Of a stretch of 64,000 nt of DNA, positions 1 through 64,000 are shown in pieces. The DNA comes from Dasypus novemcinctus. Taxonomy: Eukaryota; Chordata; Mammalia; Cingulata; Dasypodidae. The stretch is taken from positions 34,268,770-34,332,769 of the forward strand of contig NC_080682.1 of the NCBI RefSeq assembly GCF_030445035.2. The letters run 5' to 3'. Both the position numbers and the translations under genes were made by a program. Each line of letters starts with the position of its first letter. The first letter of the stretch is position 1. The notes below the pieces were generated by a model that worked only from the letters and a program-made list of their open reading frames with translations, was not told the DNA's origin and made no database searches.

Positions 1-263
1 TCAACCCATTCCTAAAAAATTTCCAGCAGCCATCTTTTCAGAAATGAAAATGCCACTCAACAAATTTATAGGGATAATTAAAGACTCAATTAACAAAGAA
101 CAAAATCTTGACAAAAGGATGTTAGTACATTAGCACTTCCCAATTTTAAACTTATTACATAATCAAGGTATTCAAACCATTAAATAAATGCAGAAGGGCA
201 GACAAATAAAACAATGGAATTCTAATGGGAGTATAAAAATAAACCCTATTTCTATGACCAATT

Positions 264-267
264 GATA

Positions 268-300
<33 letters not shown>
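264..300. repeat. (TA)n microsatellite
   Basis: Alternating T and A with a single TGTG interruption. It is a simple repeat in non-genic sequence. Confidence 0.9.
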
Positions 301-364
301 TACAAGATACTCTTTTAACACAAGATAACTTCAGTAGCAATAAATTCACTTCAGTCAGTGGTTA

Positions 365-620
365 CATTACCCCCTTATTTTATTTCATTTCTCAATCTTG
401 AGGTTTTTAGGATGATGCTCTATTCACTTTTAAAACCCTTAGCCATAAAAAATCTATTTTTATTTAGTATTTCCCCCTTTTGGTCAAGTTCTTTCTGAAA
501 CACATTGATGATTAACACATTATTGATTCCTTGGTGCTAGGAAGTCTCATCCCTGGGAATTGTGTCCCAGATTGTGGGGAAGGTCATGAGATTTTTATTT
601 GTTGTCTTTAGTTATTTTTT
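365..620 (-). repeat. Remnant of L1 3' UTR
   Basis: The stretch around 535-590 (CTCATCCCTGGGA ... GTCCCAGATTGTGGGGA) closely resembles 57238-57285, and its reverse complement resembles 26100-26150. The latter lies inside the 3' UTR of a clear L1. This makes the stretch a decayed antisense piece of the same 3' UTR. The flanks 1-260 and 620-1864 show no gene or clear repeat and are AT-rich. Confidence 0.5.
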
Positions 621-1864
621 GATAGTTGCTCTATAGCCCTCCCACTGTCTTCTATATGTTGAAGGGCAATTGTCCTTCAAATATCTTAACTTATTCTAAG
701 TTATGTTGTTCAATTATTTACTAATTCTTTACTTCATTTTTGAATGGACCACTAATCTTTGTATATTAATTAATGACTTTGAATCTACCTGCTAATTATC
801 ACTTTCATTTCATTTATTTTATTTTCATTGAATAAACTGGAACACTGAAATATTTCTTGATGTAACATTGATTAAGAAAAAAATCATGTTACTTTGCTTA
901 TGTTGACATCAAGGTATATTAAAGGTAGCTAAGCACATAATAAACACAAAGAATATCTATAGCTAACAGAAATATCACCCAAGACATTGGGTGAGAGAAA
1001 ATAACCATTATTACTTGGAAACCTGATATATCAAATGAGTTTTAAAATTAATATTTTATCAGCATATTCCAAAGGAAAATTTATCTTGAATATTAAAAAA
1101 AAAAGAGTTATTCATATGATATGAAAGCAAGAAAGCAAATTTGGTAAATGAGGCAGAAAATAAGACTGAAGAAGAGACAAAGAAATGTGAAATTCATTCT
1201 AGAAAGTTTAGTTACAGGGAAATTACAAGGGAAGATGCAGAAAAATGTCTAGAAAACAGAATGGTAGGTATACTAGAAAGGAAGGAATACTGAGAAAAGT
1301 TGATACAGACATTTTAACATAATTTTATACAAATAAAAATATTACTCATTCTTATGAAGGGTAAATAAAGTGAGGAATGTTTTTGCTCCTATAGACAAAA
1401 GAAATGGAGCATAATAATTTAAAAGGAACAATTACATAATTCTTTTTAAATGGTAAATGGAAAACTGTGTAAATCATTTGAATTTTCCTATATGAGAATA
1501 AATATTCAATGCAATTGCAAAAAATAATATACAAGTAAAACAGGATACTATAAATAACATGTGAAAGCTATGATACTTCATATAGTATTAAAAATTAAGC
1601 AATATATTTAGAGTGAATGAATGAAAAATTCTAATATTAAAAGATGAATAAATATGAACAACAATAATATAATGTTGATGATGGAATATCTTCAGGACAA
1701 GCAATTTTAATCATATATTGTGTTTTGAAGGGAAAAACTTATATAAAATAGTTAATAACAAAATTATCATAATGTATTTTCCTCAATTGCAACCAATGAC
1801 CACTCTGTCATTGTGATAATTTTAGGTAGTGGGGTTGTTAGAAGCCATATGAGCTTCAGAAAAT

Positions 1865-2300
1865 CATGTTCTTAGATCTAATCCATTCCTATGAGTGCAA
1901 ACCCATGATAAGTAGAACATTTTGGTGAGATTACTCCAGTTAATGTGTATTCCACTTCAATCAAAATGAGTCTTAATCCAATTACTGGAGTCATTTATAA
2001 GTAGGATGAAATTCACACATAGAGAGAAAAAGCTATGGAAGCAAGAAGCTGAAATTCAGTGGAAGCCAGAGAGAACAGGCAGAATAGTTGAGGTTCTATG
2101 TGCCTTGCCATGTGACAATCTAAGGACTAAAGATTGCCAGCAGCCAGCCCAAGAAAACCAGTCTTTGGGAAGGAAATATCACTTTGATCATATCTTGATT
2201 TGGGCAGTTTCTTTAGTTGCAAGTCATGAGCAAATATATTCCCATTGTTTAACTGGACCCATTTCATGGTACTTATTGAGCAGCTTGGGAAACTAAAACA
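1865..2300 (+). repeat. MaLR-type solo LTR
   Basis: The stretch resembles a high-copy xenarthran LTR family with MaLR-like layout. It ends in GAAACTAAAACA, has an AT-rich polyadenylation region (CAAATATATTCCCATTG) about 60 bases before the end, and carries a 'TGCCTTGCCATGTGAC' block in the middle. Related pieces occur at 27314-27488 and 36275-36417. Open frames crossing it are chance. The family name is from memory. Confidence 0.55.
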
Positions 2301-2809
2301 GCATATCTGTCTAAATGTACGCATGTGATCAATATTAACTTGCATATTTTGTGTGTGATATATTTCCTAGAGGATGGGAAGAATGCAAATATGAATAAGC
2401 AAACTCTGTTCTCAAAAAGTTTACAGCCCTCTTGGAGAAAGCTCAATATCACACAGATACACACACACAAACACATGCACATATTTATTTTAAAAGGGCT
2501 TTATTAAATTTATTTTTAACTCATTTCAATACATATTTTAAATGTGTGGATTCAACTTATTTCTTTAATTTTTATGTAATGACTCATTCACAGCAAAGAA
2601 AGTACTGAGAACACACCCTTTCTGATAGTCACGTAATAATAACATATAGGAGAGTTTACTCATCAGGGTTTATATTTAAAAATAATTATTCAATATCCAC
2701 AGATAAACAGAAATAGAGAATTGGTAACCAGACAAAGACAAGCTTTGCAAGAAATATTGAATGGAGCAATACAGCCTAAAAAGAAATGTCAGGGGAGAGA
2801 GGTTTAGAA
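2301..2809. other. No gene seen
   Basis: AT-rich intergenic sequence with a short CA-rich run near 2456-2472. No coding region or confident repeat is visible. Confidence 0.5.
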
Positions 2810-4580
2810 GAGAGTCTAAAAATGAAGCATTTATTCATAAAAGTACTAAAAACACAAAAAAAGAGTGTTGAAAATAAGATATGACAGATAAAACCCAAAG
2901 ATCAAAATGGGTGAAAAAAGAACTGCCTTCACAGTAATAAAATTGAATGTTAATGGAGTGGAATTAACTCCCTAAACAAAAGACAAGAATGACAGAATGG
3001 ATAAGAAAATATGAGCCATCTATATGCTGTCTACAACACATTCATCTTAGACCCTAGTATAAAAAATAGATTGAAAATGAGAGACTGGTAAAAGATTTTC
3101 CATGAATGCAGTAAATAATATTTTTTAAAAGCCAGAGTAGTTATACTTATATAAGATGAAATAGACTTTAAAAGCAAAGCCACTATTAGAAACAAGGAAG
3201 GCCATTATATAGTAATAAAAAGGGCAAGTCAACAGGAAAGAATAACACTCATAAATGTATATGCACCTATACAGGATGCCTCTAATTATATGAGGCAAAT
3301 GCAGACAAAACTGAAGGGAGAAATTAATGCCTCTACAACAGTAGCTGGAGACTTCAATACAACAACTATTATCATTGGATAGAGCATCTGGGGAGAGGAG
3401 AAATAAAAAAGCAGAGCTAGAATAATAAGACAAATGAACTAAGCTGAATATATATATAGAAAACACTGCACCCTGAAACATCAGGATATGCATTCTTCTC
3501 AAGTGATTATGGATATTCCTTCAGGATAAGTTATATGTTGGATCACAAAGCAGATCTCAATAAATTAAAAGAGATCAAAATTATACAAAGCACTTTTTCT
3601 TATAAGAATAGAATAAGGCCGGAAATCAAAAATAGGCAGATAAGGGAAAGTTCACAAATATATGGAGATGAAAAAACACACAATCTGTGGATCAAAGAAA
3701 AAACTGTAAAAGAAATCTATAAATATCTCAAGATGAATGAAAATGAAAATACAAAATATCAGAAAATATGGGATGCAGTGAAGGCAGTGAAGAGAAGGAA
3801 ATTTATAACCTTCAAATTTTACATTAAAAAAGAAGAAAGTGTTAAAATCAATGACCTAAGAAGACAGCTACAGGAGTGAAAAAATTACAGTAAATTATTC
3901 CCAAAGCAAGCAGAAGGAATGAAGTACAAAGATCAGAATGGAAATAAGTGAAATTGAGAATCAAAAAAATAAGTAGTTAACAAAAACAAAAGTTAGTTCT
4001 TTGAGGCAATTAACAAAATTGCAAACACTTAGCTAGACCAAAAAAAAAAAAAAGAGAGAGAGAGAAAATGCAAATAAGTAAAATCAGAAATGAAAATGGG
4101 GATATTACTAGTGACCCCACAGAAATAAGAGCTCATAAGATCATACTATGAATAACTATATGCCAATAACAGACAATGTAAATAAAACATGAAAATTTCT
4201 AGGAACACAAAAATAACCTACAATGACCCTATAAGAAATAGAAGATCTCAACAAATTACAATTAAATTACTAACAATTAAAGAGGTTGAAGCAGTCATCA
4301 AAAAAACTCCCAAAATGAAAATCCAGGATAAGATGGCTTCACAGATGAAGCCTAGGTTTCAAAGAAGAGCTAATATCTTACTCAAAATCGTCCAAAAAAA
4401 TTGAACAGGAAAGAATGCTACCAAACTCATTACTCATTCCATGAATTCCCTATCACTCTACCAAAGCCAAATAAAGATATTATGAAAAAAGAGAATTACA
4501 GACACATTTTCCTAATGAATACAGTTCAAAAAGTCCTCAAATACTTGGTAATCAAATTCAACAACACATTAAAGTAATTA
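2810..4580 (+). repeat. Decayed L1 (ORF2 5' part and reverse transcriptase start)
   Basis: The sequence follows the usual L1 order. It has the ORF1-ORF2 spacer and the endonuclease start (2930-3060), then a frame at 3535-3879. That frame has the L1 ORF2 signatures 'LDHKADLNKLKEI' and 'YKYLKMNENENTKYQ' followed by 'WDAVKAVKRRKFI'. A further piece lies at 4189-4404. Many stops and frameshifts break it, so it is a dead fragment. An A-rich run followed by (GA)n lies at 4040-4066. Confidence 0.85.
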
Positions 4581-4591
4581 TTTATCATGAC

Positions 4592-5067
4592 TGTAGCAGT
4601 TTGACATGGTTATGAATTCCAAAAATAGTATTGGATTATGTTTGAAATCTGTTCTGTACCTGGGCATTATTAAGTTATGATAACAACTTTGAATTGGCCA
4701 CATAATTAGGGCATTGAGTCCCCACCCTTTGGCCACAGATAAAAGGCATGGTAAAGGACAGAGTTGAGGGTTTTTGATGTTGGAGTTTTAACATTGGAGT
4801 TTGATGCTCAAGCCTTAATCTGGAGCCCCAGGAAGTAAGCTCACAGAGGAAAAAGAAGCAAGTCCCAGGAAAGGAGGAACCCAGGAAGTCTCAACCCTTG
4901 CAGACACCAGCAGCCATGTTGCTCCATAATGTGAAAATAGACTTTGGTAAGGGAAGTAACTTATACTTTATGACCCGGTTTCTGTAAGCTCTTACCCCAA
5001 ATAAATTCCCTTTATAAAAACCAACTAATTTCTGGTATTTCATATCAGCACCCCTTTGACTAATACG
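4592..5067 (+). repeat. ERVL/MaLR-type 5' LTR
   Basis: It begins TGTAGCAGTTTGACATGG and ends near GACTAATACG. A polyadenylation region (AATAAATTCCC) lies about 70 bases before the end. The immediately following primer site and leader show that it is a 5' LTR and not just a solo LTR. Confidence 0.65.
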
Positions 5068-5072
5068 TAATC

Positions 5073-5089
5073 TGGTACTGAGGAGTAGG
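5073..5089 (+). other. Primer-binding site, tRNA-Leu type, with MaLR/ERVL leader
   Basis: TGGTACTGAGGAGTAGG resembles the leucine-tRNA primer site typical of ERVL and MaLR elements. About 220 bases of the leader follow, to about 5310, before the sequence changes to L1. Confidence 0.55.
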
Positions 5090-5329
5090 AAGCATTTTTA
5101 CAATTACCAAAATTCTGGAATGGTTTTATAAATGGTAAGGGGTATTTTTTTGGAGGAATTGTAAGATGCTTGGAAGAAAAGACCTACAGTGCTTTGAAGA
5201 GACTGTTGATAGCAATATGGATGCTAGAGAGACTTTTTAGGATGCCTTAGAAGTAAGTGATGAAACTATTATTGGAAACTGTCATTTGAAAACTTCTATT
5301 ATTTGTAATAAAAACATCTTTCCCAAAAA

Positions 5330-5555
5330 ATAATGCTGTACAAGATAAAGGAAAGCATAGAGGAAAAACTAAAGATATCAGGAAACAATGAAGGAACGAT
5401 ATGAGAGTCTTAGTAAAGACATAAAAATTTCAATAGAGGAACCAAACAGAATGACTAGAATTGATGATCACAACAACTGAAATGAAAAATGCCCAGGTGT
5501 TTCAAGAGCAGATTGGAGCTGGCAGAAGAATCTGTGAATTTGAATAAGACACATG
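5330..5555 (+). repeat. Old L1, ORF1 segment (left part)
   Basis: The sequence matches the usual L1 ORF1 coiled-coil region ('GAGGAACCAAACAGAA', 'GAGCTGGCAGAAGAAT'). It continues after the ERV at 19302, so this L1 was the target of the ERV. No open frame survives. Confidence 0.65.
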
Positions 5556-5559
5556 AAGT

Positions 5560-6139
5560 TGTTAGGCTTCAAAGAAGGGCCTTTACGGATAACCATAGAT
5601 GGCATGAAGAAAACTTCAACATGAGAGTTAGGCAAGCTCACATTTATTATGTTTGCAGAGGTAAGGAGCCAAGGTCAGTCCAAAGCGACTCAGACCCTAC
5701 TTCCTGTGCTGCAGTTTCACTCTTGCTTAAATATCCAAGTTGCTACTTAGCATTTGCTTTGATTTTACATTAGTTTTTACTATACATATGGATGAACATA
5801 GCTGGTTATATAATAGTGTGATTAGCATGTTCAGGAAATCACAGCTGCATACATTGCATGATTAAAAAAGTAGTGGATAACTCCTTCCCTGGGTGGGAAT
5901 TTTACTATGTTAATTAAGCAAGTTGAAGTGAGGACAGCAAGGGGCTGTTTCTGCACAGGTCTGGCCAACTGGTTGAAGCTGGTTTTCATACTTCATTGCT
6001 GTAACAGGATATTCTTGACCACCAAAAGTGAAATTTGGCCCAAAGAGAGGGTTGCATTTCATTATCTTCTGACTGACATACAATTCTTCCCTTTGTATCC
6101 TAGCAACAGGGAAAGAAACCAGTTACTTTTAGGTATTCA
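5560..6139 (-). repeat. 3' LTR of old ERV
   Basis: Partner of 18718-19297, of equal length. On the + strand it runs from TGTTAGGCTTC to AGGTATTCA. The target repeat AAGT precedes it at 5556-5559. Confidence 0.9.
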
Positions 6140-6982
6140 GTCATTCTACATCCATCAATTCCCTCCTTCTTGTTTTTGGCGATGTCTTATCGCAGGGGAA
6201 AGGGATGAAGCTCAGATCTTCTGTAACTACTTCTTGCTGACATTATGGGCATTGAGCTCTTTGAAAATTATAGTAAGAGGGTGGTCTGAGGAGGAAAAGT
6301 TAGTTTGTTAGAGTTTGCAACTGATTTTATTTAAAGCATTGCTTGTATGGTATGAGTATGGTTGCAATTGTCAAAAGAATAGGATAATAATTAACAAAGG
6401 AGACCAGCCACTTGGTGAAGCTGGATAGGTTCCAAGAAGAGAAATTATTTTCCTGTATTATGAGATTATTGTGTGTGTGTTTTTTTTAATGCTCTCACTT
6501 CTTTGGAGAGGTTTGTGACTAAGTACAGGGATGCAGCTGCAGTACTAACAAATGTGATTCTTAAAAAGGTAATCAAGGGCATTAATTGGCTTTTAAAAAA
6601 TTATTTGTGGTGTTACATGTTTTGGGGTTTACTTTTACAAAAGCCTGTTGGATTTTATTTAAATAGGGTATTCTGGTTATTGCTTTTAAGGTGTAGATTA
6701 ACTGAAACATTTTATTCTAAACTGTTTAGGCATTACTTGATATTGACTGTGCAAATTGACACAGTACCACACTTGGTTCTAATTGTAGATGTTTGGATGA
6801 TATGCAAAATATGTGTGTAGGATGAGTGATAGCTTCCCTCAGGGTTAGTTATTGGCAGGTTCCTATAGTAGGAAGAACAAAATTAGTATTTGGTGGAGTT
6901 TTGTTTTTTGTTTTTTTTGTTTTTCTTGAACAGGAACTGCAGGTTCTTGACTGGCTCTATCTCACATTTTGCTTCATGCTCT
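6140..6982 (-). other. 3' internal region of old ERV, no gene recognised
   Basis: This stretch lies between the end of the pol remnant and the 3' LTR, where env would be expected. I see no transmembrane or surface-protein signature on the - strand. The open frame at 6473-6820 on the + strand is antisense to the provirus and has no recognisable motif. Env is probably deleted. Confidence 0.5.
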
Positions 6983-7453
6983 TGTTATAGACCAGCAATA
7001 TTGACCACACTCAGACTTTGAATAAAGTTCCTATTGAGAGCTTTATTAGCCATGCAGCAACTGCCTTGTCCCATGCAGAGGAAAGAGCAGCCCCAAGTTT
7101 CAGGGAAGAAGTGTTTTCATAGTCTTTTAAGAGGGGGTGGTTACTAGTAAGTGAGTGAGCAAGCAGGCACAGAAGTGGAACACTGTGGCTAGCTGAAGGT
7201 AGCATATCTATTTTTTTTTTCTCTTTAAAAGCCCTTTTTTGTGTGAGCAGCCCCATGTTATTTATTGGCACTTTTCTTGGGAGCAGCCCTAAGCCCTAAG
7301 TTATTTATTGGCACTCTTCTTGGATGCAGCCCTAAGTTGTTTACACTCTTCTTAGGTGCAGCCTTGAGTTATTCATTTATCTGAAGGCACTTGCAATTCC
7401 CATTTCCTAATGTAGTTCTATTCCTATTTTCCCAATGTGGCTTTAACCTTACA
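6983..7453 (-). mobile_element. Solo LTR of a second ERV family, inside the old ERV
   Basis: The + strand sequence begins TGTTATAGACCAGCAATATT and ends CTTTAACCTTACA. The - strand carries an AATAAA about 50 bases before its end. CTCT is duplicated at 6979-6982 and 7454-7457, so this is a solo LTR left by recombination. A second copy of the same family lies at 35371-35837. A short internal repeat (TTATTTATTGGCAC) recurs within it. Confidence 0.88.
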
Positions 7454-7504
7454 CTCTGGTGTGATCTCCAGCTCAGGACCTCCTTTATCTGCTGGTTCCA
7501 ATAA

Positions 7505-7555
7505 CTAGTTGGGTTTTGCTGTGGTATGATGAACCCAGGGCTTGATTCCCTGCAA
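7505..7555 (-). pseudogene. pol remnant, C-terminal end of integrase
   Basis: The - strand reads a short frame containing 'PWVHHTTAKPN' followed by TAG. This is the motif class near the C-terminus of gammaretroviral integrase. It belongs to the old ERV and is separated from the rest of pol (14678-16648) by the young ERV inserted at 7738-14677. The upstream part at 7556-7737 is noncoding or too decayed to read. Confidence 0.7.
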
Positions 7556-8041
7556 CTTAAGTGAAGAATGAGAGGTTAACAGATAGAATGAGGTCTCTCC
7601 CATTTGGGTTTAAGCTGATCTTCAGGATGTTTGCTTTTTTAAACTTTTGAAAGAACCTGATCCCCCAATTGAGAAGGGGGGGAAAGGCTGGTTAGTGGGG
7701 TATTTTAGGTGCATATTTGCATATGCATGCATGGTGGTGATGTGGGCTATGGGTGGAAGGCTCTTTGTCTCTTCAGAGATAACGAAGTTGTTTGACTTGT
7801 GGGTGTGAAACGGTAAGAGGCTGCAGTCCTGCTCTTAGGGACCAGCAGGCTCCAGTCCCAGGAAATGTTTAACAAAGCAAGGGCTATAAACTTTAAGTAT
7901 TTAGGGGAAATGCAAAAACCAAGGCTTATCTAAAATGTCTGGAGTCCTTGCTAAAAGCTTACCTAAGATGTGAAAGAGATATATGCTAATTGAAGCCTAT
8001 TGAGAACTGAAACAAAGGGACCATTTGGCCTTTCCTCTCTG

Positions 8042-8048
8042 TATAAAA
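8042..8048 (+). promoter_or_regulatory. TATA box of young ERV 5' LTR
   Basis: TATAAAA lies 73 bases upstream of the AATAAA signal, the usual U3-R arrangement of a compact gammaretroviral-type LTR. The same box is at 14518-14524 in the 3' LTR. Confidence 0.75.
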
Positions 8049-8114
8049 GACGTTTGAAAATCTTGTTTGGGGCTCGGGATTCAAACAGAAAGCTCCCGAG
8101 TCCGGCCGGCCGTC

Positions 8115-8120
8115 AATAAA
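8115..8120 (+). terminator. Polyadenylation signal of young ERV LTR
   Basis: AATAAA followed by a T-rich stretch and a pyrimidine-rich U5. In the 3' LTR the functional copy is at 14591-14596. Confidence 0.75.
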
Positions 8121-8205
8121 CCATTTTTCCTTCTCAAAATCATTCCTGAGTCCTGGCCTCTCTATTCTCAAATAATTGAACTTCTCTTAAATTCCACAAC
8201 ATTAA

Positions 8206-8223
8206 TGGCGACCGCGAAGGGAC
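8206..8223 (+). other. Primer-binding site, tRNA-Arg type
   Basis: TGGCGACCGCGAAGGGAC starts four bases after the LTR. It differs at one base from the complement of the 3' end of a mammalian arginine tRNA (TGGCGACCACGAAGGGAC, from memory). The HERV9 group is known to use an arginine primer. Confidence 0.8.
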
Positions 8224-8443
8224 AAAAATGAAGGCCAGAGACGGTAGCATTTTGCTGCCCCTTCCAAATCCCCGAGGAAGCCGGGAGGACTCGGGTGAAC
8301 CCCAAATCTGGGCGCCCCTGGATTAAATTTAATCCAGAAAAGATGTGGGCTCCACCAGAATCTTCCCGACAAAATCAAGGGGCAATGGAAGGTCTGAAGA
8401 GAAGGATTCTGGGAACGAAAAAGAGCTCCGAACAGGGAAGAAG

Positions 8444-8445
8444 GT
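8444..8445 (+). promoter_or_regulatory. Candidate splice donor in ERV leader
   Basis: AAG|GTAAGA is close to the donor consensus, about 240 bases after the LTR. The older relative keeps the site at 37009-37010 as AAG|GTAAAA. A spliced transcript is possible even without coding capacity. Confidence 0.55.
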
Positions 8446-11296
8446 AAGACTCCCCGGGTGAGCAGAGTCTGGAAGGCCCTAGCTTTAATTGCTAGGAAGG
8501 GGAGGCTGATCACCTCCCGAGAGAACCCTAGTAGCCCCAGAACGCTGGGGGGAAGCCGTTCTCTCTAGGCTTGGGAAAAGGAGGAAAACCGGGGAAAAGC
8601 CCTGGTGTTTTGGGTTTGTCTAACTGCATGTTAGAATCTGGTACTGGTCTTATATCCACTAAAGGAGTGGAGTCGCGATTTTAATAGGAAGGGTATTTAT
8701 AGGTTCGAGTCCTAATATCCTGGAAATTGGTCTAGATTAAGGAAAACAAAACTTGGTTACAGGAAAATGGATCAGCTTTTCTGGTGGAGCTTGGTCTGGG
8801 TGTAAAGTTTAACCAGTGGAAAAGTCTAGCTGAAATCTTTTGTTATGGTGCTAATTTGTGAATGAATTTGCTTTATACCAAATGTTAAGTGTTCTGAGGT
8901 TTGTGATGGCTGTGGGGGCAGCCGTGGTGAAAATAAATATATAAACTTGTGAGTCAGATTAGTGACCTTTGTGCTTCTGTCTGTGTCAGCTCAATGTTAG
9001 TGTTGGAGTTGTGTCCTTACATGAAGTAGAATTACAGCTGAGCTGGAGCCCTCCCTTGCCATTGGCAAGGGGGTGAAATGATTCTGGGGCAAAAGCTGAG
9101 GAGTCTAGATGTTTGTGCATGTTCTGGTGTCTTGTCTCTGGTCTGGCCCTTTGCTGGGGCTTGGAGGCCATCTGTGTCCGCGCCAAGCACCCAAGTCTGT
9201 TGGGAATGTCCCAGTCAGGGCGGCTGGGTTCCTGGGAGAGTTGCCAAATTTGAGTAGGTTCTGTCTGCCCATTTTGGCTGAAAGCTGGAAAGGGGGGAGC
9301 GGCTTGCCCCTTTCCAGTGAGTCCACCCTTCTATTCATAAGCCGCATTCCTGTTTGTTGTGCACCCGACTGCCTGGAAGGGGGGGAAGTGAAGGAGGTGA
9401 AAAGCAGAATCAGAATAAATGCAGTAAAGTTCCCTCCTTAGGGTGTCAAAGCCAAAATACGTTTGCATTCTGCTCAGGTTCTTAGAAGGTATTGTAGTAA
9501 CCTTAAGTAAGAGAATGTGTTCTGTGAAGGTAAACTTTGTATTAAGGGTATAAATAATTATAAAAGTTTTACAAAGCATTGTTTAAGGTATTTAAGTGGC
9601 TAATTGCAGAAAGTCATTATTTAACAAAACTGAATTGATAATAATAATAATAAAAGGCAATTTTATAACAAACTTATTCGGCAGCCAATCTCCCCTGCCA
9701 ACTTGCTTCCAAAAAAAAAAAACTGTTTCTGGTATTACATGCTACTAAGTATTTAAAGTGAAGAAAAGTTCATTATTTTAACAAACTTGTTTAGTATTAA
9801 TGGCAATTATATGTTGTAAGAAGTTTGCCTGGTAACTCAGTATGTGGGATATATGGAGTGTGTTTTTATTGTTAAGGAAACAGAAGATGATTTTGTCCTA
9901 AGATAAAATGATTGATTATTGGAAAGAGTAGAGTGTGGGACAGAACCTGAATGAATACTGAAAGTGTAGAAGGTTTGTGGAAGGGAAATTTTTATGATTA
10001 AATTGAGTAAGATCAATATATAAAGAAAATCTTTTATCAATAGCTTCTTGTGCTTTAACCTCATCATATCCTCAATGTTTGAAGAAGAGTCTTACCTCTT
10101 TTAAAAGAACATTTTATGTTCTAGAAATCAAATCCTGAAAAGTAGCCTTTTATTTCAAACTAACTGCAAGAGATTTATTCTTTCACTTTAAAGGAAAAAT
10201 TAAAGTAATGGTTAAGTTCATTTAATATGTTATAAGTTGAATGAAAGGTATTTAAAGGTGTTATAAAATTAATAGGTTTTAAAAAATTAATAAAAACTGT
10301 AAGAGTTAAAATCATTTATAAATGCATTTATATTGTAAAACAGTGGAAAGACAATAACTGAGATTATAGCTGGGTGAATTTAGCCTGAAACTATTATTTA
10401 AGTGTAAATTCTACACTAACCTTTCCTTTGTTTATGGTTGCTTCAGGCCTAACCTCGCCCTTTGCCTTTGCCTGTGGTTATTTCATAATTGAGAAGAGCT
10501 GGGACATCATTGTCTCCTCTTCTGGTATTAGTAACCCTTTCTCTCATGAATTCAAGTGTAAACTAAATAAATTGCTGCCTGATAGAATAAGGTTAAATGG
10601 CCACTGGAGTTTTATTATCTCCAAAATCAAAAGGGGGGTGGAGGGGGAGAAGTCTCCTGCCTTGACAGTCAGTGTTCCTAAGAGTGGCAATTCATGAGAG
10701 AAAGCAGTCTGTCTCCCTGAGGCTTCAAATAGCCTCAGTAAATATATATAAAGTTAATCTTGTGGCTTATCCAAAATTCTGCTAATTTCAAAGTAAAATA
10801 TAAAGTTCTAAAACAAAATGGTGCTAAGGCATTGAGAACATTTTGGTTATTACAATCCATTAAGTAAGAAAGAAAATTCTTGTGGTAAACTGCATGGTCA
10901 TAGTGCAAATTAAGAAGAGTTTCAAAAGTCTTTGAAAAGTTTGAAGTAACTAAAGTCATGTTGTTGTGTCAGACTGTTCATGTCTGCCTATTTGCTCAAA
11001 TTGTTAAAGGTTAAATATGCAGTTATATTTATAAATATTCTTAAAGCCCAAATTGAACTAAGCAGGATGAAAAAGTCATAGAAATCTGATTATGGAAACA
11101 ATTGGGAAAGGGCCTCCTCTTTGCAAGAGCTTTTAAGGCAAGACTAGGTGTGGCAGATTAAACCTATCTACTAGGCTAGGGAATTAAGAATCAGTTTGCC
11201 TGGTAATTTCCCAGTTTAAACCTTTGTCAGCCATAAATTGGAAAAAAAAAAACAAAAAACAAAACAAAGATTAGGTTAATTTTCACAGAAGAAAAA

Positions 11297-11759
11297 TGTT
11301 GATGTAACCCGGCGGCCTGCTGCCTCAGTCTCCCACTCCCGGGTTGGACAGCAGTGGAGGAGACCAGTTTAGGCCAGTCCTATGGGCAGTGGAAGGATGC
11401 CCAAGAAGGAGCTAACTAAGTCGGTGCCATTTCAGCACTAAATTCTATTCCTTATTTGACAAAGGGGGGAGCAGGTAAAAACTAAAATGGTTGGAATGTG
11501 ATAGAAGAAGCAGTTAAATCAAACTTTTGCGTGGGAAAGTTAAATCTCAGATAAGCTGTAACTTCTGAAGTATCCAATCTATGGAAAAACAGGAAGAGCT
11601 TGCATGCTAGGCTTAGGGGTATAAATTGTGTCATTTTTCTTTGTTCGGGGCACCAGCCATATCTGGCTCTGCACCCCTTCTTGCAAGATTGAGAATAAAG
11701 TATTTTCTTCTCCACAATCTGGTGAGCCTTATTTTCTTCCAGAAGATTTCTTTCCAACA
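11297..11759 (+). mobile_element. LTR-containing segment embedded in young ERV
   Basis: The segment has LTR-like parts: a purine tract (11461-11475), a TATA-like box (11620-11627), AATAAA (11694-11699) and an end at TTCCAACA. The older relative near 39690 lacks it and reads straight through an AAATAAGG site. AAAT follows the segment at 11760-11763 and also precedes it. It may be the 3' end of another provirus, or an inserted LTR. Its left boundary is uncertain. Confidence 0.55.
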
Positions 11760-14201
11760 AAATAAGGTAATTAGTGGCTCTATTAACAAATTTCAGTAAG
11801 AAAAGGAAAGTCCATAAAAACTATGGAGAGATCTTTCCTGGGTTATGATTTTAAAAAATTAAGTAATTGTGTAATGTGTTTTGAAACCTGGAAGTCAGTA
11901 TGCATGTGTTTTAAAACCTGGTAGTCAGTATGCTTTTAATTTAATAATTTTGATAACTTAAAGAAAAGAAGTTTTTAGCTTCCTGTAAGGGAAAAAGAGA
12001 ACATTCCTTGCATAAACTATTATGGTTTCAATTTTATTTAACTTGAGTGTAATCTCCCATAGTTAATTTATAAACTAAATTAACATTACACAAAATCTTT
12101 ACAGTAATGAAAATTGTAAGTTCACATTGGTGAAATTAGGCTAAAGGGAAAAGATTGTAGATATGCTCTCTTAAATAAAGAGTAAATTTCTTTCATTGGT
12201 AATTGTAATTTAGTAAGTTTATTTAAACATGAGGTGTCTAGTCAATGCGGTTATAGTCAATTATAAAGAGTTTGTAAAACATCTTCCAAACTGAAAATGT
12301 TTAAATAGTTCTAGTTGTAGAAGTCGTTGTTAACTAAAGAAACTTAGATTGGTATTGGTAGCAGAAATAACTTCATGATAATAAACCTGTCTGAAGGCCA
12401 CTGCAAAATACACATTTAAGTAAATGGTAATAAAAAGTTGTCTTGATTCTATTGGAAATATTCTGTTTTCATTCTAACAATGAAAAGTATTTTTCCTCTA
12501 TTACTAAAGTAAAGTACCTACTGTTATCTTCATAGTAAAATTGTGTAAGTAAATAGTCATTTGATATATGTATTGCGTTAAGTTGTTTAAAATATATATA
12601 AAACAAGGAATAAACTTTAACATTGTCAAACTCTTGTGCATTCGAACCAGGCCTTGTATACATTACAGGTGGCCTCTCCATGTGAGTTATTGGCTAGGCT
12701 GGTCACTGACCCCTCAATTAAAAATATGTGCTATATCAGTCTCTGGTTCTGCTCCTGAAGTTGATGGAAACTATATTGCAGTTTCAAGCTCCTGCAGCCA
12801 ATAATGACTCGGTACAGCCAAGTGTACAATGGATATCGCCTCCAGACTGGCACTGTTCCATGGTGCCAGAGAGCACTATGCACCAGGCTAGTAGAATACT
12901 GGAAAATCTCTGGAATACTGGAAGGATGCTGCAACTTGCTCACTGCGTTGAAGAACATGCTAAGTGGAGCCATGATACCAGGAGACTGTAAGTAAAACTT
13001 GAGCACAATTGGCATTATGGCCTGCTCTCATGGAGAGATAACATGTAAAGTATTACAAACCTGAAACTCAAAACTAATAATGGCAACTCTGAATCCTTAT
13101 GCATTAATACATTAGTTAATATTAAGTGCTGTACTTTTATCCTGTACTAAATATATGCCTAATAATTGTAATGTTATCTTTTCTATTTTGGATCAAGTGC
13201 AGAAGTATATTAGACATGTTAAATTCCTGGTAAAATCATTTTCTAAACAGTTAATAACATGTCTATAGAATAAGGTGGCAGTCTCAGCCAGTCTCAGTTA
13301 GCAAAAGTGAGGCTTGCTTGCTGATGGTGAGTCACCTATTGAACAAGTCAAAATTGCTAGAAATTGTACAATGAAAACCAAGGTGTAAAAATCTTTATTC
13401 TGTAGTTCTGATCACTCCCACAGGTGAAAACTAAGAGTATTTCCAAATTAGTGTTCTAATCCTGAGTGAAGCCAGTTGCCCAAGGAGTGCCAGTTCACCA
13501 GGAGCATCTGACAGAGCGAATGAGTGTCAATCATTGAACAGCTTGGAATGTGTCTTCAGACAAAGCTAAGTGTCTGTTGCAATTTCTCTCTAAAGATGGA
13601 TAACTTAAAAAAGAATATATATGCTGTTCCCACCAGCTTTTAAGGAATGCCATCTTTATAGGCATCTAATCTTGTCTATCTCTGTAATCCAATGTGTCCT
13701 CTTTTAAAAACGGGTATTCCAAATTTTTAATTAAGTTTGTTTCTTTCAGAGTGAACATCTTATTAACCATATGAAAACTTCATCCAACTTCGTACAGAAT
13801 GCCAGATCCATCTTCCTCCAGTTAGAATAAATTAAAGAGTTTTTACACCTTATCAGGCAATGACTACAGCCCATGGCCAGCAGGAAGCAGTTACAGAAAA
13901 GAGATCGTCTCCCTTCAGCACCCCTTTTAAATTAAAGGTGTAAACTCTTTAAGAGTAAAATAAAAGTAATAGATGGATCTGGAACCTGACTGGAAATCCA
14001 CGTGAGTGCCAGTGGCAGCAGAATAACTGCGGGAGGCCCCTGCCCAAGATTCTGCTGTCCAGAATGAAAAGTTCTAAACTTCTAAAAACGGTCCTTGATG
14101 CTGTACTAAAGACTGATAAATAATCAGTCAAGACAACAAACAGTCATCCACCTCATAGCTACAACAATAATTATGCCAAAGCTTAGCAAGTAAACTTTGA
14201 C

Positions 14202-14213
14202 AAAGGGGGGGAA
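14202..14213 (+). other. Polypurine tract of young ERV
   Basis: AAAGGGGGGGAA abuts the first base of the 3' LTR, the expected place for the plus-strand primer. Confidence 0.88.
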
Positions 14214-14677
14214 TGATGTGGGCTATGGGTGGAAGGCTCTTTGTCTCTTCAGAGATAACGAAGTTGTTTGACTTGTGGGTGTGAAACGGTAAGAGGCTGC
14301 AGTCCTGCTCTTAGGGACCAGCAGGCTCCAGTCCCAGGAAATGTTTAACAAAGCAAGGGCTATAAACTTTAAGTATTTAGGGGAAATGCAAAAACCAAGG
14401 CTTATCTAAAATGTCTGGAGTCCTTGCTAAAAGCTTACCTAAGATGTGAAAGAGATATATGCTAATTGAAGCCTATTGAGAACTGAAACAAAGGGACCAT
14501 TTGGCCTTTCCTCTCTGTATAAAAGACGTTTGAAAATCTTGTTTGGGGCTCGGGATTCAAACAGAAAGCTCCCGAGTCCGGCCGGCCGTCAATAAACCAT
14601 TTTTCCTTCTCAAAATCATTCCTGAGTCCTGGCCTCTCTATTCTCAAATAATTGAACTTCTCTTAAATTCCACAACA
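14214..14677 (+). repeat. 3' LTR of young ERV
   Basis: It matches 7738-8201 with no difference seen. It is followed by the second copy of the target repeat GTGG at 14678-14681. Confidence 0.95.
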
Positions 14678-14699
14678 GTGGTAAGGAGCTCTCTTAACT

Positions 14700-15250
14700 G
14701 CAAAGCTCACTTATGGAGGGCTCCCTCTAAGGTCACTAATGAGTTGTTTTTTTTCTCTCGGTTGCTTAGAAAGGGCCTTCTGTACATAAGCTCAAAAGGA
14801 CTTAATTCAAGTCCTCTTCTGGGGCCACCCTAACCCAAATGAGAGCTAGGTTAGTGCTTCTGTCCATTTCAACTATGTTTCTTGACAAATTTTACTTAAG
14901 GTTTTCTTCAAAATATAGTTTATTCTTTCCACTTTTCCTGATGACTCAGGTCTCCAGGCTGCATATAGTTTCCACTTAATTCCAAGACAGTGATTGATAG
15001 CCTGTACCACAGCTGAAATAAAAGCAGGTCTATTATCTGATGAATTGTTTGGGGCAGTCCAAACCTCGGGATGATTTCCTGGAGGAGGAATTTAGTTACC
15101 GTGGAATGCTTTTCTGTGTGGCAGGGAAAGGCTTCCACCCACCCTGAAAAGGTGTTTACAAAAACTAAAAGATACTTAAAATTTCTTGTGGTTTTTGGCA
15201 TGACTGTGAAGTTTACTTGTCAATCTTCCACTGGGGCAAGCCCTCGACTT
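14700..15250 (-). pseudogene. pol remnant, integrase core
   Basis: The - strand frame at 14920-15201 carries 'KYLLVFVNTFSGWVEAFP' and then 'LLQEIIPRFGLPQTI'. These are unmistakable class I (gammaretrovirus-like) integrase core signatures. The first acidic catalytic position reads N, the segment around the next is broken, and stops and frameshifts occur throughout. It belongs to the old ERV and cannot encode an active enzyme. Confidence 0.88.
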
Positions 15251-15275
15251 TGTGTCTCAAAAGAAGTCCACTATG

Positions 15276-15303
15276 TTTTTTTTTTTTTTTTGGGGGGGGG
15301 GGG
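15276..15303. repeat. T16-G12 homopolymer junction
   Basis: Sixteen T followed by twelve G inside the pol remnant. Base counts here are likely to be unreliable in any assembly. Confidence 0.8.
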
Positions 15304-15967
15304 TGTTACTTTTCTGACAAAAAAAGACACTGATTAGAGAATTTTTGCACTTTTTGCTGTCCCAAATGTGTGGTTTGGTGATAATAAGAGACTAGGGGAT
15401 ATGCTAGATTTTCAGGCAGATAAAACTGCCTTTGGCTATTTTTCAGCCACTTACCCCCTTTTTCCAATTTTTCTGAATTCTCTTGAAATCCCTATTCTTT
15501 TGCACACTTGAGATCTTCAGGGGTATAGACTGGACAGAAAACTTCCTCTATATGTTGAGAAATCTGAGTTTAATGAGTGCAACAACTTGACTAGGAGAGT
15601 AGCCTTTTCTTGCAGCCTCTTTTGCAACTTGATCTGCTTGCCTGTTAATTAGGGCTACATAGGAGTCTCCTTTTTGATGCCTCAGCAGTGCATTACAGCT
15701 ACTTCTGCTGGTAGTTTTACTGCTTTTAAAAGTTCAGTTATTTTTGTGGCAAGCTTAATATTTTTCCGCCTGGATGGTAAAATTCTTCTTTCCTTCCAAA
15801 TGACCCCATGTGCATCCAAGATAAGAGAAGCATATTTTGAATCAGTGTAAATGTTCACTCTTTTTCCATCCCCTCTTTAGAGGGCTCTAAGAAGAGCAGA
15901 GCTCCCTGGGGGAAGTGGTGCATCTTCTATTACTTCCCCCCACAGTTATAAGAGCATATCAAGCCTT

Positions 15968-16648
15968 TCAAACACCCCCTTCAAGGAAGCTACTTCCATC
16001 CATGAAGATTTTTAAATCTGGATTTTGTAGAGGAGTATTCTGCAAGTCTTTCCTGGAATAAAAGACTTTCTCTAGCATTTCTATACAGTCGTGAATAGGT
16101 ATTTCTTCAGTGCTTGATGGGAGTAGAGAAGGTGGATTTAAGGTTGCACAGACTTTTAATTTAACTTCTGAGTTTTCTAGGAGTGTTGCTTGACATTTTC
16201 CAAGCCTCCTTTGGGTTAGCCAAAGATTTCCCTTTCTTTCAAGCAGTGTTAGTACTTGATGACGGGTGTGAATAGTGAGGGGCTGTCCTAATGTAAATTT
16301 TTCAGCTTCTTGTAATAAGACACAGTTTGCAGCAACAGCTCTTAAACATGCCGGCCACTGTTTTGCAGTATTGTCTAGTAATATTGAGAAGTAGGGTACT
16401 GGACAATGCTCACCTCCCAATTTCTGAGTTTATACTCCAAGGGTGACAGTTTGTTTTTCATGGACAAATAAATTAAAAGGTTTTCTGAGATCTGGTAATT
16501 CTAGAGCAGGGGCACTCTTTAGCTCCCTCTTCAGTTGATGAAAGGCTTGCTTACATTCAGAGGCCACTGGAGGGGTTCTGTGTCCCCACCAATCAAAGTT
16601 TTTGCTGGACCTCCTGTAATTTAGTGATTGATTTTTGCTTTGGAGCAC
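15968..16648 (-). pseudogene. pol remnant, reverse transcriptase connection and RNase H
   Basis: Two - strand frames together give the connection domain and the start of RNase H. The frame at 16430-16648 has 'ECKQAFHQLKRELKSAPALE'. The frame at 15968-16420 has 'WPACLRAVAANCVLLQEAEK', later 'LWLTQRRLG' and then 'LKIFMDGSSFLEGG', the RNase H start. The polymerase fingers and palm with the YxDD motif are absent. The upstream sequence changes directly to gag near 16650, so roughly the end of gag, the protease and the first part of pol are missing. The frames are offset by a frameshift. The family is class I. Confidence 0.88.
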
Positions 16649-16649
16649 T

Positions 16650-17420
16650 TATCCACAGACCAGCAAGAATGCAGATTCCAATGAGAATCAGCTTCAGGGA
16701 CTGTCTCATTTGGGGAGCTGTAAATAAAGTTTTGCAGTGCCACTTGCTGCAATGTCTTGGCTTCTTGTTGGACTTTTTTTCAAGGACCATTAGTCTTTCC
16801 TTGGAGGTGAGGAGGACATTTATAAGAGTTTGTATATTAGCCACACTTTGTGTGGCAAAAGTGGAAACAAACAAGGTTCTTACTTTTTCAGGATCTGCAC
16901 AATAAGCAGGAGTGTTATTTTTCCAATTAAATAAATCAGACGTGGTGAAAGGAGTGTGGGTGAAAAGAAGGCCTTGGGGTCATCCTTGATCATTAATTCT
17001 ACTTGGAATTTGCTAGGGCAGGAACTCACCTACAGTCCCTTTGGTTAGGGGGTCTATCCTGGCCAAAAACAGCTCCACTCTGTATGGAAGGCAGATTGAA
17101 GGAAAGGCCCTTGTGGGAGGGAAAGTGGGCCTGATATCTCTAAGGGAAGAGTGGTTTTTCACAGTGGCCCTGGTGAGGAAGGAGACAGAGATGGTTTAGA
17201 ATAATGAGGGGGTGAGGTACTTAAGTTGAGGAGTTCACTAATGGATTCAAAGAGAGGGAATCCCAGGACTTGAATTTTTTTTTTGTAACTGGTGCTGAAG
17301 GGGCCCCGCACAACATTAAGCCACAATTCTTTCTGGTTTCTTTATCTTTCTACAACTCCAAGAAAACTTGAGCATATGGGATTTCTGCCCATTTCTCTTG
17401 CTGTTTACAAAACATATCTA
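16650..17420 (-). pseudogene. gag remnant (matrix and capsid region)
   Basis: The - strand near 16930 reads a capsid-like 'FTTSDLFNWKNNTPAYCADP' and continues 'ANIQTLINVLLTSKERLMVL'. This resembles the start of gammaretroviral capsid, including its 'ERE' helix region. Around 17340-17410 the - strand reads '[14 protein letters not shown]', like a matrix segment. Stops and shifts break the frame. A SINE is inserted just upstream (17446-17817). The hydrophobic run at about 16680-16720 first suggested env, but the gag context fits better. Confidence 0.68.
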
Positions 17421-17445
17421 ATTGCAGGATAGTATTAAAAATTTT

Positions 17446-17817
17446 TTAAAGATTTATTTATTTATTTCTATCCCCTCCCCCCTGCCCACCAGCCCTGCTT
17501 GTCTGTTCTCTGTGTTTATTTGCTATGTCTTCTTCTTTGTCCACTTCTGTTGCTGTCAGCAGCATGGGAATCTGTGTTTCTTTTTGTTGCATCATCTTGT
17601 GTCAGCCCTCCATGTGTGCAGCACCATTTCTGGGCAGGCTGCCCTTCTTTCATGCTGGGCCCTACATGGGGGACACCCCTGCGTGGCAGGGCACTCCTTG
17701 CACGCATCAGCACTGCACATGGGCCAGCTGCACACGGGTCAAGGAGGCCAGGGTTTGAACCGCAGACCTCCCATGTGGTAGATGGATGCCCTAACCACTG
17801 GGCCAAGTCCACTTCCC
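17446..17817 (-). mobile_element. DAS-SINE (armadillo tRNA-derived SINE)
   Basis: It is the reverse complement of the element at 63077. The tRNA-like head with box B lies at the right end (TTTGAACC near 17753) and the (TTTA)n tail at the left. ATAGTATTAAAA-type direct repeats flank it at 17429 and 17818. Frames at 17422-17834 on both strands are SINE-derived. Confidence 0.93.
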
Positions 17818-17839
17818 ATAGTATTAAAATTTAAAGACT

Positions 17840-18060
17840 CATTTTTTTTTGGCCAATTTTTTTTTGTTATTTACTCTATATCTAGGTCTAGCTTTATTAC
17901 AAAAAGTAATTAATTTATTTTTTTGTACCCAGATTTTCCAAATTTAAACTAATTTTTCAGGATGCATCCTAGTGGTGAGCACTCAGGTACCAACACCTCA
18001 TTCTCCATGGTGGCAGAAAGAGAGAGAGAGATAACAGTTAAAAGTAAAGGCACAAAAGGC
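17840..18060 (-). other. 5' leader or gag start of old ERV, unresolved
   Basis: Noncoding as far as I can read. It contains T-rich runs and a short (GA)n near 18020-18031. Confidence 0.4.
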
Positions 18061-18449
18061 AGCAGGCTTCCCCTTAAAGGGAGTGAGGGAGTGGGATTCA
18101 AACTCACCAAACTTTTCCCACCTACTACCAAACCTTCACTACCTTAGCAAAGGTAAACCAAATGCTAACTCACAGCCAAAACTAAACAGCAGGTTTCCCT
18201 TTTAAGGGAGCCAGGGAGTGGGGCTCAAACTCACCAAGACCTCTCCCACTGTAACCAAACCTCCACTACTGGAGTGAAGGTAAACCAAATGCTAACTCAC
18301 AGTTAGCTAAAACCAAACAGCAGGTTTCCCTTTTAAGGGACTGAGGAAGTGGGACTCAAATCCACCAAGACTTCTCCCACTGTAACCAAACCCTCACTCC
18401 AGTAGTGAAGGTGAACCAAATGCTAACTTGCAGGTAGCTAAAAGGAAAA
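18061..18449 (-). repeat. Three tandem repeats of about 129 bp in ERV leader
   Basis: Copies start at 18061, 18188 and 18319 with AGCAGG(C/T)TTCCC. Each carries 'TTAAGGGA' or a variant, 'TCACCAA' and a 'GTAAACCAAATGCTAACT'-like end. Spacings are 127 and 131 bases. They lie between the primer site and gag of the old ERV. Confidence 0.85.
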
Positions 18450-18696
18450 GAGTAATCATAAAGGAATGAACTCACCCAGCCAGGGGAAAGAGACAACTGG
18501 GCCCTCCTGTCCTCCATCCTAACCTCGTGAGACTTGGTTCCTTTGGCAGCTGGAAAGGGTCTCTGTCCTGGGAAACCCCAAGTCCTCGGAAAGATCCCGA
18601 GTGGCCACTGGAGTCAGGGATGCCTCGGTGCAAACAACCACTTCCACAGCTCACCTTGTAATCATTCTCTGGTTATTATTTTTATTTATTTATTTA

Positions 18697-18714
18697 GTCC
18701 CATCTGGGTCACCA
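18697..18714 (-). other. Primer-binding site of old ERV, probably tRNA-Arg type
   Basis: The - strand reads TGGTGACCCAGATGGGAC just after the 5' LTR. It matches the arginine site TGGCGACCACGAAGGGAC at 14 of 18 positions. With this decay the assignment is tentative. Confidence 0.45.
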
Positions 18715-18717
18715 ATT

Positions 18718-19297
18718 TGTTAGGCCTCAAAGCAGGGCCTTTATGGGTAACCAGAAATGGCATGAAGAAAACTTCAACATGAGAGTCAGGCAAACTCACA
18801 ATTATTATGTCTGCAGAGGTAAGGAGCCAAGGCCAACCCAAAGTGACTCAGACCTGACTCCCTGTGCTGCAGTTTCACTCTTGCTTAAATATCCAAGTTA
18901 CTACTTAGCATTTGCTTTGATTATGCATAAGTTTTTATACATATGGAGGAACAAACATAGCTGGTTATATAATTGTATGATTAGCATGTTCAGGAAATCA
19001 TGCTTGCACATACATTGTGTGATTAAAAAAGGGGCAGATAACTCCACCCCTGGGTGGGAATTTTACTATGTTAATTAAGCAAGTTGAAGTGAGGACAGCA
19101 AGGGGCTGTTTCTGCACAGGTCTGGCCAACTGGTTGAAGCTGGTTTTCATACTTCATTGCTTCAGCAGGATATTCTTGACCACCAAAAGTCGAATTTGGC
19201 CCAAAGAGAGGGTTGCATTTCATTACCTTCTGATTGACATACAATTCTTTCCCTTGTATCCTAGCAACAGGTAGAGAAACAAGTTACAAGGTATTCA
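18718..19297 (-). repeat. 5' LTR of old ERV
   Basis: Partner of 5560-6139. On the + strand it runs from TGTTAGGCCTC to AGGTATTCA and is followed by AAGT (19298-19301). Confidence 0.9.
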
Positions 19298-19301
19298 AAG
19301 T

Positions 19302-22300
19302 GAGTTAGGCTGAGGGAAAGAAAGAAAAAAAGATTATTAAAAATGAAACAAGAAACTATCAAAAACATGAATATATGCAATATGGGAGACACAGAAAGAG
19401 AAGAAAGGAAGAGATAGAAGGAATAGTCAAAGAAATAATGAGAAAGAACTTCCCAAACTTAGGAAAAGATGTGAATATACACATCCAAGAACATCGGGAA
19501 ACACCAAACAGGATAAAAATGAAAATAAAGTATGCCCCATCATGTACTGATTATACTATTGAATGTAAAGGACAAGGACAGTGTTCTGAACCATAAGGAA
19601 AAAAGCAAGGTGTTAACATAAAAGAGCACTCCAAATAGATAAAGTGCCAATTTTTCATCAGTCTCCATAGAGGCAGTTCTCTGAATTACTTAAAGTGCTG
19701 CCTGAAAACAACTTTCAGTCAAGAATTTTACATACGGTGAGACTTGCTTTCATAAATGAGGATGAAATTAAGATGTTGTTAGACAAATAAAAGCTGAGGG
19801 ACTTCATTACCACTATACCTCTTCTATAAGTAATGCTAAAGAGAGCTGTTCAGATTGAAAGACAAGGACATTACACAATGGTTCAAATATTCATAAAGAA
19901 ATAAAGGGCTGTTGTAAAGGGAACCATTGGTAACTACCAATATCATTGTATAGTATTGATTGATGTGTAACCAGACTTTTTACTCTTGACAGTTGCTAAC
20001 ATGCAAATACATAAAAAGCAATGATAAATCTATGGTTTTGGAAATACAATGTACAAAGACACAAGTGGTAACAATTTAAAAACTGAAGGGGGCTGAAGGG
20101 TTTATTGAAAAAGTATATGTGCATGATATTGAAATAAAATTGGCATCAGAAAAAAATTATTATATATTTAGTATGTTAAATTTTAATCCCATGGTAACTA
20201 CAAGAGAAACTGAGAAAACATATATCCTGGTAAAAATGAGAAGGAACTAAATATGGTATAATACAAGAAAGGAAATAAATATAAAAGTAGGCTTTAGCAT
20301 AAGTGAGGAATGAAAAAGGTATGAGTTATAAAGTCTCATCAAAATTACAGTTTAAAATCCTGTCTTATCAGTAGTGGTTTTGAATAGAAATTGATTAAAC
20401 TCTCTAGTCAGAAAGCAGAGATTAGCAGGATGGATAAAACAAACAAACAAACATACAAGTGACTCACCGTAAAGTCATAGATAAAAATAGCTTGAGGGTG
20501 AAAGGATGGAAAAAATATATCCTGCAAGTAACAATGAAAAGAGAGATGGGTTGTATGTACCACAATTGGATAAAATAGACTTTAAGTCAAAACATTACAA
20601 GAAGCAAAGATGGTCATTGTATGCTGACAAAGGGGATAACAACAGGATTATGTAACAATTTTATATAAATATATATTATATATATATATATGTGCACCAA
20701 ACCACAGAGCTCCAAATTACAAGTTGCTAACACTGAGATATTTGATGGGAGAAATTGATCATGGTTTATTAATCATAAGAGACTTTATAATATCACTTTG
20801 ATGGATAGAACACCAAGTCAGAAAATCAATAAAGAACTAAAGACTTAATGTTACACTAAACCAACTACAGCTAACAGACATACATAGAACTCTGCATCCA
20901 ATGAAAATAGAAAAAACATTCTTCTCAAGTATACAAGGGCAATTCTCAGGATAGACCATATATTGGGAAAAAAACAAGTCTCAATATATTCAGAATATTG
21001 AAATCATACACTGCATATTCTCTGACAAAAATAGAATGAAGCTAGAAATCAATGATATAAGGAAAAATGGAAAATGAACAAATATGTGGAAGTTATATAG
21101 CATACTATTAAACACCCAATGGGCTAAAGAAGAAATCAGAAGTGAAATTAGGAAATATCTTGAAGTTAAATGAAAGTGAAAATACAACATACCAAAACTT
21201 ATGGAATGCAACAAATAAATGATAAGAGGTAAATTTATAGGTCTAAATGTTTATGTTAAAAAAGAAGAACGATTTCAAATCAAAGATCTAAACACACAAT
21301 ATTAGAAGAAATAAAAAAGCAGAGCAAGCTAAACCCAAAGTAAGCACAAGGATAGAAATAACAAAGAGTAAAGCAGAGATAAAAGAAATAGAAAAAAAAA
21401 AAAAGCAGTACCTAAGGAATAACAAGAGATGGTTCTTTGAAAACATCAATAAAATTGACAATCCTTAGCTAAAATGACTAAGAAAAAGAGAGAAGATACA
21501 AATAATGAAAATATAAATGAAAAGAGATTCATTAGTTCTGACCTCTCTTAAATAAAAGTGATTATAATAGGATACTATAAACAAGTTTATGCTTTTAATT
21601 TAGATAACCTAGACAAAATTAGTAAATTCTTGGAAATATGCACATTTCCTATATTGACACAAGAAGAAATAAATCTGGACAAACCAACTATTAGTAAAAA
21701 GATTGAATCAATAATTAAAACCTCCCAAAAAAGAAAAAAAAAACAAGACCAGATGACTTCACAAGGGACATCAACCAAACCTTCCAAGAGATATAAATAC
21801 AATTCTGTTCCAACTTTTCCAATAAATTAAAGAGGAGGGAACACTCTAACCCATTCTTTGAGGCTATTGCCACTCTCATTCCAAAGATGGATAAAGAAAC
21901 CACAAGAAAAGAAGAAAAGAAAACTGCAGTCCAATATCTCTTATGAATATATAAAAAAAATCCTAAACAAAATACTAGCAAACCAAATCCAACAGCATAT
22001 TAAAATAATTGTACAACATCATGAAATGAGATTCATCCCTGATATGCAAGGTTGGTTCAACTTAAGAAAATATATGAAAGTAATACACCACATTAAAAAA
22101 ATGAAGGAATAAATCACATGATCACCATAACTGATGTAGGAAAAGCATTTGACAAAATATGGCATTTTTTCTAGTAAAAGCACTTATAGCACTAGGAATA
22201 GAAGGAGTCTACCTCAACATAATAAAGGGATGCACGAAAAGCTCACTACCTACATCCTATTTAAAGATGAATAAATGAAAGCATCCCATCAAAATTCAGG

Positions 22301-22970
22301 AATAATGCAATGATACCCAATGTCATGAATGTTATTCATCATAATAGTGGACATTCTAGCAAATAATTAGGCATGAAAAAAGAAATAAATGACATGCAAA
22401 TTGGAAAAGAAGAAGTAAAAATCCCTATTTGGAGTTGATATGATCCTATATACAGAATATCCTGAAAAATCTACAAGCAAGCTCCAAGGGCTAGGAAATT
22501 AATTCATAAAAGGTGTGGGGTACAAGATCAATATTCAAAAAGTGGTAGTGTTTCTATATATAAACCTTGAAGAATCAGAAGAAATTAAAAAAAAATATCA
22601 ATTCACAATAGAAACTAAAAGAATCAAATATCTAGAAATAAATCTAACCAAGAATGTAAAGGACTTGTACACAGAAAACTATAAAACATTTCTAAAAGAA
22701 ATCACAGAAAATTTGAATAAATAGAAGTTCATGGATTAGAAGACTAAGATCATTTAGATGTCAATCACACCCAAAGCAACTTATAGATTCAAAATCCTCT
22801 CAATCTAAATTCCAAATACCATTCCTACAGAAACAGAAAATCCAATAAATTTATATGGAACATAAGGGGCCCAACATAGCTAAAGTCATATTGAATAAGA
22901 AGTTAGAAGATTTATACTTCTCCATATCAAAACTTATTACACAGCCAAAGCTATCAAAGCAGCATGGAAC
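19302..22970 (+). repeat. Old L1, ORF1 end, spacer and ORF2 (middle part)
   Basis: Continues the L1 of 5330-5555. The ORF1 C-terminal region is near 19400-19860 and the inter-ORF region at 19860-20400. The endonuclease domain starts near 20390 ('GATTAAACTCTCTAGTCAG'). The reverse transcriptase region covers 21550-22970, with the fragment 'YKINIQKVVVFLYINLEESE' at about 22518. Many stops. The TA-rich run at 20660-20692 is a local expansion. Confidence 0.85.
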
Positions 22971-25900
22971 ATCAACCCTCCACCAACATCTTGGGTGAGA
23001 TGTTATATATGTTTGTTTGATGTTGTATATGTTTGTTTTGTAAGTTCACAACTATTACATACTTATTGTTTATGTATGCTTATGTATCAGTGATATATTC
23101 CAATAAATTTTTATAAAAAGGACAAAGGAGAGACAAGGCCAAGGAAGCCAGAAGTTAAAGGCAATGAAAGAATATTCCTTGTTTATGGATAGGAAGACTG
23201 AATATTATTAAGATGTCTATCCTACCAAAACTGATCTACACATTCAATGCAATCCCAATAAAAATCAACACAGCCTTCTTTAAGGAACTAGAAAAACTAA
23301 CTATGAAATATATTTGGAAAGGAAAGAGACCCTGAATAGCCAAAGACATATTGAAAAAGAAAAATAAAATTGGAGGAATCACACTTCCTGACTTCAAAAC
23401 ATACTACAAAGCTACAGTAGTGAAAACAGCATGGTATTGGCATAAGGAGAGACACACAGACCAATGGAATCTAATTGAAAGTTCTGATATAGAACCTCAT
23501 ATATATAGCCATATAATATTCGATAAAGCCACCAAACCCTCTCAACTGGGAGAGAATGGCCTATTCAACAAATGGTGCCTGGAGAACTGGATATCTATCG
23601 GTAGAAAAATGAAAGAGGAATACCATCTCACACCTTATACAAAGATCAACTCAAGATGGATTGAAGACCTAAATATAAGAGCCAAGACCATAAAGATCTT
23701 GGAAAGCAGTGTAGGGAAACATCTACAGGACCTTGTAATAGGAAATGGCTTCATGAATATCACACCAAAAGCATGAGCAACAAAAGAACAAATAGATAAA
23801 TGGGACTTCCTCAAAATTAAAGCCTTCTACACCTCAAAGGAGTTTGTCAAGAAAGTAAAAAGCGAACCCACAAAATGGGAGAAAATATTTGGCAACCATA
23901 TATCTGATAAGAGACTTATAACTTGCATAGATAAAGAACTCATATATCTTGAAAATAAAAAGATAAACAACCCATTTAAAAAATGGGAAAAAGATTTAAA
24001 CAGACACTTCTCCAAAGAAGAAATACAAATGGCTAAAAAGCACATGAAAAAATGCTCCAAATCTCTAGGTATCAGGGAAATGCAAATCAAAACTACGAGA
24101 TACCATCTTACTCCCATAAGATTGGCAGCTATGAAAAAAACAGAAGAATACAAATGCTGGAGAGGATGTGAAGAAAGGGGAACACTCATCCACTGCTGGT
24201 GGGAATGCAGAAGGATCCAACCATTCTGGAGGACAGTTTGGCAGTTTCTCAAAAAACTAGCCATAGATTTGCCATATGACCCAGCAATACCACTGCTGGG
24301 TATATACACAGCAGAAGTAAAAACAAGGACACAAACCGATATATGTACACCAATGTTCATAGCAGCATTGTTCACTATCACCAAAAGTTGGAATCAACCC
24401 AAATGCCCATCAACAGATGAGTGGATCAATAAAATGTGGTATATACACACAATGGAATACTACTCGGCTATAAGAACAAATACACTACAAACACACATGA
24501 TAACATGGATGAATCTTGAGAACCTTATGTTGAGTGAAGCAACCCAGGCATTGAAGGACAAATACTACATGACCTCAATGATATGAAATAAGCAAGTTGC
24601 CTCAGAGAGCTAGAGACTGGAAAATAGGCTTACAGGAAATCGGGGGGTGGAGGAAGGATGTGAGCCAACGTCTGCAGGGGTGGAATCTATGATGAGCTGG
24701 TGGTAAGTATGAGCACAAAGAAGAGATAAAATGGGGGCAAGGGGTTGCCTTTGGGTGGGCCTTTGTGGGTTTGAGGGGGGCTGGGGATGGGTGGATGGAT
24801 AATATTGTCCACAAAATTGGGGGGAGGGAGGGGCAACATACGAACATAGGAGAGTGTCAGGTGTTGGTGGAGAGTAAAATGCTGAGAAAATCATATCAAA
24901 ATATAATTAGGAGGGTTACCTGTTTAGGATGCTCAGAGGGGATGGTCTGATGCGGGACTAATTCCTGGGGGAATGTCTGAAGGCTCATTTTGCCAGGGTG
25001 GGTTATGCCATTGGGTAGAGACCCAAGAAGTGAGAGTTGGGGTGGACCCACATCCTGGGGAGGACTAATGCCATCAAATAGAGAGAACTGTATCTCTTGA
25101 GAGAAAGGGTTGCACCCAGGGCATTAGGGCAGTTGAGAAAGTCAGGCCCTGAACACTGTTGCAAGGATCTCTGGATGTGGCTCCTCGGGAAATGGAGATT
25201 GGCTGTCACTGTGGGCCCTAAGGGGAGGGGAAAATGGATGTTGAATGGATGGAACCAAAGTAAATATGGGGGAAGAGAAGAGTTTTGCGAGATTACATGA
25301 GGATGAATATAAAACATGTAATATTACACCAAAAACATATAGGGGATGGCAGACTAATAATGTAAACCATAATGTAAAACATAGGATAATTAAAAAATTT
25401 AGAAAACTGTATATCCTAAAGTATGGACCACATTGTAATCACAGATGTCACCTTGTTTGAAAGCTATTGTTTCGGAGTCTGTACAGCAGTCTCAGTAAAT
25501 ATGATACGAATAAGTTAAAAGATTATCGCTGTGGAAGGGAAAAGGTTTTATGGTGGATGTGTGGGAGTACTGTATATTGTATATATGAATTACTGTGATT
25601 TAAGACTCTTGTGAAGAGAAGCTCAATAATTAGGAAAAAAGAAAAGAAAAAGATAGGATGTAGAAATTTTTCCAAATAAATATGTACTCTAGATCTAACC
25701 TTTATGGCGGTGGAGGAATACTGGCATGGAATGTTATTGACAGGCTATATATGGTTGACAGGGAGTTATACAGGGCATATGTCCAGGGTGCATGTTAATG
25801 TTAGATATACTCATAGTGGAAACAATTTAAAACAACACCTGGGGAGGTACTGGGTTCCTGGCCAGGGGTGCTCTGTCGTGGTCCCTAGGGGAGCAGCGGC

Positions 25901-27501
25901 AGTCCCCCAGGTTCAACGGTAAGAACCAGGAAGGAATGAGGGTCCCTCAGTGGGCTCGTGATACTAATGACTATGCTTGTGAGCCTACATGCCTGCAATA
26001 AGAACAAAGCCTAGAGCAGCATTGTGCCTGGGAGTTTCCTCCTGACAGCCTTCATGTTACCCAAATGTGTACTCAGTCTCAAAGCCAAACTCAGCATGTA
26101 GATGCAGTGCATTCCCCCCAGTGTGGGACATGACACCCGGGGATAAGCCTCCCTGGCACCAAGGGATCACTACCAAATACCAGCTGAATATGCAACTAGA
26201 AAATGACCTTGAATTAAAGGTTCAATGCGGATCAGCAATATCCCTGTCTACATATAATAACATGACTTTAAAATGCTGTTTGACCTAATGTAAGGGGGAA
26301 ATGGAAAGGAGAAATGAGTTTATATGGCTACGAGTCTCTAAAAAAGAGTCTGGAGGTTTTCAAAAGGATTTCCCTTATGCACAACTGAGCAGAGTCTAAG
26401 AGACAGATAAAGTAGATACAACCCCAGGTATTGGTTCTTTTCAGGGCTAAAGAGACCCACGGGTTCTATGATCATGGCAGATGGGGTTCACTGCCATGTC
26501 AGATGGCCCTTCTTTGGAGCTGGTGTTTCTGCGTGATGGAACTGGACTCAGATGGGATCTCTTTTCACAAGCCTTTCATGCTACTTTACTGGAATTGTAG
26601 TTGGTGGTGGGGTTTAAGATATATTTAGGGGATTTGAATCTCTGAACTGACAATATGATAGCCAGGCCCTGAGCCTCAACAGACTTCAGCTCCTACACTC
26701 TGATTTACTGGACTTACCCCACTCAGCTAACATGGAGTTGAAGAATGTCAACCACCACACCATGGAGCCTAGAGTGCCTACAACTGAAAGCAGGAGGAGT
26801 GCATCCAGTATCCATGTGGAATCTAAGCCCCCACTTGACATAGATGTGCAATGGACACAATAAATCCAATGTCCACAGAGAAAATATGGAATTGGTGTGG
26901 GAAGGGTGGCCACGGTGGTTGCTGGGTGCGGGGAATGGGAGGAAGAGATGAGATTGGGAGGCATTTTCGGGACTTGGAGTTGCCCTGGGTGGTCCTTCAC
27001 GGACAACTACGGGACATTGTAGATCCCCCCAGGGCCCACTGGATGGAACGTGGGAGAGTGTGGGCTATGATGTGGACCATTGACTATGAGGTGCAGCAAT
27101 GCCCAGAGATGTACTTACCAATGACAATGGATGTGTCATGATGATGGGAGAGAGTGTTGCTGTGGGGGGAGTGGGGGGTGGGGTCAGTGGGGTCGGTGGG
27201 GTTGAATGGGACCTCATATTTTTTGAATGTAATATTTTTTTTAAAAATGAATTTAAAAAAAATAAAAAGAGTAATGGAAAAGTAAAAAATAAAATAAAAT
27301 AAAGGCAATGAAACCCAGAAAAGATGGGAGAGATGAGCAGAAACTGCCATGTGACTTGATGTATGAGAGAGGTGTCTGGGCAGTAGGTCTTTAGAGAGAA
27401 AACACTGCCTGATGCCACCTCGATTAGGACATTTTCATGGCCTCAAAACTGTAAGCTTGGAACTTAATAAATGCCCATGGTAAAAGCCAAAAAAAAAAAA
27501 A
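22971..27501 (+). mobile_element. Polyadenylated retrocopy ending in LTR-like sequence (split by an L1)
   Basis: AGCATGGAAC is duplicated at 22961-22970 and 27502-27511. The right end has AATAAA (27466-27471) and then an A-run (27489-27502), so the insert was copied from a polyadenylated RNA. Its own sequence is only 22971-23169 and 27314-27488. The right part resembles the 3' half of the MaLR-type LTR seen at 1865-2300. The source RNA therefore seems to have ended at an LTR polyadenylation site. I do not recognise the left part. Confidence 0.75.
23170..27300 (+). mobile_element. 5'-truncated L1 with long 3' UTR
   Basis: AAAGGCAATGAAA is duplicated at 23157-23169 and 27301-27313, and an A-rich tail precedes the second copy. 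The ORF2 C-terminal part runs from 23170 to the stop at 24584-24586. It includes '[20 protein letters not shown]', the cysteine-rich '[13 protein letters not shown]' and '[13 protein letters not shown]', typical of mammalian L1. In-frame stops (for example TGA at 23774-23776) make it inactive. The 3' UTR of about 2.7 kb contains G-rich purine runs near 24640-24840 and GGGG-rich runs near 27160-27205. No open frame in it is credible. Confidence 0.92.
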
Positions 27502-27511
27502 AGCATGGAAC

Positions 27512-28945
27512 AGGCATAAGGACAGACATATAGCCCAATGGAATCAAATTGAGGACCTAGAAATCAACATTCACATTTACGGCCAACTGATTTTTGAGAA
27601 AGGTGAAGAGACCACTCAATTGCAAAAGAATAGTCTCTTCAACAATTGGTGTTGAGAAGCCTAGAACTCCATGTGAAAATAAAGGAGCACTCTTACCTCA
27701 CACTTTATACAAAAATCTACTCAAAATGGATCAAAGACTTAAATATAAGAGCCAGAAATATCAAAACCCTATAAGAAATCATAGGGAAGCATCTTTAGGA
27801 CCTTGTTTTAGGCAACGGTTTCTTAGAATTTACACTCAAACCACAAGCAACAAAAGGAAAACTAGATAAATGAGACCAATGTTAAAAAAAAAAATTCTGC
27901 CTTGAAGGACTTTATCACAAAAGTATAACAAAAACCTACATACTGTGAGAAATTATTTTGAACCACATATCCAATATAGGCTTAATATCCAGAATATAAA
28001 GAAATTCTTCAACTTATCAACAATCAGACAAACACCAATCAGACAAAGAAACAACAGACAATCATTTAATTTAAAAAACGAGCAAAAGATTGAATAGACT
28101 TCTCTCCATAGATGTACAATTAGAAAGAAAGGGCATGCAAAGATTTTCCTGGCAGGAAATGCAAATTAAAACCAAAATGAGATTACATTGTACACCCTTT
28201 AGAAAGGCTGCTATTTAAAAATGGAAAATAACAAGTGTTGGAGAGGATTCAGAAAGATAGGAACACTCTTTTTTTTTTTTTTTTTTTCTGCTAGTCACAA
28301 CATAAAATGATGTAGCTGCCATGGAATACAGTTTGACAGTTTCTCGGAAAACTAAGTACAGAACTACCACGTGATCTGGCTATCCCATTACTAGATAATT
28401 ACTAAATATATATACAAAAGAATTGAATGCAGTGACTCAAACAGTTATATTTGCACACTGACTGTAATAGCAGCATTATTCACAGATTCCCAAAAATGAA
28501 AGCAACTCAAGCATCAAACAACTATGAATGGATAAATAAAATGTGATATATACATACAATTGGGACATTAGTCAGCCATGAAAATGAATGAAGTTCTGAT
28601 ACAAGGGGATACATGAATGAACTTTGAAGACACTGTGCTGCAAGAAATAAGCTAAACAGAAAAGGTAAAATATTGCCTGATCTCAATGATCTGAAATAAT
28701 TAATATAAAAAAACTCATAGGATCAGAATGTAGAATCATCAGGGGATGCTGGAGGGGTAGAGAATGGGAAGTCAAGACTTAAAATGTGCAAAGTTTCTTT
28801 TTGGAAAGATGGAAATATTTTGGTATTTGTTGTTGGTAAAGGTAGCAAAACTGTGTGAAGGTAATTAAGAACAATGAAAAATATATTGTAGTGATTAAAA
28901 GAGTAAATGTTAGATTGTATATGGTAGCAGAATAAAAATTTTAAA
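27512..28945 (+). repeat. Old L1, ORF2 C-terminal part and 3' UTR (right part)
   Basis: Resumes exactly at the target repeat. The text near 27515-27660 corresponds to the L1 ORF2 'WYWHKDRHIAQWNQIE'-type region. The C-terminal region follows to about 28660 and the 3' UTR to about 28945. A T-run at 28268-28287 is a local expansion. Confidence 0.82.
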
Positions 28946-30179
28946 AAATACTATGAGAGGTTTCAACAACTTTCAAAATTCTGAATAATTTTAAAATTAT
29001 AAATATTGCAATGTATATAAAAATACATTTAATTATCACACTGATCAAACAAGTAAAAAGATAGTCATTTTGCTACAAATTTATAAACAAAAACAAATAA
29101 TGTGTCAATAAACAGAAAAGATACACTACATATACAAGATGACAGAGTAGTAAAAATGTGTTTAATAAAAATACTTATCAAAGATCTCTCAAATTAAAAA
29201 CAAAAGAATTGCAATAAATATAGATTCTATACCACATTGATTTCAGAGCAAAAATAAGTAAGAATCCAACAATTTATTTTGACATTTACCTGAGAAGTTA
29301 AAATTTTTATAAAAATTTAGCATGTTGTGGAAAATATTTTAAAATTTGTACAAGTATTAAACAGTGATGAACTAAGTGAAAAATTGCTAACATTTTCCTC
29401 CAAGAATAGACATTGAACTTTATTTTAATCTTTCAAAAATTAAGAAAATGAACAAATATAATTCTACAAAGAATATCTTAATATAAATTAAAAGAATGAA
29501 AATCACTAGAATGCAAAAGAATATGTTTGACAACATTGCTGAAGTTTAAAATTTTTAAAAATTTCCAATGAAAATGAAGAAAGCCTACATTCTTAAATAA
29601 TTATTGAAGAGTACAAGAAATTAAAACTGCACTTCCAGACTACTCAGAGGAATTTTTAAAAGGAACTTTAAGGATCCTAACTGATTAAAATATTTAGGAA
29701 GTCACAAAATTTGGAATCACTATAAATTTTCAGCTTTACTCTACTAAAAGCTTTTAAACAAATGAGCCAATTATTTAACTGAACAACACATTTCTTTTTA
29801 AAGAATATACCATTCCTATAGAAATAAGGAGCAAAGAACTGATTTTTCTAAAAACCAAAACTAAACAGAGAAGCACTAAGCACAAAAGCCTGTTGGCACA
29901 TCACAGAATGGTAGGATTTTCAAATGAAATTATTCACTGGTAGATATGGAAGAGGTATAACGGTATGCAGATAGTTAACCTCATGAATTTATAAAAACTC
30001 CAGTCTCAAAGCAAAGATAGATGAGAATCTTGATTCCCTCATGTACCATAACCTCTATACCCCAAATTTAAATGACATGGGAACACAAAATTTCTAGTGA
30101 TAAGTTGAAATCAAAAGCTGCAAAAAAGAAAAAGAAAATGACAAAAATGTGCATATTTATATAATATATACACACAAAT
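28946..30179. other. No gene seen
   Basis: AT-rich sequence without a credible open frame or confident repeat. Confidence 0.6.
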
Positions 30180-30479
30180 AAGTAAGATTAGTCTAGAAGA
30201 CCATGAACAAAACTTTCAAAAATGGTTAGGATGTTTCTGTTTTCTTTAATAATATAAATACATTTGACATTTTCTTCAATGTTCACATACACTTTTTTCT
30301 ATAATATTCTATTACAAGGTTATTCTTTAAGACCAAACATTAAAGGGTTGTTTTGCTTTTATAGCTGTATGTTTGTTTATGGATAAGAATAGCCATGAAT
30401 ATTTGTAAAACACCCATGAAGCTTTTCATAACAAAAGCTTTTATATATTCAAAATTTTGCAAGAATTTGTTTTTATGAA

Positions 30480-30690
30480 AGTGATCAAAATTTATTAGTA
30501 CAGCATTAAATTCTTTCTGTTGAACCTCAGATTTAATTGATATAATAATTCTTTGGATTTAGAATTAAAATATACCTTGTACAGTTGATGAAAATTTATG
30601 TAAATTCCAGTGACTCATTAAGAGCAGATATTGAATCTACACCCTGTATTGGCCAGTCCAAAGAAGCATTCTTTACGACTGTGCTATATT
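30480..30690 (-). repeat. Probable MIR relic
   Basis: A faint antisense MIR-like pattern that is much clearer in the duplicate at 51420-51630. Confidence rests mainly on that copy. Confidence 0.4.
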
Positions 30691-31046
30691 TCTTTTCTAC
30701 AAAATAAACAAAATGACTTCTGAAGGTGCAATCCATAATAACAATGGAACATTTATAGGGATATCTATTATGCGATTTGAAAGATAGGACAAATATTTTT
30801 GTGCATTAGTTGCCCAAAAACTGCATATATTTAAACCACAAGTTTAGCACACATTTCACAGCCAGTAATTTTGTAGATTTCTAAAAACGTATTCCTGGAA
30901 ATGTTCTGAATAATTTCTGGTCATGTACAGTATGGCTCAACAAAAATGCAAACTAGTTAATGGATGCTTGTATATTTAGAGAGTGACCAAGTAAATACCC
31001 AAATAAGAAAGAAAGAAAAGATACATTTAATTGTTCAGCATCACTG

Positions 31047-31994
31047 TTATTTCAATTGCTTGGAGTCCTGTCTCTTTTGTATGACTCTAATGAGAGCATT
31101 TTTCACTTCTTTGTTCCTAAGACTATAAATGAGTGGATTCAGCATGGGAATTACCATCGTATAAAACACAGATGCCGCTTGATCTCTTCCAAAAGAGTAG
31201 GACTTCTTTGGTTTTAAATAAGTAAAAATTGTAGTGCTAAATTAGATGGTGACTCCCAAGAGGTGGGAGGCACAAGTAGAAAATGCCTTGAGTTTTCCTG
31301 AAGTGGAATTAATTTTCAGGATTTTAGACACAATTGACACATAGGATATAGATATTGTGATAAGAGACACAACTGCATTAAAAGTAGCGCAAATGATTAT
31401 CGTGATTTCAGTGTCACGAGTGTCAGTGCAAGACAGGGCTAAAATTGGGGTTAAGTCACAGAAAAAGTGATAAATTATATTGGAGTTGCAGAAATGCAAA
31501 CTGTTCATGAAAAGAACATTGCCTAATGATTCAGTAAAACCAATCATATAGGACCCAGTTACAAGGAGGTGGCAGAGTCTGGTGGACATGACCACTTGGT
31601 AGTGAAGAGGATTGCAGATAGCCACATAGCGGTCATAGGCCATTGAAGAGAGAAGGAAAAATTCAGTGACACACAAGAAGACAAAAAAGTACATCTGGGT
31701 GAAGCAGCCAATGAATGAAATATACTTGTTGGAAGTCATCAAGTTCTTCAAGGTTTTAGGTGTGATGACTGTTGAGTAACTCAGGTCTAGGAATGACAAG
31801 TGGCTGAGAAAAAAATACATGGGAGTGTGAAGCTTGAGATCCAGGCGAATTATCAGTATCATCCCTGCATTTCCCAGCATGGTCAGCAGGTATATCAGGA
31901 GAAATAGCATGAAGAGGCCCCACAGGATCTCCTCAGATTCTGTGAACCCAAGAAGGATGAAGTCAGGCACATTTGTTTTATTCCTAATTCCCAT
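31047..31994 (-). pseudogene. Class II olfactory receptor with one premature stop
   Basis: The reading frame encodes a seven-transmembrane odorant receptor of about 315 residues, normal for the family. It starts at '[12 protein letters not shown]'; an upstream Met at 32012 adds six residues but is not typical. N-glycosylation site NKT is at residues 5-7, TM1 'LGNAGM' near 40-45, 'LHTPMYFFL' at 55-63, '[10 protein letters not shown]' at 118-127, and 'FSTCASH' in TM6. A single TAA at 31242-31244 is codon 251, where family members usually have 'FYGT'. After it the same frame continues with '[15 protein letters not shown]' to the natural stop at 31047-31049. There is no frameshift. It resembles OR families 5 and 8. 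It is either recently dead, polymorphic or a base-call error. ORs lack introns in the coding part, as here. Confidence 0.92.
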
Positions 31995-34350
31995 TGCATT
32001 CAACTGTCGCAAACTGTTGAGAAAGCACAGGAGACACTTTGTATAAATGACTTCAAAATGGCATTTGGTTTTATGAATGATTGGGTATTTTTAAAAATTA
32101 GTTTAGTGATTCTTGAAATTTATAATAAAGAGTAGTTTACAAAATACATTAGAGAAAAACCTCACTGCCAAATATTAATTAAGAATAAATCATCACTGAC
32201 ATTATATGATAGAAATTCATATATGTTGCATAATTAAAATGAATTTAACATTGTTATAAATACTTCATTCATATATCTATTTTTCAAGATTAAAATATTA
32301 TACCATAATTATTGGTAATGTACAATTTTATTAAATTAAAAAAGGACACAGATAATTAACTTATCTAGTCACAAATATTCAGTTATGTTGGCTCTGTCAT
32401 TCTATCAAGATTATTTGTGGTCGCACAGCATGCTTGTAACACTCTATTCCTACTTAAAATTAATTTTAGAAAAATAGAGAAAAAGTACTAGATAAATGGC
32501 AAATAATAATATATTTAAGCATCATTTACTGTTCTTTTGAATCCAATATTATTTAATATAAATGACAGATTAGAAATTAAAACCTTACGCTACCTTGCTG
32601 GGAAGTATTACTATTATATAAAACACATTATAATTAATTTTCAGTAGGTGGGTTTTTAATTGATTATTTAATATCAAAATTCTTCTGAAATTATATTTTC
32701 ATATATGTACCTTGCTTGGTGGCTCTGATTCCATCAATTCTACATTTTCCTTCCTACAAATAATGACATTAATTAGGCAAGATCTATATGATATGTATAT
32801 TTTTCTAATAATATCCCAATATTCTTTCAGATAAACTAAAACACATTAACTTTGTGAGTAATACTTACCATAATTTGGTGAAAAACTACTTTCAGCATTA
32901 TCTGTCTGGAAAGTCAACCTCAAAATTTCTCACAATTAAAATATGTAAAATATTTAAGGATTTATATAATAAAAATAAACATATATTATAAAATATCTGT
33001 AATCCTTTAAGATAATTTAAGTTTAATTTTTTTGTGCATGCATTTCTATTTTGTTCTGAAGTAAAATATGTCAGCTTAAAGTGTTTGTTCAAATCCTGGT
33101 CATATAGAAAATTTTCCTGGAAATTATGTGTCACAAGTATACCAGGGAGCTACTGTGAAGAGAAGCATAGCAAAGTATCCCTTCCCTTTCATGTGATGAT
33201 GCCATAGCACCTCTTATTTTGAGGATTGCTGATAATGAAACATTTGGTCATCTCTGGGACCAATTTCTGAGGTAGATTTCTTGGAATGTTTCCAAGGATA
33301 AAAGTTCAAGGATTAATATAGCCATGTGATGATTGTAGCAGAGTTGCCTTCACCATAGAAACCACAAAACGTTGAGCATCGTAACTTGGTATTCTTAGTG
33401 ATGCCTTAATTTATGACTGGGTAAAAGAGAAGGTATTTCTAAGGATATACTTACTGAATCTGTGGCTGAAATGCAAGATTGTTTAATAATCAGGGATAGA
33501 ATAGCACATTTTTTCATAGTGACACATTTTTATTTTTAAGTGTGATGCTATCACGGGAATAAATATTGTCTTTTGCACAAAAATTAGATTCCAACAATAT
33601 TAAAAAGAGAAAATGAAATTCATTCCTGCATGTTTTTAATCCCAGACAAATTTTCTTCCAAATATTTTCCTTTGTGAAGTTAATTCTTATTTTTAGGTAT
33701 ATTTATATATTTACATAAGTTTAGTTCACTGTTTTTTCAGTAACATTCTGATTTTATTTTCACATACTACTTATACACTTTTACCTATAATGTATTATCT
33801 TTTGTAAGGCCCACAATTTCAAGTATTTTGTATTAACTTGTGAAGTAGTACTAGCTTCTTTATAGGAGTGTACCCCAGCTGATAAATGGGTATTTTTGAA
33901 GCAGCAGAAGGAAAACATGGTAGAGATTCACCATTCAGGTTTGGCAGTCTCATCTACACAACAGATGTATTCTTATATTCAGCTAAAATAATGTTTGGGC
34001 AACTTGTTTCATTACATTTGTGTAATGTCTTTTATTGCTTTTAAAAAAAAGATGAGAGCAGAAATTAAAAATCAATGCTGAGTTGAGTATCATTTTACAA
34101 TTAATTGACAAAGCTTTGTTTCCTCTATATAATCAGGTGAAATGTCTTCTGAATCTTACATTTATTAATAAAAACAAAATCAATTTTATGCACCATTATG
34201 CAACTTATACAAGAAAACATCTTTCCACTCTAGAATTCCAAGAGAGAATTTAATGGTGTAGATGAAGGTGTTAAAAATTTTATATATTTTCTGAAGTTTT
34301 GAATCACGACTCTTCTCTTCACCAAAAAATTCAGTGACACTGAGAAAAGC
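31995..34350. other. OR upstream flank, no gene seen
   Basis: AT-rich sequence within the duplicated segment. Any OR 5' exon and promoter would be here, upstream on the - strand, but I cannot identify them. The 78-codon frame at 32898-33134 has no known motif. Confidence 0.5.
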
Positions 34351-34987
34351 TTATTTGGAGATCTGAGAACCACTTGAATTTATTTAAAATAGGTAACCTT
34401 AGGTCATAAACCAAGGTAGAGACTGAAGGAGATATTCTTTTTTAAATCCAATGTCAGTAAGCTTTAATCCTTGCAAAATCACTGTAAATGAGTTTTACTT
34501 CACAAAATTGAATTTGATTTTTACAATTATTAATTGTACCTTCAAATAATATAAGTAATAGGTGAAGAAAGGTATTTCTCAAAATGAATTCAATGACCAA
34601 TTATTTTTTGGCTTAATCATTACTGGTACTATTTTAGTATTGATGTGGGCTATGTGTGTGAGGCTGTTTGTCTCTTTGTAGATAACCTAAGTTATATGTG
34701 TCCTGACTTGTGGGTGTGGGACAGTGAGAGGCTGTAGCCCTGCCCTTGGTGACTATGGCAATGAATCCAGTCCCAGGAGGCAATTTAGCAATGCAAACTC
34801 TATATGCATACCAGTCAGTCCAGGGAGACTCTGATGGTGGTGATGCCGAAGGTTAAGGGAACTTGGAATTGTCCTCGAGTGGGAAATATAATATAACATG
34901 TGCATAAATTCAAAATTATATAATTCTTTGTCCAAGTGTGCCTAGTTTCTAGAAATCCAGTTAAGTGATACAGGCCCTATAGGTTTT

Positions 34988-36417
34988 TTTTTTAATGATA
35001 TTTAAGAAATTTATTACAATTTACTTGCAATAACAAACATGTGCTTTGATATTTTTATTACAAAAACTGAGTTTTCGATGAAGGCAGTTTAGCAAGACTA
35101 TAGTTGTGAAAATGATTTTGAATTTAGCAGTGTTTTAAACTTAAACTAAAAATGATGGTAGAACAAAATATCAAGCAGGTGAAAATTTTTCTTTCATATA
35201 TGCATAAATATTTTTCATGTAAGCAAAACAAAGATCAAGGAATAATTAAATTAAATATCAAGGTCAACAACAGAAATATACAGATTTAAAAGGCATTTTA
35301 TTTTACTCATGCTTCCATTAAACACGACTGGTATAAGCAGAGCAAAAAGAATCAGATCAATCTTTACATTTGTTATAGACCAGCGATATTGACCAGACTC
35401 AGACTTTGAATATAGTTCCAATTGAGAGCTTTATTAGCAGCGCGGTGACTGTCTCATTCCTCTGCAGAGGAGAGAGCAGCCCCGAGTCTCAGGGAAGGGG
35501 TGGTTTTATAGCTTTTTAGGAAGGGGGGCGTCTACTAATAAGTGAGCAAGCAAGCAGGCACAGAAGCAGAACACTGTGGTTAGCTGAAGGTAACATATCT
35601 ATGTTTTTTTCTTTTTGAAAGGCTTCTTCTTGTAAGCAGTCCCATATTATTTATTGGCACTCTCCTTACAGGCCATCCTGTTATTTATTGGCACTCTCCT
35701 TACAGACTGTCTTAAGTTATTTATTGGCACTCTCTTTACAGACCGTCTTAAGTCATTTATCTATTTGAAGGCACTTGCAATTCCCACCTCCCAATGTAGT
35801 TCTATTCCTATTTTCCCAATGTGGCCTTACCCCTACACATTCTCTGCAGATGCATTTCAAGAAGTTACACACAATAAAGACCTCTCTCTAGGAGAAAAGA
35901 AAATATTAGAGTAGTTAGGCTCCTGAAAGTTATGACCTTCAAATTTTAAGTCACTCTTTTTGCTCTATTATGAAACTATATGGTTTATCAGAATTTTGCC
36001 AGTCAAAAGAAGGTAAAGCTAACACTGGTGAAATCCGGCCCTAACACACTTGGCAGCAAATTAGGTACAATGAACAGATTTTCCTCTCAATGTGGATTAA
36101 CCATGCTTTTGAAGATAATCACTTCCAATGTGAAATAAACCAGTTAAGTTAAAACAGACAATAATTAAATGGCTATTCAAGGGTATTTCTTGACATGTGT
36201 TCCAGGGACTACCTGAACCAGAATTAGGCAGAGTACTTAAAACAACAAAAATGTGCATTCCTGGCTTAACCACAGACTCTGTGGGGAATGAATCATGGCC
36301 CCTGATAAAGGTATTTCAGGCCCCACCCCAGACCTGTGGGGTTGACCCATCTTTCAAATGTTACTTTGGTTAAGGTCTAACTGAATCAGGTTGCACTTTA
36401 ATCTAGATTTTTGGAGT
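34988..36417 (-). mobile_element. Processed retrocopy of an unidentified transcript
   Basis: CCTATAGGTTTT is duplicated at 34976-34987 and 36418-36429. The T-run at 34984-34993 is the poly(A) tail of a - strand copy. The - strand has AATAAA about 18 bases before the tail. Removing the solo LTR leaves about 960 bases that look like an mRNA 3' UTR; the extreme 5' part (36275-36417) contains MaLR-like sequence. No open frame identifies the source gene. Confidence 0.75.
35371..35837 (-). mobile_element. Solo LTR, same family as 6983-7453
   Basis: It runs on the + strand from TGTTATAGACCAGCG to CTTACCCCTACA, with CATT duplicated at 35367-35370 and 35838-35841. It carries three or four copies of a 'TTATTTATTGGCACTCT' unit of about 45 bases. 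It sits inside the retrocopy, so it is younger than that insertion. Confidence 0.9.
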
Positions 36418-36792
36418 CCTATAGGTTTTGAATGTTCAGAAAGGATGTAAGACTGAATGTGTATTCAAAGTTGCATTCAGACAGAATGTGGGTGAGATGC
36501 TAATTCAAGCTCACCTGAAAGGTGGGTGATATGTTAATTCAAAACCTATCTGGTACTTAGGCAAGCACATAACTAACAAAGAAAGTCATTTTCTTTTATA
36601 AAAGCACCATTTGACTCTGAACCCTGTATAAAAGGGACTTGAAAATCTTGTTTGGGGCTCGGATTTGAAACAGAAAGTTCCTGAGCCTGGCCAACTGCCA
36701 AAAAAAACATGTTTTCCTTCTCAAAATCATTCCTGAGTCCTGGCCTTTCTATTTGCAAATAACTGAAGCTCTCTCAATTTCTACAGCATTAA

Positions 36793-36810
36793 TAGGGGCT
36801 CATCCTGGAT
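36793..36810 (+). other. Primer-binding site, tRNA-Pro type
   Basis: TAGGGGCTCATCCTGGAT matches the proline site known from murine leukaemia virus (TGGGGGCTCGTCCGGGAT) at 15 of 18 positions. It stands exactly where the young relative has an arginine site. Confidence 0.65.
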
Positions 36811-39800
36811 TGCAAATGAAGGCCAGAGATGGTAGCATTTTGCTGCCCCCTCCAGATCCCTGAGGAAGTGGGAGGCCTCAGGTGAACACCAATCATCTTT
36901 GTGCCCCTGGATTAAATTTAATCCAGAAAACATGTGGACAAAATCTAGGATAATGGAATGTCTGAAGGAAAATTCTGGGAACAAAAAAACCTCCGAACAT
37001 GGAAGAAGGTAAAACTCCCCAGAGGGGCATAATCAGGAGAATCTTAGCTTTAATTGCTAGGAAGGGAGGCCAATCACCTCCTGAGAAAACCCCAGTACCT
37101 TCAGAAATTTGGGGGGAATCCATTCTCTCTAGGTCTAGAAAAATGAGAGGAAAAGGGAAAAAGCTTAGCGTTTTGGGTTTGTCTAACTGCATGTTGGAAT
37201 CTGGTACTGGTCTTGTCTCTGCTAAATGAGTGGAGGCTTGATTATGATGCGAAAGGATGTTTATAGGTCCAAGGTCTATCATCCTGGAAATTAGTCTGGA
37301 TTTTTAAAACTTGGTTATAGAAAAATGAATCAGCTTTTCTAGTGAAGTTTAGTGTGGGTGTAAAGTTAAACATTGAAAATGGTCTAGCTGGAAACTTTTG
37401 TTATGGGGCTGAATTGCAAATGATTTCACTTTATATCAGATGTTAATGTTAAGTATTTGTGATGGCTGTGGGGGCAACTGTGCTGAAGAAGATAATATAT
37501 ACATTTTGTGGGTCAGATTAATGACTTGTGCTTCTGTCGGTGTCAGCTAAATGCTGGTGTTGGAGTTGTGTGGTTATATAAAGTGGTGGAATTTGGTTGA
37601 GCTTGAACTCTCCCTTGTGATTGGGAAGGGGGTGAATTGATTATGGGGCAAAACTGTGGAGTCTGGCTGTTTGTGCATGCTCTGCTGTCATATCTCTGCT
37701 CTGCCCCTTTGCTGGGGTTTGGGGGCTGTCCATGTCCATACCATTCACCTAGGTTTGTTGGAGCTGGCCCCAGTCAGGGTAGCTGGGTCCCTGGGAGGTG
37801 CACCAAATTTTTGTAGGTTCTTTTGGCCCATTCTGGTGGAAAGCTGGAAAGGGGTGAGTGGCTTGCCCCTTTTCAGTGAGCCCACACCTTCTATTCATAA
37901 GCCACATTCCTATTTGATTGTTGTGCACCCTATGGCCTGGAAGGGGGGAGGTGAAGGGGATGCAGAGCAGGATCAAAATAAGTGCAATAAAGTTCCCTCT
38001 CTAAGGTGTCAAAGGCCAAAATAAATATGCATTCTGCCCAGGTTCTGTGAGACAATGTAAAAATGCTTTGAAATGTTTTAAAACTGTAAACTTGTCTAAA
38101 GGAAGGAGGCTATTGTTTGAAAACAATGGAACTCTAATCACTTGATAGCCTTTTTAATGGTCTGGCTGGAAACTTCAGGGTTGTGAAACTATAGAGAAAA
38201 AGAAAAGGGATAAACCTCCACTTTAAAATCTGTGTTTGGCTTTTGTTAGTTGCTGGCACCTAAGAATTCATGGTTAAAGGTAGTTTAAAAATGAATCTTT
38301 AAGTGCCAATACTCTCTTGCTGGTGAATTAAATGCATAACTTGCTGATGAGAATTTGTTCCATTACTAGGAAAATGGCAGAACTTCACAGAATTGTTACA
38401 AATAAAATTCTTGTAAATTAATTAATCAAGTTATCCAAATCACCTTAAGGGTAAAACATACTGAAAACTGTAACTAAGAGTTAAGATCATTTAAAGATGC
38501 ATTTACATTATAAAACAAGAAGGATAATAACTGAAATTATAACTGGGTGAATTTAGCCTGAACCTATTATTGTAAGTGTAAATTCTAAACTGATCTTACC
38601 TTCATTTATGGTCACTTCAAGCCTAGCCTCACCCCTTGCCTTTGCTTATGGTTATTTCATAACAGCTTCTACCCCTATAGTTCAGGGAAAAGTGGACATG
38701 GGACATTCCTGTCTCCTGTCCTACTTATATTCATAACCCTGCTTACTCTCATGATTCCAAGTGTGAACTAAATTGCTGCCTGGTGGAATTCTTAACCCTT
38801 GGGGTTGAACAACCACTGGAGTTTTATTGTCTCAAAGAACTGGGAAATCAAGGAGGTCTCCTGCCTTGACTGTTAGGGTCCCTAAGAGTGGCAATTCATG
38901 AGAGAAACCAGTCTCCCTGATGCTTCAATAGCCTTGGTAATTATATACATAGAATTAGTCTTGTTCCTTATCCAAAATTCTGCTAAATGCAAGGTAAAAT
39001 AAAAAATTCTGAAACAAAGAAATTTGTGTTAAAGCATTGGGAACATTTTTGTTACAAGCCATTAATTAAGAACAAAAATTCTTGTGCAAAACAGCATGGT
39101 TATAGTGCAAATTAAGGAAAAAAACTTTTAGAAGTCTTCAGTTATTTTGCAGTCACACTTGTTTTGTAAAAAATGAGTTTTAAGTAACTAAATTATGTTT
39201 CTGTGTCAAACTATTCATGTCTGCCTATTTGCTCATTGTTGGTTAAATATGCAGTTATATAAGTAATATATACTTCTAGAACCTAAATTAAAGTGAACAG
39301 TATATAAAATAATGCAAATTATATGTAACATCAATGAATTGTGTTTCTGTGTCTCACTCTTTGTGTCCGCCTATTTGCTCAATGTATATCTTCGTATATC
39401 AGGATAATAATATCAAACTAACAAAGGAAAATTCTTAAAAGATCTCTATTCAAATTGCTAAAAACTACATATGCAGTTATATGTGTGAATAAATATTCCT
39501 GGAGCCCGAATTAGACTAAGCAGGATGGAAGGGTTCTGATTATAGAAGCTATTGGCAAAGGTCCTCCTCTTTGCAAAAGCTTTGAGAGTGGGACTAGGTG
39601 TGGCAGATTAAACCTAGCTACTAGGCTAGGAAATTAAGTATCAATTCGCCCTGTAATTCCCCAGTTTAAATCTTCTGAGAGCCTTCAAATAAGGGTGGTT
39701 AGTGGTTCTGTTGCCGAATTTCAGTAAGTAAAGAAAGGTCTATAAAAGCTATGGAGAGGTCTTTCCTGGATTATGATTAAACAAATTACATGATTGTAAT

Positions 39801-40881
39801 GTGTTTCAGAATCTGGTAGTCAGTATGCTTTTAAAATTATTCCCAGTTTCAGAACTTAAACAAAGAAAGGAGATTTTGGCTTCCTGTAGGGAAAGGGGGG
39901 GAAAGCAGTCCTTGCTTAGACTATAATGGTTTCAGCTTTATTTAGCTTGGGTGTAATCTCCCTTAATTTATAAATTACCCATTAAATAAATTAACATTAT
40001 ATGTACAAAATCTTTGGAGCAATGAAAATTGTAAGTTCATGTTAATGAAATTAACCTAAAGAAGAAAATTGTAGATATGCTCTCTTAAATAAAGTAAACT
40101 TCTTTAGTTGGTAATTGTAATTTAATAAGTATATTTTGTTGTAGGAGTTGAGAGGTTCAATTATTTGCATACAGTAAGGCCAGGACTCAGGAATAATTTT
40201 TGGGAAGGAAAAATGATTTATTTACAACCGGCTGTGCTTGGAGATTCTCATTCCAAAATCAGCTCTGAACAAGATTTTTGAGTTCCTTTTATACAGAGGA
40301 AGAACCAAATATTTTTTTGTTTCAGTGCTTAATAGGCTTGAATTAGCTTTTAGCTCATTTGGTTTGCATTTTCCCTGAATATTTAAAGTTTATAGAGTTT
40401 GCATTGCTAAACTTTTTCCTGGGACTGGAGTCATTGCCATGGTCACCAAGGGCAGGGCTGCAGCGTCTCACCATCCCACACTCACAAGTCAGGAAAGACA
40501 GCTTAGGTTAAGGCTATCTCTGAAGAGACAAAGAACCTCACACCCATAGCCCAAATCAGTATAAACTCTCTAAAGGGAAAATAAAGCAAGCTAATAAGAT
40601 AAGAATTTAATAGATGGATCCAGAACCTGGCAAAAAGTCCACTAGAACATCAGTAATCCCCAGGATGGCTGCTGGAAAACCCCCACCCCCAAGATTCTGC
40701 TATCCAGAACAAAAACTTCTAGGAATAAGAAAAAGTCCCAGATATTACCCAAAAACTTTATCTTTAGGCCCTCAATGGGAAGCTAATAGGTGGGATAATC
40801 AAAACAACAAATAGCTGCCCACCTCATAACTCCAAAATAGTGCTGCCAAAGCTTAACAAGGCAAGCTTGCATCAAAGGAAA
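36811..40881 (+). other. Interior of older ERV, noncoding
   Basis: Aligns with about 8224-12225 and 13905-14201 of the young ERV, with small gaps. The splice donor is kept at 37009-37010. No retroviral protein signature is visible. A local duplication covers the CTGCCTATTTGCTC-type segment (39215 and 39365). A weak purine tract lies at 40873-40881. Confidence 0.7.
40137..40558 (-). mobile_element. Inverted solo LTR of the same ERV family
   Basis: The + strand reads TGTTGTAGGAGTTGAGAGG to CATAGCCCAAATCA, the reverse complement of the young-ERV LTR. It includes the TATA region (CTTTTATACAG near 40285) and the 'CCTGGGACTGGAG' block. Sequence matching 12225-13905 of the young ERV is missing at exactly this point. 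No clean target repeat is seen. Confidence 0.8.
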
Positions 40882-41248
40882 TGATATGGGCTGTATGGGT
40901 GCTGTGTGTTTCTTCATAAATAACCTGGGCTGGGTGTGTAAGCTAAATGTGTTAATTCAAGCTTTCCTGGAATGTGGAGAGTATGTGTTAATTCAAAACC
41001 TATCTAATACTCAGATAAAATACTTGAAGCTCTAAGAAACTAACAAAAAGTCATTTTGCATATAAGCACTCTTTGACTCCCCACTCCTACATCCTCTTTA
41101 TAAAAGGAACCCAAATATCCTATTCAGGGCTCAGTTTTTATTAGGACATGAGTCTGCTGAGTCCAGCCAGTCATAATAAATCTTCCTTCTCAGCTTCTTG
41201 CATCCTGGCCTTCAGTACTGCATACACCCTACTTCTCTCTCCACAACA
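40882..41248 (+). repeat. 3' LTR of older ERV
   Basis: It runs from TGATATGGGCTG to CTCCACAACA and is shorter than the young LTR because of internal deletions. TATA-like (TTTATAAAAGG near 41098) and AATAAA (near 41175) sites are recognisable. Confidence 0.8.
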
Positions 41249-41252
41249 GTTT

Positions 41253-42675
41253 TAATATTTCTTTTTGTCTTCTGTTTTTTAGCCTGATTTATTTCTAGTG
41301 TGTTGTCTTCAAGTTTATGGATTCTTTCTCCTGCCAACTCCAATTTACACTTGAAATCCTCCTGGGAATTTTTCATTTAAGTTACTCTGGTATTCAACTC
41401 CAGAAATTCTGTTTGGTTCCTTTTTAAAATATCTCTTTACTTAGATTATCATATTGTTCCCTCATTGTTTTCCTGATATATTTTAGTTCTTTCCCCATAC
41501 TTTTCTCCATCTCCTTGAGCAATTTTAAGGTCACTTTTAAAGGCCTTTTTCAGTATGTCCACATACTCATCTTCTTTGCTGTTGCTTTCTGTATATTTAT
41601 CCTTTTCCTTTGGTTGGTCCATCATTTCCTATTGCTTTGTCTTGTAGTATTTTGTTGAACACTGTCCATTTTCATATTTTAAAATATTAACACTTGGATT
41701 TACTTCCTGGGATGTCTTTTCTCTTGGTTTTATATACAGCTGTTGATAAAATAAAGATTTTCTTAATCTCCAGTCTTTCTGCCAGGAGGTTCTACTCAAA
41801 TCTATTGCAGTGTGCTGCACTGCAGGATTTTTTCCTGTTTTTTGGGTCCTCTATCTTATCCTGGGCTTTTTCTTGTTAGTAGGTTTGGACTTCCTCTGTT
41901 TACATGAATTTGGTTTTCCCCTCTCTTTCCCAGGAAACAAACATCCCTCTTCCTGGTATTTGAAGATGTAGTCCTTTGTCTCAGATTGTCAGTCTCTTTA
42001 GATTTTTATACTCCTTTCATTGTCTCACATTGAATTTTTGCCTGGAGGGCAAATTCTGAGAAATTGATTGTTATCAGCCAAATCAGGGCCAGAGACTTAA
42101 GAAGGCAGCACAGACAGGCTTCAAGGAGCCCTGGAGAATGAGGAATTAGGCTACAAGTTTCCTCTACAGCTCCTCAAGCTGAGCTTCCTGGACTGCCCAG
42201 CAGATGTAGCCCTTTGGCTGTCCACCATAGCCCAAAAGAAGCACTGTGTCTTTTTAATTCCCACTACTTCCACTCTTGTCAGTAGCTAGTTGAAAGAATA
42301 GTTGCCCTCAGACCTGGGACCCAGCAATCTGAATTCCCTAATTAAAAGCCCAAATCAGTGACTGTCCATGCCCACCCCTTAAGGAAGAGAATTTTCTTGT
42401 CTTTTCTATCACCAACCAACTAATTAATGACTACACCCAGTGGTGATCTGCCATGAGAGTGAGGCATGGGCACTTGTACCTGCACACAGAGAGCAATTTA
42501 ATGCTGTTTACTACAATTTAACAGCTTCTTCCTCCAGCTCTTCCCTGGATGCTGTTCAGTGGTCTTTTGCCCTCTGGAGTTTCAAAATAGTTGTTTCAGA
42601 CAGTTCATGCCTGTTTAGTAGTTTTTCTGGTGAAACGACTGAGTCCTGGAGCTCCCAACTCTGCCATCTTCCCCA
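41253..42675 (-). repeat. Old L1, 5' UTR and ORF1 start
   Basis: Read on the - strand it begins near 42675 with 'GGGGAAGATGGCAGAGTTGG' and continues 'GAGCTCCAGGACTCAG', an L1 5' UTR start. The ORF1-like coiled-coil text runs to about 41300. Open frames on the + strand (for example 42440-42763) are antisense artefacts. Confidence 0.65.
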
Positions 42676-42689
42676 GAAGATACTTCTGT

Positions 42690-43245
42690 TAAGTATTTAT
42701 CTTTTCACCAATATCATATTCTGTTTCTTATTTAGCATACTGGTAAATCCTAAATGGAGTTGATATGCAACCTCCAATTTTAATCTTCCATGTATTTTTA
42801 AAACTTTCAGAGTTTCATATTAAAAATGGTGATTACTAGTCTATAGATTAGTATCTGGGATGCCCAGGACAGGAAAAGACAATAGAAAATGCAGAAGTTG
42901 TGCCCTTTAACTCTACCAGACATATAATGCTCTAATGTTCTATCATATAGACTATTACATTTATCTGACTAGTGTCCCCATCTCTCCTGTTAATACTTAT
43001 CCATAACTTTAAAATATAATTTATCTCCTCCATGAAATTCTCTTTGAGTTTAAATTATCATTTATAACAGATGTGTATCACATGATAATTTAAATAAGAG
43101 CACAATAATTTTATTAACTATAAATTGTGCATTAGTTATGTTTTCATATTACTTCATTATAAAACTGATTATGAGAGTTTTGAGAAAACTGAACATACTA
43201 TATTCTCATGAAGAGGAAATGGGATTTCAAGGTTTTAGTTATTAT
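42690..43245. other. No gene seen
   Basis: AT-rich sequence with no credible frame or confident repeat. Confidence 0.5.
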
Positions 43246-43410
43246 CTCTTTTTTTTTTTTTTTTTTTGGCGGTTGTTTTTTTTTTTCCCTTATTATTTTT
43301 TCCTTTTTTTAAAATGTTACATTAAAAAAAAATATGAGGTCCCCATGTACTCCCCAACCCCCTCACCCCACGCCTCCCACATCAACCTCTTTCATCATCA
43401 TGGGACATAG
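43246..43410 (-). repeat. L1 3' end fragment
   Basis: The reverse complement of 43310-43405 matches the last part of the L1 3' UTR at 27140-27235 (GGGACCTCATATTTT...). T-runs at 43250-43267 are the A-tail. It is a short, strongly 5'-truncated copy. Confidence 0.75.
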
Positions 43411-44319
43411 CCTGTACAATTAAGGCTTCACTATGTATAGCATGATTAGATTACTCTCCAGACCTATGTCACATGATTTTCCACTGAGAGTTCTTTTTAA
43501 GCAGAGACCAAAGTGCATTCGTGTAATCATTTTTATCATGTAGTTCAATGTTCCAGAATTATTTATTTGTTTCCTAAAGAAAAAAAAATCATCTTGTTGC
43601 TCATCTGTCTCAGAAGAGAATGTGTTTTCTCCTAGGTACATGCTCTGTGAATTTTAAGAAGCAACTGATAAACCAGTGTAGGAATACAACTGCATAATAA
43701 TTATAGCATTCCTTAAGAGTGTGAATTTAGTTCCACAGGTGAAAGGAACACTTTTTCATCACTTACACAATGCTTTAGAAATTATAAGTCTGATCTTCCA
43801 ACTAGAGTACATACTTTAAAAATTACATTAGTGATAGTGTGTCCCACTTTGAGTGGCATTAAAAAATGAATGGTGCCACACTTTCAGGAATCATAGCAGA
43901 AAAATAAGAAGGTCTATCCATATATTTAGTGCAATAAAGCTATAAATATGCCCAGATATTCTTTATTGAAGATAATAGAATAGGGACTACAAAAATAAAG
44001 GACTATATTTAAATTAGGTAAATTTTAACAAGAAGAGATTATCAATTTTCCACTGTACATTGGGTATATGCCAATTCAAGATCATAAACATATTTTTCTG
44101 ATAGATAAATATAAATGTATTTAAATTTATTTCACTAGTTAGCTAATTAATCTAGAGTTTACCATAGTTTTTTGTTTGTTTTTTGCTTGTTTAGTTCATG
44201 GTACTTTTAAGCTGATAGCTTTAACAAAGAATTCCAATTTGGAAGGCTGTTATTTTCTATTTTTAATTGAGAACAAAAATTCAGAATTTTGGGATGTCAC
44301 AATAGAATTGCAATATGAC
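43411..44319. other. No gene seen
   Basis: AT-rich sequence without a recognisable element. Confidence 0.5.
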
Positions 44320-44545
44320 TGAATGGAAATAGCTTATAATGTAGAGTCAGAGAAATCTTAGCTTGAATCCTGGCTCTGCTACTGACTAACGGTGTGGCTT
44401 TGGTCAAGTTAGTGTCCAAAGGGCATCCATTTTCTCATGTATAAGAGTACATAAATTATTTATGTTGCATGTTACTGTGTAGATTACATAAGATAATGTA
44501 CAAAAAAATCCTAACCCCTGTTAGCTACTTAATAATATAAGGTAC
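44320..44545 (+). repeat. MIR SINE relic
   Basis: 'CTTGAATCCTGGCTCTGCTA' followed by a 'TGTGGCTTTGGTCAAGTTA' block is the core of the ancient mammalian MIR. Confidence 0.8.
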
Positions 44546-45149
44546 CTGCTATCATAGATTTCCTTCTTCACAACCACCATTTTTGTGTAACAGTTCTCTT
44601 GTATGTCTGCTACTTTGATTCTGTCTATATGAGTTGTGGAAATTATTTTATTTGAGTTGTCCAGATTGATCATGTTTTGTTCTTTGTTTAATTCAGGATC
44701 TACCTAAGGTTCTTCCTAACCTCTACCTCTTAAAGTGAAATAAGCTACACATAAATAAGAACATTTTAGTATAGCCTAAAAACTAGGTAACAGAAAAACC
44801 TGTTTGAAGAGTAGATTGGATAAAATGGTTAAAACCTATATATTTATTCCTATCATGTTTCCAGATACTTAATATGATGTAGACAATTTCTTTAGTTTGA
44901 CCTGATTAGTATAGGATGGATCTTCATTTGTAAATCATCATCATGTGCTAAAACCAAATGTGAGACAGCAAGAGGTAAGAATATTATATTTTCAATGATA
45001 TCAGGGCAATTAAAGCAAAATATAGTATTATTTTGTTGAGATTTCCAAAAACAGAATGTGTTGACAGAAATGAATTTTTGGTGCCTCATAGCAGAATACT
45101 TTGATTCATTTTGTTTAACCTCAAAAAAAAGTGATTTTTAGCTCTTTTT
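44546..45149. other. No gene seen
   Basis: AT-rich sequence without a recognisable element. Confidence 0.45.
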
Positions 45150-45960
45150 TAAAAATAAATTTTTGAAGTATATTATTCATATAAGAGCATATATAAACAA
45201 TAAGTATAGAGTAAAAGTTCTGAATTTACAAAACAAACACATGTATCATCATACAAGGATCCCATAGTTCTCCCCACTACCACCACTTTGCGTTGTTTTG
45301 AAAAATTGGTAACAAACTATGAAAGTGCATTATCAAAATATTACTACTAACTATAGCTCATGCCATACATTTGGCATATTTCCCCAATATAATAATAATA
45401 TAAAGTATAATTATAATTATATAATACCTTATATTACTATTTTATATTTGTTATCATTCATGAGAGAATATTCACACATTTGTCCTGTTAACCACAGTCT
45501 GTTATCCACCACTGGATTCCATGTGTTTATACAGCCCCATGTGTTGTGCAATCTATTCAAAGTGCTCAATCAGTGGCTCTCATTTTGATCATAAAATTGT
45601 GTTGTCATCACCTAGGACAATTTTAGAGTGTTTTCATTATTATTATTATGGCCCTTAATATTGGAGTAATATTTTCTTGCCATTGTTGCAAATTATTATA
45701 ATATTACTGCTATCATCCATAAATTATATTAGTTGTAATTCCTGTGTATCACCATATTTTAGCACTTCTTAAAAGAAGAACGTTCTTATATTTATACTTT
45801 TAAACACAATCTTCATCAACCACTGAAATCACTGTTATACATTCCCTCGATTATTCTCTAGTTTCCTTTCATAGTCATTTACACCCACAGACTACCCATT
45901 TCAGCCACAATCACATTTATAATTCAGTAGTGTTAGTTATACTTGCTATAATCTATAATG
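45150..45960 (-). repeat. Old L1 3' UTR
   Basis: The text around 45240-45360 ('CATAGTTCTCCCCACTACCA', 'TCAAAATATTACTACTAACT') is the antisense of a conserved L1 3' UTR. A related stretch is at 57960-58400. Confidence 0.6.
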
Positions 45961-46044
45961 CATTACTATCAACTCTATTCATTTCAAAACATTTACAATT
46001 AACCTTATTAATAATGTTGCTTAATGTATGCATTTACTGGATTT

Positions 46045-46120
46045 TATAAAAATGCTTTAGATATACTAAGTAATTTATCCTTATAAAAATGCTTTAGATA
46101 TACTAAATAATTTATCCTTA
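46045..46120 (+). repeat. Tandem duplication of about 38 bp
   Basis: 'ATAAAAATGCTTTAGATATA' with its neighbours occurs twice in a row with one base difference. Confidence 0.85.
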
Positions 46121-46124
46121 TAAG

Positions 46125-46290
46125 AATTCTAAGAGGTGATTCCATTATTACCTAAAAAACAGTTGAGGAAACAGAGGTGTGCCAACTCTAAGCAAGCTGC
46201 TAAAGTCCACATAGCTCTTAAGAGTGATACAATGATTCTAATCTAACTTCCTGACTATAGAGTCCCTATTTTTAAGTGCTTTAGTACATA
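46125..46290 (-). repeat. MIR SINE relic (antisense)
   Basis: The antisense MIR pattern is visible: a 'GTTGAGGAAACAGAGG' block, then 'GCTAAAGTCCACATAGCTCT', then the decayed head. Confidence 0.6.
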
Positions 46291-47639
46291 GAATGAAGGA
46301 ACAGATTGAAATTTCTGTTACTAATAACAATAGCAGGCCTCTAGAAAATGGCATATGAAGCAGTAAAAGACATTACATTGTCATTGATGGAAAAAAGTGA
46401 GGGAAAAGAATCTAGGTAAGAAGAAAATTACTATATTAAAAAATTAGAATCCACTGCTTTTGAAAAATGTTTGATATGTGTAGAATTTGCAGTATTTGAG
46501 CCTGAGTTATTAGTATCAAAACATAAGAATAATTAGAATAATATTAATTGTTATTAGAAGAAGAATGAGGAGGAGGAGGAGAATGTATTAAAGTTGATTA
46601 TAAATGTAAATAGATGAGATTATACAATGATTCTGAGGTTCCATTACATTTTCAATACTAGAACTCTGGTAGATATTGTACTATAAAGTGTGGAATTATC
46701 AGAAAGGACATATCTGAAGCCACAACACTAAATAAGATTTAAAATTAAATAGACAACTCTCACTACTACTTGGGATGTAGAAGTTAATAAAAGACTTTTC
46801 ATCAAACCTGGCAATTTTTAAAGACCAATTATATTAAACACTATAAATTTTCATGAGTCTACCAGAAAAATGAGATTGGAAACATCTAAGAAATTGAGTA
46901 CCAAAGAGGGACAAGCCCCTCAAAGAGGAAATGGACAAATGTACTGTTTCACTTTGACAGAGGGTGAGAAATTATGTGACCAATGTACATGCAGATAGGG
47001 AGAATACAAAAACAACTACGGAATTGTTAAACCTGAGTGTGTGTTACAGTGCCAGCTGGAAAGCAGTGAGCTGTAGAATCAAGGGGATGGTATTCACACC
47101 ATATCTTCTCTGCAGGTTTCTACCAACTATTCATAAGAAAGACTGGGGCAGGCTGAGAGAACTTCAGCCAAGGTCGCTGTGCACCCATAAAATACTAAAT
47201 ATCCTCCTTACTCTTTCTTACTAAATGAGGAACTACTATTACATTACAAATTATAGTTTATTCTTACTTTAGTCTGCCTAACAATAAAAAAAATTAATGA
47301 TGTACTCAGTCATGGAATTGTGCCCACTTTCTGAGAGCATCAACTTGGATAGAAAGCCTTGGCATCTTTATACCCTCTCCCTAATTATCCAACCATAGCC
47401 TAAATCCTTCAATAAGTTCTTTCTTAAACCCTTGTACTTAGAAACTGCACATTTTCCAGCGGCATGTCTTTTTCCTCACAGCAATGAGAAATAAAACCAC
47501 AATGTTCAAAGCACAGATGTTTCTGGTTGTCTATGAATAAATAGTATTGACAATTTCTGGGTCAAAATATCCAGTAGAAAGGATAGAAAATATGCATAAT
47601 TACATAAGTACTTGAACCATAGGGATGGAATCTATAAGG
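46291..47639. other. No gene seen
   Basis: AT-rich sequence. The 86-codon frame at 46964-47224 has no recognisable motif. Confidence 0.5.
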
Positions 47640-48480
47640 GAGTGTCCAATTAAAGGACAGAAATCAAACTTTTAAAAAGCACAGATGCAACACACACAAT
47701 ATAAGAAACAAAAAAGTTACATCAAGAGTATCATTAATAAAGAGGAAGAAATAGTGAACTTGATGATAAGACAATGTGAATTAAACAAACAGAAAAAAAT
47801 TAAAGAAAAAATAGTGTATGGAAAAAGTTTCCAAGAGCTGGGGTACAATATCAATCAGCATAGTATACAGAGATTTAGAGTGCTATAACCAGAATAGGAA
47901 GAGGGTGCACAAGAAAAAAAAAAATACAGTGATAATGGCCTAAACTTTTCTGAAAATAAGCAAACACATCCAGCCTAATATCCATAAATATTAAAGTACC
48001 CAGGAAGGTTACATACTAATAACAAATCAACCTTACAATAAAATATATGTAGACTCTTTGGTTAGACTCTTTGAATAAGAAAGATAAGTAGAAAATTATG
48101 AAGGCAGTCGGAGGATAGTAAATACCTCATACAGAAGAGAAGTCCATGAGGATTACATTAGATGCCATCAAAAATTATCTAAACCAAAACAAAAAATGGA
48201 AAAACATATTTAAAATACTGAAAGATAATAAATCGATATGGATTTTCAGTATTCAATACCCAATAAGTAACTTTCAAATACAAAAACAAAATAAAAACTT
48301 TTTCAGGAAAATTTACACACATGCATAAAAATAATTTATCACCAACAGATTGTGTTTCAGAAGTCTCCCAGGCAGAAGGAGAATGATAGAAGGAAAATTG
48401 GATCTGCCCAAAGAAATAATAATGTAAAAAGATAAAATGGAAGGAAAATATAACAAATATTGGATTTTTAAATTATTAAT
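47640..48480 (+). repeat. Old L1/HAL1-like ORF1 fragment
   Basis: Order and phrases fit the end of an L1 ORF1. 48190-48480 resembles the 'tattcaaagtactgaaagataat ... aggcagaaggagaatgat' stretch that follows the ORF1 C-terminus. It is fully decayed. Confidence 0.55.
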
Positions 48481-48945
48481 TGTTGTACAAATAATTGGCT
48501 AAAGGTAAACTTCGTTGATACATTGCAGGGTTTGGGTAACTTATAAAATATAAATTATTACACAAATATTGCAACACTGAGAGAGATAAATTTATTTCTA
48601 CTACTCGAAGGCAAATGATTCCTGATCAATCACTGTGAATGACAAAAATGACAAAATTGCCAAACAATTCCCTAAAAATGTTCATTCTTGAAAAATGGGT
48701 GATCTGAATAGCCTAATATCTATTAATGAAATTGAATTTTTCCTTTAGAATCTTCCACCTAACAATAATGTGGCAATTCTTTATACAATATGAAGACATC
48801 ACTTTTCCTTCAGACTGAAACATGAAACCTCTTCAACCAAGCAGAAAAGCACAACCTCTTGGGAGACAGTAGAGCAAGAACATAGAAGAAACTTGGGTCC
48901 CAGTATTACCTCATGGAAAAGAGCCACCCACAAATCCTGGTCAAC
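48481..48945. other. No gene seen
   Basis: AT-rich sequence between an L1 remnant and a SINE. Confidence 0.45.
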
Positions 48946-48961
48946 AAAAATCTGCTCCCTT

Positions 48962-49386
48962 TTTTTTAATTTATCTTATTTATTTCTCTCCCTTTCTGCC
49001 CCCACCCCCACCCCCATTGTCTGTTCTCTCTGTCCATTTGCTGTGTGTTCTTCTTTTTGTCTACTTCTGTTGTCAGCGGCATGGGAGTCTGTGTCTCTTT
49101 TTGTTGCATCATCTTGCTGTGTCAGCTTTTCATGTATGTGGCACAATTCCTGGGCAGACTGCACTTTCTTTCATGCTGGGTGACTCTCCTTACAGGGCGC
49201 ACTCCTTGCACATGATGCTCCCCTACGTGGGGGGCACTCCTGTGTGGCCCAGCACTCCTTGTGTGCATCAGCACTGCATGTGGGCCAGCTCCACATGGGT
49301 CAAGGAGGACTAGGACTAGGGATTGAACCGCAGATCTTCCATGTGGTAGATGGATGCCCTATCCACTGGGCCAAGTCTGCTTCCCT
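48962..49386 (-). mobile_element. DAS-SINE (armadillo tRNA-derived SINE)
   Basis: The tRNA-like head lies at the right end (GGGCCAAGTCTGCTTCC) and box B near 49320. The pyrimidine-rich tail is at the left. Imperfect direct repeats AAATCTGCTCCCTTTTT and AAATCTACCCTTTTT flank it. SINE-derived frames (48893-49313) are not genes. It is more diverged than the copy at 63077. Confidence 0.92.
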
Positions 49387-49754
49387 AAATCTACCCTTTT
49401 TGATCTGAGGATGATACTTTCCCCTTTGTTGAGCCACAATCTTTCTGAATCCACAAGGATTGCCTATGCTTGACTAATACAGTCCTTTCCATAGCTCAGG
49501 CACATCATCTGATAAATCTTTCCTCCTTTTTCCTTCCTTCTTTCTTTCTGTAAATAAGACGATGCATGCATGTTGACAAAATATAGTTGGCATTGCCAAA
49601 GTCAAACTGTCTTCTCTCAGCAGCTCTAGAAAATGTCTCAATGATCCTTATTGTGATTATTATTTTTAATTAAAATTATCCAATTATATATTGTTCCCTA
49701 ATAAGACTGGTATAGTTTTTTGGTTTTTTTTATTTTTTTATTTTTTTAGAGAAA
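49387..49754. other. No gene seen
   Basis: Noncoding sequence with a T-rich run at 49718-49747. Confidence 0.45.
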
Positions 49755-49900
49755 CAGTCATATTATAGTGTGGTGATAAAGTATGTGAGTTCTCAATTCA
49801 GACTGTCTGGATTCAAATGTGTGCTTATCCTTCCAGCACTTGACTGACCATGAGGAAGTTCTGTAATCTCTCTGTGTACCAGTTTCATCATTTGTAAAAT
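49755..49900 (+). repeat. MIR SINE relic
   Basis: MIR pattern: GTGGTGATAAAGTATGTGAG, then 'GACTGTCTGGATTCAAAT', then 'TCTCTCTGTGTACCAGTTTC'. Confidence 0.75.
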
Positions 49901-49904
49901 TCAT

Positions 49905-50460
49905 ACTTTCAAATGCAATTGTGGGCAATGTCCTAGGTGCTAGGGATGCAGCATTGAACAAAATAGATAAAAACCTTTGCTCATAGGGCTTTCATTTGGA
50001 GGAAGCAGAAGAACAAAAGGCATAAAATATAGAGAATGTTAGATGAGAGATTCACTATGGGAAATAAATACAGTAAGGATGAGGGATGGGAGCAGGGACA
50101 ATTTTAAATAGGGTGGTAAGGGATGATCTTATGAGGATGGAGAATGAGACAAGACCCATGCAGTTATCTGGGCACAGGGAATTTCAGGAAAATGAAAGAA
50201 GTCCAAGTAAAATCAGGATTATTGGGTATAGGGAAGTATGAGGAAGTCATGTGGCTGCTCCAAAGTAAGCGTGACAGACTCAGTGATAATGGATGAGCTG
50301 ATAGGACTAAAGAGGAGAGGCCAGTTCATTATGGCTATGAAGCTCATATAAAAATTTTAATTTTATTTTTAGTATTATGGGAATTCTTGTAGGTTTTGTG
50401 AGGAAAAGTAACGTGGTCCAATTTACTCACTAAAACTCCTACATTAAGATTAGATTCAAG
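49905..50460 (+). repeat. Ancient dispersed mammalian repeat
   Basis: 'TCCTAGGTGCTAGGGATGCA' and then 'TTTAAATAGGGTGGTAAGGG' recall a common ancient mammalian repeat of L2-like age. I am not sure of the family. Confidence 0.4.
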
Positions 50461-51419
50461 GGGAATAAGGCAGGAAACAGGGCAAAAATCTAGAATGTTT
50501 CATCAATAATTCAAAGACTGAGATGATGATTCTTTGGTCAGGGTGATGGCAGAGGAGATGTAGAGAAATAGTCACGATGAAAATACATTCTCTACATAGA
50601 ATGAAGATGATATGCTGGCAAACTAGATGTGAGGTATTTGGCATAAAGAAAATGTCAGGATAATTTTTAAGTATTTTCCTCAATAGGTAGGAGAATGGTT
50701 CTCTATTAATTGAAATTAAAGTTTAAATATCACAAGTAGCTATCTGAGAGTTATCTTGTGCAGATAAACCTGGTTAATTATAGAGCTCAAACCCTTTGAA
50801 ACTGGTTTGGCACTCATAGATGCACAGTTAATATAATTTATCTTTTTACCATCATTATATAAAATCCATCATTTGAAAACAAAATATTGCTCATATTTTG
50901 TCTCTTATTGTCTTGATCATCACTTAAATAGTTGAACTTTTACAATAAACAGAGATTTAATCTCACACATCTACCAAGAAAACATTCATCTCTCAAATTT
51001 AAATGGCAAAATAATTATGAAACTTTATAGAGATATAAAAATAAAACACTGAAAGGCTAATAGAACATATATATGCAATAGAATATAAACATACACATAT
51101 ATAAGTATTTATCTAGAAGACCTTGAAAAACTCTAAAATGGTTAAGGTATTTCTATTTTCTTTATTATTTTAAAAATAATTGCCACTTATTTTCAATATT
51201 CACATATACTTTTATTTATAACTGAATTCCATCACAATAATTTATTTTGTCCTAGGACCATGTTTTTGATGTGCTTTTCCCCTCTGTAGATGTTTATCAA
51301 TAATATTGACTAAAAGTAATTACAAAATGCCAGTGAATATTTTCATAACAAAACAAACTACATATTGAAAATTATGAAGGACTGTGATTATTTTGATGAA
51401 ATGGTCTCATTTTATCAGT

Positions 51420-51630
51420 ACTGCATTAAATCCTTTGCATTCATCATCTGATTTAATCTTTACATTAACTCTATGGATCTAAAATTATTTTTCTTCTTAA
51501 GTTAAGGAAATTGAGATTTAACCTTACAGTGACTTACAAAGGTTAAGTTTGTTAACAAGCTGGCAGATCTAGAGTCTAAATGTCCAATCAAAGGAAGCAT
51601 GCTTTTCCACTGTGCAATATTTCTTGACAG
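51420..51630 (-). repeat. MIR relic (antisense)
   Basis: Clear antisense MIR order: 'TTAATCTTTACATTAACTCT', 'GTTAAGGAAATTGAGATTTA', 'GGCAGATCTAGAGTCTAAAT'. Confidence 0.6.
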
Positions 51631-51936
51631 TACAGTTGGAGAAATTACTCCTCATAATTGGTACATGCATAGGGAATTCAATGATAGAATTTAAAACATG
51701 GCACTATATTCTTTTCATATTTGCTGCCTTTAAAATAATATTTTAGACTATAGATATGGCACAATTACTATGCAGATTTCTAAAACCAGATTCTTGGAAA
51801 TATTCCAGATTAAGTGTAGTAAAATAGAAGATGGCTGAAAAAATTACATGTTAATTAAAGGGTGTCATTATTTTTAGAGAGAGACCAAATAAATACTCAA
51901 TAGGAAAGAAAGAAAAGATGGCCTTGAATGTTAGTA

Positions 51937-52885
51937 TCACTGTTGTCTCAGTTGCCTGGAGCTGTCTCTCTTCTGCATGATTCTAATAAGGGCTTGTTTT
52001 ACTTCTTTGTTCTTAAGGCTATAATGAGTGAATTCAGCATGGGGATCATTATAGTATAAAACAGAGGTCACTTGATCCTTTCCCAAGGAGTAGGACTCAC
52101 TTGGTTTTAAATAAGTAAAAATTATACTGCCAAAAAAGATGGTGATTACTAGGAGGAGGGAGGCACAAATAGATGAGGTTTTGCATTTTCCTGAAGTGGA
52201 ATTAATTTTCAGGATAGTAGACTGAATGGACCCATAGGATACAGAGATTGTGTTAATAGACACCATTATAGTGGAACAAGAAGAAAGAATATTATGATTT
52301 CAATGGCATGAGTGTCAGTGCAGGACAGCACTAAAATTGGGGTTAAGTCACAAAAAAAGTGATGGATTACATTGGATTTGCAAAAATGCAAACTGCTCAT
52401 GCAAAATACATTGACCAAGAAGTCACTAAAGCCAATCATGTATGACACAGTGATGAGTGCATGACAGAGACTCATGCATATAGCAAACTGGTAGTGAACA
52501 GGATTGCAGATAGCTACATAGTGGTCATAGGCCATTGAAGAGAGAAGGGAGCACTCAGCGTCATCCAAGAAGACTAAAAAATGCATCTGCACGAAGCAGC
52601 CCATGAATGAAATATACTTGGTGGAAGTCATCAAGTTCTCTAAGGTTTTAGGTGTGATGACTGTTGAGTAACTGAGGTCTAGGAATTACAAATGACTGAG
52701 GAAAACATACATGAGTATGTGAAGCTTGAGATCCAGGTGAATTATCAGTATCATCCCTGCATTCCCCAGCACAGTAATCAGGTATATCAGGAGAAACAAC
52801 ATGAAGAGGACCCATAAAACTTTTCAGAATCTGTTAATCCCAGAAGGATGAATTCAGGCACGTTTGTGTTATTCCTACTTCCCAT
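51937..52885 (-). pseudogene. Olfactory receptor pseudogene
   Basis: Diverged duplicate of the receptor at 31047-31994. It starts 'MGSRNNTNVPEFILLGLTDS'. A one-base deletion near codon 23 shifts the frame. An in-frame TAA interrupts the TM2 region ('CATTTGTAATTCC' on the - strand). The second frame (52266-52634) keeps '[15 protein letters not shown]', with H in place of R in the usual DRY motif. A further shift brings in the third frame (51937-52266) with 'LKINSTSGK' and '[11 protein letters not shown]'. The TM7 'NPLIY' block is damaged. No functional receptor is possible. It resembles its neighbour more than other families, which fits local duplication. Confidence 0.93.
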
Positions 52886-55639
52886 TGCATGCGACAATTG
52901 AAAATTGTTGAGAAATCAAATGTGGCATTTGGCATGAATAACTTCAAAATGTTTTTTTAAATTTATTTATATGAGTGATCCTGCCTTATTAAATGTTCGT
53001 TACATACTTCTAGGAATTTATAATGAAGGGTAGTTGTAAATACTTGGCTGAAAAAAATCTTACTTTTCCTGATACATATAAATCTGGTATAAAGCATCAT
53101 TTGGATATTATATAATAACTCACATATATAGAACAATTAGAATGAAACTGGACTGCTATAAATGTTTCACTTTCACATTTATGAAAATAAAAAAATCACT
53201 ATAGTACACATTTTTTAGATGAAAAATTTTCACAGAAATTTAAGTAACTTATCCATCATCAGAACCAGTAAGGGTTGACTCTGATTCTACAAGGATGCTA
53301 AATCTAGAGAGTAACCTCATCAAACTTTATTCCAATTTACAATTAATTGCAGAAAATAGAGGGAGCTATATAGTACATGTGGACAGTTTTAATGTACCAT
53401 TTATTGTTCTTTTATATCTATTATTATTTAATACCAATGACAGATCAGAAGTTAAACCCTAGTACTTTTAAATGGTGGTATTATTATTATAGACAACACA
53501 TTCATAGAAATTTTTAGAGGATAAGGTATTATTTAATTTGTTTCTTTAAAATCAAAGTTCTTTACAAAATTGTATTTCAAATACATGTACATTTCTGTTG
53601 TATTCTGATTCCACAAATTGCATATTGGCATTTCCATAAATCTTGGCATTACATAAGGAAGACCTAAATGATATGTGTATGGATATGGATATTCTTCTCA
53701 TAATATCCTCATTTTACTTTATCAAAACAAAATCTTCTAACTTTGAGAACAATGCTTACCATGTACTGAAGGTAAAAATTTTCTTCCAGCATTATTTCCC
53801 TGAAAATTTGTCAAACTCAATATTTTCCCCACAAATACAATATATAAAACATTTTAGGAAGAAAAATCTCTACATTATTTGTTTTCTTTGAGATAATGTA
53901 TTTTTAAATGTTTGTACATGCATTTAGGTTTTATTCTGAAGTAAAATAACACAAACAAAACAATATTTTTCAGATCTTGGTCAACTGGAAAGATCCCCTG
54001 AAATTATGTCTCACAAGTATACCAAGTAGCTTCTTTGAACAATAGCAGAGCACAGTATCCCTTTCCTTTAACCTTGATAATGCCAGGGCACCTCTTATAT
54101 TCACACTGAGAAAACTGATATCACATTATCCAGTTGTCTCTGGGACCAATTTCCAAGGCAGATTGCTTGGCATGCTTCCAAGGACAAATGTATCCATGTT
54201 ATATTTGTACATAGAATTTCTTCTCTCTTAGAAGCCATGTAATTTTAACCATGATTTTTTGGTATTCTTTTGTGGTGCTATATGTATCTGACTGCGTAAG
54301 AGAGAAAGTAGTTTTACAGAACAACTTAATTGTTTGGTAGCACAGGCCAGATGAATATCTGCCAGTGACAGAACAGCAAATTTTTCAAAATAAAACTTTG
54401 TTGTACTTAAAAGATTAACACTGCAAGGAAGTAAACATTGACCATTACACAAGAATTAGACTACAATGAAATTCAAAGAAAAAAAGAAATTCGTTTATAA
54501 CGCTTGTTAATCTTGACAAGCAATATTTTCAAATTATTTTCTTTTGTGCATAACTAATTTAAATGTACCTTCACAAGTTTTATCATGCTAAACTGTCAGT
54601 AATATCCTGGTTTTAGCACTAAATATTTATAATACACCTTGACCTAAGTTATATTCCACTTTTGTGAAGCCCACAATTTCATGTATTTTGCATTGCTTGG
54701 TGCAGCTTAACTATCTTCTCTTTAGGAGTATGCCCCAGCTGAGAATGGGCATTTTTGATGCATCACAAAAAAATCATGGTGTAGTTTCTCCTTTTAGGTT
54801 TAGCAGTTTCAACTAATTCATAAACACAGCATTTGTATTGCTGTATTCATAGATAAAAGTGGTTTTGTAACTTGTTTTATTTTTAGTGATCTTTGCTTAT
54901 ATTTTATTAAATTAAACAAGAAAGAAAAGAAGTACAAGTAATTAACGAGATGAGAAAAAATTTACACCCAAGAGCACAGTTCTTCTGTATATAAACTGGT
55001 CAAATGCTTTCTTGTGAATCTTGCAGTAAGTAATGATACTGAAATAAATTTTTATGTAGATTTAGAGGTAACACAGGAAAATTTTTTACATACCAGAATA
55101 TCAGTACAGAATTTGTTGGTATGAAAAAAGAGTTACAAATAATTATTTTACATTTGACAAAATATTGGAAGTACAGTCTCCATTCATAAAAAATTTAATG
55201 ATGCTGTGCCTTGCTTAACTGGAGAATAAAAAGCCACCATCAATTTACTTCACAATAAGTAACTTTGGATTTTGAGCAAAATAAGAGACTAATGGAGATT
55301 TTCTACATCAAGGGCATCCCGATAGGGTAGGTTTACTCCTGCAAAATCATCATAAGCAAGTTTATTGTTGTTGTTGCTGTTGTTTTTACCCAGCGTTGAT
55401 ATTTTTTTTTAACAGGCATTGAGTAAAATTCTGAATAATATAAGTAAAAGCCATTCTTTTTGAAGACAGAAAATATTCTAAAAGTAATTTTTGACTAATC
55501 ATATTTGCTGAATTTTTACTGCTTAGCTTCCAATATATCAACTCCCACAGTAACATTGTTTTGGTAGAAGAAGAGGAGTGATAAATAGAAAGGAAACATG
55601 GCTTCTTTGTTTTAGATTTCAACATTACTGGCACTTTAT
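52886..55639. other. OR upstream flank and AT-rich sequence, no gene seen
   Basis: The part to 55100 is duplicated segment. The rest shows no confident repeat. The frame at 55386-55634 (- strand) has no known motif. Confidence 0.5.
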
Positions 55640-56200
55640 CCCTGTAAATTCTTCAATGTCATTATTTATTTAAAAGTCTATTGCTGCATTTAATTTGGTA
55701 AAATTTTTATTTATGTGATTTAAAGCTCATTTTAGGATTTTGGTATCTTTCTTAAAAATTGACTATCTTGTCCTTTTATAGCCCTTTTTATTTCTGGATT
55801 ATAGTAGAGTAGTTTACTAATAGAACAATATTATTATCATAGTTTAGTAATTTTATATGTTTATATTCACAAGGTATATATTTATACATCCTTTTACTTT
55901 TCACTTGTTTCTTAAAGACATATAATTGGTTCTTCCTTTTTAATTGATCCAATTACTCTACCTTTAATTGAAGTGTGTTGTCAATTTACATTTAAAATAA
56001 TTATTATTGTGCTATTTTTAATTGATGTCATTCATTTTTTAAAATTCTAGTACTTCTGGCTTGGTTTCTATTGGGTTAATAAAATATTTAATATTAAATA
56101 TTATTTTCTCTATTGCTTATTTTTTTAAATTTCTTTAATATTCTATTATTATTTACTCTATAGAAGACCTGTTGCTGTGCAACTGTAGCTCTAGGAATAG
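55640..56200 (-). repeat. Old L1, region before ORF2 (antisense)
   Basis: 'TTAATTGATCCAATTACTCT' and 'TCAATTTACATTTAAAATAA' are the antisense of the L1 sequence that precedes and begins ORF2. Confidence 0.5.
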
Positions 56201-56239
56201 ATTCCTTAAGTTTTCCTACTATGATTGATAAATTTCTTT

Positions 56240-57720
56240 TTTGTTGTTGTTGTTTCATTGTGGAACATTCATTGCATTTGGTGAATACATATTGGAGCAC
56301 TGCTGCACTGCATGGATTATAGTTTACATTGTAGTTTATACTCTCCCCCAGTACATTCAGTGGGTTAAAGCAGGATATATAATGTCCAGCATCTCTCCCT
56401 GAAATATCATTTAGGACAACTCCAAGTCCTGAAAATGTGGCCACATCTCATCTCTTCTTCCTCTCCTTGTCCTCAGCAATTACCATGGCTACAGTTTCTT
56501 CCATTACTAATCACAATAGTTCTATAGTAGAATACCAGTAAGTTCACTCTAATCCATATTTTATTCCTCCATCCTGTGGTACCTGGGTTGGTGATGTCCA
56601 CTCCACCTCTATATTAAGAGGGGACTTAAATCCCACATGGTGGATGGATGCAATTCTCCTACCTGCAGTTGTAGGTACTCTTGGTACCCTGGTATGGTGG
56701 TTGACCATCTTCACCTCCCTATTAGCTGACCTGTGGAAGTCCAACAAACCAGAGAATAGGAGCTGCAAATCTGCTGAGGCTCAGGGCCCAGCTGGCACAT
56801 GGCCAGTCCAGAGACTGAAGTCTCTTGGGCATATACCAACCCCAGCACCAACAACAGGTTCAGTAAAAGTGACAGAAAAGGCATGTGTAGAAAGTTCACA
56901 TCTCGGTCCAACTCCATCACACTCAGGAACACAAATTCCAAAGTAGGACAAACTGACAAGGCACCGAAATTCAGAGCTAACTGCCATGATGGTAGAACCT
57001 GTGTGTCCCTGTAGCCCTCAGGAGCATTGATATCTGGGATTCTATCTAATTTGGCTGTGTCTGGGATCCTGCTGAGGTGTGCATAAGTGTGATGCTTCTG
57101 ATTATTTTTCAACTGTTTTTTGAAGATGCTTAGTCATATAGACTCATTTATCTTTACCATTTCCCCCTGTTATTCAAGGTCTTTTTCTCATTGCATCACC
57201 AGCTAGTGATTTATAGTAACCCCTCAGTTCCAGAGAGGCTCATCCCTGGGAGTCATGTCCCATACTGTGGGGATGGTAATGCATTTACATGCTAAGTTTG
57301 GCTTAGACAGTGGCCACATTTGAGCAACATGGAGGCTCTCAGGAGGTAACTTTTAAGCACCCTGCAGCTCTAGGCCTAGTTGAAATTTTAGACACACAGT
57401 CTCATAAGTTTAGTCATCAGTATCAAGGGCTCATCCCTGAACCATCCTTCTTCACTGGGCTTTGCAATTGCACTTGGGGGATTGTTACTTTTCCCTTGGA
57501 GAGTGTGACAGAGTCTGCCTGGGTAGGAACTCAGTACTCCCTCAGTGGTTGTTTGTAACTGTAACTACTATGAAAATACCCAAAGAATACCTGAACATTT
57601 TTTTTTACCCTACATACATGCCCTGGAGACCTCCCTTCCAACCATGTGTCCCCTCCAGTGTTCCTCCCCTACCATTGTTGAACCCCTCTGTGGGCCACAA
57701 CTTCTTCAAAAATGAAGCCT
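56240..57720 (-). repeat. L1 3' UTR, nearly complete
   Basis: On the - strand it parallels 25900-26830 of the L1 at 23170-27300. For example 56640-56720 corresponds to the reverse of 26700-26790, and 57238-57300 to the reverse of 26085-26150. Frames at 56544-57112 are not genes. Confidence 0.75.
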
Positions 57721-57859
57721 AATATACTGTCAAATTCAATTAGTAGGAAAATGAAATAGTAATGATAAGTTTAAAGATTAGAAATAGAATACATACTAGT
57801 TAAGGAAAACTAAAATAAGGTAAAAAATAAATTTGGGTATTAAAAATGAAAAAAAAAAT

Positions 57860-58400
57860 AAAACTTTATTTTTGACATTTTGCCATTCATCACTGTAATA
57901 GGTTTTGCCCTGTATGTACAGTGTCAAGGTAATTTCACTCCTTCCTCAGTGACTACATCCTTTTTTTAAAATTTGTAATTTTGCCTTCAAAAAGTTTTAG
58001 ATCACAGTAAAATCACATATACAATATAGGGGAATCCCATATATCCAACATCAAACCTTTCCCTTTCCCCAGCAATGATCTTATTACATGGTCATGTTAT
58101 ATCTGCTGCAACTGATGTGCAGATATTGAAACATAGCTACCAAATATGGTTCCATTTTGGTTTACATTATGGCTTCTATTTTAGCCTATACAGTTTTCTA
58201 AATTTTCAGTTACATTATGGTTTACATTATGGTTTATATTTCAGCTTATACACATACAGCTTATATTTTGGTGAAATGTAACACATCCTATGTCCATCAT
58301 TGCATGATCTTCTGGAACAATTCCATTGCCCCCCAGTTACCCTTTTTCCCATCTATTTTATTCCTTTCTCTCCTTTCCCTCAAGATCTCAAATCTTAGCA
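57860..58400 (-). repeat. Old L1 3' UTR
   Basis: Antisense L1 3' UTR text ('GGGGAATCCCATATATCCAA'). It includes local repeats of 'TTACATTATGGTTTACATTA' around 58140-58240. Confidence 0.5.
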
Positions 58401-58429
58401 AATCCTAACATCACAATTGTAGGCTTTAG

Positions 58430-58509
58430 AAACAGAAGAACAAACTAAACTCAAAGTGAGCACAAAGAAGGAAGTAAGAAAGACTAGAGTGGAGATAAAT
58501 GAAATAAGG

Positions 58510-58578
<69 letters not shown>

Positions 58579-58610
58579 AAGCAAATAAGTAAAATTAGAA
58601 AGGAAAGGGG
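58430..58610 (+). repeat. L1 ORF2 fragment with (GA)n expansion
   Basis: The frame reads 'KKEVRKTRVEINEIRNE', an L1 ORF2 sequence, then a (GA)n run (58512-58579), then ORF2-like text. The apparent ERERER protein is an artefact. Confidence 0.7.
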
Positions 58611-61600
58611 AGAGGGGAGGAACTCTTGGAAAGTTGAAGTAGGTAGGCAGAGCTCAATTATCTCACACACAAAAAAGGAAGGGCGAAGATACCTGAGGGA
58701 ACATTGGGGATTTGCAGAAAAGGAAAGTGTTCCACCTTAAACAGGAGGAAGAGGGACAGAGAGACAAAGAGGCCAAAGGAAAACCATGAGTTACTCACCC
58801 CTATGGCTGGGAATGGCACATAAACCATACCTGCAAGACAAATGACTTCAGCAAACCCCTGTCTCACTGGAGCCAACTGAATGGGAAAGAACCTTCTCTG
58901 AGAGGAAGAAGTATCTGAAGGAGTGTGGAGAATGGTTTCTTTTCAGTGATTTTGGCCAGTTTAGCTTTCTTTGAACTCAAAAAAGACCTCAGCCAACACT
59001 GAAGTGACCTCAGGTAAAGGGAAGGATCTGATCAGGCAGGCTGTAACATCCAACTGCTCTGGGAAAGAGAGGAAGGAATTAGGTTAGTGAGGGGGTAGAC
59101 ACAGGCATCTAATCAGTCTAGCTCTGGGAAAAATTGTAGAAGCTCAACTCTGCTGAGGGTACAGGGTGGGAAGAGCCAGATAAGTTTTCAGATGCTTAGT
59201 TACCTGTGGAGTGGATGTAGCTCATTGTAGGAACTCCTATCTTGTATATACAAGGTCCCTGGATCTATTTCTGGTACCAACTAAAAGAAGGAATCCAGAG
59301 AGTTTCCCCCAATGGGTTATCAGTCACCTTATGGCAAGTAATGTGTAGACTGAGTTTTTTTTAATTTAGATTTTTTTATCTGTTATTTTTAATTTTTTAA
59401 TCATTTTTTATTCTTTAGTATAGTCATTAAAACTTGGCTCCTCTCTAGTGGAGGGCAGGCTGCAGGATGATTTATTGATGAGCCTGAAAATGTCCCTGGG
59501 GGCCTAAGAGGGAAACCTGTTTTTTCTGGCTTATTTTGTTTGTTTGTTTGTTTTGTTTTGTTTTGTTTTTCTGCTTGTCTTATCCTTTTCTTTGTTTCTT
59601 TTTTCTTTTATTTATTTTTAATTTAAATGTTTAAATTTTCTATATTCTGTTTTCACTGCCTCTTTTTCATTCTACCTCTTCTTGTTTGGTCTTCATTCTT
59701 TTTCTTTTTCTCTTTTTTTTCTTTTCTTCTCATTTCTCTGGCCTTTTAATTTATTTTTTATTTGTATTTTTTTCATTTCATTTTCTCCATTCTACATTTT
59801 TTTAATTTTTTATGATTTTTTACTAGTATTATTTATTTTTCTGGCTTTTGTATGGTTCCTCTGCTACTTTTTAAAATTATTTTTACATATTCCTTTTTCT
59901 CTTTTCTCTTTCTTTTTCTTTGTCCTAATATTTTCTTGAAGGGAACACAGACAACTACAAAGATATACAATAAGATGGAGTCAAAAGTAGACAAAAAGGA
60001 ACCTCACCACACACTCACAAACTCACACAAAATAAAATGTTAGGGTAGGAATAGAAACTAACTAACCGAATAGACCCATCAAGATAAACAGATGCCTAGA
60101 CAGCAATAAAAAATTATAAGGTATACTAAGTAACAAGATGACATTCTCCAGTCTAATGAATAAACCAAAAATCAGGAGATGCAGAACATGGAACAATTAA
60201 TGAAGGATGCCAAAATAAATACCAAGAACCAATTTAATGGAGTTAAGGAAGAGATAAAGGATATTAATAAGACACTAGTGTGTTGTATAAATGCATGGAG
60301 ACCAACATAATGAGTGGGAAGGAGTTGGACTCTCATCCTGGGGAGGCCTGATATGTTCTCAAACAGAGGGGTGCTTGGAGAACTGAATATTCATGTCCAA
60401 AAGAATGACAGAGTATCACCATCTCATACCCTACACAAAAAATTAACTCAAGAGGGATCAAAGATCTAAATAGAAAAGCCAAGACCATAAAGCTCCTAGA
60501 AGATCATAAAAGGAAGCCTTTGTGACATCTTGTAGTAGGAAATGATTTCATAAACTTTATACCCAAATCATGAGCAAAGATAGAAAAATAGAAAAATGGT
60601 ACCGCCTTAAAATTAAAAACTTTTATTCTTCAAAGGCATTGTCAAGAGAGTGAAAAGGCAGCCTAATAATGGTAGAAAATATTTGGTAAGCATCTATCCA
60701 ATAAGGGCCTAATATCCAGCATATACAATGAAATCTTACATCTCAAAAATAAAAAGGCAAACAACCTATTTTTTTAAAAATAGGTAAGAGATTAAAACAG
60801 ACACTTCTTCAAAGAAGAAATACAAATGGCTAAAAGCAGAAAAGATGCTCACTTCACTAACTATTAGGGAAATGCAAATCAAAACTACAGTGAGATATCT
60901 TATACCTACTAGACTGGAAGCCATTAAATAGGGACTACAAGTGCTGGAGAGGATTTGAAGGAAAGGGAACACTTATCCTTTGCTGGTGGGAATGTAAAAA
61001 AGAGTACAGTGACTGTGGAGGACAGTTTGGTGGTTCTCAGGAATTTAATTACACAACTGACATAAGCTCCATAAATCCCACTTCTGGATATATGCCCAGA
61101 AGAATTGAAAGCAGGGACATGAACAGATATATGCTCACCAATATTCACAACAGCTTATTCCCTATGCCAAAAGTTGAAAACATCCCAAATGCCCATCAAA
61201 ATGAATGGATAAGCAAATTGTGATATGTACGTACAATGGAATATTACTGAACTATAAAAAGGAATGCAGAATTAACACACAGGATGAAATGGATGTCTCT
61301 TGAAGATCTTATATTGAATGAAGTACACCAGTCACTGAAGACAAATATTATGTGACTTCACTGATATGACTTAAGCAAATTGAGCAGATTCACAGAAAGA
61401 GAGTCTGGAAGCTAGGTAAACAGAGGAGGGAGTTGTGATGAGCTGATGCCAATATGGGCAATATGTTTCATAAATCTGAAGAGTGTAGTTGGCAGTAGTT
61501 GGGCATGGGAGTGTTGCAGTGATGTGAGGGAGATTCTATGGTGCTGGTCTGTGAGGGGAAGTGGTAGAGGATTGGGTTGGACTATCCATGGAAATGGGGG

Positions 61601-62200
61601 GAGGGTGGGAGGAAGGAGCAGGTGAATTCAGGGGATGTACAGGACTGTGGTTAAAATTATAATGGTGGGAATGATCTTTTGACAAATATGGCAGGGAAAG
61701 ATTACTGGTGTAGGGTGTTATGAGGGTTTATGCAGGATAATGTTCACATGGGGCATAACTGGATGGATTATGTAAGTCAACCCCTCAATATTATTATTGC
61801 AAGTAACTATAAATCTTTTTGTTCAAAAATTGAAGCTTAGTGATTACCATAGTTTCTCAGAGAAGGGGAAGGGAATAATAGAATAGATGGAACATAGGAC
61901 ATTTTTAAAGCATTAGAATTGTTCTGCATGATCTTGCAATGACAGATACAGGTTATTTTAAATTTCATCCAAACCTATAAAAGCATACAATGCAAAATGT
62001 AAACAATAATGTAAACAATTGACCATGGTTAATAGCAAAACTTAAATATTTGTACATCGACGGTAACAAATGTACCATCTACAATGCAAAATGTTAATAG
62101 GGGAGAATGGAAAATGGGGAGTGCATTGGGTATATGAACATCACTTATATTTCTGTGACCTAAAGCTTCATTGAAGATAAAATGAAAAAAAAAAAAAAAA
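58611..62200 (+). mobile_element. L1 with 5' UTR and 3' end but large internal deletion
   Basis: 5' UTR-like sequence covers about 58611-60150, with T-rich runs at 59350-59930. ORF1 N-terminal-like text follows (60165-60295, with 'KNQEMQNMEQLMKDA' in one frame). Near 60300-60365 it changes directly to the ORF2 C-terminal part ('WCLENWIS'-type region at 60370, end near 61350). A 3' UTR and A-run (62186-62201) close it. Most of ORF1 and ORF2 (endonuclease and reverse transcriptase) are missing. Confidence 0.7.
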
Positions 62201-63076
62201 AGACACTGGAGGAATATAAGAAAGAAATTGTCACTATACATACAAGACAACAAATCTTACAGTGATGAAAGGCACAGTGACAAAATTTTGCCATTTCATT
62301 TATAGTTTACTTACTTAAACCTCTACTGCCCCTTTTACGTGAACCTGCTATTAACACTACACTAGTTAAACATATGTCCCTGAGACTTAAATCTTGGGTC
62401 TGTTCATATGCCTGTTGAGCCCTGAATGTCAGTATAGCTGACAACACCTACTCTCCAGTTCACTGGACTCACCCAGGATATCTAACAAGGAAATGATGAT
62501 AGACAACCCCCACCCCAAGGAACAGAGAGTGTCTGCAACTCCAGACAAGAAAGTTCAATTAATCTGCCCCAAGAGCTCTAAGCTCCCTCTCAGTTAGAAA
62601 CAGAGTATGCATCACCATCCCCAAATCCTCAAGATTAGGGAATGAACAATGGACAATAGTAGACTTATTATTATTCTATTACAGATATTATTTTTCTAAC
62701 AATGAAAGAACTTTTATCATTGATGTGGAGACACTGGCCATCAAACGTTCTGAGCAAGGGAGAGGAAATAATAGATGTAACACAGAGACATTTTGGGGAC
62801 TTTGGAATTGTCCTGCATGCATAGCATTGCAATGATGGATACAGGCCATTATACATTTTGTCACAGCTTGTAAACTTGTGTGGGGAAATGTGTAAACTAT
62901 ATTGTAAACTATAGTCCAGAGTTAGAAGCAATGCTTCAATATATGTTCATCAATTTTAGCAAATGTACCACATTAAAGAAAGATGTGGTTAATGTGGGAA
63001 AGTGGGGACGGGGTGTTGGCATATGGGAATCTCCTAAATTTTTATGTAACATGTATGTAATCAAAAACTTCTTTAA

Positions 63077-63497
63077 GGCGGCGGACTTGGCCCAGTGGTT
63101 AGGCCATCCATCTACCACATGGGAGGTTCGTGGTTCAAACCCCGGGCCTCCTTGATCCATGTGGAGCTGTCCCACGTGCAGTGCTGATGCACGCAAGGAG
63201 TGCCGTGCCACGCAGGGGTGTCCCTCGCGTAGGGGAGCCCCATGCATAAGGAGTGCGCCCCGTAAGGAGAGCTGCCCAGCATGAAAGAAAGTGCAGCCTG
63301 CCCAAGAATTGTGCCACACACATGGAGAGCTGACACAACAAGATGACACAACAAAAAGAAACACAGATTCCCATGCTGCTGACAACAGAAGCGGACAAAG
63401 AAGATGCAGCAAATAGACACAGAAAACAGACAACCTAGGTAGGGGGAGGGGAGAGAAACAAATAAATAAATCTTAAACAAACAAACAAAAAACACAT
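63077..63497 (+). mobile_element. DAS-SINE (armadillo tRNA-derived SINE)
   Basis: Full element with the tRNA-like head, box A TGGCCCAGTGG (63088-63098), box B GGTTCAAACCC (63132-63142), the DAS body and an (AAAT)n/(AAAC)n tail. AAAACTTCTTTAA is duplicated without change at 63064-63076 and 63498-63510. This fits a recent insertion by L1 machinery and is the best indicator that the DNA is from armadillo. The antisense frames of up to 165 codons are artefacts. Confidence 0.96.
63088..63142 (+). promoter_or_regulatory. RNA polymerase III boxes A and B of the SINE
   Basis: Box A and box B are spaced as in a tRNA gene. The tRNA-like head is not a functional tRNA gene because the element continues without a tRNA 3' end. 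Confidence 0.75.
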
Positions 63498-63534
63498 AAA
63501 ACTTCTTTAAAAATGAAAAGTAAAAAAAAAAGAT

Positions 63535-63720
63535 GTGAAGGAGGGGGTAATAAAATCAAGGCCACAGAAATAAGCATGAATATAAGAGCAAACTATGAGC
63601 AACTGTATGCCAACAAATTTGATAATCTAGATGAAATGGACAAATTTCTAGACACCACAAACTACATACACTGACACAAGAAGAAATAAATATCCCTTGA
63701 TTACATAATGAAATAAAACA
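63535..63720 (+). repeat. L1 ORF2 fragment
   Basis: 'AACTATGAGCAACTGTATGC' and 'AATCTAGATGAAATGGACAA' are L1 ORF2 phrases. It may continue the fragment at 58430-58610. The remainder to 64000 shows no gene. Confidence 0.65.
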
Positions 63721-64000
63721 AAACAGGATTCTTGTTGTAAATGCATACTTTTCAATTTAAGACAAGATAAAGTGACGATGAACAAAAGAGACTAAATTTA
63801 AGAGACATAACCAGCAAAATAAACATAAAAGTATTATAGATTATATTTACAGATTATATGAAAATAAAAGCAACTGGATAGTTGAAGTTTTCTTGCCCTG
63901 TATTGATAAGGTTTCATGACCATTTGGTTGGACTCTATTTCCAATACCTTACTTTGAACTGGACTATCTTCTTCCACAGGAAATTGAGAGCATCCACTTG

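What the first reader, a model, noticed from the sequence alone, without database searches (positions are those of the whole stretch)
7738..14677. Very recent insertion of a retrovirus-like element that encodes nothing
The two 464-base LTRs look identical, the 4-base target repeat GTGG is perfect, and primer site, splice donor and polypurine tract are intact. The 6-kb interior nonetheless lacks any gag, pol or env signature. The element must have been moved by another virus's proteins. Identical LTRs suggest it may be polymorphic in the species.
Basis: partly seen in the sequence, partly recalled or inferred. Interest (0 to 1): 0.75.

Follow-up and report, generated by a model that had tools for sequence, protein, structure and literature searches.

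The report
Young non-coding passenger retrovirus-like element
A recently inserted retrovirus-like DNA element carries every signal needed to be copied but no recognisable viral genes, and an older relative beside it also lacks them, so it looks like a hitch-hiker on other viruses, much like known examples in mice.

Summary
Window 7738-14677 is a complete LTR element: identical 464-bp LTRs, perfect GTGG target repeat, tRNA-Arg-type primer site, splice donor, polypurine tract. No retroviral family was found in its stop-to-stop pieces of 30 aa or more (51 plus-strand, 63 minus-strand), while the same library found gag, RNase H and integrase in a decayed gamma-type ERV next door.

(1) Older relatives lie at 34.6-41.2 kb; one shares much of the non-coding interior (79-83% identity, gaps aside), so the lack of genes is old. 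(2) That relative has a tRNA-Pro-type primer site in the same homologous context, so the primer seems to have changed. (3) The young element carries a nested 521-bp solo LTR; the relative has the empty site. (4) It sits antisense within the integrase end of the decayed ERV.

Copy number, coding partner, species and polymorphism could not be tested: the genome search did not complete. It works like mouse VL30/ETn: a new member of a known kind.

The parts
7734..7737 (.). target-site duplication GTGG, left
7738..8201 (+). 5' LTR, 464 bp, TG...CA; TATAAA at 8042, AATAAA at 8115
8202..14213 (+). interior, 6012 bp, no recognisable gag, pol or env
8206..8223 (+). primer binding site, tRNA-Arg type (17 of 18 to the motif assigned to tRNA-Arg in PMC11905727)
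8441..8449 (+). splice donor AAG|GTAAGA; relative A has the site with one change
11239..11759 (+). nested 521-bp solo LTR of another element (TG...CA, TATAAA 11620, AATAAA 11694), flanked by AAAT 11235-11238 and 11760-11763; relative A has AAAT once there
14202..14213 (+). polypurine tract next to the 3' LTR
14214..14677 (+). 3' LTR, identical to the 5' LTR
14678..14681 (.). target-site duplication GTGG, right
34641..40136 (+). relative A: older copy; 5' LTR in two pieces (34641-34804 and about 36495-36788, about 1.7 kb of other sequence between them), then the same non-coding interior in part
36793..36810 (+). primer binding site of relative A, tRNA-Pro type (15 of 18; only match in the window at up to 3 mismatches, 0.00 expected; motif recalled)
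40137..40558 (-). C: single antisense LTR of the same family
40559..41248 (+). B: 3' interior end plus 3' LTR of a more diverged relative; probably not the partner of A's 5' LTR
14710..16979 (-). neighbouring decayed gamma-type ERV: gag p30 16596-16979, RNase H 15971-16429 and 15685-15876, integrase 14923-15219
7508..7609 (-). MLV-type integrase C-terminal domain (MLVIN_C, E 7e-4, below Pfam's curated cut-off) on the other side of the insertion

Best explanation
A young, structurally complete, non-coding class I (gamma-like) LTR retroelement. Shown: identical LTRs, TSD, PBS, PPT, splice donor, no recognisable retroviral coding sequence, and older relatives in the same window of which the best preserved shares part of the non-coding interior. 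Inferred: the LTR promoter makes a full-length RNA; a co-expressed coding gamma-like ERV packages it, primes it with tRNA-Arg, reverse-transcribes it and integrates it with a 4-bp duplication. In the shared regions the lineage was already without genes before the common ancestor with relative A, and its primer site has since changed between the tRNA-Pro and tRNA-Arg types. The insertion lies antisense within the integrase end of an older, decayed gamma-type ERV.
For: LTR identity, TSD and PPT. PBS Arg type, 1 mismatch; tRNA-Arg assignment in passages of PMC11905727, motif reported in HERV9 in PMC4724089. No retroviral Pfam hit in 51 plus-strand and 63 minus-strand pieces at E<=1 or in 57 plus-strand pieces of 34641-41248 at E<=0.1, while pieces of the neighbouring relic gave Gag_p30 8e-8, RT_RNaseH 7e-8, rve 1.8e-7 (99-153 aa) and RT_RNaseH_2 2.6e-6, RNase_H 1.3e-4, MLVIN_C 7e-4 (34-72 aa). 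tblastn of seven relic pieces found nothing in the young element better than E 0.85. Against relative A, substitutions in 8226-9482 fall evenly on the three phases (80/407, 70/405, 81/406) and 3 of 19 gaps are multiples of three.
Against: No coding partner with a related LTR was found; only this 64-kb window could be searched, because all 17 genome searches did not complete. 3008 of 6012 interior positions have no aligned counterpart in the relatives, so for that half the claim that the ancestor was already non-coding rests on the young copy alone. The control is imperfect: six of ten short relic pieces gave no retroviral family, among them a 40-aa stretch that looks like integrase by eye, and one hit (rve_3, 0.031) is no better than the chance hits in the element. 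The R-region hairpin is no stronger than shuffles (z -0.86). No packaging signal was demonstrated.
Confidence: 0.9

Rival explanations
1. A coding ERV of the same family recently lost its genes by recombination or deletion, so this copy is a defective one-off rather than a member of a non-coding lineage.
For: Half of the young interior (3008 of 6012 positions, 521 of them the nested LTR) is not aligned to the relatives, and the 3' block aligned to B is far more diverged (K2P 0.45).
Against: Relative A shares non-coding interior in the blocks 8226-9482, 10214-10800, 10996-11234 and 11760-12224 at K2P 0.20-0.24, with no codon signature in 8226-9482, the block tested, and no retroviral Pfam hit in 57 plus-strand pieces.
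Confidence: 0.07
2. The insertion is older than it looks: the LTRs were made identical by gene conversion or by assembly collapse.
For: Both processes are known in general (recalled); neither was testable here.
Against: The TSD is perfect and the PBS, PPT and donor are intact, which fits youth.
Confidence: 0.08
3. The primer-site difference between the young element and relative A is mutational decay or misassignment rather than a change of primer tRNA.
For: The Pro-type site has 3 mismatches and the relative is old; the tRNA-Pro motif is recalled, not taken from a tRNA database.
Against: The two 18-mers agree at only 7 of 18 positions (counted by eye) while the sequence on both sides is clearly alignable; each site matches its own motif far above chance (0.00 and 0.01 expected).
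Confidence: 0.1

Closest known systems
Mouse VL30
   Same: Class I non-autonomous LTR element; no intact ORF; LTRs 436-681 bp; 4-bp TSD in 76 of 86 full-length copies; identical LTRs in 42 of 86; PBS differing between copies (Gly 57, Pro 17, Gln 10, Met or Thr 2) (passages of PMC4859993); [quoted passage not shown]
   Different: VL30 retains gag- and pol-related regions with stop codons; here none was detected. The PBS here is Arg type. No sequence comparison with VL30 was made.
Mouse ETn (helper MusD)
   Same: LTR element with no coding capacity, mobilised by a coding ERV (passages of PMC6466679; PMC7472051)
   Different: ETn/MusD is class II (beta) and uses tRNA-Lys; this element has a tRNA-Arg PBS and a 4-bp TSD. 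No coding partner is known here.
HERV9/HERV-W group (primer site only)
   Same: PBS differing by one base from the motif reported in HERV9 chains (PMC4724089, passage)
   Different: No comparison of LTR or interior was possible; a shared PBS does not show kinship, since PBS usage is reported as relatively unstable (PMC4724089, passage).

Membership tests
non-autonomous LTR retroelement | paired LTRs with TSD, PBS and PPT | tested here: met
non-autonomous LTR retroelement | no gag/pol coding capacity | tested here: met
   positive control
non-autonomous LTR retroelement | multiple copies sharing the non-coding interior | tested here: inconclusive
   relative A shares part of it; the genome could not be searched
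class I (gamma-like) ERV | 4-bp target duplication and a PBS type used by class I ERVs | tested here: met
   HERV9 is listed as gamma-like in PMC4724089. Consistent with class I, not exclusive to it (recalled).
class I (gamma-like) ERV | pol phylogeny | not testable with these tools
   the element has no recognisable pol
VL30 | stop-ridden gag- and pol-related regions | tested here: not met
VL30 | sequence homology to mouse or rat VL30 | not tested
   no VL30 sequence was on hand
ETn/MusD | tRNA-Lys PBS | tested here: not met
   the PBS is tRNA-Arg type; the tRNA-Lys usage of ETn/MusD is from a passage of PMC7472051
ETn/MusD | coding partner related by LTR | not testable with these tools
   genome search unanswered (17 calls)

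The most novel reading that the evidence does not exclude
A gene-less retroelement lineage that stayed mobile for tens of millions of years by changing helpers. The young copy and relative A share non-coding interior (K2P 0.20-0.24; about 48 My if two neutral lineages at a recalled 2.2e-9), yet their primer sites fit different tRNAs (Arg and Pro), as expected if the lineage outlived one helper virus and passed to another with a different primer preference.
Probability: 0.25. Interest if true: 0.6.

Novelty: new member of a known kind. Interest (0 to 1): 0.35.

Why it matters
Non-coding mammalian ERVs that still move are, to my knowledge, best known from mice (VL30, ETn). A recently inserted one with an old gene-less relative beside it and a different primer site offers a case for testing how long such parasites last and whether they change helpers. 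If polymorphic, the insertion could also serve as a population marker. The finding is otherwise ordinary.

Tried and rejected
ORF 9109-9441 (110 aa) as a gene: rejected. The overlapping frame in relative A matches over 39 residues only, substitutions per codon position are 18/109, 24/110 and 19/110, indels shift the frame, and 35 of 300 shuffles reach this length. Eight plus-strand pieces at E<=10 gave no family. Weak Pfam hits in the element: four families at E 0.02-0.032 on the plus strand and five on the minus strand, best Fijivirus_P9-2 at 0.0016, none of them retroviral, taken as chance. Weak hits in 34641-41248: five unrelated families, best 0.041.

B as the 3' partner of A: rejected. 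The 3' part of A's 5' LTR and B's LTR differ at 90 of 273 sites (33%, K2P 0.46), more than A's LTR pieces differ from the young LTR (K2P 0.23 and 0.30).

Capture of a host exon at 12640-12995 (GC 46%, splice-like borders): not pursued; no mammalian sequence was on hand. Rfam gave no match at gathering thresholds. The two ARAGORN tRNA-Gly calls at 17740 and 63080 look like SINE pieces by recall and are not part of this.

Limits of the scans. Of the 118 stop-to-stop pieces of 75 aa or more in the window, 91 went into; of the 27 dropped, 13 lie in the young element, 7 in the relatives and 7 overlap other pieces downstream of 56 kb. One search lists 25 families and does not name the piece behind each; three were traced to the neighbour. 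The minus strand of 34641-41248 was not scanned against Pfam. One search had no positive control.

Literature. Four searches gave nothing on this element that I could see: (20 of 74 papers listed; 3 of 3; 8 of 55; 12 of 41), listings and starts of abstracts only. The armadillo betaretrovirus paper PMC5008099 is not held; I know it only from a reference list. Searches served to find the papers cited.

Full report
Observation. The element is present as described. The 464-bp LTRs at 7738-8201 and 14214-14677 are identical at all 464 positions, start TG and end CA, and are flanked by GTGG on both sides. The signals needed for copying are intact: a primer site at 8206-8223, a donor AAG|GTAAGA at 8441-8449, and a polypurine tract at 14202-14213. 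With no difference in 464 bp, the 95% upper age is 1.47 My at 2.2e-9 substitutions per site per year, or 0.72-2.15 My over 4.5e-9 to 1.5e-9 (the rates are recalled).

Interior. The plus-strand stop-to-stop pieces of 30 aa or more (51 of 51) and the minus-strand ones (63 of 63) of 8202-14213 were scanned against Pfam; no retroviral family appeared at E<=1, only unrelated weak hits, best 0.02 and 0.0016. As a positive control, a decayed ERV on the minus strand next to the element gave Gag_p30 (8e-8, 128 aa), RT_RNaseH (7e-8, 153 aa) and rve (1.8e-7, 99 aa). Of ten shorter pieces (34-72 aa) in and around that relic, three gave clear retroviral families, RT_RNaseH_2 (2.6e-6), RNase_H (1.3e-4) and MLVIN_C (7e-4), one gave rve_3 at 0.031, no better than the chance hits in the element, and six gave no retroviral family, including a 40-aa stretch that looks like integrase by eye. 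Four of the relic hits (rve, RNase_H, RT_RNaseH_2, MLVIN_C) lie below Pfam's curated cut-off, as does rve_3. The scan would thus see a gag or pol in this state of decay, though not every fragment of it. tblastn with seven relic pieces found nothing in the element better than E 0.85. The longest plus-strand stop-free run, 110 aa, is reached in 35 of 300 dinucleotide shuffles.

Relatives in the same window. Blastn of the element against the window shows older family members at 34.6-41.2 kb. Relative A (34641-40136, plus strand) has a 5' LTR in two pieces and then the same interior in part. Divergence in the blocks 8226-8600, 8601-9482, 10214-10800, 10996-11234 and 11760-12224 is 17-21% with gaps left out (K2P 0.20-0.24); blastn identities that count gaps are 71-79%. 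The 57 plus-strand pieces of 34641-41248 give no retroviral family at E<=0.1. In the 1218 aligned sites of 8226-9482 the 231 substitutions fall evenly on the three phases (80, 70, 81) and 3 of 19 gaps are multiples of three. The shared ancestor was therefore, most likely, already without genes in these regions. Overall 3004 of 6012 interior positions align to the relatives, 258 of them (13956-14213) to B and not to A. At 40137-40558 lies a single antisense LTR (C), and at 40559-41248 a 3' end with LTR (B). B's LTR differs from the 3' part of A's 5' LTR at 90 of 273 sites, so B is probably from another, older copy.

Primer change. The young PBS matches the motif TGGCGACCACGAAGGGAC at 17 of 18; PMC11905727 assigns this motif to tRNA-Arg on GtRNAdb (passage), while PMC4724089 reports it in HERV9 and prefers the label Trp (passages). 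Relative A has, at the homologous place, a site matching the tRNA-Pro motif (recalled) at 15 of 18; it is the only match in the window at up to 3 mismatches, with 0.00 expected. The sequence on both sides aligns between the two copies. Such a replacement of the PBS alone fits priming by a different tRNA at some point in the lineage. It has precedent: VL30 copies use Gly, Pro, Gln, Met or Thr primers (PMC4859993, passage), and ETn can switch between lysine tRNAs (PMC7472051, passage). Which of the two types came first is not known; relative A is the older copy.

Nested insertion. Against relative A the young element has an extra 521-bp segment, 11239-11759, with TG...CA ends, TATAAA and AATAAA, flanked by AAAT at 11235-11238 and 11760-11763; relative A has AAAT once. 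I read it as a solo LTR of another element. Whether it entered the lineage or only this copy cannot be told from one copy.

Insertion site. Integrase sequence of the neighbouring decayed gamma-type ERV lies on the minus strand to the right (14923-15219; an integrase-like stretch by eye down to 14710) and an MLV-type integrase C-terminus to the left (7508-7609, E 7e-4). The young element thus most likely sits antisense within that old integrase region. The two sides were not joined.

Mechanism. Shown: anatomy, youth of the LTR pair, absence of recognisable genes, a relative that also lacks them, a different primer site. Inferred: transcription from the LTR, packaging by a co-expressed gamma-like ERV, reverse transcription from tRNA-Arg, and integration in trans. 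No coding partner was found; the genome search did not complete in all 17 calls, so copy number, helper and polymorphism are open. The species was not tested; SINE pieces in the window recall armadillo to me, which is memory, not a test.

Comparison. It works like VL30 and ETn. It is not filed as VL30, because VL30 keeps stop-ridden gag and pol regions (PMC4859993, passage) and none was detected here, nor as ETn, whose primer is tRNA-Lys (PMC7472051, passage). It is a new member of a known kind, non-autonomous class I LTR retroelements, with a noteworthy hint of long persistence and a change of primer.

Noticed in passing
14710-16979 and 7508-7609 (minus strand): Decayed gamma-type ERV with recognisable gag p30, RNase H and integrase, interrupted by the young element; no reverse transcriptase core family is among the 25 families listed or the hits.
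   Followed up: partly
6982-7454 and 35370-35838: The two stretches are 80% identical over 480 columns; both lie close to a member of the non-coding LTR family, the second between the two pieces of relative A's 5' LTR.
   Followed up: partly
31245-32090 (minus) and 51940-52685 (minus): Olfactory receptor gene pieces: a 282-aa open stretch (7tm_4, 2.9e-39) and two broken pieces.
   Followed up: no
12640-12995: G+C-richer island (46%) in the young element, between an acceptor-like ACAG and a donor-like GTAAGT; not aligned to relative A. Could be a captured piece or chance.
   Followed up: no
40137-40558: The antisense LTR lies where about 1.7 kb of the young interior (12225-13955) has no counterpart; its immediate flanks do not form a clean 4-bp repeat.
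   Followed up: partly
18047-18435: Three head-to-tail copies of a unit of about 131 bp, the outer two 73% and 85% identical to the middle one.
   Followed up: no
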